Assembly: GCF_030053155.1 (NCBI RefSeq)
Contig: NZ_CP125640.1
Coordinates: forward strand, 2,480,001-2,544,000
Length of the DNA stretch: 64,000 nucleotides
Direction of reading: 5' to 3'
From: Rhizobium sp. BT03
GTDB taxonomy: Bacteria; Pseudomonadota; Alphaproteobacteria; Rhizobiales; Rhizobiaceae
In this document: piece after piece, positions 1 to 64,000 of the stretch
How positions within the stretch are numbered: position 1 is the stretch's first letter
Layout: every line of letters begins with the position of its first letter
Notes under the pieces: generated by a model
Seen by the model: only the letters and a program-made list of their open reading frames with translations
Databases searched by the model: none
Told to the model about the DNA's origin: nothing
Program-made: the position numbers and the translations under genes

Positions 1-311
1 GCTTCCTTGCCTGCCGTCGAGTTCAGTCTGTCGTAGGTCAGTGCAAGCGCGTAGGCGTCGGGGCTGAGTTCGATACGGCTGCCGAATTGCGATATGCCGG
101 TTCCCTCGAAAAGAGCGGCGATGTCGACGTCGAGAAACATCGCGATCTGGTGCAGCTTGCTGGCGGAAACGCGGTTCGTCCCTTTTTCGTATTTCTGGAT
201 CTGCTGGAAAGTCAGTCCGAGTGCTTCGCCAAGCTCGAGCTGGGACACACGGCGAAGGGCGCGAAACTGTCTTACGTTGCGACCAACGATAATATCAACC
301 GGATCTGGCAC
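1..311 (-). CDS. XRE-family helix-turn-helix regulator (3' end outside window)
   Basis: Cytoplasmic DNA-binding regulator of the short XRE/Cro type. The reverse strand from GTG 311 reads through the left edge. A helix-turn-helix occupies roughly residues 10-65, with the typical segments FRALRRVSQLELGEAL and FQQIQKYEKGTNRVSASKL, followed by FLDVDIAALFEG. This pattern resembles the rhizobial PraR/SinR-like group. An in-frame TAG at 330-332 leaves GTG 311 as the only reasonable start, with a GAGAG ribosome site just upstream. The C-terminus is not visible, so target genes and ligand are unknown. It is divergent from recF across 373 bases. Confidence 0.8.
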   Translation of the reverse strand, partial: MPDPVDIIVGRNVRQFRALRRVSQLELGEALGLTFQQIQKYEKGTNRVSASKLHQIAMFLDVDIAALFEGTGISQFGSRIELSPDAYALALTYDRLNSTAGKE

Positions 312-684
312 TTCATCACTCTCTGATACCTAAACACTTCGTTTACCATATCGTTTTTGCAGGATAACTCAACCCTACAGTTGCAAAATTCAACCGGCTT
401 TTTTGGAGCTTTACGTAACGTCAGTCACCCGGGACAATTGTGGCAAAACCTAGATATGCGGGGCTCGCAGGCACTGGAAAAGGCCGCCGGCCACAGCGCC
501 CCTGAAACATTGGAGCATCCGTCTCCAGGTTGTATTTTTATCGAGAATTCAGTCCCCCGCGGTATCGTGCCTGGAGCTGATCCCGACCGGCCGGCGGCAC
601 CAGCGATCACGGCGGCAAAGCTGCGAGCCTTGCCATCAACGCCGCTTAGGCTTAGCTGTCACGCTTCACGATTCCGGACATTCG
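312..684. other. Intergenic region between the XRE regulator and recF
   Basis: 373 bases without a convincing gene. An open frame from 357 runs into recF in another frame, and its composition does not look like protein. This region must hold the divergent promoters of the regulator and recF, but no strong -35/-10 pair, terminator or long dyad stands out. Confidence 0.4.
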
Positions 685-1809
685 ATGCCGCACAAGGTTT
701 CTCTTTCCCGTCTGAAGCTGACAGACTTCCGCAATTATGCGGCGGCGGCCCTTGCCCTTGACGGCCGGCATGCCGTGCTGACGGGAGACAACGGCGCCGG
801 CAAGACCAATCTGATGGAGGCGGTCTCGCTGCTGTCGCCGGGCCGCGGCTTACGCCGGGCCGCCTATGGCGACATTACCCGCGTCGGCGCGGCCGGCGGT
901 TTTTCGATCTTTGCCGCGCTCGACGGCATGGAAGGCGAAGTCGAAATCGGCACCGGCGTCGAAACCGGCGAGGAGGCCACCGCCCGCAGGCTGCGGATCA
1001 ACGGCACTGCGGCCAAGACCGCCGACGAGCTGACCGACCATCTGCGGCTTCTCTGGCTGACACCGGCGATGGACGGCCTCTTTACCGGCGCCTCCTCCGA
1101 CCGGCGCCGCTTTCTCGACCGGCTGGTGCTGTCGCTCGATCCCGCCCATGGCCGCCGCGCCAGCGATTTCGAGCGCGCCATGCGCAGCCGCAACAAATTG
1201 CTGGATGAGGGCCGTTTCGACCCCTCCTGGCTTGCCGGCATCGAGGAACAGATGGCCAGCCTCGGCATCGCTATGGCGCTCGCCCGGCAGGAAATGCTCG
1301 GCCTGCTGACCCGGCTGATCGAGGAGACGCGCGAAAGCTCGCCCTTCCCTTCGGCATCGCTGCAGCTCTCGGGCTTCATGGATGGCCAGTTTTCGCGCCC
1401 CTCGGTCGATCTCGAAGACGACTACGCGGCCATGCTTTCCGAGAGCCGCTACCGCGACGCCGGCGCAGGGCGGACGCTGGAGGGGCCGCACCGGGCCGAT
1501 CTCATCGTGCACCACCAGGAAAAGGCGATGGAGGCGGAACGCTGCTCCACCGGCGAGCAGAAAGCGCTGCTTGTCGGCATGGTGCTTGCGCATGCGCGCC
1601 TCGTCGGCAATCTCACCGGCCATGCGCCGATCCTGCTGCTCGACGAGATCGCCGCCCATCTCGACGAGGGCCGCCGCGCCGCGCTGTTCGACCTGATCGA
1701 CGGGCTCGGCGGCCAGGCCTTCATGACCGGAACCGATCGCGCGATGTTTTCGGCGTTGGGCGATAGGGCGCAGTTCTTCACGGTGGCCGAGGGAAGGGTG
1801 TTCGAATGA
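685..1809 (+). CDS. recF: DNA replication and repair protein RecF
   Basis: SMC-like ATPase that, with RecO and RecR, loads RecA onto gapped DNA. 374 residues is normal for the family. The N-terminus reads SLSRLKLTDFRNY, followed by a Walker A at residues 34-42 (GDNGAGKTN). The ABC-type signature STGEQKALLVG lies near residue 290, followed by a Walker B, ILLLDEIAAHLD. The stop overlaps the next start (ATGA), so moeB and the acetyltransferase are probably co-transcribed. recR lies 14 kb downstream in the same window. No dnaA or dnaN is adjacent, as is usual in alphaproteobacteria. Confidence 0.97.
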   Translation: MPHKVSLSRLKLTDFRNYAAAALALDGRHAVLTGDNGAGKTNLMEAVSLLSPGRGLRRAAYGDITRVGAAGGFSIFAALDGMEGEVEIGTGVETGEEATARRLRINGTAAKTADELTDHLRLLWLTPAMDGLFTGASSDRRRFLDRLVLSLDPAHGRRASDFERAMRSRNKLLDEGRFDPSWLAGIEEQMASLGIAMALARQEMLGLLTRLIEETRESSPFPSASLQLSGFMDGQFSRPSVDLEDDYAAMLSESRYRDAGAGRTLEGPHRADLIVHHQEKAMEAERCSTGEQKALLVGMVLAHARLVGNLTGHAPILLLDEIAAHLDEGRRAALFDLIDGLGGQAFMTGTDRAMFSALGDRAQFFTVAEGRVFE

Positions 1810-2630
1810 GCGAGGCGGCTTTTCCCGGCGCCGGGCGCCATGATAATGTCGGCGCCATGGAACCGCTCAGCCCCGATGAAATCGCCCGCTATCACCGCCA
1901 CATCCTGCTTCCCGAGATCGGCGGCGCCGGCCAGCAGAGACTGAAAGCCGCCCGTGTGCTGGTGATCGGTGCAGGCGGTCTCGGCGCGCCCATCCTGCAA
2001 TATCTGGCCGCGGCCGGGATCGGCACGCTCGGTATCGTCGACGACGACCGGGTGTCGCTGTCGAACCTGCAGCGCCAGGTGATCCATGATTCCGGCACGA
2101 TCGGCGAATTGAAGACGGAAAGTGCCGCCGTCGCCATCGCCAGGCTCAATCCGCATGTCCGGCTGATCCGCTTCGAGGAACGCTTTTCCGCGGAGACCGC
2201 CTCCCGGCAACTGTCCGGCTTCGATCTGCTGATCGACGGCTCCGACAATTTCGACACGCGCTATGCCGCCGCCGATGCGGCCGAGGAAGCACGTATTCCG
2301 CTCGTCAGCGGCGCCGTCGGGCGTTTCGATGGCTCGCTGACGGTTCTCAAGCCCTATGAGAGCGCCGAGGACGGGACGCCCAACCCGAGATATCGCGACC
2401 TGTTTCCGGAGGCGCCGCCGGCAGGGCTTATTCCGGCCTGCGCCGAGGCCGGAATCATCGGCGCGCTGACCGGCGTCATCGGCACGATGATGGCGATGGA
2501 GGCGATCAAGCTCGTCACCGGCAGCGGCGAACCGCTGATCGGGCGGCTGCTGCTCTATGACGCGCTCAAGGCCCGGTTCGACACAGTCCGCTACAAAAGA
2601 CGCCGCACGACACAAAGGCAGGCCGGATGA
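1806..2630 (+). CDS. moeB: Molybdopterin-synthase adenylyltransferase / ThiF-type E1-like enzyme
   Basis: Activates the C-terminus of a sulfur-carrier protein (MoaD or ThiS) by adenylation. A Rossmann ATP-binding motif, VLVIGAGGLGAPIL, is followed by DDDRVSLSNLQRQ and the DGSDNFDTRY segment typical of MoeB/ThiF. The probable thiol-transfer cysteine sits in IPACAEAG. That is the only cysteine in the protein, so the paired CxxC zinc ligands of E. coli MoeB are absent. The start at 1806 overlaps recF by ATGA; an ATG at 1857 (MEPLSPDEIARYHRH) matches the usual family N-terminus better. MoeB and ThiF cannot be separated firmly by sequence reading alone. Confidence 0.9.
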   Translation: MSEAAFPGAGRHDNVGAMEPLSPDEIARYHRHILLPEIGGAGQQRLKAARVLVIGAGGLGAPILQYLAAAGIGTLGIVDDDRVSLSNLQRQVIHDSGTIGELKTESAAVAIARLNPHVRLIRFEERFSAETASRQLSGFDLLIDGSDNFDTRYAAADAAEEARIPLVSGAVGRFDGSLTVLKPYESAEDGTPNPRYRDLFPEAPPAGLIPACAEAGIIGALTGVIGTMMAMEAIKLVTGSGEPLIGRLLLYDALKARFDTVRYKRRRTTQRQAG

Positions 2631-3115
2631 CGATTATACCTCTTGATCGGAGTTTCACGCGCTGGGACGAGCTGCTCGCGCTCATCCTCGCCTCCTTCGC
2701 TTCGATGAACGGCAGGATCGATCCGCCGTCCTCGGCGCTCACGCTGACGGCGGAGTCACTGGCCGAAAAGGCCAGGGCTGAGATCGGCCATGTCGCCATC
2801 GACGGCGAAAAGCTGATCGGCTGCCTGTTCCTGCGACCGGAGGCCGACTGTCTCTATGTCGGCAAGCTAGCCGTTCTGCCCGGGCTGCAGGGCAAGGGCC
2901 TCGGCAAGCGGCTATTGGCGATTGCCGAGCAGACGGCCGCAAGGCTCGGTCTGCCCGCTTTGCGGCTGGAAACGCGCATCGAGCTTACCGACAATCACGC
3001 CGTCTTTGCCGCCTGGGGATTTTTGAGAACCGCCGAAAAGGCGCATCCCGGCTTTGCCAGAACGACCTTCGTCGAGATGCGCAAGATCCTTGCGCCTCGC
3101 ATCCAGGCCGTCTGA
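2627..3115 (+). CDS. GNAT-family N-acetyltransferase
   Basis: 162-residue GNAT acyltransferase, substrate unknown. The acetyl-CoA binding strand-loop-helix is clear at LAVLPGLQGKGLGKRLL near residue 90 (Q/R-x-x-G-x-G/A motif). The C-terminal part has the usual TDNHAVFAAWGF segment. The start overlaps the moeB stop by four bases (ATGA), so it is the third gene of the recF unit. The next gene is convergent and begins only 13 bases beyond the stop. Confidence 0.85.
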   Translation: MTIIPLDRSFTRWDELLALILASFASMNGRIDPPSSALTLTAESLAEKARAEIGHVAIDGEKLIGCLFLRPEADCLYVGKLAVLPGLQGKGLGKRLLAIAEQTAARLGLPALRLETRIELTDNHAVFAAWGFLRTAEKAHPGFARTTFVEMRKILAPRIQAV

Positions 3116-3128
3116 CTCCAGCTCGGCT

Positions 3129-4130
3129 TCATCGGCCGGGCAGCACCCGATTCGGCGGCCTGTGGCCGTCGATAAAGGTGCGGATGTTGATGATCACCTT
3201 GTCGCCCATGTCGATGCGGCCTTCGATCGTCGCCGAGCTCATATGCGGCAGCAGCACGACCTTGCCCTCATTGGCGAGCTTGACGAGCTTCGGATTGACG
3301 GCGGGCTCGTTTTCGAAGACGTCGAGTCCGGCGCCGGCGATCCGGCCCTCCCTCAGAGATTTGATCAGCGCAGCTTCATCGACCACGTCGCCGCGCGCGG
3401 TGTTGACGAGATAGGCGGTCGGCTGCAGCAGCGCCAGCCGGCGCGCCGAGATCAGGTGGAAGGTCGCCGGCGTCGACGGACAATTGACCGAGACGATGTC
3501 GACGCGGGCGAGCATCTGGTCGAGGCTTTCCCAATAGGTCGCCTCCAGCTCGTCCTCGACGGCCGGATTGACGCGCTTGCGGTTGTGGTAGTGGATCGAC
3601 AGGCCGAACGCCTTGGCGCGGCGGGCGACCGCCGTGCCGATGCGGCCCATGCCGACGATGCCGATGCGCTTGCCGTGAATGCGCCGGCCGAGCATCCAGG
3701 TCGGAGACCAGCCGGCCCATTCGCCCGGCTTGTCGGTCAGCACGCGCGCGCCTTCGCCGAGCCTTCTCGGAACCGCGAGAATGAGCGCCATGGTCATATC
3801 GGCGGTATCCTCGGTGAGGACATTCGGCGTGTTGGTGACGGTGATGCCCTTGCGCGCGGCCGCCTCGACGTCGATATGGTCGGTACCGTTGGAGAAGCTC
3901 GCAATCAGCTTCATCTGCGGTCCGGCCTCTTCGATCAGCGCCGCGTCGATGCGATCGGTGACGGTCGGCACCAGCACGTCGGCGGTCCTGACCGCGGCGA
4001 CGAGCTCGGGAACGGAACGCGGCGCGTCGTCGATGTTCAGCTCGGCGTCGAAGAGCTCGCGCATGCGGGTTTCAACGGCATCGGGCAGCTTGCGGGTGAT
4101 GTAGACCTTCGGTTTTTTCTTCGCTGTCAT
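3129..4130 (-). CDS. D-isomer-specific 2-hydroxyacid dehydrogenase (glyoxylate/hydroxypyruvate reductase type)
   Basis: NAD(P)-dependent reductase of 2-keto acids, 333 residues, usual for the family. The N-terminal catalytic segment contains SFSNGTDHIDV. The dinucleotide-binding Rossmann motif is GIVGMGRIGTAVARR. The catalytic Arg is in VNTARGDVVDE, Glu in LDVFENEP, and His in LLPHMSSAT. The NRKR after the second Rossmann strand suggests NADPH preference, by analogy with GRHPR-type enzymes. Physiological substrate is inferred (glyoxylate or hydroxypyruvate). Transcribed divergently from the SH3 protein. Confidence 0.9.
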   Translation of the reverse strand: MTAKKKPKVYITRKLPDAVETRMRELFDAELNIDDAPRSVPELVAAVRTADVLVPTVTDRIDAALIEEAGPQMKLIASFSNGTDHIDVEAAARKGITVTNTPNVLTEDTADMTMALILAVPRRLGEGARVLTDKPGEWAGWSPTWMLGRRIHGKRIGIVGMGRIGTAVARRAKAFGLSIHYHNRKRVNPAVEDELEATYWESLDQMLARVDIVSVNCPSTPATFHLISARRLALLQPTAYLVNTARGDVVDEAALIKSLREGRIAGAGLDVFENEPAVNPKLVKLANEGKVVLLPHMSSATIEGRIDMGDKVIINIRTFIDGHRPPNRVLPGR

Positions 4131-4315
4131 GGCTGGCTGTGGTGCCTTGTTCAGAGGTCTTTAACCAAGAGGGGTGATAATTTTCCCATCCGGGCATTTT
4201 CTACCAGACCCGCACGCGAAGACAAACAAAACTCGCGGTGCAGCCGTGGGAATGTCAGAGCCCGGACCGCAAGCAGGCCGTGCCTGCCTGCGAATTCGAG
4301 CAAACGGAAACTTCC

Positions 4316-4855
4316 ATGCGCAGCAAAGTCCTGAAGTCCTGCCTTGCCCTTGCCATCGCTCTGGCCGCATCCATGGGAACCGTCGAACTGGCCCATGCGC
4401 AGGCCGCCAAGGGGCCAAGCGGGCTGCCATTGCCGCGTTTCGTCACGCTGAAATCCAAGCGCGTCAACCTGCGCATCGGCCCGGGAACGGATTATGCCGT
4501 TTCGTGGATGTACCTGAAATCCGGCCTGCCGGTGGAGATCATCCAGGAATACGACAACTGGCGGCGCATCCGCGATGCCGACGGCACCGAAGGCTGGGTC
4601 AACCAATCACTGCTGTCGGGCCAGCGCGCGGCGATCGCCGCCCCGTGGATGAAGACGAAGGCCAAGGGCGTCTTCGTCAATCTGCGCCGCGAGGCGCAGC
4701 CCTCCGCATCGATCGTTGCCAAGCTGGAACCCGGCGTGATGCTGACGATCGGCGAGTGCAACGGCGACTGGTGCCGCGCCGAAACCGACGGCGCCTCCGG
4801 CTGGGTGGCGCAGTCGGAAATCTGGGGCGCCTATCCCGGCGAAGCCTTTAAATAA
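4316..4855 (+). CDS. Exported protein with two bacterial SH3 domains
   Basis: Periplasmic protein of 179 residues. ATG 4316 gives a clean signal peptide (MRSKVLKSC, then a hydrophobic core ending near AHAQA); the open frame extends to 4238, but those residues do not fit. Two SH3b-like repeats follow. The first, around residues 45-95, contains RVNLRIGPGTDYAVSW, DNWRRIRDADG and EGWVNQSLL. The second, around 110-170, contains GVFVNLRREAQP, NGDWCRAETDG and SGWVAQSEIWG. Such domains bind peptidoglycan or partner proteins. The role is unknown. Its 3' end overlaps that of the convergent kinase gene by eight bases. Confidence 0.85.
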   Translation: MRSKVLKSCLALAIALAASMGTVELAHAQAAKGPSGLPLPRFVTLKSKRVNLRIGPGTDYAVSWMYLKSGLPVEIIQEYDNWRRIRDADGTEGWVNQSLLSGQRAAIAAPWMKTKAKGVFVNLRREAQPSASIVAKLEPGVMLTIGECNGDWCRAETDGASGWVAQSEIWGAYPGEAFK

Positions 4856-5840
4856 GCCCCGCCTGCCTGGCAGCGTCGGACAGCGAGGTCATCGGGCGCG
4901 GGCCGATCTGCTGGATGACGATGCCGGCGGCGAGGCAGCCGAGCTTGCCGCAATCCTCCAGAGAGCGTCCCTGCGTGTAGCCGTAGAGGAAGCCGGAAGC
5001 GAAGAGATCGCCGGCACCCGTCGTGTCCACGACTTCCCTGATCCTGATCGCATCGACGTAATAACGCTCGCGGCCCTTCAGGATAACGGCGCCATCCTCG
5101 CTCATCGTCACCGCGGCGATCTTGCAATCGGCGGCGATCCTGTTCAGCGCCTCTTCGAAATCGTCGGTTTCGTAAAGCGACAGTGCCTCCTGGCGATTGG
5201 CGAAGACGATATCGATCTTGCCGGAGCGCATCAGATCGAGAAATTCACCGCGATAACGGCCGACGCAGAAGCTGTCGGACAGCGTCATCGACACTTCCCG
5301 GCCGTTGTCATGGGCGATGCGGGCACAATCGAGGATCGCTTCCTTGGCGCGCGGCGGATCCCAGAGATAACCTTCGAAATAAGTGACCTTGGCGTCGGCC
5401 ACGACATCGGCCTCGACGTCCTCGGGCCCGAGCTCGACGCAGGCGCCGAGATAGGTGTTCATCGAGCGCTCGCCGTCCTCGGTGACGAAGATCATCGAAC
5501 GCGCCGTCGGCGGGAAGGTGCCCTTGGGCTTCGTCTGGTAGTGGACGCCCTGGGCGCGAATGTCGTGGGTGAAGATGTCGCCGAGCTGATCGGCGGCGAC
5601 ATTGCCGAAATAGGCGGCCTTGCCGCCGAGGTTCGCAACGCCGGCCGCCGTATTGCCGGCGCTGCCGCCGGAGGCTTCGAGCGCCGGCCCCATGCGTGAA
5701 TACAAGAGTTCGGCGCGCTCGGCATCGATGAGGTTCATCGCCGCCTTGGTGATCTGGTTGTCAATGAGGAACTGGTCGTTGCAACGGGCAATAATATCCA
5801 CGATTGCGTTGCCGACTGTCAGAACATCGAATCTTGTCAT
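4848..5840 (-). CDS. PfkB-family carbohydrate/nucleoside kinase (adenosine-kinase-like)
   Basis: ATP-dependent ribokinase-fold kinase, 330 residues from ATG 5840 (MTRFDVLTVGNAIVDII). Upstream in-frame codons to 5942 look non-coding. The N-terminal glycine segment SGGSAGNTAAGVANLGG matches PfkB signature 1. The C-terminal DTTGAGDLFASGFLYG matches signature 2 and carries the catalytic Asp and the anion hole. In rhizobia this protein is usually called adenosine kinase, and the PFAM-type features agree, but substrate specificity cannot be read from the motifs. Confidence 0.88.
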   Translation of the reverse strand: MTRFDVLTVGNAIVDIIARCNDQFLIDNQITKAAMNLIDAERAELLYSRMGPALEASGGSAGNTAAGVANLGGKAAYFGNVAADQLGDIFTHDIRAQGVHYQTKPKGTFPPTARSMIFVTEDGERSMNTYLGACVELGPEDVEADVVADAKVTYFEGYLWDPPRAKEAILDCARIAHDNGREVSMTLSDSFCVGRYRGEFLDLMRSGKIDIVFANRQEALSLYETDDFEEALNRIAADCKIAAVTMSEDGAVILKGRERYYVDAIRIREVVDTTGAGDLFASGFLYGYTQGRSLEDCGKLGCLAAGIVIQQIGPRPMTSLSDAARQAGLI

Positions 5841-5999
5841 GAAATGGGGAGTCCCGGATTTGTGATAGCCGGGGTTCGGTCTTAGCGAAATTTCCGCGGT
5901 TTGGAAGGATAAATGGTGGATGGCACGGCTATTTCTTCGCAAAACTGCCGCCTATTCGTCATGCCCCTGTCATTTTCCAAATCTAGAAATAGTCGCAAG

Positions 6000-6155
6000 A
6001 AGACCGGCATGAGCACCTTTCAGTTGCGGCCGGACGCACGAGGGATGATCCCCTCGATCTTACCGGCGCGATGCTGACCACGGATGAACTGGCAGCTTTG
6101 CGATCGGATATCCGGCAAGGCCGGAGCGGAAAAGCGGGCTGTGCCCGCTTTTTTT
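6000..6155 (+). ncRNA. Candidate small RNA ending in an intrinsic terminator
   Basis: An isolated Rho-independent terminator at 6131-6155 has no coding sequence upstream on the + strand for more than 1 kb. Just before it lies a nested fold: GCCGG (6029-6033) pairs with CCGGC (6063-6067), enclosing CGAGGG (6039-6044) paired with CCCCTCG (6050-6056). Structure plus terminator is the usual signature of a trans-acting small RNA. The 5' end is a guess, as no clear promoter is visible. I cannot assign it to a named rhizobial sRNA family. Confidence 0.4.
6131..6155 (+). terminator. Intrinsic terminator (orphan)
   Basis: Perfect 9-bp stem AAAGCGGGC / GCCCGCTTT with a 3-base loop, followed by a run of T. 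On the + strand it has both stem and T tract; on the - strand the T tract is short. Confidence 0.8.
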
Positions 6156-6312
6156 GTTTCCCGAATGCCGCCGGATCGGTGGGGATTGCCTTTTCAATCC
6201 AAGCCGTTTGCTGCTACTGCATAAGGAATTCAAAGTGCTGCTGCGTCCTTACGCGTCTCACGAGAGGCGCGGCGCCGTAGTCGTCTATTCCCCCGCGCAA
6301 AGCAGCCTCCCC

Positions 6313-7260
6313 ATGTCAGCCATCATTCTCGACGTTCTTCCCATCTTCATCCTGATCCTCATCGGCTGGGTGATCGTCCGCAGCGGCTTGATGGCAGCGA
6401 ATGTCGGCGAAGCGCTCAGCGAATTCGTCTTCAAGATCGCCGTGCCGCTCTTACTCTTCCGCACCATCGCCGAGGCGGATTTTCACGGCGCCTCGCCTTT
6501 CCGGCTGTGGATCGTCTATTTCTCAGGCGTTGCCATCACCTGGGCGACCGGCCATATCGCCGCCACACGCCTCTTCGGCCGCGATGAGCGGATCGGCGTG
6601 CTGGCCGGCGTTTCCTCGGCTTTCGCCAATAATATCTTTATCGGGCTGCCACTCGTCGAGCGCACCGTCGGCGACGAAGGGCTGGTGGCGCTGTCGATCC
6701 TGCTTGCCGTGCATCTGCCGGTGATGATGGTCGCCGGCACGGTTCTGATGGAGCATGCCGAGCGCAAGATCGCCGGCAAAAGCGATCGCAGCATGGTGCT
6801 GGTGCTTCGCCAGATCGCCGTCAATCTCGTGCGCAATCCGCTGGTCATCGGGCTTGCGGCCGGCATGGCCATGCATCTTTCCGGTCTCGCCATGCCGGTA
6901 ACGCTGGAAACTGTCGTCAAGCAGATCGCCGGCATTGCCGGTCCGGCGGCGCTGATCTCGCTCGGCATGGCACTGGAGAAATACGGCATCTCAGGCAATC
7001 TCGGCATCGCCAGCGTCACATCGAGCTTGAAGCTGCTGCTGCTGCCCGGCTGCGTGTGGGCGGCGAGCCATCTCCTCGGCCTCAGCCCCGAATGGACGGC
7101 GGCGATCGTGCTGACCTCCTCAGTGCCCACAGGCGTCAACGCCTGGCTGATCGCCAACCGATTCGGCGTCGGCCACAGCATTGCTGCCTCGACGATCACC
7201 GTGACCACGGCGCTCGGCGCCATCACGGTCTCGCTCTGGGCCTATTTCCTCGGGGCCTGA
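6313..7260 (+). CDS. AEC-family (auxin efflux carrier type) membrane transporter
   Basis: Inner-membrane permease of 315 residues from ATG 6313 (MSAIILDVLPIFILILIGW). The open frame reaches 6154, but the extra residues are hydrophilic and cross the orphan terminator region. About ten hydrophobic helices form the two five-helix halves of the AEC fold. The N-terminal IGWVIVRSG and the C-terminal VPTGVNAWLIANRFG and ASTITVTTALG segments are typical. Bacterial AEC proteins export or take up small carboxylates such as malate or malonate; the substrate here is not predictable. Transcription ends at the hairpin 7278-7305. Confidence 0.85.
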   Translation: MSAIILDVLPIFILILIGWVIVRSGLMAANVGEALSEFVFKIAVPLLLFRTIAEADFHGASPFRLWIVYFSGVAITWATGHIAATRLFGRDERIGVLAGVSSAFANNIFIGLPLVERTVGDEGLVALSILLAVHLPVMMVAGTVLMEHAERKIAGKSDRSMVLVLRQIAVNLVRNPLVIGLAAGMAMHLSGLAMPVTLETVVKQIAGIAGPAALISLGMALEKYGISGNLGIASVTSSLKLLLLPGCVWAASHLLGLSPEWTAAIVLTSSVPTGVNAWLIANRFGVGHSIAASTITVTTALGAITVSLWAYFLGA

Positions 7261-7277
7261 ACGCTCTCCGCACAGCA

Positions 7278-7305
7278 AAAGCCCGGCTTCGCGGGCCGGG
7301 CTCTT
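7278..7305. terminator. Bidirectional terminator between AEC gene and cytochrome c gene
   Basis: Stem AGCCCGG (7280-7286) with CCGGGCT (7296-7302), flanked by AAAA on the left and CTTTAT on the right. It lies between the convergent stops at 7260 and 7332 and can serve both genes. Confidence 0.75.
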
Positions 7306-7331
7306 TATGAGGTACGATTGTTCCGTCGGCG

Positions 7332-7898
7332 TTACTGCGTCGCGGTCTTCGGGTCCGGCAGCGGCACCGGCGAATCGGCCAGCGTGTGCAGGTAGAGAAT
7401 GACGTTGGCGCGGTCCTGATCCTTCGCCAGACCGGCAAAGCCCATGGCGGTGCCGGGAACGTCCTTCTTCGGCGCCAGCAGGAACTTGTTGAGGAATTCG
7501 AAGGTCCACTTCTCGCTGCCGCCCTTGGAGAAATCCTTCATGGGGGCGGAATAGGCAAAGCCTTCATGCGAGGCGATCGGGCGATCTACGACACCAAAGA
7601 GGTTGGGACCGACCTTGTTCGGTCCCCCTTTGGTGCCGTCATGACAGGCCTGACACTTCTTGAAGACCGTTTCACCGGCCTTGGCATCGGCAGAAGCGAG
7701 CAATTGCGCGATCGGAACGGCAGCAGCGGCAGGCGCAGCTTCGCCACCAGCGGCGGGCGCCTCTTCGGCAACGATCGCGAAACCTTCCTTTTCCGGCGCT
7801 TCGGAATGGAAGATTCCTTCGGACGCGATGGAGACCGACATCAGAACGAAAATCGTTCCGAGCAGCGCCCCCACGGCCGTATTGACGTATGAATTCAT
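7332..7898 (-). CDS. cycM: Membrane-anchored class I cytochrome c (CycM type)
   Basis: Electron carrier to aa3-type oxidase in rhizobia. It has 188 residues from ATG 7898, with AGGGGAG upstream; the frame is open to 7985, but that part is basic and non-signal-like. An uncleaved N-terminal helix (about residues 7-25) serves as membrane anchor. An Ala/Pro-rich linker (about 40-65) and the c domain follow. The haem site is C82-QA-C85-H86, and the likely axial Met is in [10 protein letters not shown]. The order cycM-kdsB-pheA is common in Rhizobiales. It is divergent from kdsB. Confidence 0.9.
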
Positions 7899-8051
7899 CT
7901 GCAATGCTCCCCTTGCAGCCGGCAGACCATAACCGGACCATCTTGAAATCGCGCGGAACCTATGTCTTTTGGCTGATCGTTGCAACTGTCTAAATGGTCT
8001 TGTGCGTGAGACTTTTTGACACTTTTCAGCCCGGAATAGAAGGCCCGACCA

Positions 8052-8807
8052 ATGAGTGATTCAAATTTAGACGGCGTGCTCGTATTGATCCCGGCGCGGA
8101 TGGCCTCCACCCGGCTTCCGGGCAAGCCGCTCGCCGATATTTGCGGGCTGCCGATGATCGTTCAGGTGGCGCTGCGCGCCAAGGAAGCAGCCATCGGCCG
8201 CGTCGTCGTCGCCGTCGACGACAGCAGGGTGTTCGATGCAGTTTCTGCCGCCGGCTTCGAAGTCGTCATGACCAGCAGCGATCATCAATCGGGTTCCGAC
8301 CGGATCTTCGAGGCGCTGCAGAAAGTCGATCCTGCCGGCAAGGCGAAATTCATCGTCAACGTCCAGGGCGATCTGCCGACGATCGATCCGGAAACCGTGC
8401 GCGCGGCCTTGCGCCCTCTCGAGAACGAGGCGGTCGATATCGGCACGCTGACGACCGAAATCGACAATGAAGCGGATAAAACCGCGCCGCACATCGTCAA
8501 GGTCGTCGGTTCGCCGGTTTCCGACACCCGGCTGCGCGGGCTCTATTTCACGCGGGCGACCGCACCTTACGGCAAGGGTCCGCTCTACCACCATATCGGC
8601 CTTTACGCCTATCGGCGCGCAGCCCTGGAACGCTTCGTCTCGCTCGGGCCCTCGACACTCGAAAGGCGCGAATCGCTGGAGCAGCTGCGGGCGCTGGAGG
8701 CCGGCATGCGCATCGACGCCGAGATCGTTGACACGGTTCCGCTCGGTGTCGATACTCCCGCCGACCTTGAAAAAGCGCGGCGCATCCTCTCCGCCAGAAC
8801 AGGATGA
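8052..8807 (+). CDS. kdsB: 3-deoxy-manno-octulosonate cytidylyltransferase (CMP-KDO synthetase)
   Basis: Activates KDO with CTP for lipopolysaccharide core synthesis in the cytoplasm. 251 residues. The N-terminal nucleotidyl-transferase motif is [17 protein letters not shown]. Other family marks are [37 protein letters not shown] and the C-terminal [18 protein letters not shown] site precedes ATG 8052. The last codons, including the TGA stop at 8805-8807, lie inside the palindromic repeat 8796-8845, so the repeat supplies the present C-terminus. Confidence 0.96.
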
Positions 8808-8845
8808 TTTTAGGCTCGGTTGGCCTAAAATCTGAATCCTGTTCT
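8796..8845. repeat. Palindromic repeat overlapping the kdsB stop
   Basis: Imperfect inverted repeat with outer arms AGAACAGGAT (8796-8805) and ATCCTGTTCT (8836-8845), and inner arms ATTTTAGGC and GCCTAAAAT. It looks like a short interspersed rhizobial palindrome and includes the kdsB stop codon. Confidence 0.75.
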
Positions 8846-8856
8846 CAATTAAAGAG

Positions 8857-8910
8857 TTAGAGCATGATGTCATCCGAAAACCGCTCACACTTTTCGGCAT
8901 CATGCTCTAA
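8857..8910. repeat. RIME-like palindromic repeat, GAGCATGATG subtype
   Basis: Outer arms TTAGAGCATGATG (8857-8869) and CATCATGCTCTAA (8898-8910), with an inner CCGAAAA / TTTTCGG pair around CCGCTCACAC. This palindrome family is widespread between rhizobial genes. It sits just upstream of pheA and could act as a transcript-end or leader hairpin. Confidence 0.8.
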
Positions 8911-8930
8911 GTCGAACTGACGGAACTATC

Positions 8931-9785
8931 ATGAATATCAAGACCAACAGGATCGCCTTCCAGGGCGAATTCGGCGCCAATTCCGACATGGCCAGCCGCG
9001 ACATGTTTCCGACCATGGAGCCGCTGCCCTGCCAGACTTTCGAGGACGCGTTCACGGCGGTCGACAATGGCGACGCCGATATCGGCATGATCCCGATCGA
9101 GAATACGATCGCCGGGCGCGTCGCCGACATCCACCATCTGCTGCCCGAATCGCGCCTGCACATCATCGGCGAGTATTTCATGCCGATCCGCTTCCAGCTG
9201 ATGGTGCTGCCGGGGGTGACCAAGGACGAGATCCGCACGGTGCACAGCCATATCCACGCGCTTGGCCAGTGCCGCAAGATCGTTCGCGCCAATGGCTGGA
9301 AGCCCGTCATCGCCGGCGATACGGCCGGTGCGGCAAAGCTCGTGAAGGAAACCGGCGATCGTTCGATGGCAGCGCTCGCGCCACGCCTTGCCGCCGATCT
9401 CTACGGGCTCGAGATCATCGCCGAAAATGTCGAGGATACGGAAAACAACGTCACCCGTTTCGTCGTGCTGTCGCGCGACGAGGAATGGGCGCAACGGACT
9501 TCGGCTGAGGAAAAGGTCGTCACCACCTTCGTCTTCAACGTCCGCAACATTCCGGCCGCGCTCTACAAGGCGCTTGGCGGGTTCGCCACCAACAATATCA
9601 ACATGACGAAGCTGGAAAGCTATCAGCTCGGCGGAAAATTCGTGGCGACGCAATTCTACGCCGATATCGAAGGCCATCCGAACGATCCGAACGTGCGCCG
9701 GGCTTTGGAGGAATTGCGGTTCTTCTCCGAGAAGGTGCGCATCCTCGGCGTCTACAAGGGACATCCGATGCGAGGCCTGCTTTAA
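8931..9785 (+). CDS. pheA: Prephenate dehydratase
   Basis: Converts prephenate to phenylpyruvate in phenylalanine synthesis. It is a 284-residue monofunctional enzyme without a chorismate mutase domain. The catalytic domain starts IAFQGEFGANSDMAS and contains IGMIPIENTIAGRV, DTAGAAKLV and the TRF motif in NNVTRFVVLSR. An ACT domain (about 195-280) begins TTFVFNVRNIPAALYKAL and includes KLESYQLGG, a variant of the ESRP phenylalanine-binding motif, so feedback inhibition is likely. It lies downstream of kdsB but is separated from it by two palindromic repeats. Confidence 0.95.
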   Translation: MNIKTNRIAFQGEFGANSDMASRDMFPTMEPLPCQTFEDAFTAVDNGDADIGMIPIENTIAGRVADIHHLLPESRLHIIGEYFMPIRFQLMVLPGVTKDEIRTVHSHIHALGQCRKIVRANGWKPVIAGDTAGAAKLVKETGDRSMAALAPRLAADLYGLEIIAENVEDTENNVTRFVVLSRDEEWAQRTSAEEKVVTTFVFNVRNIPAALYKALGGFATNNINMTKLESYQLGGKFVATQFYADIEGHPNDPNVRRALEELRFFSEKVRILGVYKGHPMRGLL

Positions 9786-9806
9786 GCAGACCTCGTCATT
9801 CAGCTA

Positions 9807-10175
9807 TTATTTATCCGGCTCACAGACACGCAGCCGATGCCCGTCCGGATCGAGCACGACGAAAGTCGGGCCGAAATCCAGTTCGGTCAGTTCCTGGGCG
9901 ATCGGCAGGCCGCGGCCGCGCCAATCGTCATAATGCCGGGCGACGGCATTTTCCCCCGCCACCATGAAGGCCACTTCGCCGCGGTTGCCGATGGCGGAGG
10001 GCTGCGGCTCGACCTTGCTGCGCCGCCAGAGGCCGAGGGTGAAGCCGCCGTCGAGCGGAAAGGCAACGAAATTCGGCGCCTCGACGGCCGGTTCGCGGTT
10101 CAGGAGGTTGCGATAGAAGCCGGCGCTTTCGCCCGGGTCCTTGACGTAGAGGATAATCAGATTGGGGCTGGTCAT
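9807..10175 (-). CDS. VOC-superfamily (glyoxalase/bleomycin-resistance fold) protein
   Basis: Small vicinal-oxygen-chelate fold protein, 122 residues from ATG 10175 (MTSPNLIILYVKDPGESAGFY). The two beta-alpha-beta-beta-beta modules are visible, with the second ending FGPTFVVLDPDGHRLRVCEP. Substrate unknown; relatives include dioxygenases, lyases and drug-binding proteins. It is the last gene of a leftward group with a small hypothetical gene and a YafY-type regulator. In many bacteria YafY regulators neighbour and control VOC genes, so the three are probably one functional unit. Confidence 0.85.
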   Translation of the reverse strand: MTSPNLIILYVKDPGESAGFYRNLLNREPAVEAPNFVAFPLDGGFTLGLWRRSKVEPQPSAIGNRGEVAFMVAGENAVARHYDDWRGRGLPIAQELTELDFGPTFVVLDPDGHRLRVCEPDK

Positions 10176-10311
10176 TTCGGTTCTTCCGTTTATGTGAAAT
10201 GGTGAGGGCGAGGCCGCCCCTACTGCCACTGAATGGCAGCAGGACGTGGGAGGCTCGGCGACTGCGGCGCCTCGTTTCCGTCGGGCCGAAGATCAATGGT
10301 GATGACGTAAT

Positions 10312-10572
10312 TCAGAGCGGAAAACGATCCTCGCGGCGTGGGCCGCGCCCGTCCATGAAGCCGAGATCACGCTTCCAGGAGTCCGGTGTCGATTCAAGAT
10401 CAAGTTTCGAACGGCTTCCCCTGGGATTCCCGAGAAAGCCCATGACCAAACGCAGCAAGCCGGAGCGCGCCGATTGGCGGACGTCGGCAAAAGTTTCGGC
10501 CGAAATCACATCGGCGAAGGTCTCATTAGTCAAACGGTCGTTGGCGAAATGGATGGCGGGAGGCGTTGCCAT
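10312..10572 (-). CDS. Small hypothetical protein
   Basis: 86 residues starting MATPPAIHFANDRLTNETF, preceded by a good AAGGAG site eight bases before ATG 10572. There is no signal peptide or membrane segment. The C-terminal third is rich in Arg, Asp and Gly (GFMDGRGPRREDRF). I recognise no domain. It lies between the VOC gene and the YafY-type regulator in the same direction. The ribosome site and placement favour a real gene. Confidence 0.55.
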   Translation of the reverse strand: MATPPAIHFANDRLTNETFADVISAETFADVRQSARSGLLRLVMGFLGNPRGSRSKLDLESTPDSWKRDLGFMDGRGPRREDRFPL

Positions 10573-10609
10573 GATCAGTACTCCTTCCTGGTGGATTGGT
10601 CCTGATCAT
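10571..10609. promoter_or_regulatory. Inverted repeat at the start of the small hypothetical gene
   Basis: ATGATCAG (10571-10578) and CTGATCAT (10602-10609) form a perfect 8-base dyad separated by 23 bases. It spans the ribosome site and start of the 10312-10572 gene. It could be an operator for the adjacent YafY-type regulator, or an RNA hairpin that occludes translation. Confidence 0.35.
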
Positions 10610-10644
10610 AGTCCTGGCTGCTGACAGTTTATGGCAGCAGCGTT

Positions 10645-11337
10645 TCAGTTTTCGAGCGGCACGTCCTGCTCGCGCCATTCCTTGAGAAGAACCGTGCGGC
10701 GGCGCGGATAACGCACCTCATGCAGCGTCATGTCGATGATGCGGTCGGTGCGGAAATGGCGGAAGTCCTGGCGCAACTCGCACCAGGCCATGAGGACGCG
10801 GACATGCTCGAAATAGCCGAGGGCGAAAGGCCAGACCTTGCGGCGCGAAATCCGGCCCTGCTCGTCGCCATAATGCAGTTCGAGAATACGCTCCAGACGG
10901 ATCGCCCGGCGGATGGCCGAAACGTCGGCCTTGTCCTCGTCCCGGCGTTTCGGGCCGACGAAAAGGGCGGCCGAATCGATCATCTCCCGCATATCGGCCG
11001 GCAGCACGGCGGCAATCTTGGCCAGCGCATCGGCGCCGGCGCCGGCCAGGCGCGGCTCGGCGGCGCGGGCGACCCAGCGCGAGCCGAGAACCAGCGCCTC
11101 CAGCTCCTCTTCGGAAAACATCATCGGCGGCAGCATGAAGCCGGGCTTCAGCACGTAGCCGATCCCGGCTTCGCCTTCGATCATCGCCCCCTGGGCCTGC
11201 AGGCTGGCGATATCGCGATAGAGCGTGCGCAGGCTGACGCCGGTCTCCTCGGCAAGCACAGTACCGGTCACCGGCCGCCGGTAACGCCGAAGCGTCTGGA
11301 GCAGCGTCAGCAGCCGTTCCGAGCGCGCCACCGGCAT
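10645..11337 (-). CDS. YafY-type transcriptional regulator (HTH_11 plus WYL domain)
   Basis: 230-residue regulator. The N-terminal winged helix (ARSERLLTLLQTLRRYRRPV, TGVSLRTLYRDIASLQ) is followed by a WYL-type sensor domain (about 130-225). That domain includes ILELHYGDEQGRISRRKVWPFALGYFEHVRVLMAWCELR, where the usual WYL tripeptide appears as LELHY and VWPFALG. WYL domains bind nucleotides or nucleic-acid ligands. It probably controls the downstream small gene and the VOC gene. Four bases separate it from nudC upstream. Confidence 0.88.
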   Translation of the reverse strand: MPVARSERLLTLLQTLRRYRRPVTGTVLAEETGVSLRTLYRDIASLQAQGAMIEGEAGIGYVLKPGFMLPPMMFSEEELEALVLGSRWVARAAEPRLAGAGADALAKIAAVLPADMREMIDSAALFVGPKRRDEDKADVSAIRRAIRLERILELHYGDEQGRISRRKVWPFALGYFEHVRVLMAWCELRQDFRHFRTDRIIDMTLHEVRYPRRRTVLLKEWREQDVPLEN

Positions 11338-11341
11338 GGCG

Positions 11342-12301
11342 TTACCGCTTCCACTCCACCCAGTCGCGCATCAGGCGGTGGGCGATCGCGCCTTTCGGCG
11401 GCGAGGCCTTGCCTGTCGCGCTCGGGCGTTCCAGCATCTCGATCGTTTCCTCGCGGGTGAACCAGCGGCAATCTTCCAGCTCCGTCTCGTCGCGGGTGAT
11501 TTCGGTGGATTTGGCCTCGGCGTAACAGCCGATCATCAGCGAATGCGGCATCGGCCAGGGCTGCGAGGCGTGGTAGCGGATGCGACCGGTGCGGATGCCC
11601 GATTCCTCCAGCGTTTCGCGGCGCACGGCGTTTTCGATGGTCTCGCCGGGTTCGAGGAAGCCGGCAAGACAGGAATACATGCCGGGGGCAAAATGCGGAC
11701 TGCGGCCGAGCAGGCAGAGGTCGCGGCTCTCGTCGATGGTCAGCATGATGACGACGGGGTCTGTACGGGGGAAAATCATGTGCTCGCAGGCGGCGCAGAC
11801 CCGCTTGTAGCCGCCGATGTGGATCTCCATCGCCGAGCCGCAGCGGCCGCAGAAGCGGTTGTCGCCATTCCAGCGGATGAGGCTTGCGGCCTGGGCGAAT
11901 TCGCCAAGCAGCACCTCGTCGATCAGCATTTCGCGAAACAAAGTGCGGCCGTCGGCAGGCTTGTAATGGCTGGCGAGATCGTCGACGTCGATGCCGACGG
12001 GGACGGCAAGCCGCGGCTCGCCCGATTTGCGGTAGCCGAGAAGCACGGTCTCGTCCCAATCCGGCTGCAATTCCTGCAACTCGTAGCGGGCAAAGAGCGG
12101 ATCGAGCACCTGGCCGTCATGCTTCAGCACCAGCCTGTCTCTGGCGAAGGCGAAGATATGGGTGCCGTCCCTTGCCAGCGCCTTTTCGACGGAGCGTTCG
12201 TCGCGATGCTCGGAATCGCGATTGAGGTCATTGGCGGCAAAAGCCGTGAGATTGCTGGGTTCGGGATGCGGCACATCCGAATCGAAAAGCGAATGACTCA
12301 T
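11342..12301 (-). CDS. nudC: NADH pyrophosphatase / RNA decapping Nudix hydrolase
   Basis: Hydrolyses NAD(H) to NMN(H) and AMP and can remove NAD caps from RNA. 319 residues from ATG 12301 (MSHSLFDSD); the frame is open to 12397 but overlaps the HIT gene. A four-cysteine zinc ribbon is seen in NRFCGRCGSAME and KRVCAACEHMIFPR. The Nudix box is GFLEPGETIENAVRRETLEE, and the NudC-specific SQPWPMPHSLM follows. It overlaps the HIT gene stop by four bases, so the two are translationally coupled. Confidence 0.95.
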   Translation of the reverse strand: MSHSLFDSDVPHPEPSNLTAFAANDLNRDSEHRDERSVEKALARDGTHIFAFARDRLVLKHDGQVLDPLFARYELQELQPDWDETVLLGYRKSGEPRLAVPVGIDVDDLASHYKPADGRTLFREMLIDEVLLGEFAQAASLIRWNGDNRFCGRCGSAMEIHIGGYKRVCAACEHMIFPRTDPVVIMLTIDESRDLCLLGRSPHFAPGMYSCLAGFLEPGETIENAVRRETLEESGIRTGRIRYHASQPWPMPHSLMIGCYAEAKSTEITRDETELEDCRWFTREETIEMLERPSATGKASPPKGAIAHRLMRDWVEWKR

Positions 12302-12696
12302 GATGAAAGGGCTTCCCGCAGCTTCGCTATGAATTCGTCTCTCTTTCCGTCTTCGTAGGGCTCCGCGCGCCCGAATCCCCAGACGGGACCCGGCCAATTG
12401 GCGTCGCCTTCGAAGCGGGCAATGACATGAACATGAAGCTGGCGGACGATATTGCCAAGAGCCCCGACATTGATTTTTGCAGCACCGGTAATCTCTTTGA
12501 GCGCTTTGGCGACGAGGTCCGTCTCGAAGGCGAGCAGCACCTGGTCGAGCGGCGTCAGCTCGAAGATTTCGGTGATGTCGGCCCGGCGCGGCACCAGAAT
12601 GAGCCAGGGCCAGCGGGCATCCCTCGACAATCTGAGATCACAGAGGCCGGTGATCATGACGCTGGTGCTGTCGTTGTCCAGCCGGGGGTCGAGCAT
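12298..12696 (-). CDS. HIT-family hydrolase-like protein
   Basis: Histidine-triad fold nucleotide hydrolase or transferase of 132 residues from ATG 12696 (MLDPRLDND). A TTG at 12708 has a better-spaced GGAGG and is an alternative. The active-site strand reads QLHVHVIARFEGD, so the first histidine of the H-x-H-x-H-x-x triad is Gln while the catalytic pair is kept. The C-terminal WPGPVWG segment is also a family mark. It is coupled to nudC, which suggests a role in dinucleotide clean-up, and divergent from the 4.5S RNA gene. Confidence 0.88.
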   Translation of the reverse strand: MLDPRLDNDSTSVMITGLCDLRLSRDARWPWLILVPRRADITEIFELTPLDQVLLAFETDLVAKALKEITGAAKINVGALGNIVRQLHVHVIARFEGDANWPGPVWGFGRAEPYEDGKRDEFIAKLREALSS

Positions 12697-12759
12697 GAAA
12701 CCGTCCAAAGGGCATTCCTCCCATGTTTTCCAACGACTAGCAGTTTTTTCGCATGTTGG

Positions 12760-12797
12760 CTTGCTTTTGATGACGATATTGCCGATATGTGCATCCG
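12760..12797 (+). promoter_or_regulatory. Sigma-70-type promoter of the 4.5S RNA gene
   Basis: CTTGCT (12760-12765), a 17-base spacer, then CGATAT (12783-12788), close to the rhizobial CTTGAC-N17-CTATAT consensus. The predicted start falls at 12796-12797, exactly where the RNA stem begins. Confidence 0.65.
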
Positions 12798-12892
12798 GGA
12801 GGTTGGTGGTGGACGAGCCACTCGCCAACCGGGTCAGGTCCGGAAGGAAGCAGCCCTAACGAGCCCGGCACGGGTCATCGTGCCAGCCTCCC
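12797..12892 (+). ncRNA. ffs: Signal recognition particle 4.5S RNA
   Basis: RNA core of the SRP that pairs with Ffh and FtsY. The universally conserved apical motif GGTCAGGTCCGGAAGGAAGC lies at 12832-12851, and terminal arms GGGAGG (12797-12802) and CCTCCC (12887-12892) close a single long hairpin. Length of about 96 nt fits the bacterial short form. Position immediately before dnaX is the common proteobacterial arrangement. The open frame that appears to extend dnaX upstream crosses this RNA and is not real there. Confidence 0.95.
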
Positions 12893-12939
12893 ACCTTCTC
12901 TCCACGAAGTGCCCGACGATCCGGGCGACAAGCAGGGCG

Positions 12940-14820
12940 ATGAGCGACACCGAGCGACAATCAAAAGATGCCGCCTCGACGGGCACCGGATACCGGGTGC
13001 TGGCTCGCAAATACCGCCCCAAGGATTTCACGGACCTGATGGTCGGCCAGGAGCCGATGGTCCGCACGCTCACCAACGCCTTCGAGACAGGCCGCATCGC
13101 GCAGGCCTATATGCTGACCGGCGTGCGCGGCGTCGGCAAGACGACGACGGCGCGGATCCTGGCGCGGGCGCTGAACTACAAGACGCCGGATATCGACAAG
13201 CCGACGATCGACCTTCGCATTCCCGGCGAACATTGCCAGGCCATCATGGAAGGCCGGCATGTCGACGTGATCGAGATGGATGCCGCCTCCCATACCGGTA
13301 TCGACGATATAAGAGAGATCATCGAGCAGGTGCGCTACCGGCCGGTTTCGGCGCGCTACAAGGTCTATATCATCGACGAAGTGCACATGCTGTCGACGCA
13401 GGCCTTCAACGGGTTGTTGAAGACGCTGGAAGAGCCGCCGGAGCATGTGAAGTTCATCTTCGCCACCACCGAAATCCGCAAGGTGCCGATCACCGTGCTG
13501 TCGCGCTGCCAGCGTTTCGACCTGCGCCGCATCAGCGCGTCGGATCTCGTCGGACTGTTTTCGACGATCGCCGCCAAGGAAGGCATCGAGGCGGAACCGG
13601 ATGCGCTGGCGATGATCGCACGTGCCGCCGAAGGCTCGGCGCGCGACGGCCTATCGCTGCTCGACCAGGCAATCGCCCATGGTGCCGGCGCCGTCCAGGC
13701 GGAAGCCGTGCGCGGGATGCTCGGCCTTGCCGACCGCGCCCGGATCGTCGATCTCTTCCAGCATGTCGTCAAGGGCGACGTCGCCGCAGCCCTCGGCGAA
13801 TTCCAGAGCCAGTACGAGGCCGGCGCCAATCCTGTGGTGGTGCTGACCGATCTTGCCGATTTCACCCATCTGGTGACGCGGCTGAAATATGTGCCGGATG
13901 CGGCGAACGACCCGTCGCTCAGCGAAGTCGAGCGCACCAAGGCGGCGGAATTCGCCAAGGGCGTCGCGGTCACGACGCTGTCGCGCATCTGGCAGATGCT
14001 GCTGAAGGGCATTCCGGAAACGGAAGGCTCGTCGCGGACGGCGGGTGCGGCCGAAATGGTGCTGATCCGACTCGCCCATGCCGCGCATCTGCCGGCACCG
14101 GAGGATGCGGCGCGGCGGCTTGCCGAATTTTCCGGTGACAATGCCGGCCCGCGGCCCGCCTCCCCGCCATCAGGCAATGGCGGCGGCAGCGGCACGCGCG
14201 TTCCCTATCAAAGCAGTGTCGCGGCACGTGCGCCGGAAATCGCACCCGGCAAGCCGCAAGCGTCCGCGCCGGTGGCGATGCTGCGCGCCGTGCCGAGCAG
14301 CCAGCCGGAGACGATGCCTGTCGGGCGGATCGAGACGAAATCGGTCGAGACACCGAAGCCGCTCGTCCTGGTCAATTCGGTCAGCGATATCGTCGACCTC
14401 GCCGCCGAGAAGCGGGACGTCAAGCTGAAGGCACTGGTGCGCAACTTCGTGCGGCCCGTCCGCATCGAACCCGGCCGGCTGGATGTGAACCTCACCGAGG
14501 GCGCACCGGGCACGCTGCTGAACGAGCTTGCCGTCAAGCTCAAGGAATGGACGGGCATCCACTGGATCGTCAGCACCAGCCGCGAAGAGGGCGGACCGAC
14601 GATGGTGGAAGCGGAGGCCAGGGCGCAACAACAGCGCGTCAGCGATGCCCGCCAGGACCCCGATGTCGCGGCGATCCTGGCGCAGTTTCCGGGCGCCAAG
14701 ATCATCGACGTGCGCGTAAGGGCGCCGACGCCGGAGGAAGAAGCGGAAGAGGCGACACCGCCTGCCGCCGCCGAATCGGAAGACGGTGATATCCTGCCCG
14801 GCGACGACATAGAATTCTGA
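12940..14820 (+). CDS. dnaX: DNA polymerase III subunits gamma and tau
   Basis: Clamp-loader ATPase of the replisome. 626 residues from ATG 12940 ([13 protein letters not shown]); the frame is open upstream only because it crosses the 4.5S RNA gene. The Walker A is [14 protein letters not shown], the sensor and DEXX region is [28 protein letters not shown], and the SRC arginine finger is in TVLSRCQRF. In the usual zinc-binding stretch only C is seen in IPGEHCQAI, so zinc binding is reduced. The long Pro/Ala linker (about 400-490) and C-terminal domain form the tau part. I see no obvious A6-G frameshift site for a separate gamma form. ybaB and recR follow, the classic cluster. Confidence 0.96.
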
Positions 14821-14840
14821 TTTCAAGAAGGAGCGAGACG

Positions 14841-15164
14841 ATGCGCGACATCATGGGCATGATGGGCAAAGTCAAGGAAATGCAGGCCAAGATGGAGCAG
14901 ATGCAGGCGGAGATCGCCGAGCTCGCGGCCGAGGGCAAGGCCGGCGGCGGCCTCGTCACCGTCGTCATCTCGGGCAAGGGCGAGTTGAAGAGCCTGAAGA
15001 TCGACCCGTCGCTGTTCAAGGAAGACGATGTCGAGATCCTCGAGGACCTGATCGTCGCCGCCCACAAGGACGCCAAGGACAAGGCCGAGGCGCTCGCCGC
15101 CGAAAAGACCAAGGCACTGACCGCCGGCCTGCCGATCCCGCCCGGCTTCAAGCTGCCGTTCTGA
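14841..15164 (+). CDS. ybaB: Nucleoid-associated protein YbaB/EbfC
   Basis: Small dimeric DNA-binding protein, 107 residues. The N-terminal helix [22 protein letters not shown] and the strand [22 protein letters not shown] are diagnostic. AAGGAGCGAGACG precedes the start, 20 bases after dnaX. It is co-transcribed with dnaX; recR is separated from it by the opposing MOSC gene. Confidence 0.95.
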
Positions 15165-15202
15165 GAGCAGGCAATTCGGTCTTTAGTATTTTTCAGCGAG
15201 GC

Positions 15203-15820
15203 TTAGCGCTGAGCTCCCAACGTCGCTCGCAGTTTGTAGTGAATAGGGGCGGCGAGATATCGCGCCCGGTCCACCTCCGAAAGCCGCCGGCCGAAGGTTT
15301 CCATTAGCTCCGGCATCGTCACCCTTTCTCCGGAAAAAGGCTGATATTCCACCGGCGTCCCGGCTTCGGTCACGCCACCCGTAACAACCCGGCAATAGAT
15401 GCCGGGGCGGGCAGCATCGATATAACGCTTGACGAATTTCGGATCGTTCATCCTGGCGGCGAAGGTGGCGCAGGGGATACGGCAGGCGCTGACTTCGAGG
15501 ACGAGATCGCCCGATAGGAACCGGTCGCCAACGGCAACGTCGCGATTGTCGAGGCCTGAGATCACCATGTTTTCGCCGAAGGTGCCGGGCTCATAGGGCC
15601 GGCCGAGTTGCTGCGCCCACCAGTCGAGCGTCAGCGATCCCTCGATATAGACGGCCTGGTCGACGCCGCCATGGTGTTTGCGGTTGCAGATGGCATCGCC
15701 GACCAGCCCTTCGGCATCGATCATCACCGCGCCGTTGACGGCATGTTTGAAGATGCCGGTCTTGTAGCTCTTGCCCGGCAGCCTTTCCGGATTGCCGATG
15801 CACAGCGCCAGGATTTTCAT
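15203..15820 (-). CDS. MOSC-domain protein (YiiM-like)
   Basis: 205 residues from ATG 15820 (MKILALCIGN); the frame is open far upstream but there it is antisense to recR. The MOSC core shows DAICNRKHHGGVDQAVYI, PGTFGENMVISGLDN, VAVGDRFLSGDLVLEVSACRIPC (conserved Cys) and YCRVVTGG. MOSC domains carry sulfur or act with molybdenum cofactor; YiiM-type proteins reduce N-hydroxylated bases. It sits between ybaB and recR in the opposite direction, interrupting the usual dnaX-ybaB-recR run. Confidence 0.88.
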   Translation of the reverse strand: MKILALCIGNPERLPGKSYKTGIFKHAVNGAVMIDAEGLVGDAICNRKHHGGVDQAVYIEGSLTLDWWAQQLGRPYEPGTFGENMVISGLDNRDVAVGDRFLSGDLVLEVSACRIPCATFAARMNDPKFVKRYIDAARPGIYCRVVTGGVTEAGTPVEYQPFSGERVTMPELMETFGRRLSEVDRARYLAAPIHYKLRATLGAQR

Positions 15821-15877
15821 GGGACGGCCGATCCTTCCGCGATTCCGTTTCCGCTGCATATCAGTTAAGAACGGCGT

Positions 15878-16483
15878 ATGGCAAAACGAGTCACCGGCCC
15901 CGAAATCGAAAAACTCATCCAGCTTCTGGCGAAGGTGCCGGGCCTCGGGCCGCGCTCGGCGCGCCGGGCGGCACTGCATCTGATCAAGAAGAAGGACCAG
16001 CTGCTGGGGCCTCTGTCGAATGCGATGGGCGAGGCTTACGACAAGGTGAAGATCTGCTCGCGCTGCGGCAATGTCGATACGGTCGATCCCTGCACCGTCT
16101 GCACCGACACGCAGCGCGATCAATCCATCATCATCGTCGTCGAGGACGTCTCCGACCTCTGGGCGCTGGAGCGGGCAGGCGCGATGAACGCCGCCTATCA
16201 TGTGCTCGGCGGCACGCTGTCGCCGCTCGACGGGATCGGCCCCGACGATCTCAATATTCGCGGGCTGATCGACCGGATCGGCGAAGGCGGCATCCGCGAA
16301 CTGATCATCGCCGTCAACGCCACCGTCGAGGGGCAGACGACAGCGCATTACATCACCGACCAGCTGCAGGGGCTTAACGTGAAGATCACCCGGCTGGCGC
16401 ATGGCGTGCCGGTCGGCGGCGAACTCGATTATCTCGACGAGGGTACGCTAGCGGCGGCTCTTCGGGCACGGACGGTGATATGA
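15878..16483 (+). CDS. recR: Recombination protein RecR
   Basis: DNA-clamp partner of RecF and RecO, 201 residues. The N-terminal helix-hairpin-helix ([20 protein letters not shown]) precedes a zinc finger [16 protein letters not shown] and the Toprim domain ([32 protein letters not shown]). The stop overlaps the start of the lytic transglycosylase gene (ATGA), suggesting coupling. Confidence 0.96.
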
Positions 16484-17970
16484 AGGGCTTGCGTATGCCG
16501 AAAGATACCCCCCTCTGCCCTGCCGGGCCCGGGGTCGAGCCGCGGGTCTCGACCCGTCCTTCGGACCCCCACAAGGGGGGAGATCGGCAAGTTTCACCGG
16601 CGTCGCGAAATCTTGACCGTGTGCCAGGCGGCGGCGATCTGCAGCGTTTGGTTCGGACGAGAGTGTGCCCCCAGCCGATCTCCCCCCTTGTGGGGGAGAT
16701 GTCCGGCAGGACAGAGGGGGGTGTTCCACGACGGCTGCGGATACTCGCGTTGGCGATAATGACCGCCCTCCTCCCTCTCCCCTCATATGCAGCCCCTTCG
16801 AAAGCCGACGTCGAGGCACAATTCGAGACCTGGGTGCAGAAGGATCTCTGGCCCGAGGCGAAGGCGAACGGCATTTCAGAGAAGACTTTCAAGGCCGCCT
16901 TCTCTGGCGTCGCGCTAAATTGGAACCTGCCGGATCTCGCGCCGCCCGGTTTTCCGCCGCCGAAGGAGCAGAAGCAGACGCAGGCGGAGTTTTCCTCGCC
17001 CGCCCCCTATTTCAACGAGGACCATCTGAAGAGGCTTGCCGCAACCGGGCGCGGCTTTGCCGCGCAATATGGCTCGACGCTGAAGCGGATCGAGAAGACC
17101 TATGGCGTGCCGGGCTCGATCGTGCTGGCCATCTGGGGCCGGGAGACCGGCTTCGGCGCGGCGAAGATCCCGAATTCGGCGGTCGAGGTGCTGGCGACCA
17201 AGGCCTTCATGTCGACGCGCAAGGAGATGTTCCGCACCGAACTGATGGCGGCGCTGCATATTCTCGACGGCGGCGACGTGACGCCCGCCGAGTTCAAGGG
17301 TTCGTGGGCCGGGGCGCTCGGCCAGCCGCAGTTCATGCCGACGAGCTATCTGAAATATGCCGTCGATTTCGACGGCGACGGTCACCGCAACATCTGGACC
17401 TCGGTGCCGGATACGCTTGCCTCGATCGCCAACTATCTGGTCAAGAAGGGCTGGCAGCGCGATCGTGATTGGGGCTTCGAGGTCTCGATCCCGGAGGCAG
17501 TCTCCTGCGCGCAGGAGGGTCCCGACCTCGCAAAGCCGCTGTCGCACTGGGCTTCGCTCGGCATCGACCGCATCTCCGGCAAAGGCTTTCCCCAGGGCGA
17601 GATGAAAGCGCAAGGCATGATGCTGGTCCCGGCCGGCCGGGACGGGCCTGAGTTCATCGTCACGCCGAATTTCTACGTCATCAAGGAATACAACAACTCC
17701 GATCTCTACGCGCTCTATATCGGCAATCTCGCCGACCGGATCGCCTATAATGCCGGTGCCTTCCAGGGTCGATGGGGCGATGTCGGCAAGATGCTGCGTT
17801 CCGATGTCGCCGCCATGCAGAAGGCGCTGGAGCGGCAGGGCTACGATGTCGGCGGCTCCGACGGCCTGCCTGGTTACAAGACCCGGCGTTCGATCGGCCA
17901 GTGGCAGGCGAAGAACGGCATGACGCCGACCTGCTTTCCCGAAGCGACGATGAAGGGCAAGCTGAAGTAG
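16480..17970 (+). CDS. Lytic murein transglycosylase (MltB-type) with repeat-derived N-terminal segment
   Basis: Cleaves peptidoglycan glycan strands in the periplasm. The catalytic Glu is in [27 protein letters not shown] and [11 protein letters not shown] are typical of the SLT/MltB fold, and a PG_binding_1 domain ([15 protein letters not shown]) ends the protein. The frame opens at 16480, overlapping recR by ATGA. Codons 10-81 are encoded by a 216-base palindromic repeat (16507-16722) inserted exactly in frame. Removing it joins MKGLRMPKD to [17 protein letters not shown], a normal signal peptide. If translation now starts at ATG 16699, inside the repeat, the export signal is kept. Start uncertain. 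Confidence 0.88.
16507..16722. repeat. 216-base composite palindromic repeat inside the transglycosylase gene
   Basis: The left arm begins ACCCCCCTCTGCCCTGCCGG and ends GGGGGGAGATCGGC (to 16588). The right arm (16674-16722) starts GCCGATCTCCCCCC and ends ACAGAGGGGGGT, the reverse complement of the left arm apart from about 40 extra bases in the left arm. Length is divisible by three and both ends fall on codon boundaries. This repeat type (CCCCCTCTGTCCTGCCGG...) is familiar from rhizobial intergenic regions. Confidence 0.85.
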
Positions 17971-17974
17971 CCGT

Positions 17975-18430
17975 TCAGAGACTGCGCTTCAGCCCTTCAT
18001 GGCTCGCGACGAAATCGAGCTGCTCGTAGAAGCGGATCGAATCCGCCCGCGTCTTGTCCGATGTCAGCTGCACGAGGCCGCAGCCGCGCGCGGCGCATTG
18101 GCCGATCGCCCATTCGATGAAGGCTGAGCCGAGGCCCGAACCGCGAATATCGCTTGCGACACGCACGCTTTCGATCTGGCCGCGCCACATGCCCATTCTC
18201 GACAGGCCGGGAAGAAAACTCAGCTGCAGGCAGCCGACGACCTTATCGGAAGCGTCGATTGCGACGGCCAGCAACTGATTGGCATCCGCCTCGATCGCGG
18301 CAAAGGCCGAGAGATAAGCCGCATCGACGGGATCGGAGACGACCTCCCTGGTAGCGCCGAGATCGTCATCGGCGAGAAGCCGGACGATGGCGGCGAGATC
18401 GGACTGACGGGCGAGCCTGAATTGATACAT
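17975..18430 (-). CDS. GNAT-family N-acetyltransferase
   Basis: 151 residues from ATG 18430 (MYQFRLARQSDLAAIVRLLAD). The acetyl-CoA loop is VRVASDIRGSGLGSAFIEWA, and the C-terminal strand-helix is LTSDKTRADSIRFYEQLDF. Ligand unknown; similar proteins act on small amines or amino acids. It follows the MFS exporter by eight bases in the same direction, so a linked detoxification function is possible. It is convergent with the lytic transglycosylase. Confidence 0.88.
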   Translation of the reverse strand: MYQFRLARQSDLAAIVRLLADDDLGATREVVSDPVDAAYLSAFAAIEADANQLLAVAIDASDKVVGCLQLSFLPGLSRMGMWRGQIESVRVASDIRGSGLGSAFIEWAIGQCAARGCGLVQLTSDKTRADSIRFYEQLDFVASHEGLKRSL

Positions 18431-18438
18431 GGCTGCTC

Positions 18439-20070
18439 TCAATGATGCAGATCGATCGGCGCCTTGTGGAAGACGTCGTCGCCAGGCGGAATGGCCTGGC
18501 GTTCGATCATGCGGTGGACATGCGGCAGAGTTTCGCCGCGGTGAAGGGCGCGAAGCCTGTCGATGTTTTCGGCGTCGGCATGCGTGCGCCGCTGGTTGTG
18601 TCTTATATATTCGACCCAGGTCGGCGTGTGGTAGGTTTCCGTCCAGAGCCCGGGATTTTCGAGATCGCGCATCAGCGCCCAGTTGCGGGCGCCGTCGCGG
18701 ATGCGGATACGGCGGCGTTCTCCCATCAGCTGCATGAATTCGGCAAGGTCGTCATCTCCGATCTCGTAATCGACCTGGATGACGATCGGGCCGCTGCGCG
18801 GGGTAATGTCGAGACTGAGCGCCGGCTCGGTGAAGCGGTTCAGCGGATCGAGGTTGAGCGAGGCGAAGGCCGGCATGGAAAACCGCAGGCCGGTCACGAT
18901 GCCGAGCAGCATGACGGCCGACGACATAAGCAGCGCATCGGCGACACCGTAGCGATCGGCGGCCACGCCCCAGAGCCAGCTGCCGCCGGCGATGCCGCCG
19001 AAGGTGACGGTCTGGTAGAGCGACAGCGCACGCCCGACCACCCAGCGCGGCGTCGACAGCTGGACGATGGTGTTGAAGAGCGAGAGCGCGGAGACCCAGC
19101 AGGCGCCGGAGACGAGCAGCCCGGCCGAGGTGAGCACGGCGCTTGGGCTGAAGGCGGCGATGACGGCGCTGAGCGCAAAGCCTGTAAAGGCCAGGCGGAT
19201 GATCATCTCGCTCGACAGCATCTGGCGCAGCCGCGCATTCAGCACCGCGCCGCCGATCGCGCCGATGCCGAAGGCGCCGAGCATGAAACCATAGGTCAGC
19301 GGGCCGCCGCCGACGAGATCGAGGGCCACGACCGGCAGCAGCGCCAGGATCGAGCTGGCGCCGATGCCGAAGAGCAGCCCCCGGAGGAGCACCTTTTCGA
19401 GATTGGGCGACATCGAGACATAACGCAGGCCGGCGAAGATGGCGCTGCCGAGCGCCTCGCGCGGCAGGGTCGAGACCGGCGTGCTCGGGCGCCAGCGCAG
19501 CAGGGCATAGATCAAAGCGAGGTAGCTCACGGTGTTCACCGCGAAGGCTGCGGCCGCGCCGGCTGCCGCGACGATGACGCCGCCGATCGCCGGGCCGACG
19601 CTGCGGGTGATGTTGAAGCCCATGCTGTTCAGCGTGACGGCGCCCGGCAGATCGGCGCGCGGCACCATGTCGCCGACCGAGGCCTGCCAGGAAGGATTGT
19701 TGAGCGCGGTGCCGCAGCCGATCAGGAAGGTGAAAAAGAGCAGCAGCCAGGGGGTGATCCAGCCGAGAAGGGCCGAGATCGTCAGCAGCGCCGAGACCAC
19801 CAGCATCATGCACTGCGCCGTCAGCATCACCCGGCGGCGATCGTAATTGTCGGCGAGCGCGCCCGAAATCAGCGAAAACAGCATGATCGGCAGCGCCGTC
19901 GAGGTCTGCACCAGCGCGACCATGTCCTCCGAGGCGGTGATCGTCGTCATCATCCAGGCGGCACCCACCGCCTGGATCAGGCCGCCGAAATTCGAGGACA
20001 GGCTGGCGAACCAGATGGTGCGGTAGGTCTCGTGCCGCAAAGGCGCCAATGTCGACGAAGTGTAGGCCAC
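18439..20070 (-). CDS. MFS exporter (MFS_3 / transmembrane secretion effector type)
   Basis: Inner-membrane efflux protein, 543 residues from GTG 20070 (AYTSSTLAPLRHETYRTIW), chosen because GGAGAAATC lies directly upstream; the frame continues open to 20481 without sense. Twelve hydrophobic helices fill about residues 15-400. LADNYDRRRVML is the MFS loop 2-3 motif. A cytosolic C-terminal domain (about 415-543, RIRDGARNWALMRDLENPGLWTE) is characteristic of PF05977 proteins. The substrate is unknown, and relatives include siderophore and antibiotic exporters. Confidence 0.88.
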   Translation of the reverse strand: MAYTSSTLAPLRHETYRTIWFASLSSNFGGLIQAVGAAWMMTTITASEDMVALVQTSTALPIMLFSLISGALADNYDRRRVMLTAQCMMLVVSALLTISALLGWITPWLLLFFTFLIGCGTALNNPSWQASVGDMVPRADLPGAVTLNSMGFNITRSVGPAIGGVIVAAAGAAAAFAVNTVSYLALIYALLRWRPSTPVSTLPREALGSAIFAGLRYVSMSPNLEKVLLRGLLFGIGASSILALLPVVALDLVGGGPLTYGFMLGAFGIGAIGGAVLNARLRQMLSSEMIIRLAFTGFALSAVIAAFSPSAVLTSAGLLVSGACWVSALSLFNTIVQLSTPRWVVGRALSLYQTVTFGGIAGGSWLWGVAADRYGVADALLMSSAVMLLGIVTGLRFSMPAFASLNLDPLNRFTEPALSLDITPRSGPIVIQVDYEIGDDDLAEFMQLMGERRRIRIRDGARNWALMRDLENPGLWTETYHTPTWVEYIRHNQRRTHADAENIDRLRALHRGETLPHVHRMIERQAIPPGDDVFHKAPIDLHH

Positions 20071-20181
20071 GATTTCTCCGCTTTTGTTGTTGCGCCCCAC
20101 GGCAATATATGCGCAAGACCGGCGCTGGCCATAGGGTCTCGTCACCTCGCCGGAAGCGAATTGGCCGAATCGGTCGCAGAC

Positions 20182-20210
20182 CTTGCAATTTCGGAAAAAC
20201 CCGACTATAT
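20182..20210 (+). promoter_or_regulatory. Promoter of the rimP-nusA-infB operon
   Basis: CTTGCA (20182-20187), 17-base spacer, CTATAT (20205-20210): nearly the perfect rhizobial housekeeping consensus. Predicted start is near 20217, about 98 bases before the rimP start. Confidence 0.75.
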
Positions 20211-20237
20211 GGCTCTCAAATTCTTGATCGCTTGATG

Positions 20238-20268
20238 AAGAGTGGGCCGCAAGGACCCGCTCTTTTTT
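20238..20268 (+). terminator. Leader terminator before rimP (possible attenuator)
   Basis: AAGAG-T-GGGCC / GG-A-CCC-G-CTCTT hairpin with a GCAA tetraloop, followed by TTTTTT. It lies between the operon promoter and the first gene, about 20 bases after the predicted start, with no upstream gene to terminate. It would produce a roughly 50-nt leader unless read through. Confidence 0.6.
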
Positions 20269-20314
20269 ATTAGCGCGATCCCTAAACAGCATGAAATTGC
20301 GAGGAGCGCACCGC

Positions 20315-20920
20315 TTGTCGGACATGACAAACGCAGACAACGAACTTGAGCCGCGGCTGATTACCGAAACCGGGCTTGACCAGCGTCTTGCCGATATCAT
20401 CGAACCCGTCCTCGTCGGCCTGGGCTTTCGGCTGATCCGCGTCCGTATGCTGAACCAGAACGGCGCGACGATGCAGGTCATGGCCGAGCGTAACGACGGG
20501 ACGATGACGGTTCAGGACTGCGAAGAAATCTCGATGGCGATTTCTCCGGTCCTCGATGTGGAAGATCCGATCGATAAAGAGTATCATCTCGAGGTGTCTT
20601 CGCCCGGCATCGACCGTCCGATGGTTCGGAAATCCGATTTCGTCCGCTGGCAGGGCCACCTTGTGAAATGCGAGACGTCGATCCTGATCGACAATCGCAA
20701 GCGCTTCCGCGGCAAGATCGTCGAAGCAGGCGTAGATGGTTTCACGCTCGAGCGTGACCAGGTCGCTTACGGGGAAGAGCAAAAGGTCACCATTCCCTTC
20801 ACGGCGCTTAGCGATGCGAAGCTCATTCTGACCGACGACCTGATCCGCGACGCGTTGCGCGCCGACAAGCTGGCAAAAGCCCAGGCCGCCAACCAGAACG
20901 AAGCGGACGACCAGGAATAA
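20315..20920 (+). CDS. rimP: Ribosome maturation factor RimP
   Basis: 30S assembly factor, first gene of the nusA operon. 201 residues from TTG 20315, chosen because AGGAG lies eight bases upstream; ATG 20291 lacks a ribosome site, and ATG 20324 is a further option. The N-domain contains [18 protein letters not shown] and [17 protein letters not shown]. The family mark [15 protein letters not shown] and a C-terminal SH3-like domain with FTLERD and [12 protein letters not shown] follow. The tail is rich in Ala, Asp and Glu. Confidence 0.93.
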
Positions 20921-20978
20921 CCGATCAACAGACCGCTCCAGGGACGGGAACCCGGGGTTAAGACGGAGAAACAAGACA

Positions 20979-22586
20979 ATGGCAGTCAGTGCGAACCGGC
21001 TCGAACTTCTGCAGATCGCAGATGCAGTGGCGCGCGAAAAGGTCATCGACCGCGAGATCGTGCTGGCCGCAATGGCCGATGCCATCCAGAAGGCGGCACG
21101 CTCCCGTTACGGCACCGAGTCCAACATCCGGGCCGATATCAATCCGAAGACCGGCGAAATCCGTCTGCAGCGCCTGCTCGAAGTCGTCGACAAGGCCGAG
21201 GATTATTCGACGCAGATCCCGCTGGAGCTTGCCCGCGACCGCAACCCGGACGCCGCCCTCGGCGATTTCATCGCCGACCCGCTGCCGCCGATGGATTTCG
21301 GCCGCATCGCCGCACAGTCCGCCAAGCAGGTGATCGTGCAGAAGGTGCGTGAAGCCGAGCGCGACCGCCAGTTCGACGAATTCAAGGATCGCACCGGCGA
21401 AATCGTCAACGGCACCGTCAAGCGCGTCGAATACGGCAATGTCATCGTCGATCTCGGCCGTGGCGAAGGCATCATCCGCCGCGACGAAATGATCCCGCGC
21501 GAGAACGTGCGCTATGGCGATCGCGTCCGTGCCTATGTCTATGATGTCCGTCGCGAACAGCGCGGCCCGCAGATCTTCCTGTCGCGCACCCATCCGCAGT
21601 TCATGGTGAAGCTGTTCACCATGGAAGTGCCCGAAATCTACGACGGCATCATCCAGGTGAAGTCGGTCGCCCGCGATCCGGGTTCGCGCGCCAAGATCGC
21701 CGTGATCTCGAACGACAGTTCGATCGATCCGGTCGGTGCCTGCGTCGGTATGCGCGGTTCGCGCGTCCAGGCCGTCGTCGGCGAACTCCAGGGCGAAAAG
21801 ATCGACATCATTCCCTGGAGCCAGGACCCGGCGACCTTCGTCGTCAACGCTCTGCAGCCGGCCGAAGTCGCCAAGGTGGTTCTCGACGAGGATGCCGAGC
21901 GCATCGAAGTCGTCGTTCCCGACGAGCAGCTGTCGCTTGCGATCGGCCGCCGCGGCCAGAACGTCCGCCTGGCGTCGCAGCTGACCGGCTGGGATATCGA
22001 CATCATGACGGAGGCCGAGGAATCGGAACGCCGCCAGAAGGAATTCAACGAACGCACCAACCTGTTCATGGATTCGCTCGACGTCGACGAAATGGTCGGC
22101 CAGGTTCTGGCCTCCGAAGGCTTTGCCGCCGTCGAGGAACTGGCCTATGTCGATCTCGACGAAATCTCCTCGATCGACGGTTTCGACGAAGAGACGGCGC
22201 AGGAAATCCAGCAGCGCGCCCGCGAATTCCTCGAGCGTCTCGAAGCCGAGATGGACGAGAAGCGCAAGGCGCTCGGCGTTCAGGACGAGCTGCGCGAAAT
22301 CGACGGCATGACCGCCCAGATGATGGTGGCGCTCGGCGAAGACGGCATCAAGACGATCGAGGATTTTGCCGGTTGCGCCGCTGACGATCTCGTCGGCTGG
22401 ACGGAACGCAAGAACGGCGAAACGAAGAAGTTCGAAGGCCTGTTCTCGAAGTTCGACGTCTCGCGCGTCGAAGCCGAGCAGATGATCGTCCAGGCCCGCC
22501 TGTCGGCCGGCTGGATCACGCAAGAGGATCTGGCGAAGGGGACCGAAGAAGAGGTCACCGAAGCCGAAGCCGAACAAGAAGCATGA
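20979..22586 (+). CDS. nusA: Transcription termination/antitermination factor NusA
   Basis: Binds RNA polymerase and nascent RNA. 535 residues. The N-terminal domain (about 1-125) is followed by S1 (about 132-200, [21 protein letters not shown]) and two KH domains (about 230-345, [20 protein letters not shown] and [17 protein letters not shown]). A C-terminal pair of acidic helix-hairpin-helix repeats ends in a Glu/Ala tail. The stop overlaps the start of the YlxR gene. NusA is known to autoregulate this operon in E. coli, which makes the leader terminator upstream of rimP of interest. Confidence 0.97.
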
Positions 22587-23278
22587 TGACCGCGCATGAG
22601 CCGGACGCTCTCCCTGACGAGGACGACGATCTTGCGGGTTATGACGTGAACGGACGCATGTGCATCGTGACGCGCGAAAGCGGATCGCCGGAAGAGCTGA
22701 TCCGCTTCGTCGCCGCTCCCGATGGAACTGTTGTCGCCGACCTGAAGCGCGAGCTTCCGGGACGCGGATGCTGGGTGAAGATCGACCGCTCGCTGGTCGA
22801 CAGGGCGGTGGCGAAGAAACTCTTCGCCCGCGCGCTGAAAATGGATGTGAAGGCGGCAGACGATCTCGGCGCAAGCGTCGACCGGCTGCTCGCGGCGCAA
22901 TTGATGCAGATGATGAACATGGCGCGGAAAGCCGGCCAGTTCGTCAGCGGTTCCTCGAAAGTGGATGCCGCGGTCAGAAGCGGGGCAGCCCTTGCGGTGT
23001 TCCATGCGACCGATGCAGCCGATGACGGTGTCCGGAAAATCGACCAGGCCCGCAAGGCCTGGCACCTCGGAATGGAGACCGAGGAGGAGATACCTTCCTT
23101 CCGTCTCTTCTCGGAGAGCGAAATGGAAGGCCTGATGGGCCAGAATGCTTTTATCCATGCCGCAGTGCTTGCAGGGCAGGCGGGTGAGGGTGTAGTGAAG
23201 CGCGCAAAGATGCTCGAACAGTACCGTATTGGCGGTCAGTCCCGGGCAGCGGGCGGCGCTGGCCGGCAAAAACAATGA
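22583..23278 (+). CDS. YlxR-type RNA-binding protein with L7Ae-like domain
   Basis: 231 residues, overlapping nusA by ATGA. The N-terminal YlxR/DUF448 domain shows GRMCIVTRESGSPEELIRFV and PGRGCWVKIDRSLVD. A central segment (AQLMQMMNMARKAGQFVSGSSKVDAAV) resembles the L7Ae/L30e fold found in YlxQ. Fusion of the two is usual in alphaproteobacteria. Its place between nusA and infB is conserved across bacteria; the exact role in RNA metabolism is not settled. The C-terminal tail is basic. Confidence 0.9.
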   Translation: MMTAHEPDALPDEDDDLAGYDVNGRMCIVTRESGSPEELIRFVAAPDGTVVADLKRELPGRGCWVKIDRSLVDRAVAKKLFARALKMDVKAADDLGASVDRLLAAQLMQMMNMARKAGQFVSGSSKVDAAVRSGAALAVFHATDAADDGVRKIDQARKAWHLGMETEEEIPSFRLFSESEMEGLMGQNAFIHAAVLAGQAGEGVVKRAKMLEQYRIGGQSRAAGGAGRQKQ

Positions 23279-23379
23279 GGCGGTCACCGGCATCGGCCGG
23301 TCGCATTCTCATTGATCGACAGTATTGAACGACAGGGTCTGATCTAGTCATCGCTCCCTGTCCGAAGGAACGGGAACGA

Positions 23380-26136
23380 ATGACCGATAGTAACGACGAC
23401 AAGACAATCAGCGTGACGGGCAAAAAGACGCTTACCCTGAAACCATCGGGGATGAGCCAGGGCACCGTTCGCCAGGATATGGGTCGGGGCCGCACCAAGG
23501 CGGTCGTCGTCGAGACCCGTAAGCGGCGCCCGATGCGCCCGGAAGACGAAAAGCCGATCACACCTGTGGCTCCGGCGGCTCCCGTCCGTGCCGCCGAACC
23601 GGCGCCAGCACCCGTGCAGGCGCGTCCGCAGCAGGCCGCACCGGCACCGCGGATCCAGCAGGGTAACAACAACCAGACGAACCAGCGTCCGCAGCAGTCC
23701 CACCAGGCGCCGCGCCAGAACGATCGTCCGCGGCCCGTGGTGCTGAACCATCTGTCGCCCGAGGAAATGGACGCCCGTCGCCGGGCGCTTGCCGACGCCC
23801 AGGCGCGTGACGCCCAGGATGCGATCCGCCGCGCCGAGGAAGAAAAGCGCCGCGCCGCCGAAGAGATTATCCGCAAGGCAGCCGAAGCCGAAGAAGCTGC
23901 CCGCAGGGCCGCTGAAGAGGCCATCCGCCAGGCTGAGGCGCCCGCTCCAGTTGCTGAACCGGCAGCCGCAGCACCGGCTCCGGCCGAAGCACGCGCCGAT
24001 GCCCCGCGGCCGCAGCAGCCGGCATCGTCGGCGCCTGCCGCGCGCCGGCCCGATGCGGCCGGAGCAGCAACTGCTGCCCGTCCGGCAGCAGGCGCTGCCG
24101 CCCCCGGCGCCGTTCGCGGCCGCCGCGACGAAAAGGAAGACGACGATCGTGGTGCTGCGCGCGGCGGCCCGGTCCGTGGCCGCGTCGTTCGCCCGGAACC
24201 GGCAAAGCCGGTCACGACACGCCCGAAGACGGATGAAGAGCGCCGTCGCGGCAAGCTGACGATCTCCACCGCCAACGTCGACGGCGAAGACAATGCCCGC
24301 GGCCGTTCGCTCTCGGCCATGCGCCGCCGGCAGGAGAAATTCCGCCGCGGTCAGATGCAGGAAACCCGCGAGAAGATCTCCCGCGAGGTGGTTCTGCCGG
24401 AGACCATCACCATTCAGGAACTGTCGCAGCGCATGTCCGAACGCGCCGTCGACGTCATCAAGTACCTGATGAAGGAAGGCCAGATGATGAAGCCGGGCGA
24501 CGTCATCGACGCCGACCTCGCCGAACTCATCGCCGGCGAATTCGGCCATACGGTCCGGCGCGTGTCGGAATCCGACGTTGAACTCGGCATCTTCAACGTC
24601 TCCGACGAGGACGGCGAACTGGTTTCGCGCCCGCCCGTCGTCACCATCATGGGCCATGTCGACCACGGCAAGACCTCGCTGCTCGACGCCATCCGCCATG
24701 CCAACGTGGTCTCCGGCGAAGCCGGCGGTATCACGCAGCATATCGGCGCCTATCAGGTGGAGCAGAGCGGCCAGAAGATCACCTTCATCGACACCCCCGG
24801 CCACGCCGCCTTCACGGCGATGCGTGCCCGCGGTGCGCAGGCGACCGACATCGCGATCCTGGTCGTCGCAGCCGACGACAGCGTGATGCCGCAGACGATC
24901 GAATCGATCAACCACGCCAAGGCGGCCGGTGTTCCGATCATCGTTGCGATCAACAAGGTCGACAAGCACGAGGCCGATCCGCAGAAGGTCCGCAACCAGC
25001 TGCTGCAGCATGAAGTCTTCGTGGAATCCATGGGCGGTGAAGTGCTCGACGTCGAGGTTTCGGCCAAAACCGGCAAGAACCTCGACAAGCTGCTCGAGGC
25101 GATCCTGCTGCAGGCGGAAATTCTCGATCTCAAGGCCAACCCGAACCGGACTGCCGAAGGTACCGTCATCGAAGCCCAGCTCGATCGTGGCCGCGGTTCG
25201 GTCGCCACCGTGCTCGTCCAGAAGGGTACGCTGCGTCCGGGCCAGATCATCGTCGCCGGCGACGTCTGGGGCCGCGTGCGCGCGCTCGTCACCGACAAGG
25301 GCGACCATGTGAAGGAAGCCGGTCCCGCGACCCCGGTCGAGGTTCTCGGTCTTTCCGGCACGCCGCAGGCGGGCGACAAGTTCGCCGTCGTCGAAAGCGA
25401 AAGCCGCGCCCGCGAAATCTCCGAATATCGTCAGCGTCTTGCCCGCGACAAGGCGGCTGCCCGCCAGTCGGGACAGCGCGGTTCGCTGGAACAGATGATG
25501 ATGCAGCGCCAGAACGCCGGCATCAAGGAGTTTCCGCTTGTTATCAAGGGTGACGTGCAGGGCTCGATCGAAGCGATCGCCGGCGCCCTTGAGAAGCTCG
25601 GCACCGACGAGGTCCGCGCCCGTATCGTCCATTCGGGCGCCGGCGGCATCACCGAGTCGGATATCTCGCTCGCCGAAGCGTCGAACGCGGCCATCATCGG
25701 CTTCAACGTTCGTGCCAATACGCAGGCACGCCAGTTCGCCGAGCGCGAAGGCATCGAAATCCGCTACTACAACATCATCTACGACCTGGTGGATGACGTG
25801 AAGGCGGCGATGTCGGGCCTGCTGTCTCCGGAACGGCGCGAGACCTTCATCGGCAATGCCGAAATCCTCGAGGTGTTCAACATCACCAAGGTCGGCAAGG
25901 TCGCAGGCTGCCGTGTCGTCGAAGGCAAGGTCGAGCGCGGTGCGGGCGTCCGCCTCATCCGCAACGACGTCGTCGTTCACGAAGGCAAGCTCAAGACCCT
26001 CAAGCGCTTCAAGGACGAAGTCTCCGAGGTACCGATGGGCCAGGAATGCGGCATGGCCTTCGAAAATTACGAGGATATGCGCGCCGGCGACGTCATCGAG
26101 TGCTTCCGCGTCGAGCATATCACGCGCACGCTCTAA
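23380..26136 (+). CDS. infB: Translation initiation factor IF-2
   Basis: GTPase that brings initiator tRNA to the 30S subunit. 918 residues. The N-terminal IF2-associated segment ([13 protein letters not shown]) leads into a long Ala/Pro/Gln/Arg linker with a charged coiled-coil stretch (about 125-190). The IF2_N domain is near 350-400 ([18 protein letters not shown]). The G domain starts near residue 425 with [12 protein letters not shown], then DTPGHAAF and NKVDK; domains II-IV include [17 protein letters not shown]. It sits in the rimP-nusA-ylxR-infB-rbfA-truB operon. Confidence 0.98.
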
Positions 26137-26169
26137 ACCGCCGCGCGCTTTAAGCGCAGCATCAGCTTT

Positions 26170-26206
26170 CCGAAAGCCATTCGCCAGCCCGGCGGATGGC
26201 TTTCGG
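26170..26206. other. Stable hairpin in the infB-rbfA spacer
   Basis: CCGAAAGCCAT-T-CGCC pairs with GGCG-G-ATGGCTTTCGG around an AGCCC loop, in the 164-base gap between infB and rbfA. There is no T tract, so it is more likely an RNA processing or stability element than a terminator. Confidence 0.5.
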
Positions 26207-26300
26207 GCATCCAGCGACTTGACCTTTTCGGCCAAAAGAGTCATGGACGCTCTCCTTTGACGGGTTCGATTCCCAGCCGCATCGGCAAATAGAGATAACA

Positions 26301-26705
26301 ATGACCAGAGCAACTTCTTCCGCGCCTTCGCAGCGCATGCTGCGCGTTGGCGAACAGGTCCGCGCCGCGATCACCCAGGTACTGCAGCGCGGCGAAGTGC
26401 GCGACGACGTCATCGAAGCGACCGTGATCTCGATCTCGGAAGTGCGCATGTCGCCCGACCTCAAGATCGCCACCGCCTATGTGACGCCGCTCGGCGTTTC
26501 CGACCACAGCATCGTCATCGGGGCGTTGAACCGTCATGCGAAATATATTCGCGGCCGGCTCGGGCAGCAGCTTCGGCAGATGAAATACATGCCGGAGGTG
26601 CGCTTTCGCGACGATACCAGCTTCGACAACTACAAGAAAATCGACGAGCTGCTGCGCTCGCCCGAGGTGAGCCGCGATCTCGACGGCGATAATGACGAAC
26701 AATAA
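26301..26705 (+). CDS. rbfA: Ribosome-binding factor A
   Basis: KH-fold 30S maturation factor, 134 residues. [42 protein letters not shown] and the C-terminal [25 protein letters not shown] are typical. An ORF overlap or a 13-base gap joins it to truB, depending on the truB start. Confidence 0.96.
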
Positions 26706-26718
26706 ACAGAAGAGACGC

Positions 26719-27651
26719 ATGTCCAAACCACGCAAACCCAAAGGCCGGCCGATTTCCGGCTGGCTGATCCTCGACAAGCCGGTGGATTTCGGCTCGACGG
26801 AAGCCGTTTCCAAGATCAAGTGGCTCTACAAGGCGCAGAAGGCCGGTCATGCCGGCACGCTCGATCCGCTCGCCTCCGGCATGCTGCCGATCGCGCTCGG
26901 CGATGCGACGAAGACCGTTCCCTATGTGATGGACGGCCGCAAGATCTATGAATTCACGGTCAGCTGGGGCGAAGAGCGGGCGACCGACGATCTCGAAGGC
27001 GAAGTGACCGTAAGCTCGGACAAGCGTCCGAGCGAACAGCAGATCCGCGATATCCTGCCTGGCTATATCGGCACCATCAGCCAGGTGCCGCCGCAGTTTT
27101 CGGCCATCAAGATATCGGGTGAACGCGCCTATGATCTGGCGCGCGAAGGCGAAACCGTCGAAATCCCCTCGCGCGAAGTCGATATCTTCCGGCTGACATT
27201 GCTCGCCTGCCCGGATGCCAATACCGCGCATTTCGAAGTCGAATGCGGCAAGGGCACATATGTCAGGGCGCTCGCCCGCGATTTCGGCCGGGAGCTCGGC
27301 TGCTACGGCCACGTGTCCGGGCTGCGGCGCACCTTCGTCGCGCCCTTCGCGGAAGAGGCCATGGTGCCGCTTGCCAACCTCGTGGCGCTTGAGGCGATCG
27401 AAGATATGGACGAGCGGCTTGCAGCCCTCGACGCGCTGCTGATCGACACCTGCGAGGCGCTGTCGGCGCTGCCCCATCTCGTCATCAACGACGACCAGGC
27501 GCACCGGCTGAAGATGGGCAACCCGATCCTCGTGCGCGGCCGCGATGCGCCGGTTGCCGAAAGCGAAGCCTATGCGACGGCCCGCGGCAGGCTGATTGCG
27601 ATCGGCGAGATCGGCCAGGGCGAGTTTCGCCCGAAGCGGGTTTTCGGCTGA
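26719..27651 (+). CDS. truB: tRNA pseudouridine-55 synthase TruB
   Basis: Makes pseudouridine 55 in the T loop of tRNAs. 310 residues from ATG 26719 ([15 protein letters not shown]), preceded by AGAAGAG; an ATG at 26692 inside rbfA is an alternative. The catalytic Asp is in [17 protein letters not shown] (D49), followed by [19 protein letters not shown] and [14 protein letters not shown]. The C-terminal PUA-like part contains [12 protein letters not shown]. Last gene of the nusA operon. Confidence 0.96.
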
Positions 27652-27745
27652 GTCCGTACAGCTGACGATTGTCAGGCATCAGCGATGCGATATCTTCCTT
27701 TCGGGCGATAACCGCCCGAGGGGCCGTGGCGGCCCGACAACGGGG

Positions 27746-28603
27746 ATGATGATGCGCGTGATCGCTATCGGCATACTGACGTTCTTTTCCATGTTCCTGA
27801 CCATTGCCGGCGCCCAATCCGCCGAGCGCTGGGCCGAGCTCCCGGCCTTTCCTGACATGCCCGTGCCGAAGACCAGCGGCATGGCCGATGTGAACGACAT
27901 CAAGATGTATTATGCCGAATATGGTGAAGGCGAGCCGATGCTCTTCATCCATGGCGGGCTTGGCAATGCCGAGGTCTGGGGTCACCAGGTCGCCGAATTC
28001 GCCAAAGACCACCTGGTCATCGTCGCCGACAGCCGCGGGCATGGGCGCTCGACGCGCAGCCGGCAGCCCTTCGGCTACGATCTGATGACATCGGATTATG
28101 CCGCCCTTCTCGACCATTTGAAGATCGGCAAGGTGACGCTGGTGGGATGGTCGGACGGCGGCATCATCGGCATCGACATGGCGATGAGATATCCGGAAAA
28201 GCTGACCCGCGTCATTGCCCAGGCCGCCAATGTCACCACCGACGGCGTCAAGCCTGACGTCCTGAGCAACAAGACCTTCAACGACTATATCAACGTTGCC
28301 GGCGAACAGTACCGCAAGCTGTCGCCGACGCCGAACGAGTACGACGCCTTCGTCACCCAGATCTCCGAGATGTGGGTGACGCAGCCGGCCTGGACGGCGG
28401 CGGATCTCGGAAAGATCACGGTGCCTGTCACGCTCGCCATCGGCGATCACGATGAAGCCGTGAAGCTCGACCATACTCAGATGATGGCGAAAGAGATTCC
28501 GGGCGCAAAGCTCGTCATCCTGAAAGAGGCCAGCCATTTCGCCATGCTGCAGGATCCCGAGGGCTACGATGCGATGATCCGGGACGCCATGGCGGGCCGC
28601 TGA
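27746..28603 (+). CDS. Exported alpha/beta hydrolase
   Basis: Secreted or periplasmic alpha/beta-hydrolase fold enzyme of 285 residues. ATG 27746 gives a signal peptide (MRVIAIGILTFFSMFLTIAGAQSAE); the frame opens earlier inside truB. HGGLGNAEVWG forms the oxyanion region, the nucleophile is in LVGWSDGG, Asp in IGDHDEAV and His in ASHFAMLQ, so the triad is complete. DSRGHGRSTR is typical of the esterase/lipase branch. Substrate unknown. It lies between truB and rpsO, positions that are normally adjacent in the metY-rpsO type operon. Confidence 0.88.
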   Translation: MMMRVIAIGILTFFSMFLTIAGAQSAERWAELPAFPDMPVPKTSGMADVNDIKMYYAEYGEGEPMLFIHGGLGNAEVWGHQVAEFAKDHLVIVADSRGHGRSTRSRQPFGYDLMTSDYAALLDHLKIGKVTLVGWSDGGIIGIDMAMRYPEKLTRVIAQAANVTTDGVKPDVLSNKTFNDYINVAGEQYRKLSPTPNEYDAFVTQISEMWVTQPAWTAADLGKITVPVTLAIGDHDEAVKLDHTQMMAKEIPGAKLVILKEASHFAMLQDPEGYDAMIRDAMAGR

Positions 28604-28756
28604 AAACCGCTGCGGGAGCTCCCCTCTTTCCATCGCTGCTTATTTGGTTTATAGGCAGCGCCAGCGTCAGGTTCGCCTGCTCGCATTCACGGCCAAAGCT
28701 GGACGGCATCCCGGCTTTTGGCGACCTTTATCTCCTCTCTTAGAAAGGATCACCCG

Positions 28757-29026
28757 ATGTCGATCACTGCTGAGCGCAAGTCTGCGCTGATCAAGGAATA
28801 CGCAACCGCCGAAGGCGACACCGGTTCTCCTGAGGTTCAGGTCGCGATCCTGACCGAACGCATCAACAACCTGACCGAACACTTCAAGGACCACAAGAAG
28901 GATAACCATTCCCGCCGTGGCCTGTTGACGATGGTTTCGAGCCGCCGCTCGCTTCTTGATTATCTCAAGAAGAAGGATGAAGGCCGCTATTCCAAGCTGA
29001 TTTCCAGCCTGGGTATCCGCCGCTAA
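28757..29026 (+). CDS. rpsO: 30S ribosomal protein S15
   Basis: 89-residue primary 16S rRNA binding protein. [36 protein letters not shown] and [20 protein letters not shown] are diagnostic. ATG 28757 follows AGAAAGGA; the upstream in-frame codons from 28718 are not part of S15. A strong terminator follows, then pnp, the standard order. Confidence 0.98.
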
Positions 29027-29031
29027 GATTG

Positions 29032-29069
29032 TCCGGCGGGCGCTTTTCGAGCGCCCGCCGGATCCTATT
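29032..29069 (+). terminator. Terminator after rpsO
   Basis: Perfect 12-bp stem TCCGGCGGGCGC (29032-29043) / GCGCCCGCCGGA (29051-29062) with a 7-base loop, then TCCTATTT. It begins five bases past the rpsO stop. Confidence 0.85.
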
Positions 29070-29220
29070 TCGGGACATGGTTCCCGATGAAATGTTCCAG
29101 CCGCGCCCTATCTTCAAGCGGTGGAACGACCGGCGGACCCGGATGGGCCGGTTCTGCCAAACCAACCGTTGACCTGTCATGGGGCAGGATTGCCGGATGC
29201 TTTCGGCCAAGGCTTGTCAG

Positions 29221-29263
29221 AGCTTTGGCCCAGTTTCCCGGGAACTAGGTTCCCTGGGGAAGC
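29221..29263 (+). other. Leader hairpin upstream of pnp
   Basis: Nested dyad: CCAG/CTGG enclosing GGGAAC (29240-29245) and GTTCCC (29249-29254), about 115 bases before the pnp start within a 351-base rpsO-pnp spacer. In enteric bacteria a pnp leader hairpin is cut by RNase III for autoregulation; a similar role here is inferred. The rest of the spacer shows only the rpsO terminator. Confidence 0.4.
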
Positions 29264-29377
29264 TGAGATAAAAGCCTCTCGTTGTCTTGCCCGTGATACG
29301 TCACATTGTTTGCGGTCGACTGTGCGCTGCGCCTTGATATCGGCGATGGCGCGTGCTCCCGCATTGAAGGACAAGTC

Positions 29378-31516
29378 ATGTTTGATACACACACAGTCGA
29401 AATCGAGTGGGCCGGCCGCCCGCTGAAGCTCGAAACCGGCAAGATCGCCCGTCAGGCCGACGGCGCCGTTCTCGCCACCTACGGCGAAACCGTCGTTCTC
29501 GCCACCGTCGTTTCGGCCAAGGCGCCGAAGCCCGGCCAGGACTTCTTCCCGCTCACCGTCAACTACCAGGAAAAGACCTACGCAGCCGGCAAGATCCCCG
29601 GCGGCTATTTCAAGCGCGAGGGACGCCCGAGCGAGAACGAGACGCTCGTTTCCCGCCTGATCGACCGTCCGATCCGCCCGCTTTTCCCTGAGGGCTACAA
29701 GAACGACACGCAGGTCGTCGTCACCGTCATCCAGCACGACCTCGAAAACAATCCCGACATCCTGTCCATGGTCGCGACCTCGGCAGCGCTGACGCTCTCC
29801 GGCGTTCCCTTCATGGGCCCGGTCGGCGGTGCGCGCGTCGGCTACATCAACGGCGAATACGTTCTCAACCCGCATCTCGACGAGATGGACGAATCGAGCC
29901 TCGACCTCGTCGTCGCCGGCACCTACGACGCCGTGCTGATGGTTGAATCCGAAGCCAAGGAACTCAACGAAGAAGTCATGCTCGGCGCCGTCATGTTCGG
30001 CCACAAGGGCTTCCAGCCCGTTCTCGACGCGATCATCAAGCTCGCCGAAGTCGCCGCCAAGGAGCCGCGCGACTTCCAGCCGGAAGACTATTCCGCTCTC
30101 GAAACCGAGATGCTCGGCCTTGCCGAAGGCGAACTTCGTCAAGCCTACAAGATCACCCAGAAGGCTGATCGCTACGCCGCCGTCGACGCCGTCAAGGCGA
30201 AGGTGAAGGCTCACTTCCTCCCCGAGGAAGGCGAAGCCCGCTACACCGCCGAGGAAGTCGGCGCGATCTTCAAGCACCTGCAGGCGAAAATCGTCCGCTG
30301 GAACATCCTCGACACCAAGAGCCGCATCGATGGCCGCGACCTCGAAACCGTTCGTCCGATCGTTTCGGAAGTCGGCCTCCTGCCGCGCACCCATGGTTCG
30401 GCGCTGTTCACCCGCGGTGAAACCCAGGCGATCGTCGTTGCCACGCTCGGCACCGGCGAAGACGAGCAGTATGTCGACAGCCTGACGGGCATGTACAAGG
30501 AGCGCTTCCTGCTCCACTACAACTTCCCTCCCTACTCGGTTGGCGAAACCGGCCGCATGGGCTCCCCGGGCCGTCGTGAAATCGGTCACGGCAAGCTCGC
30601 ATGGCGCGCGATCCGTCCGATGCTGCCGACACCTGAGCAGTTCCCCTACACGCTGCGCGTCGTCTCCGAGATCACCGAGTCGAACGGCTCGTCCTCGATG
30701 GCCACCGTCTGCGGCACTTCGCTCGCACTGATGGATGCCGGCGTTCCGCTCGCCAAGCCGGTTGCCGGTATCGCCATGGGTCTGATCCTGGAAGGCGATC
30801 GCTTCGCCGTTCTCTCCGACATTCTCGGTGACGAAGACCACCTCGGCGACATGGACTTCAAGGTTGCAGGGACCGCCGACGGCATCACCTCGCTGCAGAT
30901 GGACATCAAGATCGCCGGTATCACCGAAGAGATCATGAAGGTCGCCCTTGGCCAGGCTCAGGGCGGTCGCGCCCACATTCTCGGCGAAATGGCGAAAGCC
31001 ATCACCGAAAGCCGCGGCCAGCTCGGCGAATTCGCTCCGCGCATCGAAGTCATGAACATCCCGGTCGACAAGATCCGTGAAGTCATCGGCTCCGGCGGCA
31101 AGGTCATCCGCGAAATCGTCGAAAAGACCGGCGCGAAGATCAACATCGAAGACGACGGCACCGTCAAGATCGCCTCCTCCTCCGGCAAGGAAATCGAAGC
31201 GGCCCGCAAGTGGATCCACTCGATCGTCGCCGAGCCTGAAATCGGCCAGATCTACGAAGGCACGGTTGTCAAGACCGCCGACTTCGGCGCCTTCGTCAAC
31301 TTCTTCGGCGCCCGCGACGGCCTCGTCCACATCTCGCAGCTCGCCTCCGAGCGCGTTGCCAAGACGCAGGACGTCGTCAAGGAAGGCGACAAGGTCTGGG
31401 TCAAGCTGCTCGGCTTCGACGAACGCGGCAAGGTTCGCCTGTCGATGAAGGTCGTCGACCAGGCCACCGGCCAGGAGATCGCGAACGAGAAGAAGAAGGA
31501 AGAAGCGGCCGAATAA
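29378..31516 (+). CDS. pnp: Polyribonucleotide nucleotidyltransferase
   Basis: Phosphorolytic 3'-5' exoribonuclease of the degradosome. 712 residues from ATG 29378 ([16 protein letters not shown]) with GAAGGA upstream. Two RNase PH domains contain [20 protein letters not shown] and FTRGETQAI. The KH domain shows [20 protein letters not shown], and the C-terminal S1 domain shows [16 protein letters not shown] and [10 protein letters not shown]. The tail is Lys/Glu-rich. Confidence 0.98.
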
Positions 31517-31540
31517 GCCGCGTCTCCCTGATTGAAATCC

Positions 31541-31568
31541 GGGCGCGGGAATCTTCCGCGCCCTTTTT
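31541..31568 (+). terminator. Terminator after pnp
   Basis: GGGCGCGG (31541-31548) / CCGCGCCC (31556-31563) stem with a 7-base loop, then TTTTTG; 25 bases past the pnp stop. Confidence 0.85.
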
Positions 31569-31581
31569 GTATCCTGGTTTT

Positions 31582-31627
31582 GCGCATGTCGTGGCCGCAC
31601 AACCGCTCAACACTTTGCGCGACATGC
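31582..31627. repeat. RIME-like palindromic repeat, GCATGTCG subtype
   Basis: GCGCATGTCG and CGACATGC arms around CCGCACAACCGCTCAACACTT. It shares ACCGCT-CA-ACACTTT and the arm sequence with the copies at 37373 and 43389. Confidence 0.75.
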
Positions 31628-31646
31628 TTTTAACGAGACGAGATCC

Positions 31647-32663
31647 ATGAGCCGCGAGACGCTGAAGACCCTGTTCCATCCCTTTGCCAGCGACACAGTC
31701 CAGGCGCCCGGCGAGGGCGAGCGCGTGCTCTTCCTCGGCGCCGAGGCAGGCTTTGCGCTGCCGGAAGGTTTCGCCGCCTCGCTCAGCGCCGTCCAGGGCT
31801 TCCGGCCGCTCTACCGGCAGCTGCTGGCCCAGCGGATCGACGCCAAACCCGAGATCGACGGCGAGGACTACGATGCCGCCCTGGTGCTCTGCACCAAGCA
31901 CAAGGGCGAGAACGAGGCCAATCTCGCCGCGGCCATCGCCCGCACGCGTATGGGCGGCCTGATCGTCGTTGCCGGCGCCAAGGAAGACGGCATTCAGCCG
32001 CTGCGCAAGCGCCTGGAAGGCTTCGGTCTCGCCATCGACCATATGCCGAAATATCACGGCGTCGCCTTCTGGTTCGGCCGCCCTGCCGATGCCGGCGAGA
32101 TCGTCTCCAGGCTGGCAAAGGCGCCGGTGCGCGTCGACGGCCGATTCAATGCCACCGCCGGCATGTTCTCGCATGACCGGATCGATGCCGGGTCGGAACT
32201 GCTCGCCTCGCGCCTGCCGCAGGATTTTACCGGCGACGTTGCCGATTTCGGCGCCGGATGGGGTTATCTCTCCGTCGAGCTGGCACAGAGGTCGCGCGGA
32301 CTGACCCGTCTCGACCTCTACGAGGCCGACCACGCGGCTCTCGAGGCTGCGAGGGATAATCTGGCGGAGAACTGCCCGAACGCGCCCGCGCGCTTCTTCT
32401 GGCACGATCTGGCGGGCGAACCGGTCAAGGACAAATACGACCTCGTCATCATGAACCCGCCCTTCCACGAAGGGCACGCCGCTGAGCCGGCGCTCGGCCA
32501 GGCGATGATCAAGACTGCCGCATCCGCGCTTCGCGGCGGCGGCCGCCTGATGCTGGTCGCCAATCGCGGCCTGCCCTACGAGCCGGTTCTGGCGGCAAAC
32601 TTCAGGGAAAGCGGCGAAACCTGCCGCAACGCCCGCTTCAAGGTTCTCTGGGCGAAGAAGTAA
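31647..32663 (+). CDS. rsmC: Class I SAM-dependent rRNA methyltransferase (RsmC-like)
   Basis: 338 residues. The N-terminal half is a degenerate methyltransferase domain, as in RsmC (16S rRNA m2G1207). The C-terminal half carries the SAM site VADFGAGWGYLSVELAQ and the catalytic NPPFHEG motif. PVRVDGRFNATAGMFSHDRIDAGSELL before it is typical of RsmC/RlmG. Specificity for G1207 is inferred by similarity of layout. It stands alone, after the pnp terminator and a palindromic repeat, and converges with the hicB fragments. Confidence 0.85.
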   Translation: MSRETLKTLFHPFASDTVQAPGEGERVLFLGAEAGFALPEGFAASLSAVQGFRPLYRQLLAQRIDAKPEIDGEDYDAALVLCTKHKGENEANLAAAIARTRMGGLIVVAGAKEDGIQPLRKRLEGFGLAIDHMPKYHGVAFWFGRPADAGEIVSRLAKAPVRVDGRFNATAGMFSHDRIDAGSELLASRLPQDFTGDVADFGAGWGYLSVELAQRSRGLTRLDLYEADHAALEAARDNLAENCPNAPARFFWHDLAGEPVKDKYDLVIMNPPFHEGHAAEPALGQAMIKTAASALRGGGRLMLVANRGLPYEPVLAANFRESGETCRNARFKVLWAKK

Positions 32664-32666
32664 GCC

Positions 32667-32843
32667 TTATGCAGCCTCGATTTCCTTGCGGGCCGCACTC
32701 GCAAGGAAAGCCGTACGGGTGAGGCCGCGCTCTTTCGCAACCTTGTCGATTGCCTCAAGCATGCCTTTGTCGAAAGTGACATTGCAGCGCCGCGCGTCTG
32801 AAAAGACGCGCAAAGGACGCTGTAACACTTTGAGTTGCTGCAT
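32667..32843 (-). pseudogene. C-terminal fragment of a HicB-type antitoxin
   Basis: 58 codons from ATG 32843 to TAA. Residues 20-58 (NVTFDKGMLEAIDKVAKERG, LTRTAFLASAARKEIEAA) form the ribbon-helix-helix/DNA-binding tail normally found at the C-terminus of rhizobial HicB-like antitoxins. Residues 1-19 are encoded by the palindromic repeat, which also supplies the ATG. Together with the fragment at 32878-33165 it represents one gene cut in two, in different reading frames. It could still be translated as a short DNA-binding peptide. No hicA toxin gene is visible nearby. Confidence 0.7.
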
Positions 32844-32892
32844 AATTTTGTCCTTAAATCGTTTCCGATTTAAGGAATTATGCAGTAGCTCG
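32792..32892. repeat. Double-hairpin repeat inserted in hicB
   Basis: Two hairpins: GCGCGTCT (32792-32799) with AGACGCGC (32804-32811), and CTGCATAATT (32838-32847) with AATTATGCAG (32876-32885) enclosing CCTTAAATCG / CGATTTAAGG. Sequence of this kind is common between genes in Rhizobium. It separates the two HicB fragments and provides the stop of one and the start of the other. Confidence 0.8.
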
Positions 32893-33165
32893 AACGGTGC
32901 GCGTTGCGTCTTCGATAAAAGGAACGCGCGTCAGAAAAGCACCCTCGGCCAGCTGCGCGCGGATATCCTGCCGGGAGCTGATCTCGTCATATGAAGAAGG
33001 CAGCGGCAGAGTTTCGTCTTCCGCCCAAAGGCGAAGGGCTTCTATGGCGTTCGCAGTAAGGTCTTCTTCCTCGTCAGCAGCGGAGAATACCGAGGGCAGA
33101 TCCGGAAAGCTGATCCCGAAAGCGCTGTCGCTGTCCTTATGCACGAGAGCAATGAAATATTTCAT
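32878..33165 (-). pseudogene. N-terminal fragment of a HicB-type antitoxin
   Basis: 95 codons. MKYFIALVHKDSDSAFGISF, FPDLPSVFSAADEEEDL and AIEALRLWAEDETLP match the N-terminal partial RNase-H-like domain of HicB. FLTRVPFIEDATRTVRA is where the DNA-binding tail should continue, but the frame meets a TAA inside the inserted palindrome. The domain itself is intact and may fold. The region upstream (33166-33248) has no complete hicA. Confidence 0.75.
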
Positions 33166-33248
33166 GACTAGTCACTCACACTCCATTCTGCGCGTTCCGC
33201 GGATCGAGGCCATTCCTCCTCCAAGATAACTCTTCCAGACAAAACAAC

Positions 33249-33284
33249 AAAGGCCATGCGCATTATGATGCGCATGGCCTTTTA
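33249..33284. terminator. Terminator of the fab operon
   Basis: Perfect 15-bp stem AAAGGCCATGCGCAT (33249-33263) / ATGCGCATGGCCTTT (33268-33282), flanked by A and T tracts on both sides. It follows the fabI stop at 33307 on the - strand and can act in both directions. Confidence 0.85.
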
Positions 33285-33306
33285 GAAGCTTCTGAATAAG
33301 GGCTCT

Positions 33307-34113
33307 CTACTCGACGTCGGCCCTGCGCAGCGTGTCCAGGGTCGGCATGGAGGTGACGTTGAAACCGGCGTCGACGAAGTGGATTTCGCCGGTGACGCCG
33401 GCGGAAAGGTCGGAGAGCAGGTAGAGAGCCGAATTGCCGACCTGATCGATGGTGACTGTCTTGCGCAGCGGCGCGTTGCGCTGGTTCCAGGAGAGGATCG
33501 CGCGCGCATCGGAGATACCGGCGCCGGCGAGCGTGCGGATCGGGCCGGCCGATATGGCGTTGACGCGGATGCCGCGCGGGCCGTAATCGGCGGCGAGATA
33601 GCGCACCGAAGCCTCGAGCGCTGCCTTGGCGACACCCATGACGTTGTAATTCGGGATGACGCGCGTCGAGCCGTTATAGGTCAAGGTCAGCATCGCACCG
33701 CCATCTTCCATCAGCGGCGCGCAGCGCCTGGCGATCTCGGTGAAGGAGAAACAGGAAATGACCATGGTGCGGCTGAAATTCTCGCGCGTCGTATCGGCGT
33801 AGAGACCCTTCAGCTCGTTCTTGTCGGAAAAACCGATGGCGTGGACGATGAAATCCAGCTTGCCCCAGCGCCCTTCGATCGCGTCGACCAAGGCATCGAC
33901 CGAAGCGATGTCCTCGACGTCGCAGGGCAGCACGAAATCCGAGCCGACTTCGGCCGCAAGCGGCTTGACGCGCTTGCCGAGCGCATCGCCCTGATAGGTG
34001 AAGGCGAGGTCCGCACCCTGTGCGGCGAGAGCCTTCGAAATTCCCCAGGCGATCGAGTGGTTGTTGGCGACGCCCATGATGAGGCCGCGCTTACCCTGCA
34101 TGATTCCAGTCAT
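33307..34113 (-). CDS. fabI: Enoyl-[acyl-carrier-protein] reductase (NADH)
   Basis: Last step of fatty-acid elongation. 268 residues from ATG 34113 (MTGIMQGKRGLIMGVANNHS); the frame is open upstream inside fabB. NNHSIAWGISKALAAQGA is the FabI-type nucleotide-binding segment. The catalytic Tyr-x6-Lys is in NYNVMGVAKAAL. GPIRTLAGAGISD follows, the site of triclosan-type inhibitors in known FabIs. Four bases downstream of fabB, so part of fabA-fabB-fabI. Confidence 0.95.
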   Translation of the reverse strand: MTGIMQGKRGLIMGVANNHSIAWGISKALAAQGADLAFTYQGDALGKRVKPLAAEVGSDFVLPCDVEDIASVDALVDAIEGRWGKLDFIVHAIGFSDKNELKGLYADTTRENFSRTMVISCFSFTEIARRCAPLMEDGGAMLTLTYNGSTRVIPNYNVMGVAKAALEASVRYLAADYGPRGIRVNAISAGPIRTLAGAGISDARAILSWNQRNAPLRKTVTIDQVGNSALYLLSDLSAGVTGEIHFVDAGFNVTSMPTLDTLRRADVE

Positions 34114-34117
34114 ATTA

Positions 34118-35350
34118 TTATCCGTTATGGCGCTGGAAGACGAGCGTGGCGTTCGTCCCGCCGAAGCCGAAGGAGTTGGAGAGGGCGATATCGATCTTCG
34201 CATTGTCGATACGCTTGCGCACGATCGGCACGCCTTCGAATTCGGGATCGAGCTCGCTGATATGGGCGCTTTCGCCGATGAAGCCATTCTGCATCATCAG
34301 CAGGGAATAGATCGATTCCTGCACGCCGGCCGCACCCAGCGAATGGCCGGTCAGCGACTTGGTCGACTGGATATGCGGGATCTTGGCGCCGAATACCTCG
34401 CGGATGGCGCCGATTTCCTTGCTGTCGCCGACCGGCGTCGAAGTGCCGTGGGTGTTGACGTAGTCGACGTCGCCTTTGACGGTAGAAAGCGCCTGGCGCA
34501 TGCAGCGGATGGCGCCCTCGCCCGAGGGGGCGACCATGTCGTAACCGTCCGACGTTGCGCCGTAGCCGACGATTTCGGCGTAGATCTTGGCGCCGCGGGC
34601 CTTGGCGCGCTCCAGCTCTTCGAGCACCAGCACGCCGGCGCCGCCGGCGATGACGAAGCCGTCGCGGTTGACGTCATAGGCGCGCGAGGCGCTGTCCGGC
34701 GTCTCGTTGTACTTGGAGGACATGGCGCCCATGGCGTCGAACAGATTGGACATGGTCCAGTCGAGATCTTCGTGGCCGCCGGCGAACATCACGTCCTGCT
34801 TGCCCCACTGGATCATTTCGGCGGCATTGCCGATGCAATGCGCCGATGTCGAGCAGGCCGACGAGATCGAGTAATTGACGCCGTGGATCTTGAACCAGGT
34901 GGCGAGTGTGGCCGATGCGGTCGAGGACATTGCCTTCGGCACGGCAAAGGGGCCGATGCGCTTCGGGCTGTTGTTCTTGACGGTGATGTCGGCCGCCTCG
35001 ATGAGGGTGCGGGTGGACGGGCCGCCCGAGCCCATGATGATGCCGGTGCGCTCGTTCTGAGCGTAGTCCTTCTCTTCCAGCCCGGAATCGGCAAGTGCCT
35101 GCTTCATGGCGACATGGTTCCAGGCGCCGCCCTGCGACAGGAAGCGCATGGCGCGGCGATCGACCAGTTCGGCGAGCTCCGCGGCGCCGAGCTTGGGGCT
35201 GCCCCAAACCTGGCATTTGAAGCCGTGCTCTGCGAAATCGCTGGAGAAAGAGATACCCGACTTTGCCTGCCGCAAGGATTCGGTGACTTCGGCGGCGTCG
35301 TTTCCGATCGAGGACACGATACCCAGACCCGTGACAACTACCCGTCTCAT
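34118..35350 (-). CDS. fabB: 3-oxoacyl-[acyl-carrier-protein] synthase I
   Basis: Condensing enzyme required for unsaturated fatty acids. 410 residues. The active-site Cys is in [12 protein letters not shown], with His in [11 protein letters not shown] and GHSLGAAGV. The C-terminal [12 protein letters not shown] is standard. Partnered with fabA and fabI. A short hairpin lies in the fabA-fabB gap. Confidence 0.97.
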
Positions 35351-35373
35351 CTGATCAAACCTTTTTTGTTTCG

Positions 35374-35399
35374 TGAACCGCTTAATATGATGCGGTTCA
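35374..35399 (-). other. Hairpin between fabA and fabB
   Basis: TGAACCGC (35374-35381) and GCGGTTCA (35392-35399) on the + strand. On the transcribed - strand the stem starts at the fabA stop codon and is followed by A-rich, not T-rich, sequence, so it is not a terminator. It may tune fabB relative to fabA. Confidence 0.4.
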
Positions 35400-35912
35400 G
35401 GCCGTCTTGTCCTTCGAGAGACCGACGCGAAGATCGGCCGCCTGGTATATGGTCTCGCCGTCCGCCTTCAGCCAGCCGTCGGCCGTGCCGAGGACCAGAC
35501 GGCCGCGCATGACACGCTTGAAGTCGATGCCATATTCGATCAGCTTCGTATGCGGGCGGACCATGCCCTTGAATTTCACTTCGCCCGTCGACAGCGCCAT
35601 GCCGCGGCCTTCCTCGCCGAGCCAGCCCAGGAAGAAGCCGGTCAGCTGCCACATGCCGTCAAGGCCGAGGCAGCCCGGCATGATCGGATTGCCTTCGAAA
35701 TGGCAGGGGAAATACCAGTCGTCGGGACGTACGTCGTATGCGGCTCGGAGATAACCCTTGTCGAAGGCCCCGCCGGTTTCGGAAATTTCGGTGATGCGGT
35801 GAACCATCAGCATGGGCGGCAGAGGAAGCTGCGCATTGCCGGGCCCGAACAGCTCGCCATGTGCGCAGGCGATGAGTTCGTCGTACGAGAAGCTGGACTG
35901 TCTGGTCGTCAT
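35397..35912 (-). CDS. fabA: 3-hydroxydecanoyl-ACP dehydratase/isomerase
   Basis: Introduces the cis double bond for unsaturated fatty acids. 171 residues. The catalytic His is in [20 protein letters not shown], and the Asp is in [13 protein letters not shown]. First gene of the fabA-fabB-fabI operon, divergent from irr, an arrangement typical of rhizobia. Confidence 0.96.
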
Positions 35913-36212
35913 AAAGTTTCTTTTTCCCCCCGCGTGAGCCCGTGGATGTGAACATGTAGTCCAAGTTCTTCAGAAAATGAAGCACGAGCAAGGCAGCTTC
36001 ATTCATGGTCCCGGACCAAGCTTGCGCTATTATTTGGTGGTCGCATACAGGAAGGCCAGGGCTGCGACCAGACCTATTTGCGTTAAAAGCCGGTTTTGGC
36101 CGCGTTTATCAGGCTCTTGTCCCCATTGAACTATTGAAAGGCTCCTGTGCAAAAGTTATACCGCTTGAAGAAACATGATTGATTTATGCAGGAATAACCG
36201 GAGTTGGTTTTG
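35913..36212. other. Divergent promoter region of fabA and irr
   Basis: 300 bases. A leftward frame of about 40 codons ending at 36030 has a hydrophobic end (QIGLVAALAFLYATTK) but no acceptable start codon with a ribosome site, so I do not call it. I see no convincing iron-control element. Confidence 0.35.
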
Positions 36213-36632
36213 ATGACGGGTGCACTCCCGATCGCCATAGAGGTCAGGCTGCGCGGTGCGGGCCTGCGTCCCACCCGCCAGCGTGTCGCGCTCGGCGACC
36301 TCCTGTTTGCCAAGGGCGACCGGCATTTGACCGTCGAGGAACTGCATGAGGAGGCGGTTGCCGCCGGCGTGCCGGTGTCGCTGGCAACCGTCTACAACAC
36401 GCTGCACCAGTTCACCGAAGCCGGTCTTATCCGCGTTCTCGCCGTCGAGAGCGCCAAGACCTATTTCGACACCAATGTTTCCGACCACCATCATTTCTTC
36501 GTCGAAGGCGACAACGAGGTGCTCGACATTCCCGTCAGCAACCTGACGATCGCCAATCTGCCGGAGCCGCCTGAGGGCATGGAAATCTCCCATGTCGACG
36601 TGGTGATCCGCCTGCGGGCAAAGCAAGGTTGA
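36213..36632 (+). CDS. irr: Iron response regulator Irr (Fur family)
   Basis: 139 residues from ATG 36213, nine bases after GGAG. The winged helix (LRPTRQRVALGDLLF, LATVYNTLHQFTEAGLI) is followed by a dimer domain with the Irr-type histidine run SDHHHFF. There is no cysteine, so the N-terminal GCPWQD haem motif of Bradyrhizobium Irr is absent, as reported for R. leguminosarum. Irr controls haem and iron genes under iron limitation. It is divergent from fabA. Confidence 0.93.
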   Translation: MTGALPIAIEVRLRGAGLRPTRQRVALGDLLFAKGDRHLTVEELHEEAVAAGVPVSLATVYNTLHQFTEAGLIRVLAVESAKTYFDTNVSDHHHFFVEGDNEVLDIPVSNLTIANLPEPPEGMEISHVDVVIRLRAKQG

Positions 36633-36645
36633 CGACACGGCGGCG

Positions 36646-37281
36646 TCACATGACATCGTCGGGATGCCGTCCGGGCTTGTGCTTGTAAATCGGAAAAGTC
36701 CAGCCGAACCACAGGGCGCCGCCGCGCACCGCAAAGGCCGCGACGACGCCGCAGGCAGACGCCAGATAAAGCGGCATTCCGAGCGCATTGGCAAACGTGA
36801 ACACGCCGGCGCCGACGAGGGCCGCGGTCACGTAGATTTCCGGCCTGAGCAGCACCGAAGGCTCGTTTGCCATCAGATCGCGCAGAATGCCGCCGAAGGT
36901 GGCGGTCAGCGTGCCGGTGACGATCGCGATGGTCGGCGAGCCGGTGGCCGCCAGCCCCTTGGCAGCACCCAGCACGCAATAGGCGGCAAGGCCGATCGCA
37001 TCCAGCCAGATCAGCAGCCGATAGCGCGATTCCAAGAGATGGGCGGTGAAGAAGACGATGACGCCCATGATGCAGCAGATAAGGATATAGGCGGGGTTCA
37101 ACACCCAGAAGACCGGCACACGGCCGAGCACGATATCGCGCACGGTGCCGCCGCCCGTTCCCGTCACCATGGCGAAAAACAGAAAGCCGATCAGATCCAG
37201 CTGCTTGCGCGAGGCGGCGAGCGCGCCCGTGGCGGCAAACAGCGCAATGCCGGCATAATCGAGATAGACGAGCAGAGACAT
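36646..37281 (-). CDS. TRIC / UPF0126 family membrane protein (YicG-like)
   Basis: 211 residues from ATG 37281 (MSLLVYLDYAGIALFAATGA). Seven hydrophobic helices with two repeats. Each has the glycine-rich kink: MVTGTGGGTVRDIVLG and IVTGTLTATFGGILRDLM. Prokaryotic relatives form trimeric potassium-permeable channels; physiological role here unknown. Convergent with irr. Confidence 0.9.
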   Translation of the reverse strand: MSLLVYLDYAGIALFAATGALAASRKQLDLIGFLFFAMVTGTGGGTVRDIVLGRVPVFWVLNPAYILICCIMGVIVFFTAHLLESRYRLLIWLDAIGLAAYCVLGAAKGLAATGSPTIAIVTGTLTATFGGILRDLMANEPSVLLRPEIYVTAALVGAGVFTFANALGMPLYLASACGVVAAFAVRGGALWFGWTFPIYKHKPGRHPDDVM

Positions 37282-37372
37282 GCGAGCCCCGGAACCGCGG
37301 AATATCTCACCAAAAACCACGGCGGCAAGGGCGGCGCAAGGCGGTGCGGCCATAAAGGTAGAGTCTTTATTT

Positions 37373-37424
37373 GATGCATGTCGTTGACCCAAAACCGCTG
37401 CACACTTTGTGGGCGACATGCATC
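37373..37424. repeat. RIME-like palindromic repeat, GCATGTCG subtype
   Basis: Arms GATGCATGTCG (37373-37383) and CGACATGCATC (37414-37424), inner ACCC / GGG around AAAACCGCTGCACACTT. Same family as 31582 and 43389. Confidence 0.8.
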
Positions 37425-37457
37425 GGGCTGCAGAGCCTTATCCAAAAGAGGAAAGCC

Positions 37458-37931
37458 GTGAAAACGCTGGTGCTCGCCGTTCTGAACATTCTCCTGCTGG
37501 TGATCATGCCGGTCGTGGCCTTCGGCCAGCAATCGCTGATCTCCGATCCGGAGATCTACGAGAAGAAACATTTCCAGGAGCAGTGCAAGGCGGCCGAATT
37601 CGCCGATGGCTTCGTTACCCGGCAGGACATCAACAATGACGGCCTGATCGATGCGGTGGTCAACGAGGGCGAACTCACCTGCGACGGGCAGAAGGGTCCG
37701 CAATGCAACGACGACGGCTGCACCTATAATTTCTATCTGCAGGTGGCCGAAGGCGGTTATTTCATGATCGCGACGGCGCAGATCTACGGCTATGACTTCG
37801 TCCAGCGCTTCGGCAACATGGTGCTGGCGATGAAGATGCACCCGCGTTTCTGCGACCGAACCGAGGGTGACCCCTGCATCGTGACGGCCCGCGTGCGCGG
37901 CACGAAATTCGTCACCATTTCAAAAAAGTAA
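37458..37931 (+). CDS. Exported hypothetical protein with an EF-hand-like loop
   Basis: 157 residues from GTG 37458, eleven bases after GAGG. A signal peptide (KTLVLAVLNILLLVIMPVVAFG) precedes the mature part. RQDINNDGLIDAVVNEGEL has the spacing of a calcium-binding D-x-N-x-D-G loop. Five cysteines (EQCKAA, LTCDG, PQCND, GCTYN, RFCDR and DPCIV provide six in total) suggest disulfides. Many rhizobia encode similar proteins; function unknown. It starts directly after the palindromic repeat 37373-37424. Confidence 0.75.
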   Translation: MKTLVLAVLNILLLVIMPVVAFGQQSLISDPEIYEKKHFQEQCKAAEFADGFVTRQDINNDGLIDAVVNEGELTCDGQKGPQCNDDGCTYNFYLQVAEGGYFMIATAQIYGYDFVQRFGNMVLAMKMHPRFCDRTEGDPCIVTARVRGTKFVTISKK

Positions 37932-37932
37932 C

Positions 37933-38721
37933 TCAGCCCGGATAGAGCTCCGACGTCCGGCCGGCGAGATAATAGCCGACCAGGCCATACCATTCGCGGA
38001 TCGCCGTCGCCATGTTCTGCGCATTGAGGTTCGGCTGGGTGAAATCCAGCCCCGGCCTGACCTGCCCATCGGTGCGATAATCGGTCGGCCAGGGCACGAC
38101 CTCGATACCGAGCTTGCGGAAGATGCCGACGGAGCGCGGCATATGGAAACCCGAGGTGATCAGCAGGCAATGGGAAAGCCCCTGGCTTGCCAGAAATTCC
38201 TTGGTGTTGACGGCATTTTCGAATGTGGTGCGCGACTGCGTCTCCTCGATCAGGCGATCCCTGCCGACGCCGAAGAGCGGGAAGAAGCGCTCGGATGCCG
38301 CCGCATCGCCTTCATAGATGCCCGAAAGCGAGCCGTCACCGCCCGACACCAGAATGCGCGACTGCGGAAATTTCTGCGCAAGCCGCAGGGCTTCGACGAA
38401 GCGGTCGGCCGCGGCGTTGAATTCGATGCCGTGGCGCGCCGTGTTCACCTCGTTTTCGAAGGCGCCGCCGAGCACGATCATGCATTGCAGGTTCTCCGGA
38501 TCGGCGGCAGGCTTGGCGAAGCGCTGCTCGAGCCCCTGCATCATGAGGTTGCCGGCCGTGGTGTAGAGCGTGACGAAGAGGATCGAGGCCGAACCGGCCG
38601 CGCCGAGGATACTCAAGGTGCGCCAGCGCAGCAGGCCGGCAATGAGGGCAAGGAAGACCAGGAAGAATGCCAGCGACAGCGGCTGCGCGAAAATCCAGAC
38701 AAGCTTCGAAATCAGGAACAA
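37933..38721 (-). CDS. YdcF/ElyC-type membrane protein (DUF218)
   Basis: 262 residues. Two N-terminal helices (about 8-30 and 38-60) anchor a periplasmic or cytosolic DUF218 domain. Its marks are CMIVLGGAFENE, RILVSGGDGSLSG, EETQSRTTFENAV and LLITSGFHMPRSVGIFRK. ElyC-like members affect cell-wall precursor flux. Convergent, with two bases between stops. Confidence 0.88.
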   Translation of the reverse strand: MFLISKLVWIFAQPLSLAFFLVFLALIAGLLRWRTLSILGAAGSASILFVTLYTTAGNLMMQGLEQRFAKPAADPENLQCMIVLGGAFENEVNTARHGIEFNAAADRFVEALRLAQKFPQSRILVSGGDGSLSGIYEGDAAASERFFPLFGVGRDRLIEETQSRTTFENAVNTKEFLASQGLSHCLLITSGFHMPRSVGIFRKLGIEVVPWPTDYRTDGQVRPGLDFTQPNLNAQNMATAIREWYGLVGYYLAGRTSELYPG

Positions 38722-38790
38722 GACGCTACTCCTTGAGGACGGACGGCGATCCTTCCTATCCGATTCGGGGGTAACAGGAATGCGATGGTT

Positions 38791-39513
38791 CTATTTGCGG
38801 GACGCAACGGCCGAGTGATGCGGCGCAAGCTTCTGGTTGAAGCGCCGCTGAAGCGGCCGGGGAATGAACATGGCGGCAAGCGCCAGCGCCATGGCGAAGA
38901 TGGCGACCAGCCACAAGGCATGGGCCCCGGTCAGCCGCGTCAGAATGGCGCCGGCGATCGCGCCGAGCACCATGCCGCCCCAGGGCACGATCTGGATCGT
39001 CCATTCGATCCGACGGTCGCCGATGATCCAGCGGCCGATGCCGCGGCCGAAGCGCGACAAGGCGCCGGTCACATAAGTCAGCCCGATCGGCAGGCCTTCG
39101 ATGTGTTCGACGGCGGCATTCACCATGCCCATGGAAAAAACGATCATGTAAAAGCGCGCGAGCAGCAGCCCCGGTACCGTCGTCGCCGAGGCGAGCGCCA
39201 GGACGAGACCGACGCAGCCAAGCACCACGAAAATCCGACGCTCGGAGATATGGGCGATGACGATCCCTGCCGCATTGCCGAGCACGAAAACGAGAATGGC
39301 GGAGATCAGCACCGCCGCGTGGTAGAGATTGCCCTCGCTCAGGGCGAGGGCTGCCCGCGTCGTATTGCCGGTCATGAAGGAAACGAAATCGCCGGTCAGC
39401 AGCAGGCCGGTCGCATCGGTCAGGCCGGCCAGAAACGAGATCGCGCCGACAAGGGCAACCCCCGTCAGGGTGCGTCGGGTACGGATAAGACGGCGGCGTC
39501 TTGCTCTGGTCAT
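38791..39513 (-). CDS. YoaK-family membrane protein (DUF1275)
   Basis: 240 residues from ATG 39513, starting with a basic stretch (TRARRRRLIRTRRTL). Six hydrophobic helices. FLAGLTDATGLLLTGDFVSFMTGNTTR is the family signature region, and TYVTGALSRFGRGIGRW follows. Function unknown. The frame opens further upstream, but that part is antisense-like. Confidence 0.88.
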   Translation of the reverse strand: MTRARRRRLIRTRRTLTGVALVGAISFLAGLTDATGLLLTGDFVSFMTGNTTRAALALSEGNLYHAAVLISAILVFVLGNAAGIVIAHISERRIFVVLGCVGLVLALASATTVPGLLLARFYMIVFSMGMVNAAVEHIEGLPIGLTYVTGALSRFGRGIGRWIIGDRRIEWTIQIVPWGGMVLGAIAGAILTRLTGAHALWLVAIFAMALALAAMFIPRPLQRRFNQKLAPHHSAVASRK

Positions 39514-39767
39514 GGCGTGTCCTGAAGCCGAATCGCTGAGATTGCCACAGCAAAGATACATCCTCTTCATTGAGGAATTGGCAAAGAGGAGCGGAAGGGA
39601 TTTCACCGAGGCCGGAGCGGCTCGCTCGGGCGGGATCGGACCTCGATGACCGACCATCCCGATCGCTTGAAGCCACAGATATTACGTGATGCTACAGGCG
39701 CCGCTATAGCCCGGCTGCTAGTATCCAGCCTCGGAAAGCTCCTCCTGAGCGATTGCTGGATGCGTGC

Positions 39768-40979
39768 ATGGCAAGACGTAGCGTGGCTCTTTTTCTTCTT
39801 CTGGCAAGTTGCGGGCATCCGGGCGGGGTAATGACGCCGGTTTCGACTTCAGCGCCGATACCGCCGACCTCAAGGATCGACATGCTGGTTGCGACCACGC
39901 GCGCGCCTTCCGGGAGCCCGGCGACGCTCTTCAACGGCGAGCGCAGCTCCAAGCCGCATCTGACGCAGATCTCGATTTCGATTCCGGCAAAGCGCGAAGC
40001 CGGCACCGTGCAGTGGCCGAAGCGCCTTCCGCCCGATCCGGCCACCGACTTTGCCGTGACCCATGTCCAGCAGATCGACACGGTGGCAGAGGGCCGCGTC
40101 TGGTTCCGGCAGCATGTGCACGGCGGGCATGCGCTCGTCTTCATTCACGGCTTCAACAACACCTATGAGGATTCCGTCTTCCGGCTGGCGCAGATCGTGC
40201 ACGACAGCAAGATGCAGGCGACGCCGGTCCTGTTCACCTGGCCGTCGCGAGCGGAGATCACCGCCTATCAATACGACAAGGAAAGCACGAACTATTCGCG
40301 CACGGCGCTGGAGCAGGCGCTGCGCACGCTGGCAGCTGACCCTAACGTCAAGGACATCACCATCATGGCCCACTCGATGGGAACCTGGCTTGCCATGGAA
40401 TCGCTGCGGCAAATGGGGATACGCGACGGCCACGTCAATTCGAAGATCCACAATGTCATCCTGGCCTCGCCCGACATCGATATCCAGGTCTTCGCCAAAC
40501 AATATGTGGAGATGGGCGAGCCGCATCCGAAATTCACGATTTTCGTCTCCCAGGACGACAAGGCTCTTGCGGTCTCCAGTTTCATCACCGGGCGCGTCTC
40601 CCGTCTCGGCGCGATCAATCCGGCCGAAGAGCCTTATCGTTCGAAACTGGAAAAAGCCGGCATCACCGCCATCGACCTGACGAAGGTGAAGACCAATGAC
40701 AGGCTCAACCATGGCAAATTCGCCGAAAGCCCGGAGATCGTCCAACTCATCGGCCAGCGCCTGATGACCGGCCAGACGCTCACCGATTCCAAGGTCACGC
40801 TGGGCCAGGGCATTACCGCCGTCGTCGGCGGAACGGTGACGAATATCGGCACCGTTGCAGCTACCGCCGTGGCGGCACCGGTTGCGATCATCGAGCAGCC
40901 CGTCACCCGCACGAGGCCGCCACGACCCGCCGAGGCGACGCTCGAGGGCGACCTGAAGAAACAGACGCTGACGCAGTGA
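39768..40979 (+). CDS. Lipoprotein alpha/beta hydrolase (DUF900)
   Basis: 403 residues from ATG 39768. A lipobox in RSVALFLLLASCGHPGG (Cys near 20) predicts outer-membrane or periplasmic lipoprotein. The DUF900 core has ALVFIHGFNNTYEDSVFRLAQ and PVLFTWPSRA. The nucleophile is in TIMAHSMGTWLAME. The C-terminus is low-complexity. The stop overlaps or abuts the mscS-type gene, so the two are likely co-transcribed. Confidence 0.88.
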   Translation: MARRSVALFLLLASCGHPGGVMTPVSTSAPIPPTSRIDMLVATTRAPSGSPATLFNGERSSKPHLTQISISIPAKREAGTVQWPKRLPPDPATDFAVTHVQQIDTVAEGRVWFRQHVHGGHALVFIHGFNNTYEDSVFRLAQIVHDSKMQATPVLFTWPSRAEITAYQYDKESTNYSRTALEQALRTLAADPNVKDITIMAHSMGTWLAMESLRQMGIRDGHVNSKIHNVILASPDIDIQVFAKQYVEMGEPHPKFTIFVSQDDKALAVSSFITGRVSRLGAINPAEEPYRSKLEKAGITAIDLTKVKTNDRLNHGKFAESPEIVQLIGQRLMTGQTLTDSKVTLGQGITAVVGGTVTNIGTVAATAVAAPVAIIEQPVTRTRPPRPAEATLEGDLKKQTLTQ

Positions 40980-40990
40980 GGAGTTCCAGT

Positions 40991-42925
40991 TTGAAATGGC
41001 TTCTTTCCTTCACCGCCGTTTTTTTCTTCGCGTTGAGCGCTTCGGCGCAAACCCCGCCGGCCGCCCCGCAGCAGAAGATCGACGAACTCGTGCGCCTGCT
41101 GCAGGATCCAGAGGTGAAGGCCTGGCTCGATAGCCGCAAGCAGGAGAGCGGGGCCGCGACGCCCGCCTCGCCGGCGGGCAATTCGACCTTAGCCAACTGG
41201 GAGACGGGCGCACGGGCGCGCGTGCACGCAATTCTGGCGGCGATCCCGGCAATTCCGACTGAGGTGACGGCAGCGGCGACAAGAGCCAGGCGTGAAGCCG
41301 CCAGCAGAGGTTATGCGCCTGTTTTCCTGATATTCGGCGGCCTCGTCGCTTTCGGTCTCGCCGCCGAGGCGGTGTATCGCCGGTTTGCCGCGCGCCGCGA
41401 GTCGTTGCTCGGCCGGCTTATCCCGGTCGGCATTTTCGCAGGTGCAATGGGCATCGTCTTTTTCGCTGTGGAATGGCCGCCGCTCGCGCGCGTGACGCTG
41501 CTTGCCTATCTCTCGGCATTCATCTTGTTTCGATTGGCGGCAGGATTCCTGTCCGCGGCGGCGATGGGGTCATCCCTGCGGCGGAGGCTATTGATCCTGT
41601 TCGGCGTCGTTTGTTTTGCCGTCGCCACCGCGGCCCTGGGCGAGCCGCTTGGCGTTTCCCCCGAGGTCCGCAAGGCCATCAGCTACTGCTTCTCCATGGC
41701 CGGGCTGCTGCTTGCCATCGAGGCGGTGTGGTCGGTCTGGGAGGGAAGCCGCGCCAGGAAAGCGGCGGTCACGGCCTTCCTCGTCGCCCTGTGGTTCGTC
41801 TGGTGCCTCAATATGCGGGGCTTGTTCTGGATCGGCATCTATGCGCTGGTGCTGCCTGGGATCCTGAATGCCGTCGGCCGGATGGCGCTGTCCCTCACCA
41901 GCGATCCCGGCAGCCTGCGCGGTATCCTCATCGCCCGAGGCGCACGCGCCGCGGTTATCGCGCTTGCTGTGGGATGGCTGGCGCTCGTCTGGCGCCTCAA
42001 TCCCGATACGCTCGGTCAGCGCGACCCGATGATCGCTGCCTTGTTCTATGGCGGCCTGAAGAGCGTCCTGATCCTCGTGGTTGCCGACCTTCTCTGGCAG
42101 GTGGCGCGCGGCTGGATCGACCGAACCTTGCGCATATCGACCAGCACGACATCGCTTGTGCCGGCCGACGCCGCCCGCCGCGCCCGGTTCCGCACGCTTC
42201 TGCCGATCTTTCGCAATGCGCTCGCCGTCGTTGTCGCCGTGATGGCAGGGCTGATCGTGCTGGCGCAGCTCGGCGTGCAGATCGGCCCGCTGATCGCGGG
42301 AGCCGGCATTTTCGGCGTGGCGATCGGTTTCGGCTCGCAGACCCTGGTCAAGGACGTCATCAACGGGGTGTTCTACATGCTCGACGATGCCTTCCGCGTC
42401 GGCGAATACATCCAGGCCAAGGACTACAAGGGAACGGTGGAGAGCTTCAGCCTGCGCTCGGTGCGCCTGCGCCATCATCGCGGCCCGGTGTTCACGGTGC
42501 CGTTCAGCGAGCTTGGCGCCGTCGAGAACATGAGCCGGGACTGGGTAATCGACAAATTCAGGATCACCGTCGGCTTCGATACCGACATCGACAAGGCGCG
42601 CAAGCTGACCAAGAAGATCGGGGCCGAGCTGATGGAGGATCCCGAACTCGGCCAGCACTTCCTCGAACCGCTGAAAATGAAGGGGGTGGAGCAGTTCGGC
42701 GACTACGGCATCGTGCTCAGCTTCGCCATGACCACGGTTCCGGGCATGCAGACCTACATCCGCCGCAAGGCCTATGCCAGGATTCGCGAGGTGTTCCTGG
42801 CCAACGGCATCGCATTCGCGCAGCCAACGGTGCAGGTCGGAGGCGACGACAAGAGCGGCGGCGCGGCGGCGGCCGCTCAGGCGATCCGCGCGCAACAGGC
42901 AAATGCGGCAACGCCGGCAAAGTGA
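40991..42925 (+). CDS. MscS-family mechanosensitive channel with periplasmic N-terminus
   Basis: About 644 residues. TTG 40991 has AGGAG six bases upstream and begins a signal peptide (KWLLSFTAVFFFALSASAQ); GTG 40976 overlaps the previous stop but has no ribosome site. A periplasmic helical segment leads into about ten hydrophobic helices. The MscS pore region is GPLIAGAGIFGVAIGFGSQ, LVKDVINGVFYMLDDAFRVG, followed by the beta domain. This is one of the large MscS homologues (YbdG/YnaI/MscM class). Confidence 0.9.
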   Translation: MKWLLSFTAVFFFALSASAQTPPAAPQQKIDELVRLLQDPEVKAWLDSRKQESGAATPASPAGNSTLANWETGARARVHAILAAIPAIPTEVTAAATRARREAASRGYAPVFLIFGGLVAFGLAAEAVYRRFAARRESLLGRLIPVGIFAGAMGIVFFAVEWPPLARVTLLAYLSAFILFRLAAGFLSAAAMGSSLRRRLLILFGVVCFAVATAALGEPLGVSPEVRKAISYCFSMAGLLLAIEAVWSVWEGSRARKAAVTAFLVALWFVWCLNMRGLFWIGIYALVLPGILNAVGRMALSLTSDPGSLRGILIARGARAAVIALAVGWLALVWRLNPDTLGQRDPMIAALFYGGLKSVLILVVADLLWQVARGWIDRTLRISTSTTSLVPADAARRARFRTLLPIFRNALAVVVAVMAGLIVLAQLGVQIGPLIAGAGIFGVAIGFGSQTLVKDVINGVFYMLDDAFRVGEYIQAKDYKGTVESFSLRSVRLRHHRGPVFTVPFSELGAVENMSRDWVIDKFRITVGFDTDIDKARKLTKKIGAELMEDPELGQHFLEPLKMKGVEQFGDYGIVLSFAMTTVPGMQTYIRRKAYARIREVFLANGIAFAQPTVQVGGDDKSGGAAAAAQAIRAQQANAATPAK

Positions 42926-42953
42926 CCTTACCGGCAAAGACAGATCAAGGGCG

Positions 42954-43313
42954 TTACGGTTTCAAATCATAAGCCTGCTGCGATGCGCGAAGCTCCACCA
43001 GAGTCTTGCCGACACAGCTGCCGCCGCCTGCACCGCCGATCGCCTTTGCCTGTCCATCGAGCGTGATCGTGCCGGCGATCCGATCGGATGCCACATAGGT
43101 CGCGACACCGTCCTGCGAGACACGCGATATGTAAAAGGCATGATAGGTTTCGTTGTACTTGCAATGGATGACCAACGGAAACTGGGAGAAGGGATCGTCC
43201 TGCGCATCGGCGGCGGCGAGTGGAAAAACTGCCAGCAGAGCCTGAGCGCCGACCAGGCCGGCAAAAACTCTTTTGGTCAATCCGATCGATCTTCGGCGGG
43301 ACACATGGGCCAT
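42954..43313 (-). CDS. Exported hypothetical protein
   Basis: 119 residues. Signal peptide with a basic start (MAHVSRRRSIGLTKRVF) and cleavage near ADAQDD. The mature part has two cysteines (VIHCKYN, GSCVGK) and mixed beta-like pattern. No domain recognised. Convergent with the MscS gene. Confidence 0.65.
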   Translation of the reverse strand: MAHVSRRRSIGLTKRVFAGLVGAQALLAVFPLAAADAQDDPFSQFPLVIHCKYNETYHAFYISRVSQDGVATYVASDRIAGTITLDGQAKAIGGAGGGSCVGKTLVELRASQQAYDLKP

Positions 43314-43328
43314 GATTCAATCCCTCTA

Positions 43329-43437
43329 ATGACAAAAGCGTGTCGCGATCTTTCAGATTCGCTTGTCATGCTTTAAGCCTTTGTTTGTGCATGTCTTTAT
43401 CATAAAACCGCTACACACTTTTGCGAGACATGCTCTA
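43329..43437. repeat. Composite palindromic repeat at the end of the FixK-like gene
   Basis: The first dyad is ATGACAA (43329-43335) / TTGTCAT (43373-43379); the second is GCATGTCT (43389-43396) / AGACATGC (43426-43433), with ATAAAACCGCTACACACTTT inside. The second half matches the copies at 31582 and 37373. The right edge includes the stop codon of the FixK-like gene. Confidence 0.75.
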
Positions 43438-44094
43438 AACCGTCAGGGCGACGAGCGCGTCGCGATCGAGAAGCCGGACAATTCGCTGCGATTTTCCGGC
43501 AAGACGAAGGATGCGTTTTTCCCGGAGCTTCGTGAAAGAGCGGGCAACCGTTTCGACCGTCAGCCCAAGATAATCGGCGATATCGCTGCGAGACATCACC
43601 ATATCGAATTCCGGATCCTCGGGATGGCGGTCGGCCATCTCCTGAACGAAGGCCGCAAGACGCTTCAAGGCGCTCTGCTCGCTGATGATGAGTTGTTTGC
43701 ATTGCGCCTTTGCCAGGTTCGTCAGGGCAATGTGCAAAAGATCGATCGAAATGACGGCGTCCTGATTGGCGCGAACCGGCCTTACGCGGGTCTCGCAGAT
43801 GGCTTCCGCAAAATCGGTCCGCACATCGCCGTTTTCGAGCCCGAACCACTCGCCCTTGCCGCAGAAGGACAAGATGTGCCGCTGGCCGTTCGATGTCAGG
43901 CGGTAGATCCGCACGGCGCCATCTTCGACCTGATAGATCGCAAAAGCGTGTTCACCTTCGCTATAGATCGTTTCGTCGGCGCTGAGTTTGATCGATTGAT
44001 CCCTTGATGTCGCCGAAGCCGTTCCATGGTGGCGGCCGGGAACCGTGGCGTATTTTCCGATCGCTTGATCCTGAAACATGTGCGTCGCCCCCAT
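43435..44094 (-). CDS. Crp/Fnr-family regulator, FixK-like
   Basis: 219 residues from ATG 44094; ATG 44079 is an alternative. The N-terminal cyclic-nucleotide-type beta roll (IKLSADETIYSEGEHAFAIY, LSFCGKGEWFGLEN) lacks the N-terminal cysteine cluster needed for an iron-sulfur centre, so it is FixK-like rather than Fnr-like. The HTH is MSRSDIADYLGLTVETVARS. The recognition segment E-T-V-A-R keeps the Glu and Arg of the FNR E-x-x-S-R motif but has Ala for Ser. Candidate regulator of the FNR boxes found at 49.2-56.3 kb. Confidence 0.9.
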   Translation of the reverse strand: MGATHMFQDQAIGKYATVPGRHHGTASATSRDQSIKLSADETIYSEGEHAFAIYQVEDGAVRIYRLTSNGQRHILSFCGKGEWFGLENGDVRTDFAEAICETRVRPVRANQDAVISIDLLHIALTNLAKAQCKQLIISEQSALKRLAAFVQEMADRHPEDPEFDMVMSRSDIADYLGLTVETVARSFTKLREKRILRLAGKSQRIVRLLDRDALVALTV

Positions 44095-44144
44095 CCACCT
44101 CCAGCATAAGCAATCGTCGCACGGCTCGGTATTCGAAAAACCCC

Positions 44145-44160
44145 TTACGTATTGCTACGG
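44145..44160. promoter_or_regulatory. CGTA direct-repeat element upstream of the FixK-like gene
   Basis: On the - strand: CGTA, GCAATA, CGTA, AGGGG. Related arrangements occur at 47075-47095 and 49126-49143. Tentative site for the nearby FixJ-like regulator. Confidence 0.3.
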
Positions 44161-44211
44161 AAGCACGCGATTACCGGCAGGTGTATAAAGCTACCACCCC
44201 TTGAGGGCGAT

Positions 44212-45237
44212 ATGGCGGTATCGCGGGAGGTCGAGATGGTACCGGAAGAGGGAGGGATCAACCCGCCACGTCAAGAACCCGAAAACGTGCGGGCGCAGCT
44301 TGATCGTATCCTCGCAAGCCCGGAATTTCTTGCTCCTGAACGCGGGCGCCGCTTTCTGCAATATATCGTCGAAGAGGCGCTTGAGGGCCATGGCGACCAA
44401 CTCAAGGCCTTTACGATTGCACAAGCGGTCTTCGGACGCGATGCCTCCTTCGATGCACAGAACGATCCGGTTGTCCGTATCGAAGCGGGGCGTATCCGCC
44501 GTGCCCTCGAACGATATTATCTCGTATGCGGAAGCAGCGATCCGATAGAGATAACCATTCCCAAAGGGGGCTATGCGCCGCATTTTTCGAGCGGTGAAGG
44601 CGGCTCGAACGCCGGGGCCGCTGCTGCGCCAAATCGCCAGGCCAAGCCGGGCCAGCCGGGGCATGAGCTGCGTCGGCCCGGGCATGAGCGTCAGCCCGGG
44701 CATGAGCGGCCGATGCGCTATCGCGATCTCCTGCTGCCGATCGGCATTCCCGCCCTGTTCGGCACAATGGCGGTGCTCGCCCTCATCCGTCCGCTCGAAT
44801 CCTACCTCTCGCCATCGAAACCGCCGCCGGCTCCTGCCGCCTCGACATCGAAGAGCACGACCAGGATCGTCGTCGAACCCTTCGCTGCCCTCGGCGGCAC
44901 CGCGCGAGGCTCGGATTTTGCCAAGGGACTGGCCGATCAGCTGATCGCCAAACTGATGAAAGTGGACAGCATCGTCGTGCTTGCGCCCGGCCGTTTCGAC
45001 ATGAAGACGATCGGCTCGCTGCTCACCCTACAGGGAAGCACCCTTGTCGAGGGCACGGTCCTGCACCTGCAGGTCCGCCTGATCAACAGCGCCGACGGCG
45101 CGGTCGTCTGGGCAAATCAATATGATCGCGATCTCAGCGATCAAACCATCCTCGACGTCGAGGACGAAATCGCCGCCAAGATCACCATGGAAATTTCAAA
45201 CAGCCGCAAACTGAGCGGCGCAGGCCCAGCTCCATAG
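44212..45237 (+). CDS. Membrane-integrated putative regulator, CadC-like topology (paralogue 1)
   Basis: 341 residues from ATG 44212 with GAGGG upstream. A cytoplasmic N-domain (about 25-125: LDRILASPEFLAPERGRRFL, DPVVRIEAGRIRRALERYY, IPKGGYAPHF) ends like a winged-helix wing. A Gly/Pro/His-rich repeat linker (QPGHELRRPGHERQPGHERP) follows, then one membrane helix near 175-195. The C-terminal periplasmic domain resembles the TolB/FlgO-like domain of adenylate-cyclase-type TPR proteins (EPFAALGG, LADQLIAKLM, VWANQYDRDL). DNA binding is inferred from layout, not shown. It lacks the TPR tail of its neighbour. Confidence 0.7.
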   Translation: MAVSREVEMVPEEGGINPPRQEPENVRAQLDRILASPEFLAPERGRRFLQYIVEEALEGHGDQLKAFTIAQAVFGRDASFDAQNDPVVRIEAGRIRRALERYYLVCGSSDPIEITIPKGGYAPHFSSGEGGSNAGAAAAPNRQAKPGQPGHELRRPGHERQPGHERPMRYRDLLLPIGIPALFGTMAVLALIRPLESYLSPSKPPPAPAASTSKSTTRIVVEPFAALGGTARGSDFAKGLADQLIAKLMKVDSIVVLAPGRFDMKTIGSLLTLQGSTLVEGTVLHLQVRLINSADGAVVWANQYDRDLSDQTILDVEDEIAAKITMEISNSRKLSGAGPAP

Positions 45238-45293
45238 CCGCACGACCAGTGGCCGCGCTTCCGATCGCCCGCCCATCCGGCTCGTTCGTTCCA

Positions 45294-47069
45294 TCATCCC
45301 CCCGGGGGCAGCTCAACGGCAACACCTGCGGCGCGCAGGCCGTCGAAGAATTTTTCCTGATCCTCCTGGCGCTGCAGGCGCAGGGAAATCTCCTGGCGGA
45401 TGTTCGTCATCAATGCCGGGGCGTGGGTATGGAGCCAATCCCGCTCCAGCTTGGCCTCGTCCATCTTGCCGGCGGCTCCGAGAATCGACAGCAAGGCAAG
45501 ATGGCGCATAGGGTTACCGTCGAGATCGGATATTCGCGACCATTGTTCCGCCGCTTCGGTATCGCCCCTCATCAATGCGCACATCGCCATGCCGCCCTCG
45601 TAATAGCCTGTGGGACCGGCATTTTTGTCAAGCGCGATCGATATCAGCTCGCAACCCGATTGCCATTTTCCAGACATCGCCAATCGCAGGCCATATTCGC
45701 CCGCAACTTCCACATCGCCGGGATTTGCGGCATAGGCTGCCGTCCCGGCCGCAAGTGCCTTGTCGATATCTCCCTGGAAGAAACTCACCAGCATAACGGC
45801 GCGAAGCACGCGGGGATTGTCCGGCGCCAGCGATGCGGCCCGCTGCGCCGAAGCGGCGGCCAATGAAAGCGCCTCGGTTGAAGACGGCGTGCCGAGCCTG
45901 TAGCGAAATCTCACTTCGTCAAGATAGACCAGAGACAAGAGCGCCCAGGACGTCGCGTTGTCGGGGATATGCCGGGTTGCCTGTTGCAGGCACTCGCGCA
46001 CTGCGCTGTGGCTTTGCGCGGTCATCGTCTGGAGATAGCCGTAATAGGCAAGGGTACAAGCCTGGATATCCTGGCCCGGGTTCTGCGCCGGCTGCGCAAT
46101 CACAGCCGTTTCTGTTTGAAAGATGGCGCCATGGGGTTGCGCGATCGCGCCGGCGATTTGCCGGGCCACGCCCGTTTGAATCTCGAGCTTGTTCTGAGCG
46201 CGAAGGTCGGCGTCGAAACTATTGGCCCAGATCACGGCGCCGTCGGTCTGGCGCACCAGCATGGCAACGGAGCGCCACCTGTTTCCGTCCGTCTGGATAT
46301 TGCCCTGAAGCGCATAGTCGGCAGCAGCGCCATTATCACGTGTCGATGGATCGGCGACCACGACGATGTCATCGAACTGGGCAAGCTGACCGATAACGTC
46401 GTCCCTCAGGCCGCGGGCGATATCCGCGCTGGAATCGACGGAGCTGCTCTGTGCAAACAGCTCAACCGCGACCGTGGGCGCGGAGACTGCTGACGGCGGC
46501 GGCGGGCTCGGGACACCTCGCGCAACAAAAATTGCCGAGACAAGGGCGACGAGAGGAAGAATGAGGACGGCCAGCAGGCCGGCTGCACGGCCGCGAGCGG
46601 TCGGCAGCGCCGGGCGGTGTGTTTCCCGAGGCGAATGGCTTTGATGCGCAAGTTCCGGGATTTCAGCGTTTTCGGGGTCGGATTGAGGCGGCGGCGCCTC
46701 GCAGAGATATTCGAAATGCGGTACGTATCCGCCTTTCGGCACCGTAATAACGACCTCGTCCGCCTGGCCTGCGACGAGATAATAACGTTCCAGCGCCTTT
46801 CGTATACGGCCGGCCTCGATCCGGACGACCGGATCATTCTGCGGATCGAATGACGCTTCCCGACCAAAAACCACGTTTGCGATGGTAAAGGCCTTCAGGA
46901 AACCTGATCGACCGGCGAGCGTCTCGTTGACGACAAATTCCAAAAAATTTCGGCCGCGCTGCGGCGCGTGAAATTCTTCGCTTGCGAGAATCCGCTCGAC
47001 TTGCTGGCAGATTTCCTCAGCCGTCGGTCCAAGACTGCTGAATAGATTGACCTGTGTTGCGTTTCTCAT
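45294..47069 (-). CDS. Membrane-integrated putative regulator with TPR domain (paralogue 2)
   Basis: 591 residues from ATG 47069; ATG 47096 is in frame upstream. The N-domain aligns with paralogue 1 over about 100 residues (VERILASEEFHAPQRGRNFL, VFGREASFDPQNDPVVRIEA, GRIRKALERYYLVAG, ITVPKGGYVPHF). A single membrane helix (LLAVLILPLVALVSAIFVA) and the FlgO-like periplasmic domain (ARGLRDDVIGQLAQFDDIVV, GAVIWANSFDADLR) follow. About 300 residues of TPR-like helices end the protein (ALLSLVYLDEVRFR, YEGGMAMCALMRGDTEAAEQW). Convergent with paralogue 1. In rhizobia such proteins are often labelled adenylate cyclase, yet no cyclase domain is present. Confidence 0.75.
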   Translation of the reverse strand: MRNATQVNLFSSLGPTAEEICQQVERILASEEFHAPQRGRNFLEFVVNETLAGRSGFLKAFTIANVVFGREASFDPQNDPVVRIEAGRIRKALERYYLVAGQADEVVITVPKGGYVPHFEYLCEAPPPQSDPENAEIPELAHQSHSPRETHRPALPTARGRAAGLLAVLILPLVALVSAIFVARGVPSPPPPSAVSAPTVAVELFAQSSSVDSSADIARGLRDDVIGQLAQFDDIVVVADPSTRDNGAAADYALQGNIQTDGNRWRSVAMLVRQTDGAVIWANSFDADLRAQNKLEIQTGVARQIAGAIAQPHGAIFQTETAVIAQPAQNPGQDIQACTLAYYGYLQTMTAQSHSAVRECLQQATRHIPDNATSWALLSLVYLDEVRFRYRLGTPSSTEALSLAAASAQRAASLAPDNPRVLRAVMLVSFFQGDIDKALAAGTAAYAANPGDVEVAGEYGLRLAMSGKWQSGCELISIALDKNAGPTGYYEGGMAMCALMRGDTEAAEQWSRISDLDGNPMRHLALLSILGAAGKMDEAKLERDWLHTHAPALMTNIRQEISLRLQRQEDQEKFFDGLRAAGVAVELPPGG

Positions 47070-47074
47070 GATCG

Positions 47075-47095
47075 CCCCTACGACTAGATTACGCA
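47075..47095. promoter_or_regulatory. CGTA direct-repeat element before paralogue 2
   Basis: On the - strand: CGTA, seven bases, CGTA, GGGG, just upstream of the start of the TPR paralogue. Compare 44145-44160. Confidence 0.25.
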
Positions 47096-47161
47096 ATTAT
47101 GTAAGCATATTCTAAATTATCATATCGCACGAGCCTGAAGTTGCAAGCATCCCTCTTCGAA

Positions 47162-47830
47162 TTATCGGGCGCAGGCTGGCCAGGCGTCGGCCGATGAGAT
47201 CCGCCAGGGTTCGGTTGACTGCTCAACTGCGTCGATGGCGATGGCCATACGCATGAGCTCTGCTAGATTGCGCGCTCCCATCTTGACCATCACATTGGCG
47301 CGATGGACCTCCACCGTACGCGAGCTGATGCCGAGATGATAAGCGATCATCTTGTTCTGCAAACCATCGAGAACGCCGATCAGAACCTGATGTTCGCGGT
47401 CTGTGAGCTGACGAACGCGGGCTGCGACGCTTTCAGAGTCCGCAATTGCGCGGCCTGGCCGCCTTTGCCCCATGGCCAGATTGATCGCCGCGATCAATGC
47501 TTCCTCCCTGAGGGGCTTTTCCAGAAAGTCCGACGCCCCCGCCTTCATCGCCTGAACGGCTGCGGCGACATCGCCCTGGCCGGTGATGACGATCGCCGGA
47601 ACGTCCACGCTGAACCGTCGCAGACGGTGGAGCAATTCGATGCCGTCGACGTCAGGCATGCGCAGATCCGTCACCAGGCAGCTTCGGCCCGAAAGGGGCA
47701 GAAGATCCAGAAATGCTTTTGCGCAGCTATGCGCTCGCACGGCAAAACCGGCCGACACCAGCAGAAATGTCAAAGATCGTCTCAACGCCTCCTCGTCATC
47801 GACGAGATGGATGGTCAGGTCGTTCGTCAT
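47162..47830 (-). CDS. FixJ/NarL-family response regulator
   Basis: 222 residues. The receiver domain has the acid pair DDE near residue 11, phospho-acceptor D55 in VTDLRMPDVDG, T83 in VITGQGD and K105 in FLEKPL. The LuxR-type HTH (LTDREHQVLIGVLDGLQNKM, YHLGISSRTVEVHRANVMVK) is FixJ-like. It overlaps the kinase gene stop by 35 bases, so the pair is co-transcribed. Oxygen sensing by this pair is not supported, since the kinase lacks the haem ligand. Confidence 0.92.
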   Translation of the reverse strand: MTNDLTIHLVDDEEALRRSLTFLLVSAGFAVRAHSCAKAFLDLLPLSGRSCLVTDLRMPDVDGIELLHRLRRFSVDVPAIVITGQGDVAAAVQAMKAGASDFLEKPLREEALIAAINLAMGQRRPGRAIADSESVAARVRQLTDREHQVLIGVLDGLQNKMIAYHLGISSRTVEVHRANVMVKMGARNLAELMRMAIAIDAVEQSTEPWRISSADAWPACAR

Positions 47831-49037
47831 TGATTTCGGTCTCCACCAGCGGAAGCGAGAACGAGAAGACTGAGCCGCTCTCTGTTCTCTTACGCGCGCT
47901 TATGCGGCCTCCATGCGCCTCGACGATGCGCTTGGACAATGCCAAGCCCATGCCAAGGCCGTGCGGCTTGCCGGTCACGAAGGGACGAAACAACGACTCT
48001 TCGATCTCGGCAGCAATCCCGCAGCCGTTGTCGGACACGTCGACAACGAGATACGAGGAATTGTCTACCATTGTGCGGATGGCAATCGACGGCTGCTCGA
48101 CGCACTCGGTCGCCTCCAAGGCGTTGCGAACGAGGTTCGTCAGCACCTGCACGATCTGAACGCGATTTCCAAGAACGGTGTCCCGCACTGCTTCCAGCCT
48201 AAAGTCGGTATGAAGGTCTTTTCGCCGCGACCCGATGAGCGCGAGCCGTGTCGCCCGATGGATCAACTCGTGCATCGCCTCCGGCTTCCTCTCGGAAGCG
48301 CCGCGTTCTGCGAATTCTCTGACGTTCTGGACGATACTTCCTGCCCATAGCGCGTGCTGCGTAATTTCCGACAGCGCTTCGCGAAGCTCTTCGCCGCGCT
48401 GCGGGCGGTTGCTCGTGACAAGACGCCCGCACCCTTCGGAATAGGCTGCGATAGACGACAGCGGCTGAGAAAGTTCATGGGCAAGAATGGATGCCATTTC
48501 TCCCAGTTCCGTCATTCTTGCAAGGCGGGCAATCTCGTGCTGCAACTCCTGAACTTGCTGCAAAGTCTCGCGCTCGGCACGAAAGTCCTCGAAAACCGCC
48601 GCAGTGAAAACGCCGTCTGTGTCATGCTTGCGGATAATGGTGAGGACCGTCGGAAATTGAACGCCGCTCTTGGTGATCGCCAGGCCGGCACGCACCGCCC
48701 CTTGGTCTGCCCAGCGTCCATTCAATCGGACATTCGGTGTCGGGCGCCAGACAAAGCCGATCTTTCGGCCAATCAACTCACGCTCCTCATAACCGAACAA
48801 GGCGACGGCGGCCTTGTTGCAGGCTGAGATTCTATGGCGGTCGCTGATAAAAAACACCGCGTCCGGCATGTGTTCGTGGAGTTGCCGGATCCACTCCATC
48901 CGCGGCCCGCCGTTTCCTTCGCGCAAGGCGCGCGCAGGCGCGCGCTGCGGTGTTTGCGATGTCATAGGGGGGACTTGTCCTGCCACGGCGGGGCCGGCTT
49001 CGGCGACGGCATCCGGCGCCTCCATCTTGATGGACAT
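47796..49037 (-). CDS. PAS-domain sensor histidine kinase, FixL-like without haem histidine
   Basis: 413 residues from ATG 49037, preceded by GGAGGAGACC. There is no membrane helix, so it is cytosolic. The PAS domain spans about 48-155 (EHMPDAVFFISDRHRISACN, FGYEERELIG). The region that carries the proximal haem His in FixL reads PNVRLNGRWADQ and has none. HisKA has H187 in ASILAHELSQPLSSIAAYS. HATPase shows NLVRNALEA, DNGCGI and GLGMGLALS. Ligand unknown. It pairs with the overlapping FixJ-like regulator. Confidence 0.9.
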   Translation of the reverse strand: MSIKMEAPDAVAEAGPAVAGQVPPMTSQTPQRAPARALREGNGGPRMEWIRQLHEHMPDAVFFISDRHRISACNKAAVALFGYEERELIGRKIGFVWRPTPNVRLNGRWADQGAVRAGLAITKSGVQFPTVLTIIRKHDTDGVFTAAVFEDFRAERETLQQVQELQHEIARLARMTELGEMASILAHELSQPLSSIAAYSEGCGRLVTSNRPQRGEELREALSEITQHALWAGSIVQNVREFAERGASERKPEAMHELIHRATRLALIGSRRKDLHTDFRLEAVRDTVLGNRVQIVQVLTNLVRNALEATECVEQPSIAIRTMVDNSSYLVVDVSDNGCGIAAEIEESLFRPFVTGKPHGLGMGLALSKRIVEAHGGRISARKRTESGSVFSFSLPLVETEINDERPDHPSRR

Positions 49038-49125
49038 GATGGTCTCCTCCGCCCCTTGAGAAGTATGGCCCAGGGACCGTCTTTCCTCCACAACGACGCC
49101 ACGATACCACCTCCGGGCGGGTAAT

Positions 49126-49143
49126 CCGTGTAGTATCGCGTAG
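49126..49143. promoter_or_regulatory. CGTA-type direct repeat upstream of the sensor kinase
   Basis: + strand: TGTA, GTATCG, CGTA, GCC. One mismatch in the first half-site relative to 44145-44160. Confidence 0.25.
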
Positions 49144-49210
49144 CCTCTATTGTTCTCGTCTCGCGAACTTTGGGCGCAAAGCCCGCCACCGGCGTCCCAC
49201 TTCGTCGCCA

Positions 49211-49224
49211 TTGATCCGGCTCAA
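49211..49224 (+). promoter_or_regulatory. FNR/FixK-type box upstream of the 49.4 kb genes
   Basis: TTGATCCGGCTCAA, one mismatch from TTGAT-N4-ATCAA. If used at -41.5 the transcript would begin near 49259, ahead of the 49436 gene. Ten flanking bases on each side match the box at 54649. Confidence 0.6.
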
Positions 49225-49361
49225 TGCCGCCGCCTCATCGTTCCGCTATCGTGAGGGGCCATTTGAGGGAGTTGGAAGATAGGGATGCCCTTGCCATCAC
49301 AATCGCAACCGCCGCGGCGATGATGACGCCCGTCGGCGGCGAGCCGCGAGGAAATCGGCGC

Positions 49362-49439
49362 ATGAGCGACCCATCGGATCTATTTCCGCAGACAAGACCC
49401 GCAACGCAATTTTCAGGCCGGAACATGCCGGTCGGGTGA
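49362..49439 (+). CDS. Possible 25-codon leader peptide
   Basis: MSDPSDLFPQTRPATQFSGR and five more residues from ATG 49362, nine bases after GAGGAAA. The stop overlaps the GTG start of the next gene (GTGA), which would couple translation. The longer in-frame start at 49224 lies in the FNR box and before the predicted transcript start. Weakly supported. Confidence 0.3.
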   Translation: MSDPSDLFPQTRPATQFSGRNMPVG

Positions 49440-49711
49440 TTGGCGTGCCGGAACAACAACCCCGTGTCCGGTTGACGCTGACGGATCGTCGGGAGGGTTC
49501 GGTAATGTGGCGGTTGCCCGTCGAAGCTCCGTTCGAACAGGATATAGAGCTCGCCGTCATCGACGACGAAGGCGTCCATGCCCTGGTTTTCCCTTGTCAG
49601 CGTCTGGTTGACGGCTGGATCAATGCGGTGACCGGCGAGGTGCTCGACATTCACCCTACCCATTGGCGCCCGTGGCAAATCGATCGATGCGACATTTCGG
49701 GTCTCCAATGA
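49436..49711 (+). CDS. Conserved-looking hypothetical protein, FNR-box controlled
   Basis: 91 residues from GTG 49436. RVRLTLTDRREGSVMWRLPV, EAPFEQDIELAVIDDEGVHA and LVFPCQRLVDGWINA have the regular pattern of a folded protein; it ends PTHWRPWQ. No signal peptide or membrane helix. I recognise no named domain. It lies between an FNR box and the arc operon, so it may be an accessory to anaerobic arginine use. Confidence 0.65.
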   Translation: MIGVPEQQPRVRLTLTDRREGSVMWRLPVEAPFEQDIELAVIDDEGVHALVFPCQRLVDGWINAVTGEVLDIHPTHWRPWQIDRCDISGLQ

Positions 49712-49759
49712 CCTCCCGGCTGCAGCCGGCGAAAAGGGCCGCACATACCATGCGGCGGA

Positions 49760-49773
49760 TTGTCTGCGATCAA
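49760..49773 (+). promoter_or_regulatory. FNR/FixK-type box upstream of arcA
   Basis: TTGTCTGCGATCAA matches TTGAT-N4-ATCAA at nine of ten positions. Centre about 90 bases before arcA; a start near 49808 would leave a 48-base leader. Anaerobic control of arc genes in R. etli is established knowledge. Confidence 0.65.
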
Positions 49774-49855
49774 TGACACGACCGAGCAGGCCGAAATAAT
49801 CTGGTTATTGAAGAAGGGGCGGCGCGGCCGCGATCCGAATGCGAAGGAGGACCAC

Positions 49856-51085
49856 ATGCGTGGTTTCGGGGTTCACTCGGAGGTCGGGAAATTAAGAACC
49901 GTCATGGTTTGCAAACCGTCTCTGGCGCATCAGCGCCTGACGCCTGCGAATTGCCATGACCTGCTTTTCGACGATGTCCTATGGGTTCACGAGGCCCAGA
50001 AGGATCATTTTGATTTTGTGCTGAAGATGCAGGAACGGGGCGTCGAAGTTCTCGAGCTTCACGACCTGCTCGCTCAGACCCTTGCCAACAAGGAGGCGCG
50101 TGATTTCGTCTTGGACCGGCGCATTACCCCGAATGTGCTCGGCTCGCAAATCGCCGAGGCGATGCGGCCGTGGCTCGACGAAATGCCCCCGGCGCAGCTC
50201 GCCGCATTCATGATCGGCGGCATCGCAATCTCCGACCTGCCCGAAGTCAAGGCGAAGTCGCTGATGCTCAGCGCCTTGCCGGAGACGGATTTCGTCATCC
50301 CGCCGATCCCGAACACCTTGTTTCAGCGCGATCCCTCCTGCTGGATCTACGGTGGCGTGACCTGCAACCCGATGTTCTGGCCGGCAAGACGCGCCGAGAC
50401 GCTGATTCAGCGGGCGATCTACAAGTTTCATCCAATTTTTCTTGGCGGCGATTTCCAGATCTGGTGGGGCGATTCGGACCAGCCGTTCGCCAATGCCTCG
50501 ATGGAGGGCGGCGACGTCATGCCGATCGGCAACGGCACCGTGCTGATCGGCATGGGCGAGCGTACGACCTACCAGGCCGTCGGCCAAGTGGCACAGGCCC
50601 TGTTCAGGAGCAACGCCGCAAAGCGGGTGATCGGCTGCCTGATGCCGAAGAGCCGTGCGGCCATGCACCTCGACACCGTTTTCAGCTTTTGCGATCGCGA
50701 TGTCGTCACGCTGTTTGCCGAGGTCGTCGACCAGGTCCGCTGCTACAGCATGCACCCGAAGGACGACGACGGCACATTCGAGATTCATCCCGAAAACCGG
50801 CCGATGCTCGATGTCGTCGCCGAGGCGCTCGACCTGCCGCAATTGCGCACCGTCGAGACCGGCGGCAATTCCTACCAGGCCGAGCGCGAACAATGGGACG
50901 ACGGCAACAACGTCGTGGCACTCGAGCCCGGCGTCGTCGTCGCCTACGACCGCAACACCTACACGAATACGCTTCTGCGCAAGGCGGGGATCGAGGTCAT
51001 CACCATTCGCGGCTCCGAACTCGGCCGCGGCCGCGGCGGCGGGCATTGCATGACATGCCCCATCTGGCGCGACCCTGCTTACTGA
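49856..51085 (+). CDS. arcA: Arginine deiminase
   Basis: Hydrolyses arginine to citrulline and ammonia, first step of the ADI pathway. 409 residues from ATG 49856 after GAAGGAGG; in-frame codons from 49760 lie in the promoter. [20 protein letters not shown] is the family start, and [15 protein letters not shown] and [23 protein letters not shown] carry guanidinium-binding residues. [10 protein letters not shown] gives the catalytic His, and the nucleophile is C398 in [10 protein letters not shown]. First of arcABC. Confidence 0.97.
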
Positions 51086-51123
51086 CGTTTCACACCCACG
51101 AACCAGACCGACGGAGCAAGATC

Positions 51124-52128
51124 ATGAGCTTCAATCTGCGCAATCGCTCGCTACTGACCGTGCAGGATTATACCCCGCGGGAATTCCGCTATCTCCTCGA
51201 TCTCGCCCGCGATCTGAAGCGGGCGAAATATGCCCGCACAGAGCAGGAGCACCTGAAAGGCAAGGAAATCTGCCTGATCTTCGAAAAGACCTCGACGAGG
51301 ACGAGATGCGCCTTCGAAGTCGCCTGCTCGGACCAGGGCGCCAATGTGACCTATCTCGATCCCTCCGGCTCGCAGATCGGGCACAAGGAGTCCTTCAAGG
51401 ACACGGCGCGGGTGCTGGGGCGCATGTATGATGCGATCGAATATCGCGGCTCCGCGCAGAAAGGCGTGGAGACGCTGGCAAAATATGCCGGGGTGCCCGT
51501 CTATAACGGCCTGACGGACGAATATCATCCGACGCAGATGATCGCCGACGTCATGACCATGCGCGAACATAGCGACAAACCCATCGCAGAGATCAAATAT
51601 GCCTATGTCGGCGACACGCGCTCCAACATGGGGCATTCGCTGCTGATCGTCGGCTGCCTGCTCGGCATGGATGTGCGTATCTGCGGGCCGAGATCGCTTT
51701 GGCCCGCCGAGGAATATATGGTGATCGCAAGGGATCTTCAGCGAAACTCCGGCGCACGCCTGCTGGTCACCGATGATCCCAGGGAGGCCGTCAAGGATGT
51801 CGATTTCATTCACACCGACGTCTGGGTCTCGATGGGTGAACCGAAAGATGTCTGGCGAGAACGCATCAAGCTGCTCACCCCCTATCAGGTCAATCGGGAC
51901 CTGATGAAGGCGACCGGCAAGCCGCAGACCAAGTTCATGCATTGCCTGCCGGCGTTCCACGACACCGAAACGACGCTCGGCAAGCAGATCGCCGAAGATT
52001 ACGGCATGGAGAACGGCCTCGAAGTGACCAATGAGGTTTTCGAATCCGAGGCCAATGTCGCCTTCGAGCAGGCGGAGAACCGCCTGCACACGATCAAGGC
52101 CCTGCTTGTCGCGACGCTGGGAGATTGA
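51124..52128 (+). CDS. arcB: Catabolic ornithine carbamoyltransferase
   Basis: Phosphorolyses citrulline to ornithine and carbamoyl phosphate. 334 residues from ATG 51124; the frame is open to 50170 inside arcA. Carbamoyl-phosphate site S57-TRTR, then [20 protein letters not shown] and the ornithine site [10 protein letters not shown]. The catabolic role is inferred from its place between arcA and arcC and from the ArcB-type SQIGHKES loop. Confidence 0.96.
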
Positions 52129-52129
52129 C

Positions 52130-53068
52130 ATGCGTGTGGTCATTGCGCTTGGCGGCAATGCGCTTCTCCGGCGCGGGGAAGCCATGACGGCCGATACCCA
52201 GAGACGGAATGCGCGCGTCGCAGCTCAGGCGATCGCGCCCTTGGCAGCCGAACATGAGATCGTCGTCACGCACGGAAACGGGCCGCAAGTGGGCCTGCTT
52301 GCGCTGCAAGGGGCGGCCTACAAGCCCGAGGAAGCCTATCCGCTCGACGTTCTCGGCGCCGAGACCGAGGGCATGATCGGCTACATGCTGGAACAGGAGC
52401 TCGGCAATCTCCTGCCGTTCGAGCAGCCTTTGGCCACGCTGCTGACCATGGTCGAAGTCGATGCCGCCGATCCGGGCTTCCAGAACCCCACAAAATTCGT
52501 CGGCCCCGTCTATGAGCAGGCCGAGGCGGAGCGGATCCGCACGGAAAAAGGCTGGGTCTTCAAGCAGGACGGCGAACAATGGCGGCGCGTCGTCGCCTCG
52601 CCAGCGCCCAAACGCATCTTCGAGATCCGTCCGGTCCGCTGGCTCCTGGAACAGCGCACCATCGTCATCTGCGCCGGCGGCGGCGGCATTCCGACGATGT
52701 ACGAAAAGGGCGCCGACCGGAAGCTGATCGGCGTCGAAGCCGTGATCGACAAGGATCTGTGCTCGGAGCTTCTGGCGCGCGAGCTTTACGCCGATCTGCT
52801 GATCATGGCGACGGATGCCGAGGCCGTCTGCACCGACTGGGGCAAGCCGTCGCAGAAGGCGATCCATCGGGCCCGTCCCGATGATTTCAAGCAGTTTTCC
52901 TTCCCGGCCGGATCGATGGGGCCAAAAGTCGATGCCGCCTGCCATTTTGCCCGCGCTGGCGGCAGGACCGCAGCGATCGGAGCGCTCGCCGACATTGCGG
53001 GAATGGTGCGCGGCGAGCGCGGAACCATCATCAGCGAAAGCTTTGCCGGGCTGAGCTGGCACGCCTGA
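52130..53068 (+). CDS. arcC: Carbamate kinase
   Basis: Transfers phosphate from carbamoyl phosphate to ADP, the ATP-yielding step of the ADI pathway. 312 residues from ATG 52130, one base after the arcB stop. [30 protein letters not shown] and [14 protein letters not shown] are diagnostic; [17 protein letters not shown] is the C-terminal mark. No terminator is obvious after it; the permease gene is convergent. Confidence 0.97.
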
Positions 53069-53097
53069 ACCCCGCCCGGCCCCTTCCAACCGGCTTA

Positions 53098-54456
53098 TTA
53101 TCCCGACACGGCCGGGTGCCGTGTCGCACCCCCTGCCGTTTCCTGGCGTTCGATCGCCGGCGCGGCGTTGCGCCTTTGCCAGACATAGACGGGGATCCCG
53201 AGCATCAGCAGCACCAGCCCATAGAGCACCGGCTCCGCGCCCGAGCCATAGAGCGTGAAGATCGCAAAAACGAAGGCGATCAGTTCGATGGCGCTTACGC
53301 GCGGCATTCGCCCGAGCGTCACGCCCGCGACAAGGGTGCCGGCCAGCGAACAGAAGGCGTAGGGAACGACGGCGGCCATCGTGCTCAACCCGACCATCAG
53401 CCGATAGGCTGCGGCGAATCCTTCGGCCCCGACAGCCTGAGCAAGAACCAGCAGGGTCGCGAACAAGGCCGAGACGATCATGCCCAGAGCCGGTACGCCG
53501 CGGGAAGAGAGCCGCGCGAAAAGCGGAGGAAACAGCCCATCCCGGGCAGCGGCCATCGGCACTTGTCCCATCAGCAGGGTCCAGCCGTTCAAAGCGCCGA
53601 TCGAAGAGACCAGGACGGCGAGCGAGATCGCCAGTTCGCCGCCGCGTCCCCACATGATGCCCGCGGCCTGCGAAAACGGTGCGACCGAGTGGACCAGCTG
53701 TTCGCGCGGCACGAGGCCCATCACCACGATGGTGCCGAGCACGTAAAGTGCCGCAGCGATCGAGATTCCAAGGACCGTCGAGCGCGGGATGGTCCGTTCT
53801 GCGTTCTCGACATCGCCTGCGGGCACGGTTGCCGATTCCAGCCCGAGATAGGCAAACATCGTCAGCGGCGCCAGCGTTGCTATCGACTGCAGCAGCGGCT
53901 GGCCGCTCGGATTGAATTCGGAGAAATGGGACGTGTCGATGAAGAAGAGGCCGATGATGGCGACGGCGCCGAAGGGAAGCAGCTTGGCATAGGTGGTGAC
54001 CTGCGCAAAGAGGCCCGCCGCGTGAACGCCGCGAAGATTGACGAGGACGATCGCCCAGATCACGCCGAGCGTCAGCACGGTCGCGGCGAAGCGATTGCCG
54101 AGGGCGGGGAAGAGATCGACCATCACGCCGGCAAAGGCAATGGCGATGACCGGAAGCGATGTCCAGATGGAAATCCAGTAGCCCCAGGCGATCAGGAAGC
54201 CGGCGAAGTCGCCATAGGCGAGCCTCGTATAGGCGTAAGGACCGCCGACGGCAGGCACCAGGCGCGCCAGCCGCGCAAAGGTGAGGCCGAGGCAGATCGC
54301 GCCCGCCCCCATGAGGATCCAGACGAGGATCGCGAGATTGCCATAGGGCGCCACCGCGGCCGGGGAAAGATAAAAGCCCGACCCCACCATGTTTCCGACG
54401 ACGATGGCGGTGCAGGCGGCAAGTCCAAGACTCTTGCCATTTGGCGACGTTGTCAT
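53098..54456 (-). CDS. APC-family amino-acid permease/antiporter (AdiC/ArcD-like candidate)
   Basis: 452 residues from ATG 54456 with GGGAGGGAGCC before it; the frame opens to 54870 without sense. Twelve helices. The TM1 unwound segment NMVGSGFYLSPAAV matches the GSG substrate site of AdiC/PotE antiporters, and FAYLGLESATVPAGDVENAERT is the TM6 region. Exchange of arginine for ornithine or agmatine is inferred from context (arcABC on one side, decarboxylases on the other). Specificity not readable. Confidence 0.82.
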   Translation of the reverse strand: MTTSPNGKSLGLAACTAIVVGNMVGSGFYLSPAAVAPYGNLAILVWILMGAGAICLGLTFARLARLVPAVGGPYAYTRLAYGDFAGFLIAWGYWISIWTSLPVIAIAFAGVMVDLFPALGNRFAATVLTLGVIWAIVLVNLRGVHAAGLFAQVTTYAKLLPFGAVAIIGLFFIDTSHFSEFNPSGQPLLQSIATLAPLTMFAYLGLESATVPAGDVENAERTIPRSTVLGISIAAALYVLGTIVVMGLVPREQLVHSVAPFSQAAGIMWGRGGELAISLAVLVSSIGALNGWTLLMGQVPMAAARDGLFPPLFARLSSRGVPALGMIVSALFATLLVLAQAVGAEGFAAAYRLMVGLSTMAAVVPYAFCSLAGTLVAGVTLGRMPRVSAIELIAFVFAIFTLYGSGAEPVLYGLVLLMLGIPVYVWQRRNAAPAIERQETAGGATRHPAVSG

Positions 54457-54592
54457 GGCTCCCTCCCGAGAGACGCCTTTTCCGATGCCGATGCCGATAT
54501 CGGCTCGGACCTCCGTTCCCGGACGCAATTTTCCTCCCAAAGAATGGACGCCGCAATCCGGTTCAATGCGTAGTGGCGACCGTCTTTTCGGC

Positions 54593-54608
54593 ATTATGCA
54601 GTAGCTCG
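54593..54608. repeat. Short copy of the hicB-repeat edge
   Basis: ATTATGCAGTAGCTCG, identical to 32877-32892 at the edge of the repeat in hicB. Possibly a remnant of the same repeat family. Confidence 0.4.
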
Positions 54609-54648
54609 TGCGAGCAGGCGGGAGACGCCGCTCTTGTTCCGAACGCCA

Positions 54649-54662
54649 TTGATCGTGCTCAA
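54649..54662 (+). promoter_or_regulatory. FNR/FixK-type box upstream of an exported protein
   Basis: TTGATCGTGCTCAA, one mismatch from consensus, 68 bases before the 54730 start; a start of transcription near 54697 fits. It also lies about 200 bases upstream of the divergent permease. Confidence 0.6.
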
Positions 54663-54729
54663 TGCCCGGCGCCGGTGCATGAGCTATCCTCCACAGCCGA
54701 ACATCATTTTGTTCTGGGGAGTTAGTGCG

Positions 54730-55089
54730 ATGAAGATGGCCATGATCATTGGACTTGCCGTAATCACTGCCGCCGCCGGAATTGTCCCGGTCGACGCTCA
54801 GCAGACGAGACGCGAATATCGGAGAATGAACTGGAGCGAGAACCTGCCTGAGGCGGTGCGAACCTATCACGACAGACGATTCACGATCGTCAGCTATAGG
54901 ACGGCGGATTTTTCGGAGACCGGCTCACACCCGACACAGGGAAGCGAGGAGCACGTCAAAGCCATCAGGGATGCGATCCGCGCAAACAAATGGCTTACGG
55001 GTCAACTCAGGACCAAGAAGCTTACCGCCAACGATATCGAATGGGTCTCGCGGGCGCGCAACGGCAATATGACCTTCTACACAAAATGA
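54730..55089 (+). CDS. Small exported hypothetical protein, FNR-box controlled
   Basis: 119 residues from ATG 54730. Signal peptide MKMAMIIGLAVITAAAGIVP with cleavage near VDAQQ. The mature part is charged and soluble (NWSENLPEAVRTYHDRRFTI, AIRDAIRANKWLTGQL). No domain recognised. Its promoter has an FNR-type box. Position between the permease and the decarboxylase genes suggests a periplasmic role in the same response. Confidence 0.7.
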   Translation: MKMAMIIGLAVITAAAGIVPVDAQQTRREYRRMNWSENLPEAVRTYHDRRFTIVSYRTADFSETGSHPTQGSEEHVKAIRDAIRANKWLTGQLRTKKLTANDIEWVSRARNGNMTFYTK

Positions 55090-55262
55090 CCGGCATCTGT
55101 GCCGGGCAGATTTCAGGCTGAGCCGCACGCGGCCCCTTCCCTGGATCATCGCCGGCTGCCGCAGGACGGCTGCGACCGGCAGGAGAAAAAAGCAGACCCA
55201 TCTCGTCTCGCCTTCACGATCAGCATAAAACGATTGGAATGAAGGGTGTCGGAGGTGGGGCA

Positions 55263-56192
55263 ATGATGCTGAGCGAGCAGGGATTTCTCAGGATCTCGAT
55301 CGCTGCAACGGTCGTGGTTGCGACGCTCGGCGTGGTTTTCGGCATTCTTTCCGGATCGTTCTCCATCGCTTTCGACGGCGTTTATTCGCTGGCCGATGCG
55401 GCGATGACCGGGCTGGCGCTCTGGGTTTCCAGCCTGATCATAAAATCCACGCAGAGCGACGCGCGGTCGGGCAGGATCCGAAACCGCTTTACCATGGGCT
55501 TCTGGCATCTGGAGCCCATCGTGCTGATGCTCAATGGCTGCCTGCTGATAACCGTCGCCATCTATGCGCTGATCAGCGCGATCATCAGCATCCTGAGTGG
55601 CGGCCACGAATTGCAGTTCGGCATGGCGGTCGCCTATTCCGCGGCGACCCTGCTTGTCTGCGCCGCCATGACTTTCCTTGGCATCCGGCTGAACGCCCGG
55701 ATCAAATCCGATTTCGTCTCGCTCGACACCAAGGCCTGGATCATGTCCGGCGGCATCGCCTTCGCCCTGCTGATCGCATTTCTGATCGGCATGGCCGCGC
55801 AGGCGACGTCGGCCGCATGGATTGCCCGCTATATGGACCCCGCGGTTCTGGCGCTGGTCTGCCTGGTCATGATTCCGCTTCCGATCGGCACCGTCTGGAA
55901 GGCCCTGAGCGAAATCCTGCTGATTGCGCCCGTCGACCTCCAGCAACACGTCGACCGCGTTGCCGCAGAGACGGTTCACCGCCTCGGTTTCCTCTCGCAT
56001 CGCGCCTATGTCGCCCGGGTCGGCCGGGCAATGCAGATCGAACTCTATTTCATCGTGCCTGAAGGCCTTCCTCCGAAGACCGTGGAGGAATGGGACGCGC
56101 TCAGGGACGAGATAGGCGATGCGATCGGCGATGAAAGCGTCAATCGCTGGCTGACGATCGCCTTCACAGCCGATGCGGAATGGGCCGAATAG
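55263..56192 (+). CDS. Cation diffusion facilitator (CDF) transporter
   Basis: 309 residues from ATG 55263, eight bases after GGAGG; ATG 55239 is upstream in frame. Six helices. SIAFDGVYSLADAAMTGLAL is the TM2 metal site (D-x-x-x-S-x-x-D variant), and SLDTKAWIMSGG corresponds to TM5, where the usual His/Asp pair is partly replaced. The C-terminal domain is short and acidic. Metal (Zn, Mn, Fe or Ni) not predictable. Confidence 0.82.
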   Translation: MMLSEQGFLRISIAATVVVATLGVVFGILSGSFSIAFDGVYSLADAAMTGLALWVSSLIIKSTQSDARSGRIRNRFTMGFWHLEPIVLMLNGCLLITVAIYALISAIISILSGGHELQFGMAVAYSAATLLVCAAMTFLGIRLNARIKSDFVSLDTKAWIMSGGIAFALLIAFLIGMAAQATSAAWIARYMDPAVLALVCLVMIPLPIGTVWKALSEILLIAPVDLQQHVDRVAAETVHRLGFLSHRAYVARVGRAMQIELYFIVPEGLPPKTVEEWDALRDEIGDAIGDESVNRWLTIAFTADAEWAE

Positions 56193-56239
56193 GCCAGCGT
56201 CGGCGCTCTTCTCTTGATGTCGAAATGCTTTGCCTCACG

Positions 56240-56253
56240 TTGATTGCAATCAA
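56240..56253 (+). promoter_or_regulatory. Perfect FNR/FixK box upstream of the decarboxylase operon
   Basis: TTGATTGCAATCAA, an exact palindrome and full match to TTGAT-N4-ATCAA. Centre about 104 bases before the 56351 start; transcription near 56288 is expected. Confidence 0.85.
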
Positions 56254-56350
56254 CGACGGTGCACCACCCGTCATGTACCATCCTTCCAGCTGAGATGCGC
56301 ACCGCTGTAGAGCGGCCACGGCCTTTGACCCTCGGTTTCTGGAGGAAGGC

Positions 56351-58612
56351 ATGGAATTCCAGATGGCATTTCCGATAGCCGTTATCGACGAGGATTTTGA
56401 TGGCAAAAGCGCTGCCGGCCGCGGCATGCGCGATCTGGCCGCTGCAATCGAGAAGGAAGGCTTCCGGATTGTCTCCGGCGTTTCCTACGAGGATGCGCGG
56501 CGCCTCGTGCATATCTTCAACACCGAATCCTGCTGGCTGGTATCCGTCGATGGAGCCGAGGACAAGGTCACGCGCTGGCAGGTGCTCGGAGAGGTTCTGG
56601 CCGCAAAGCGCCAGAGGAACGACCGCCTGCCGATTTTCCTTTTCGGCGACGACACGACCGCGGAAGACGTCCCGGCTGCGGTGCTGCGCCACGCCAATGC
56701 CTTCTTCCGGCTGTTCGAGGATACGGCGGAATTCATGGCGCGCGCCATAGCGCAGGCCGCCCGCAACTATCTCGACCGGCTGCCCCCGCCGATGTTCAAG
56801 GCGCTGATGGACTACACGCTCGAGGGCGCCTATTCCTGGCACACGCCCGGCCACGGCGGCGGTACCGCCTTCCGCAAGAGCCCGGTCGGCCAGCTCTTCT
56901 ATACGTTCTTCGGCGAAAACACGCTGCGGTCCGACATCTCCGTATCGGTCGGCAGCGTCGGCTCGCTGCTCGATCATGTCGGGCCGATCGCCGAGGGCGA
57001 ACGCAACGCGGCCCGCATCTTCGGCACCGACGAGACGCTGTTCGTCGTCGGCGGCACGTCGACGGCCAACAAGATCGTCTGGCACGGCATGGTCGGACGC
57101 GGCGATCTCGTGCTCTGCGATCGCAACTGCCACAAGTCCATCCTGCACTCGCTGATCATGACGGGCGCCACCCCGATCTATCTCATCCCCTCGCGCAACG
57201 GGCTCGGCATTATCGGTCCGATCTCGAAGGATCAGTTCACGCCCGAATCGATTGCCCGCAAGATTGCCGCCAGCCCCTTTGCCGGGCAGACCAGTGGCAA
57301 AGTCCGACTGATGGTCATCACCAATTCGACCTATGACGGGCTTTGCTACAATGTCGATGCGATCAAGGCGTCGCTCGGCGACGCCGTCGAGGTGCTGCAT
57401 TTCGACGAAGCCTGGTATGCCTACGCCAACTTCCACGAATTTTATGATGGCTTCCACGGCATCTCGTCGAACCAGCCCGCACGATCGCAAAACGCCATCA
57501 CCTTTGCCACGCACTCGACGCACAAGCTGCTTGCCGCCCTTTCGCAGGCATCGATGATCCACATCCAGCATGCCGAGACCAAGCGGCTCGACATCACACG
57601 CTTCAACGAAGCCTTCATGATGCACACCTCGACCTCGCCGCAATACGGCATCATCGCCTCCTGCGATGTCGCGGCTGCCATGATGGAGCAGCCGGCCGGG
57701 CGGGCGCTGGTGCAGGAGACGATCGACGAGGCGATCAGCTTCCGCCGGGCGATGAACAGCGTGCGAAAACAGACCGAGGGCAGTTGGTGGTTCGACGTCT
57801 GGGAGCCGACGGTTGCCGAGCAGACGCCGAGCGACACCCATGCCGACTGGGTGCTGAAGCCTGGCGATGCCTGGCATGGTTTTGCCGGGCTTGCCGAAAA
57901 TCATGTCATGGTCGACCCGATCAAGGTCACCGTTCTTTCACCCGGCCTTTCGGCCAGCGGAGCGATGGACGAGAACGGGATACCGGCGGCGGTCATCACC
58001 AAATTCCTCTCCTCCCGGCGCATCGAGATCGAAAAGACCGGGCTCTATTCCTTCCTTGTTCTCTTCTCGATGGGCATTACCCGCGGCAAGTGGAGCACGC
58101 TCGTCACCGAGCTCATCAATTTCAAGGATCTTTACGACGCCAATGCGCCATTGACGCGGGCGCTGCCGGCGCTCGCCGCAGCCCATCCGGAAGCCTATGC
58201 GAGCGTGGGATTGAGAGATCTCTGCGAAAAGATCCATGCGATCTACCGCAGGGACGACGTGCCGAAGGCGCAGCGCGAGATGTACACCGTCCTGCCCGAA
58301 ATGGCGCTGCGTCCCGCCGATGCCTATGACCGGCTGGTCAAGGGCAAGATCGAGAGCATCGAGATCGACGATCTGATGAACCGCATCCTCGCCGTGATGA
58401 TCGTTCCCTATCCGCCGGGTATCCCGCTGATCATGCCGGGCGAGCGGATCACGCAATCGACGAAGTCCATCCAGGACTACCTGCTTTACGCCCGTGACTT
58501 CGACAGCAAATTCCCCGGTTTCGAAACGGATATTCACGGCCTTCGCTTCGCGCCCGGTGATGGCGGACGCCGCTACCTCGTCGATTGCATTGCAGGGGAG
58601 GAGCAGGAATGA
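56351..58612 (+). CDS. PLP-dependent basic amino-acid decarboxylase, AdiA (arginine) type
   Basis: 753 residues, fold-I Orn/Lys/Arg decarboxylase. The N-terminal wing domain (about 5-130) is followed by the PLP domain with SWHTPGHGGGTAFRKSP and LHFDEAWYAYANFHEF. The PLP lysine is K392 in FATHSTHKLLAALSQ. SLGSLLDH-like GSVGSLLDHVGPIAEGE, VPSRNGLGIIGP-like IPSRNGLGIIGPI and MGITRGKWSTLV resemble E. coli AdiA more than CadA or SpeF, so arginine to agmatine is the best guess; lysine cannot be excluded. Acts in the cytoplasm and consumes a proton. FNR box upstream. Confidence 0.85.
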   Translation: MEFQMAFPIAVIDEDFDGKSAAGRGMRDLAAAIEKEGFRIVSGVSYEDARRLVHIFNTESCWLVSVDGAEDKVTRWQVLGEVLAAKRQRNDRLPIFLFGDDTTAEDVPAAVLRHANAFFRLFEDTAEFMARAIAQAARNYLDRLPPPMFKALMDYTLEGAYSWHTPGHGGGTAFRKSPVGQLFYTFFGENTLRSDISVSVGSVGSLLDHVGPIAEGERNAARIFGTDETLFVVGGTSTANKIVWHGMVGRGDLVLCDRNCHKSILHSLIMTGATPIYLIPSRNGLGIIGPISKDQFTPESIARKIAASPFAGQTSGKVRLMVITNSTYDGLCYNVDAIKASLGDAVEVLHFDEAWYAYANFHEFYDGFHGISSNQPARSQNAITFATHSTHKLLAALSQASMIHIQHAETKRLDITRFNEAFMMHTSTSPQYGIIASCDVAAAMMEQPAGRALVQETIDEAISFRRAMNSVRKQTEGSWWFDVWEPTVAEQTPSDTHADWVLKPGDAWHGFAGLAENHVMVDPIKVTVLSPGLSASGAMDENGIPAAVITKFLSSRRIEIEKTGLYSFLVLFSMGITRGKWSTLVTELINFKDLYDANAPLTRALPALAAAHPEAYASVGLRDLCEKIHAIYRRDDVPKAQREMYTVLPEMALRPADAYDRLVKGKIESIEIDDLMNRILAVMIVPYPPGIPLIMPGERITQSTKSIQDYLLYARDFDSKFPGFETDIHGLRFAPGDGGRRYLVDCIAGEEQE

Positions 58613-60972
58613 TCCCGCGTGATGTGAAGTCTCCGACGGTCGCCATACCCTTCCACAAGATGCTGAAGATCGTGGCAATCATCGACCGCGACAACTCTCA
58701 GGCTCAGGCACTGGTGTCACAGATCGTCGACCAGGGCTTCGAGGTGGAACTGCGCGGCGATTATTCTGCCGATGTCTCCGAGGATGCCGATGTCGGCGCC
58801 TATATCGGCTCGGTCGAAGGCGGCCAGCTGTCGGCGGCTCGCAGCTTCCTTCGCTCGGTCAGGGATATCGGCTTCCGTACACCGATCTGGGCAATGGCCG
58901 ATACGCTGACCATCAAGGATATGGACGTCGTCGAAATGGCCGGCGAGGTCGACGGCTTCGTTTACCTCGGCCAGCAGACGCCGACCTTCTACGCCAAGCA
59001 GATCGTCTCCAGCGCGGTCAATTACGGTAAGTCACTGCTGCCGCCGTTCTTCGGCGGCATGATGGCCTATGACGGCGAGGCGAATATCGCCTTCGACTGC
59101 CCCGGCCATCAGGGCGGCCAGTTCTATCGGAAGTCGCCGGCCGGCCAGCTGTTCTTCAAATATTTCGGCGAGAGCATTTTCCGCAACGACCTCTGCAATG
59201 CGGATGTCGATCTCGGCGACCTCCTGATCCACGAAGGTCCAGCCGTCGAAGCCCAGAAACAGGCGGCGCGCATCTTCGGCGCGGACCGCACCTATTTCAT
59301 TCTCAACGGAACAAGCACCTCCAACAAGGTGGTTGCCAATGCGGTGCTGCACAGCGGCGATCTCGTGCTCTTCGACCGCAACAATCATAAATCCCTGCAT
59401 CAGGGCGCTCTTGTTCAGGCAGGCGCCATCCCGATCTATCTACCGACGGCCCGCAATTCTTTCGGCATGATCGGCGCGGTGGACTGGGCGGCGTGGGATG
59501 AAAGCTGGCTGCGGCGAAGGATCGAGGAACATCCGCTCGTCGCCGACAAGAGCCGTGCGAAGGCAGACCGGCCCTTCCGTCTCGCCTGCATCCAGCTCGC
59601 GACCTATGACGGCACGATCTACAATGTCAGCCAGGTTATGGAGAAGATCGGCCATCTCTGCGACTACGTCCTCTGGGACGAGGCCTGGATCGGCTACAAT
59701 GCCTTCCACCCGCTCTTCGAAGGCCGCAGCCCGATGCGTCTCAAGGACCTGCGGGCCGACATGCCGGGCCTGTTTTCAACCCAGTCGGTGCACAAGCAGG
59801 GTGCCGGCTTTTCCCAGGCGTCGCAGATCCACAAGCGCGACGAACATATCAGCGGTCAGCGCCGGTTCGTCGAACACAAGCGCTTCAATGAATCGCTGCT
59901 GATGCATGTTTCGACCTCTCCGTTCTATCCGCTGTTCGCCTCGCTCGATGTCAATGCTAAGGTGCATGAGGGCAAGGCTGGCGAGATGCTCTGGGACCGC
60001 TGCATCGAGCTCGGGATCGAGGTGCGCAAGAAGTTGCGCGGTTTCGTGGATCATTACGAGACCAAAGCCGCAAGCCCGGAGGAACAATGGTTTTTCGATC
60101 CCTTCGTGCCGGACAAGGTCACCGTTTCGGGCTCCAAACATACCAACGACCTCGAAGGCATGCGGTGGGAGGAAATTCCGACGGATGTGCTCAAACGCGA
60201 GCAGCAATGCTGGCAGTTCGATCCGCAGGCAAAGTGGCACGGCTATGCCGGGTATGCACCAGGTTACACCATGGTCGACCCCAACAAACTGGCCATACTG
60301 ACACCCGGCATCGACCGCAAAACCGGCGGCTATCGCGAGTTCGGCATCCCGGCGACTGTCGTCGCCAACTATCTGCGCGAGCAGCGGGTGGTGGCGGAAA
60401 AATGCGACTTGAACAGTCTCCTGTTCCTGCTGACCCCGGCCGAGGACGAGAGCAAGCTGAATACGCTCGTCGCCAAGCTGGTCAAATTCAAAAATCTCTG
60501 GGACCGCGATGCGCCGCTGCAGGAAGTGTTGCCAACGGTGTATGCGGCCAATCGCGAGCGCTATGCCGGTTATACGGTCCGTCAGGTCTGCCATGAGATG
60601 CACTCCTTCTATCGCGATGCCGGCGTAAAGGAACTGCAGCGCCTCTGCTTCCGCTCCGAGAGCTTCCCGGAACCGGCCATTGCTCCCAAGCAGGCCTACG
60701 AAGCGCTGGTCGCCAACAATGTCGACTATGTGCCGCTGACACAGGCTGCCGGCCGCATTTCGGCAACGCTGGCGCTGATCTATCCGCCGGGCATCGGCGT
60801 GATCGTGCCGGGAGAGCGCTGGGACGAGAGAGCACGCCCGATGCGGGATTATTTCCTGGCCTTCGAAGAGTCGTTCAACCGGTTTCCGGGCTTCAACTAT
60901 GAGGTCCAGGGCGTGTTCCAGGAAAAGGTCGAGGGGCGGATCAAATTCCACACATATGTCGTGCGCGAGTAG
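58609..60972 (+). CDS. speF: Inducible-type ornithine decarboxylase
   Basis: 787 residues from ATG 58609, overlapping the previous stop by ATGA. Wing domain, then NIAFDCPGHQGGQFYRKSPA, NDLCNADVDLGDLLIHEGPA and DYVLWDEAWIGYN. PLP lysine K396 is in TQSVHKQGAGFSQASQIHK, the SpeC/SpeF pattern rather than THSTHK of the upstream gene. Converts ornithine (the arc pathway product) to putrescine. Followed by a PotE-like antiporter, the standard speF-potE pair. Confidence 0.93.
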   Translation: MIPRDVKSPTVAIPFHKMLKIVAIIDRDNSQAQALVSQIVDQGFEVELRGDYSADVSEDADVGAYIGSVEGGQLSAARSFLRSVRDIGFRTPIWAMADTLTIKDMDVVEMAGEVDGFVYLGQQTPTFYAKQIVSSAVNYGKSLLPPFFGGMMAYDGEANIAFDCPGHQGGQFYRKSPAGQLFFKYFGESIFRNDLCNADVDLGDLLIHEGPAVEAQKQAARIFGADRTYFILNGTSTSNKVVANAVLHSGDLVLFDRNNHKSLHQGALVQAGAIPIYLPTARNSFGMIGAVDWAAWDESWLRRRIEEHPLVADKSRAKADRPFRLACIQLATYDGTIYNVSQVMEKIGHLCDYVLWDEAWIGYNAFHPLFEGRSPMRLKDLRADMPGLFSTQSVHKQGAGFSQASQIHKRDEHISGQRRFVEHKRFNESLLMHVSTSPFYPLFASLDVNAKVHEGKAGEMLWDRCIELGIEVRKKLRGFVDHYETKAASPEEQWFFDPFVPDKVTVSGSKHTNDLEGMRWEEIPTDVLKREQQCWQFDPQAKWHGYAGYAPGYTMVDPNKLAILTPGIDRKTGGYREFGIPATVVANYLREQRVVAEKCDLNSLLFLLTPAEDESKLNTLVAKLVKFKNLWDRDAPLQEVLPTVYAANRERYAGYTVRQVCHEMHSFYRDAGVKELQRLCFRSESFPEPAIAPKQAYEALVANNVDYVPLTQAAGRISATLALIYPPGIGVIVPGERWDERARPMRDYFLAFEESFNRFPGFNYEVQGVFQEKVEGRIKFHTYVVRE

Positions 60973-60991
60973 ACGCAGGGAGGGTTTCGTC

Positions 60992-62350
60992 ATGACCGAC
61001 AACACGATGCATCTCGCGGCCGAGGCCACGGCCAAGAAAAAGATGAACCTGGTGCAGCTCACCTTCATCGTCGCCGTCAACATGATGGGGTCTGGTATCA
61101 TCATGCTGCCCGCCAATATGGCTCAGGTCGGTGCGATCTCGCTGCTCTCCTGGCTCGTGACGGCCATCGGTTCGATGGCGATCGCTTATGGCTTCGCCCA
61201 GGCCGGGCTGTTCAATCAGCGTCCTGGCGGCATGTCCGCCTATGCGGAGGATGCCTACGGCAAAGACGGCTACTTCATGGTGTTCTTCCTGTATTTCCTT
61301 TCGCTTGCCGTCGGCAATGTCGCGATCGGCATCTCCGCGGTCGGCTATCTCGCGGGATTTTTTCCGGTGCTGACATCCACGCCCATCATGACCTGCCTGG
61401 CGCTGATCATCCTCCTGTGGCTGACCACGGCCGCCAATTTCGGCGGCCCGCGCATCACCGGACGCATCGGTTCGGTCACGGTCTGGGGCGTCATCCTTCC
61501 TGTCGGCCTGCTGTCGATCATCGGCTGGCTCTGGTTCAGCTCAAGCACTTTCGGCGATGCCTGGAATCCGAAAGGACTGTCGCTCGCGCAGGGCATGGGA
61601 TCGAGCATTTCGCTGACGCTCTGGGCCTTCCTCGGCATGGAGTCGGCGGCACAGAATTCGGATGCCGTCGAAAACCCCAAGCGTGACGTGCCGCTCGCCT
61701 GCATGTTCGGCACGCTCGGGGCAGCCGTCATCTACATCCTGTCGACGACGGTCATTCAGGGCATCGTGCCGAATGCCGACCTCGCCACCTCCACGGGGCC
61801 TTTCGCCTTGGCCTATGCCACGATGTTCAATCCGACCATCGGTTCGATCGTTATGGCGCTGGCGGTGCTGGCCTGCCTCGGCTCGTTGCTGGGCTGGCAG
61901 TTCACGATCGCCCAGACGGCGCGGACCGCGGCGGAAGAGCGAATGTTCCCATCCATATTTTCCCGGGTGAATGAGATGGGCGCGCCGGTCAGCGGCATGA
62001 TCATCCTCGGCATCGTGCAGACGGGGCTTGCCCTGATGACCATATCGCCGACCTTGAGCGAGCAGTTTTCTGCTCTCGTCAATCTCGCTGTGGTGACGAA
62101 CGTGCTGCCCTATATCATCGCGCTCTCTTCGCTGTTCGTCATGATGAAGGCTGCGCGCGTGCCCCAGGCGAAATACCGGCTGAACGCCACCATTGCCATG
62201 GTCGGCATGGCCTACAGCGTTTTCGCCATCTACGCCTCCGGCAAGGATGCGGTGCTCGGCGGCATGATCGTCACAGGGATCGGTTTCATCATTTACGGGC
62301 TCATCGCCCCGCGTTTCGCCAACGGCGTGAACCGGGCGCCAGCCGAGTAA
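60992..62350 (+). CDS. potE: Putrescine/ornithine antiporter
   Basis: 452 residues from ATG 60992 after GGGAGGG. Twelve-helix APC protein very close to E. coli PotE. VQLTFIVAVNMMGSGIIMLP holds the TM1 substrate site, with SWLVTAIGSMAIAYGFAQ, AANFGGPRITGRIGSVTVWG, TLWAFLGMESAAQNSDAVEN and SLLGWQFTIAQT also matching. Exchanges external ornithine for putrescine, exporting a proton equivalent. Nineteen bases after the decarboxylase stop. Confidence 0.94.
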   Translation: MTDNTMHLAAEATAKKKMNLVQLTFIVAVNMMGSGIIMLPANMAQVGAISLLSWLVTAIGSMAIAYGFAQAGLFNQRPGGMSAYAEDAYGKDGYFMVFFLYFLSLAVGNVAIGISAVGYLAGFFPVLTSTPIMTCLALIILLWLTTAANFGGPRITGRIGSVTVWGVILPVGLLSIIGWLWFSSSTFGDAWNPKGLSLAQGMGSSISLTLWAFLGMESAAQNSDAVENPKRDVPLACMFGTLGAAVIYILSTTVIQGIVPNADLATSTGPFALAYATMFNPTIGSIVMALAVLACLGSLLGWQFTIAQTARTAAEERMFPSIFSRVNEMGAPVSGMIILGIVQTGLALMTISPTLSEQFSALVNLAVVTNVLPYIIALSSLFVMMKAARVPQAKYRLNATIAMVGMAYSVFAIYASGKDAVLGGMIVTGIGFIIYGLIAPRFANGVNRAPAE

Positions 62351-62367
62351 CACAGGGAGGACAAGAT

Positions 62368-63291
62368 ATGTCAGAGAGAAATGGTCGCCGGGCGGCAATC
62401 GCCGCCTCTGTCCTCGCCGCAGCGGCCGTCTGCGCCGCCGCGTTGCCCGCGCAGGCACAGACGCTCGACCGCGTCAGCACGAGCAGCGCGCTGAAATTCG
62501 GCTACGATCCGGAAGCAAGGCCGTTTTCGTTCGATGCCCAAGGCAAGCCCGACGGCTATGCAGTGGCGCTCTGCAACAGGATCGCCGATAGCCTGAGAGC
62601 GCAGTTGAACCTGCCGAAGCTCGATGTGGAATGGGTTCCCCTTTCGGGTGATGCCAAGCTGCGTGCCATACAGGACGGCATGGCGGACCTTGTCTGCGCC
62701 GCGGAGCCGGTGACGCTCGGCCGCCGGCAGCAGGTCTCGTTCTCCCTGCCGATCTTCCCGAGCGGTACCGGGGCGCTGCTCAGCGCGAGCGCCCCCTTGG
62801 CACTGCGCGAGGTTCTGCAACATGGCGAACCATCGAGCCGGCCCGTCTGGCGCGGCGCACCGGCCCGCACGATCCTCGAACACAAGACATTCTCGTCGAT
62901 AGCAGGCACGACAAGCGAAGGCTGGCTGTCCGACAGGATCAAGACCTTCCAGCTCGCGGCGACGGCAACGCCCGTCGCCAGCTACCAGCAGGGGATCGAG
63001 CATGTCCTGGACGGCAGTTCGGCGGTGCTTTTCGGCGATATGCCGCTGCTGATGGACGCTGCCGCCCGCAGCGACAGCTCCGGCAATCTCATCGTCCTTG
63101 AGCGCCATTTCACCTATGAGCCGCTTGGCCTTGCGCTGGCGCGCGGGGACGAGGATTTTCGCCTGGCGGTCGATCGCGCCCTGAGCCAGGCCTATGCAGC
63201 GCAGGACTTCCGAGCCTTCTTTACAACCTGGTTTGGCCCGCCTGACGATGCAGTCGTGACCTTCTTCCGGCAGACGGCGCTTCCGGAGTGA
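62368..63291 (+). CDS. Periplasmic amino-acid-type solute-binding protein
   Basis: 307 residues with strong GGAGGACAAG before ATG 62368. Signal peptide (MSERNGRRAAIAASVLAAAA to AQAQT). SBP_bac_3 fold: ALKFGYDPEARPFSFDAQGK, PDGYAVALCNRIADSL, GMADLVCAAEPVTLGRRQQV and the C-terminal PLGLALARGDEDFRLAVDRAL. No ABC permease or ATPase gene follows, so it is an orphan binding protein, possibly a sensor or donor for another transporter. Arginine or ornithine as ligand is inferred from context. Confidence 0.86.
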   Translation: MSERNGRRAAIAASVLAAAAVCAAALPAQAQTLDRVSTSSALKFGYDPEARPFSFDAQGKPDGYAVALCNRIADSLRAQLNLPKLDVEWVPLSGDAKLRAIQDGMADLVCAAEPVTLGRRQQVSFSLPIFPSGTGALLSASAPLALREVLQHGEPSSRPVWRGAPARTILEHKTFSSIAGTTSEGWLSDRIKTFQLAATATPVASYQQGIEHVLDGSSAVLFGDMPLLMDAAARSDSSGNLIVLERHFTYEPLGLALARGDEDFRLAVDRALSQAYAAQDFRAFFTTWFGPPDDAVVTFFRQTALPE

Positions 63292-63339
63292 GGCCGCGCT
63301 CAGAATAAGGAATACGAGCAACTCATGGGGGAGTGAAGG

Positions 63340-64000
63340 TTGAGCCTCCTTTTCAAAGAGATTCGCGGCAGTCCGATATTATGGCTGCTGGCCGCCGTGC
63401 CGGTAGTGTTCTTAGCTGCGGCACTCTTTCCCGAAGCGCACACGGCGCTTTTCGTCCTGTCGGTCTTGGCCATTGTGCCGTTGGCCGGTCTGCTCAGCCA
63501 TGCGACCGAATCCGTTGCCGCCAAGACGGGTGATGCCGCAGGCGGGCTACTGAATGCGACCCTCGGCAACCTGACCGAACTGGTGATCGCGCTAGCTGCC
63601 CTGCAGGCCGGCGAATATACGCTGGTCAAGGCATCCATCGCCGGCGCGATCGTCACCAATACGCTGTTCATGCTCGGCGCTTCCTTTCTGCTTGGCGGGC
63701 TCAAATATCACATTCAGGAATTCAACCGCGCCAGCGCACGTATTCAAGCCGGCCTGCTTTTCCTGGCCACGGTCGCCCTGCTGATGCCTTCGGCACTTGG
63801 CGGATTGGACACGGCATCGGTCGCACCCGTCACTCAAACCCTCAGCCTCAGCCTGGCCGTTCTGCTTGTCATCGGATATGGGCTGGGACTGTTGTTCACG
63901 CTTAGAACACATCGGGAATTTTTCTCTTCACCGGATCATGCCGAGGCCGGCGAGGCGCCGTGGCCGATCGGCCTCGCCCTCGGCACGCTTGCCGGCGTCA
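63340..64000 (+). CDS. Ca2+/H+ exchanger of the CAX/ChaA family (5' part, continues past window)
   Basis: TTG 63340 start, with GGGGGAG upstream. The 220 codons visible cover the first helices. LLSHATESVAAKTGDAAGGL precedes the ion-site motif NATLGNLTELVIALAALQ and VKASIAGAIVTNTLFMLGAS. These are the alpha-1 repeat of cation/proton antiporters. A role in proton or calcium balance fits the neighbouring acid-response type genes; 48 bases from the binding-protein gene. Confidence 0.88.
   Translation, partial: MSLLFKEIRGSPILWLLAAVPVVFLAAALFPEAHTALFVLSVLAIVPLAGLLSHATESVAAKTGDAAGGLLNATLGNLTELVIALAALQAGEYTLVKASIAGAIVTNTLFMLGASFLLGGLKYHIQEFNRASARIQAGLLFLATVALLMPSALGGLDTASVAPVTQTLSLSLAVLLVIGYGLGLLFTLRTHREFFSSPDHAEAGEAPWPIGLALGTLAGV

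Follow-up and report, generated by a model that had tools for sequence, protein, structure and literature searches.

A region of the Sinorhizobium meliloti symbiotic plasmid pSymA (SMa0680, SMa0682, SMa0684 and arcABC, SMa0693-0697; our locus L006) carries the same genes as the locus reported here, at 62–88% identity but with a different order and different strands. These genes were assigned to their tags by order (the NC_003037 record is without annotation). Passages of published reports state that FixJ activates arcA1BC, SMa0680 and SMa0682 in S. meliloti (PMC13327599, citing earlier work), that arcABC and SMa0684 were needed in symbiosis by TnSeq (PMC7268258), and that odc1 and odc2 are needed for efficient symbiosis (PMC10385936). 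Parts of this literature call the S. meliloti orthologues of our decarboxylase gene dec1 and of our APC antiporter putative Adc and AdiC. In R. leguminosarum bv. viciae, a table of PMC7950203 covering RLV_1136-1141 of pRlvA reports three proteins (RLV_1136, 1140 and 1141), among them an ornithine carbamoyltransferase, a lysine decarboxylase and an ornithine decarboxylase, as higher in pea than in lentil bacteroids. Judged from tag order and product names, the RLV_1136-1141 proteins are probably members of the same module, and an R. leguminosarum plasmid has the same gene order as our window, by which we mean the whole 64-kb stretch of DNA analyzed. Unlike the set on the S. meliloti symbiotic plasmid, that of the window lies on a 4.5-Mb contig with dnaX. 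A preliminary description of this DNA had called the union of these genes unusual. This does not apply to rhizobia, because S. meliloti and R. leguminosarum have the same set and its co-expression has been published (passages of PMC10385936, PMC13327599 and PMC7950203); the main parts of the module in rhizobia, its co-regulation and its shared low-oxygen control are already in print.

Other described systems share fewer features. Lysine and ornithine decarboxylases occur with PotE in one system, as in the window, in saerimneri 30a and in P. wasatchensis (odc2-odc1-potE), according to a section of PMC8928434; unlike the window, these have one shared transporter, and that section gives no annotated arginine deiminase (ADI) gene for P. 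wasatchensis. L. rossiae D87 and W. halotolerans W22 combine ADI and ornithine decarboxylase (ODC), leading from arginine to putrescine (passages of PMC5838238 and, for W22, PMC8928434), whereas the sequenced ODC cluster of L. rossiae, as described in these passages, consists of odc-potE alone between two terminators, apart from arc. Among Pseudomonas-type loci (L024-L092), speF, potE and arc were present in 0 of the 69 stretches examined.

Gene content of the block

All genes named in the preliminary description were present and open within 13.5 kb, in the order claimed (arcABC, APC antiporter, CDF, dec1, dec2, potE, sbp); its label "AdiA-like" for dec1 was not confirmed, given the PDB match, the tree and the residues described below. 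The features are as follows.

43435..44094, minus strand: FixK-like Crp/Fnr regulator (Pfam HTH_Crp_2, cNMP_binding; NCBIfam FixK 139.6 bits, cut-off of 300 not reached)
47162..47830, minus strand: FixJ-like response regulator (NCBIfam PRK09390 FixJ 249.6 bits, slightly below the cut-off of 255)
47796..49037, minus strand: FixL-like sensor kinase, start inferred (PAS, HisKA, HATPase; NCBIfam FixL 245.5 bits vs cut-off 850)
49211..49224, no strand: anaerobox-like site TTGATCCGGCTCAA, upstream of the FixL-like gene
49760..49773, no strand: arcABC anaerobox TTGTCTGCGATCAA, about 89 bp 5' of the arcA ATG
49856..51085, plus strand: arcA, arginine deiminase (TIGR01078 501.2 bits, above cut-off; motifs)
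51124..52128, plus strand: arcB, catabolic ornithine carbamoyltransferase (PRK01713 555.4 bits, above cut-off)
52130..53068, plus strand: arcC, carbamate kinase (TIGR00746 386 bits, above cut-off)
53098..54456, minus strand: APC antiporter, start inferred (separate clade whose sister group is Pseudomonas permeases encoded near ldcA; distinct from AdiC)
54649..54662, no strand: anaerobox-like site TTGATCGTGCTCAA, about 75 bp 5' of a small secreted-looking ORF
54730..55089, plus strand: small ORF, 119 aa (signal-like N terminus, by eye)
55239..56192, plus strand: CDF cation transporter (PF01545 88.3 bits; constant member in Rhizobium)
56240..56253, no strand: perfect anaerobox TTGATTGCAATCAA, about 104 bp 5' of dec1
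56351..58612, plus strand: dec1, fold-type I decarboxylase of the LdcA clade and probable lysine decarboxylase (PDB match, tree, residues)
58609..60972, plus strand: dec2, SpeF-type ornithine decarboxylase, likewise fold-type I (PRK13578 909.6 bits, above the cut-off of 794; best PDB match 1ord)
60992..62350, plus strand: potE, putrescine-ornithine antiporter (PRK10655 704.7 and TIGR04299 581.2 bits, both above cut-off)
62368..63291, plus strand: sbp, orphan family-3 solute-binding protein (PF00497; nearest model TIGR01096 80.7 bits, below the cut-off of 256)
63340..64000, plus strand: CAX-type exchanger (runs off the window, frame end about 434 bases beyond; named cax in relatives)

The arcA start was placed at the ATG at 49856. 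The box TTGTCTGCGATCAA begins at 49760, and the TTG start proposed earlier was rejected, as it took in this low-oxygen box. The dec1 and dec2 genes overlap by ATGA (dec1 stop 58612, dec2 start 58609), and potE and sbp each begin at most 20 bp after the preceding gene. No tRNA was detected in the 64-kb window, and the 119-aa small-ORF protein had no match in Pfam or NCBIfam. Inspection by eye revealed no N-terminal Cys cluster in the FixK-like regulator; the FixL-like kinase seems, also by eye, to lack a heme-ligating His, which speaks against the low-oxygen reading favored below.

The three arginine deiminase pathway enzymes all scored above curated cut-offs. ArcA contained the motifs F.RD, EGGD, HLDT and GxHCM, ArcB contained STRT and HCxP, the ArcC motifs were likewise present, and both decarboxylases had the PLP-lysine site. 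The dec2 product fell short of the SpeF "exception" model TIGR04301 (898 against a cut-off of 1310), but exceeded that of PRK13578 and is encoded next to PotE, itself above both PotE cut-offs and 56% identical to E. coli PotE, so that an adjacent SpeF-PotE system was found. These family matches and the gene order confirmed that ADI and ODC/PotE are united in one block, and they agree with the earlier proposal that ornithine from ArcB is the predicted substrate of the neighboring SpeF-type enzyme.

The dec1 decarboxylase and the APC antiporter

Sequence comparisons suggested that dec1 is probably a lysine decarboxylase of the LdcA clade. Its best PDB match was 6q6i (991 bits, vs 584–597 for AdiA-type chains), and in the tree it grouped with Pseudomonas LdcA, away from AdiA and CadA, with a superclade support of 99; this tree was built quickly and gave long-branch warnings, and the order inside the superclade was weak (82). 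Pseudomonas-type relatives were 55–59% identical to dec1 and had the same residue signature. In the columns separating lysine from ornithine enzymes, dec1 had lysine-type residues in 2/2 strict and 7/7 loose columns. This residue evidence is modest, because the cassette sides with Pseudomonas over a further group of sequences (group B: loci L099-L101, L104-L120 and L123) in 51 of 78 decided columns, and on this relatedness baseline 7/7 is an event of about 5% by a by-hand estimate. Across 16 LDC-versus-ADC columns, the cassette had the LDC residue in 12 and the ADC residue in 2, and agreed with neither in the other 2. The best lysine model, PRK15399 LdcC, gave 718.2 bits and its cut-off of 968 was not reached; the profile models matched by dec1 included none specific for LdcA. 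Among the matches listed, proteins about 80% identical to dec1 came from a Bryobacteraceae, a Betaproteobacteria and other MAGs. Group B is, at a guess, mostly Burkholderiales; among named plasmids, Paracoccus and Haematobacter matched it most closely (68–70%), followed by rhizobia. Structure prediction for dec1 with AlphaFold, based on the 7 similar sequences of alignment A1, reached a mean pLDDT of 38, and the model was set aside.

The APC antiporter gave 281 bits with the AdiC model (cut-off 574) and fell into a separate clade, sister to Pseudomonas permeases located near ldcA (6/69 loci). It was 33% identical to AdiC and altered at the AdiC pocket positions C97, N101, M104 and W202; on clade, identity and altered positions, the AdiC label was rejected. 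As a candidate ArcD/ArcE-type exchanger, it is encoded next to arcC and scored 175.9 bits with the arginine-ornithine antiporter model, whose cut-off is 591. The gene was not found in the examined stretches of L010, L019 and L022.

On the reading that follows from the "AdiA-like" label of the preliminary description, dec1 is an AdiA-type arginine decarboxylase paired with an AdiC-type arginine/agmatine antiporter, and arginine could go to agmatine. Names in use agree with this: relatives of dec1 are called arginine decarboxylase in some sources (lysine decarboxylase in others), in a review passage the S. meliloti region appears as "putative Adc", next to what may be an agmatine/Arg antiporter (PMC10385936), and SMa0684 is named adiC in a section of the TnSeq paper (PMC7268258). 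We nevertheless consider it very improbable, because AdiA clusters with two Mesorhizobium and four Rhizobiaceae enzymes and not with dec1, dec1 is 38% identical to AdiA and scores 683.7 with the AdiA model against a cut-off of 1167 (the lysine-model cut-offs were likewise unreached), the LDC-versus-ADC columns are largely LDC-like, and the antiporter differs from AdiC at the four positions given above. The AdiA label was rejected on the separate AdiA clade and this identity. Since dec1 belongs to the LdcA clade and the antiporter is no AdiC orthologue, there is no clear gene here for the step from arginine to agmatine, and the arginine decarboxylase branch was not supported.

According to another reading, which we regard as unlikely, dec1 is a second ornithine decarboxylase, and both decarboxylases drain the ornithine made by ArcB. 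A published tree, as presented in part of PMC8503589, places P. aeruginosa LdcA with characterized ornithine decarboxylases of B. pertussis and R. solanacearum, which we infer to belong to group B, and group B was the nearest group to the cassette clade (support 82, not firm). However, C165, C197, A199 and G396 are common to group B and true ODCs, with the solved ornithine decarboxylase 1ord also having C, C, A and G at these columns, whereas the cassette has T, S, S and A there, like Pa LdcA and CadA. OdcA and OdcB of S. meliloti decarboxylated ornithine or 5-amino-oxopentanoate (passage of PMC7268258); should either be orthologous to dec1, lysine would become less likely as the substrate. 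We prefer lysine, and the third branch of the module is likely to lead from lysine to cadaverine, as far as sequence can indicate.

Anaerobox-like sites

The FixK/FnrN anaerobox pattern TTGAY-N4-RTCAA, with at most one mismatch, was found 4 times in the 64-kb window against 4.09 expected by chance. The bare count is therefore meaningless and was rejected as evidence, and the case for boxes rests on position and conservation. The box before dec1 was perfect in 16/16 Rhizobium/Sinorhizobium loci, window included, and in 28/28 loci of a second, partly overlapping set; these counts are not independent, because L126-L151 partly repeat genomes (L127/L013, L129/L009, L130/L014, L133/L015, L140/L007 and L148/L016). 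The 28 loci include L152 (G947, dec1 in two pieces) and L153. The box before arcA had one mismatch in 26/28 loci, and in the same 28-locus set no box was present before six other module genes that served as controls. The pattern thus stands at a conserved distance before the gene, as is characteristic of the FixK/FnrN regulon. The shared FNR-type boxes of the preliminary description held up in that boxes precede both units; their number in the window lent no support.

At L010 the arcA box was missing, and at L006, L011 and L012 it was farther off with another sequence. At four loci outside Rhizobium/Sinorhizobium, no box with one mismatch or fewer was found in the 300 bp before dec1, or before arcA where covered, so that low-oxygen control is lineage-specific. 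A box with at most one mismatch was also found upstream of the FixL-like gene in 15/15 loci with a FixL match and before the small ORF in 26/28 loci. In loci with the small ORF placed between FixL and arcA, the FixL-side box is the small ORF's box read from the opposite side. Sites before the apc gene (7/28 loci) have the reverse-complement sequence of the small ORF's box and are probably that same site; cax had a perfect site in 2/16.

Distribution and proposed role of the cassette

The search for conservation of order suggested in the preliminary description showed that the order is not peculiar to the window strain: it was kept in 26/26 further Rhizobium loci, each fetched around a full-length dec1 and counted without the window, G029 (L103, same order) and G994 (L153, dec1 partial, near the contig start). 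In L137, dec2 was shorter (0.65 of its length). Of 100 sampled genomes, 29 were dec1-positive, and 29/29 also had arcA and dec2 of the cassette type (with one partial dec1 and one partial dec2 among them); as the genes are linked, the p value of a Fisher test shows only their joint presence or absence. CDF was present in 26/26 Rhizobium loci and sbp followed potE in every cassette locus compared. CAX, a variable member of the module, was matched in 16/26 stretches, some stretches stopping short of its place.

In a Tabrizicola, a Burkholderiales MAG and a Gammaproteobacteria MAG (L018, L019 and L022), the genes ran co-directionally as dec1-dec2-potE-sbp-arcABC, and no gap up to the start of the following match exceeded 95 bp, an arrangement that looks like one operon. 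No dec1 above 60% identity was found outside the genus in the phylum sample (398 genomes) or the class sample (385 genomes), so that the cassette outside Rhizobium/Sinorhizobium rests on at least four named loci, those three and L017. L017, which lies on the contig of G080, comes from the same family as the window strain, and no arc gene was found in the stretch examined.

The arc and decarboxylase units might merely be co-inherited in a region rich in low-oxygen genes, with no joint working. Nitrate-reductase nap genes lie nearby in S. meliloti and S. medicae, the arrangement differs between Rhizobium and Sinorhizobium, and other Rhizobium genomes have separate ADI and SpeF paralogues that lie apart. 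We find this doubtful, because the linkage has outlasted rearrangement in S. meliloti and S. medicae and the one-operon-like order recurs in three distant lineages. We rather favor, with reasonable confidence, a low-oxygen (perhaps acid) amino-acid catabolic cassette that combines ADI with ornithine and probable lysine decarboxylation. At low oxygen, a FixK/FnrN-type activator would jointly induce arcABC and the dec1-dec2-potE-sbp operon. Arginine would be deiminated to citrulline and converted to ornithine and carbamoyl phosphate (yielding ATP, 2 NH3 and CO2), SpeF would decarboxylate ornithine to putrescine with the use of one proton, and PotE would export putrescine in exchange for ornithine. 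Most likely, dec1 would convert lysine to cadaverine, and the APC protein may be an arginine/ornithine or a lysine/cadaverine exchanger. The net result would be respiration-independent ATP and two proton-consuming steps.

The bacteroid environment is low in oxygen and acid, and the cassette would let one set of amino acids both supply ATP and consume protons; in S. meliloti, parts of it have already been scored as symbiosis genes. The published decarboxylase assay, as described in a passage of PMC7268258, lists arginine, ornithine and citrulline, and not lysine; with lysine missing, the change from Adc/AdiC to a probable lysine branch alters how the arginine-based nitrogen-exchange model is to be tested. 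The cross-class cassette, the Adc/AdiC relabelling and the box footprint were not found in the literature searched. A bolder and quite improbable view is that of a horizontally moving single-operon cassette of alpha-, beta- and gammaproteobacteria, leading from arginine to putrescine plus ATP and from lysine to cadaverine, in which the constantly linked orphan binding protein would deliver substrate straight to the exchangers, a form of antiport assisted by a binding protein and needing no ABC permease. Apart from these genes, the 119-aa small ORF travels with the module, and the FixK-like regulator is its recurring neighbor.

Gene block and its conservation

The gene block that the preliminary description placed at 49760–63291 was borne out: arcABC, an antiporter, two adjoining decarboxylases (dec1 and dec2), potE and a binding protein (sbp) were all present. 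Position 49760, given there as the start, is a low-oxygen box; arcA begins at 49856.

Genes of the block (window positions)
49856–51085, arcA, passes NCBIfam cut-off
51124–52128, arcB, passes NCBIfam cut-off
52130–53068, arcC, passes NCBIfam cut-off
53098–54456, APC antiporter (apc), strand opposite to arcABC
54730–55089, secreted-looking ORF of 119 aa, without family
55239–56192, CDF transporter (cdf)
56351–58612, dec1, fold-type I decarboxylase, passes no NCBIfam cut-off
58609–60972, dec2, fold-type I decarboxylase, PRK13578 passed, TIGR04301 not
60992–62350, potE, passes NCBIfam cut-off
62368–63291, sbp, orphan family-3 binding protein
after sbp, CAX gene (cax), extending beyond the window end

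Of 100 genomes sampled from the genus, 29 carried dec1 (one partial, G994); cassette-type dec2 (at least 89%) was found in 30 (one partial, G1000), and cassette-type arcA (at least 88%) at full length in 30, with a fragment in one more (G968). Both arcA and dec2 of the cassette type were present in all 29 dec1 genomes. Separate arginine deiminase paralogues (55–58%) and SpeF paralogues (50–55%) were found at other places, including genomes that lack the cassette, indicating that the two units are able to live apart. The order arcABC, opposed APC gene, cdf, dec1, dec2, potE and sbp was kept in 26 of the 26 further Rhizobium loci fetched around full-length dec1 (dec2 is shorter in one, L137), so it is not strain-specific. 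The blocks were rearranged in S. meliloti and S. medicae, with linkage kept, and dec1 was split in two pieces in genome G947. In G968 (locus L154, contig C6), an apparent natural deletion runs from most of arcA through sbp, leaving an arcA fragment adjoining cax, plus FixLJ-like and FixK-like genes. D'Hooghe and others reportedly found in 1997 that R. etli arcABC lies beside fixLJ. The place of the 119-aa ORF varies among loci: it is found either between apc and cdf or upstream of arcA. The module here lies on an apparent chromosome (a 4.5-Mb contig, with dnaX at 12427–14820), whereas it is plasmid-borne in R. leguminosarum, R. lentis and Sinorhizobium records.

Identity of dec1 and the antiporter

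Against solved structures, dec1 scored 991 bits with 6q6i, an entry that carries the molecule name "biodegradative arginine decarboxylase" and that we take to be P. aeruginosa LdcA; scores of 584–601 bits were obtained alike for E. coli-type lysine decarboxylases and for AdiA-type arginine decarboxylases. In a quick tree of 86 rows with long-branch warnings, the 20 cassette rows including dec1 formed one clade (support 100), which joined Pseudomonas LdcA in a superclade (support 99) whose internal branching order was weak (support 82). AdiA fell outside; its companions were two enzymes from Mesorhizobium and four from Rhizobiaceae. Of 16 columns separating lysine from arginine decarboxylases, the cassette was lysine-like in 12, arginine-like in 2 and neither in 2. 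The "AdiA-like" label first attached to dec1 was not confirmed.

Clade membership does not settle the substrate, because a published tree (PMC8503589) clusters the P. aeruginosa enzyme LdcA with B. pertussis and R. solanacearum ornithine decarboxylases. Therefore, we compared columns separating a lysine set (10 Pseudomonas-type LdcA rows, CadA and LdcC) from an ornithine set (12 SpeF/dec2-type rows and 21 group B rows, guessed to be mostly Burkholderiales). The 20 cassette sequences carried the lysine-type majority residue in 2/2 strict and 7/7 loose columns, to be read against a kinship baseline in which 51 of 78 decided columns already place the cassette with Pseudomonas rather than with group B. 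The most telling residues were T165, S197, S199 and A396, where C, C, A and G stand in five SpeF/dec2 rows, in at least 90% of 18 group B rows and also in 1ord, an ornithine decarboxylase of solved structure; with 12 ornithine rows, column 165 alone of these four is strict, and 197, 199 and 396 are loose. Counting against a lysine substrate if either is the dec1 orthologue, S. meliloti OdcA and OdcB decarboxylated ornithine or 5-amino-oxopentanoate (PMC7268258). On balance, the sequence comparisons make dec1 a likely lysine decarboxylase.

The APC antiporter was 33% identical to AdiC, 30% to CadB and 28% to PotE. Its identity was higher, 41–43%, to permeases encoded close to ldcA, which were present in 6 of 69 Pseudomonas-type loci (directly downstream in 4); in a 26-row tree it grouped with these and not with AdiC (100/100). 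Among 16 AdiC positions compared, N22, S26, Y93, E208, W293 and S357 were kept, and N101 (to L), W202 (to F), C97 (to I) and M104 (to I) were changed. A fixed lysine role is disfavoured, since a 55% relative adjoins an AdiA-clade enzyme in locus L096.

Low-oxygen boxes and expression in relatives

The FixL-like kinase (47796–49037) seemingly lacks, by eye, the heme-ligating His region of FixL; oxygen sensing by this kinase is therefore doubtful. Less than 7 kb from arcA are a gene for a FixK-like regulator and FixLJ-like genes, which recur in relatives. The rhizobial anaerobox is TTGAT-N4-ATCAA (PMC7888657). Sites with at most one mismatch numbered 4 in the window against 4.09 expected, so their count is no argument; it is box position that argues for putative low-oxygen control. 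The box before dec1 was perfect in 16/16 Rhizobium/Sinorhizobium loci, with varying spacers, and in 28/28 of a second, overlapping set. In the latter, a box with one mismatch preceded arcA in 26 loci, and none preceded arcB, arcC, cdf, dec2, potE or sbp (0/28 each). In the first set, the arcA box lay 80–106 bp upstream in the 12 Rhizobium-type loci, was more distant with a different sequence in L006 (S. meliloti pSymA region), L011 and L012, and was missing in L010. No box with at most one mismatch was found in the four loci outside Rhizobium/Sinorhizobium. Box-like sites also preceded the 119-aa ORF (26/28 loci; conserved as TTGAY-N4-CTCAA) and the FixL-like gene (15/15), the two sharing one site in part of the loci.

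The rhizobial gene set itself is already known. FixJ activates S. meliloti arcA1BC, SMa0680 and SMa0682 (PMC13327599, introduction, citing earlier work), the latter two are increased in a tolC mutant (PMC2912261), and symbiosis needs arcABC and SMa0684, there named adiC (PMC7268258). A review (PMC10385936) places odc1 with a Put/Orn antiporter on pSymA, a putative Adc and a possible agmatine/Arg antiporter nearby, and states that efficient symbiosis requires odc1 and odc2 and that an odc1 mutant at pH 5.5 is like wild type. In R. leguminosarum, RLV_1136 (ornithine carbamoyltransferase), RLV_1140 (lysine decarboxylase) and RLV_1141 (ornithine decarboxylase) were 2.2–2.6-fold higher in pea than in lentil bacteroids (PMC7950203); from tag order, we infer that these are cassette genes. 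These reports, for close relatives (S. meliloti and R. leguminosarum), favour co-expression of the arc and decarboxylase units. The preliminary description holds as an observation and in part as an interpretation, with one branch of the known gene set, dec1, mislabelled.

The cassette outside Rhizobium and Sinorhizobium

In rhizobia, the gene set is the local version of a more widespread cassette. Among the matches listed from named genomes, dec1-dec2-potE-sbp-arcA-arcB-arcC was found in Tabrizicola (L019), a Burkholderiales MAG (L022) and a Gammaproteobacteria MAG (L018), with all genes co-directional and every gap at most 95 bp. An APC gene lay next to the cassette in L018 and was not found in the stretches examined of L010, L019 and L022. 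Within the stretches examined, speF, potE and arc were found in 0/69 Pseudomonas-type loci. Neither the cross-class operon nor the LdcA reading of dec1 was found in the open-licence papers searched. The wider cassette is probably mobile; an integrase-core (rve) ORF (L019:8871–9578) ending about 0.4 kb ahead of the Tabrizicola cassette fits mobility.

Also among the matches listed, a Mesorhizobium locus (L017) carried dec1-dec2-potE-sbp and apc-cdf beside two AdiA-side decarboxylases, and no arc genes were found in the stretch examined. In this strain, Mesorhizobium sp. LHD-90, the two AdiA-side extended-form enzymes (L017:3507–8143) are divergent from dec1-dec2, giving four extended-form decarboxylases within about 10 kb. 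In three of the loci from outside Rhizobium/Sinorhizobium, outer-membrane proteins (Alginate_exp, DcaP, Gcw_chp; at L018:2800–4125, L022:8567–9979 and L017:15878–16774) adjoin the cassette or sit inside it, and are a possible outer-membrane entry route for basic amino acids.
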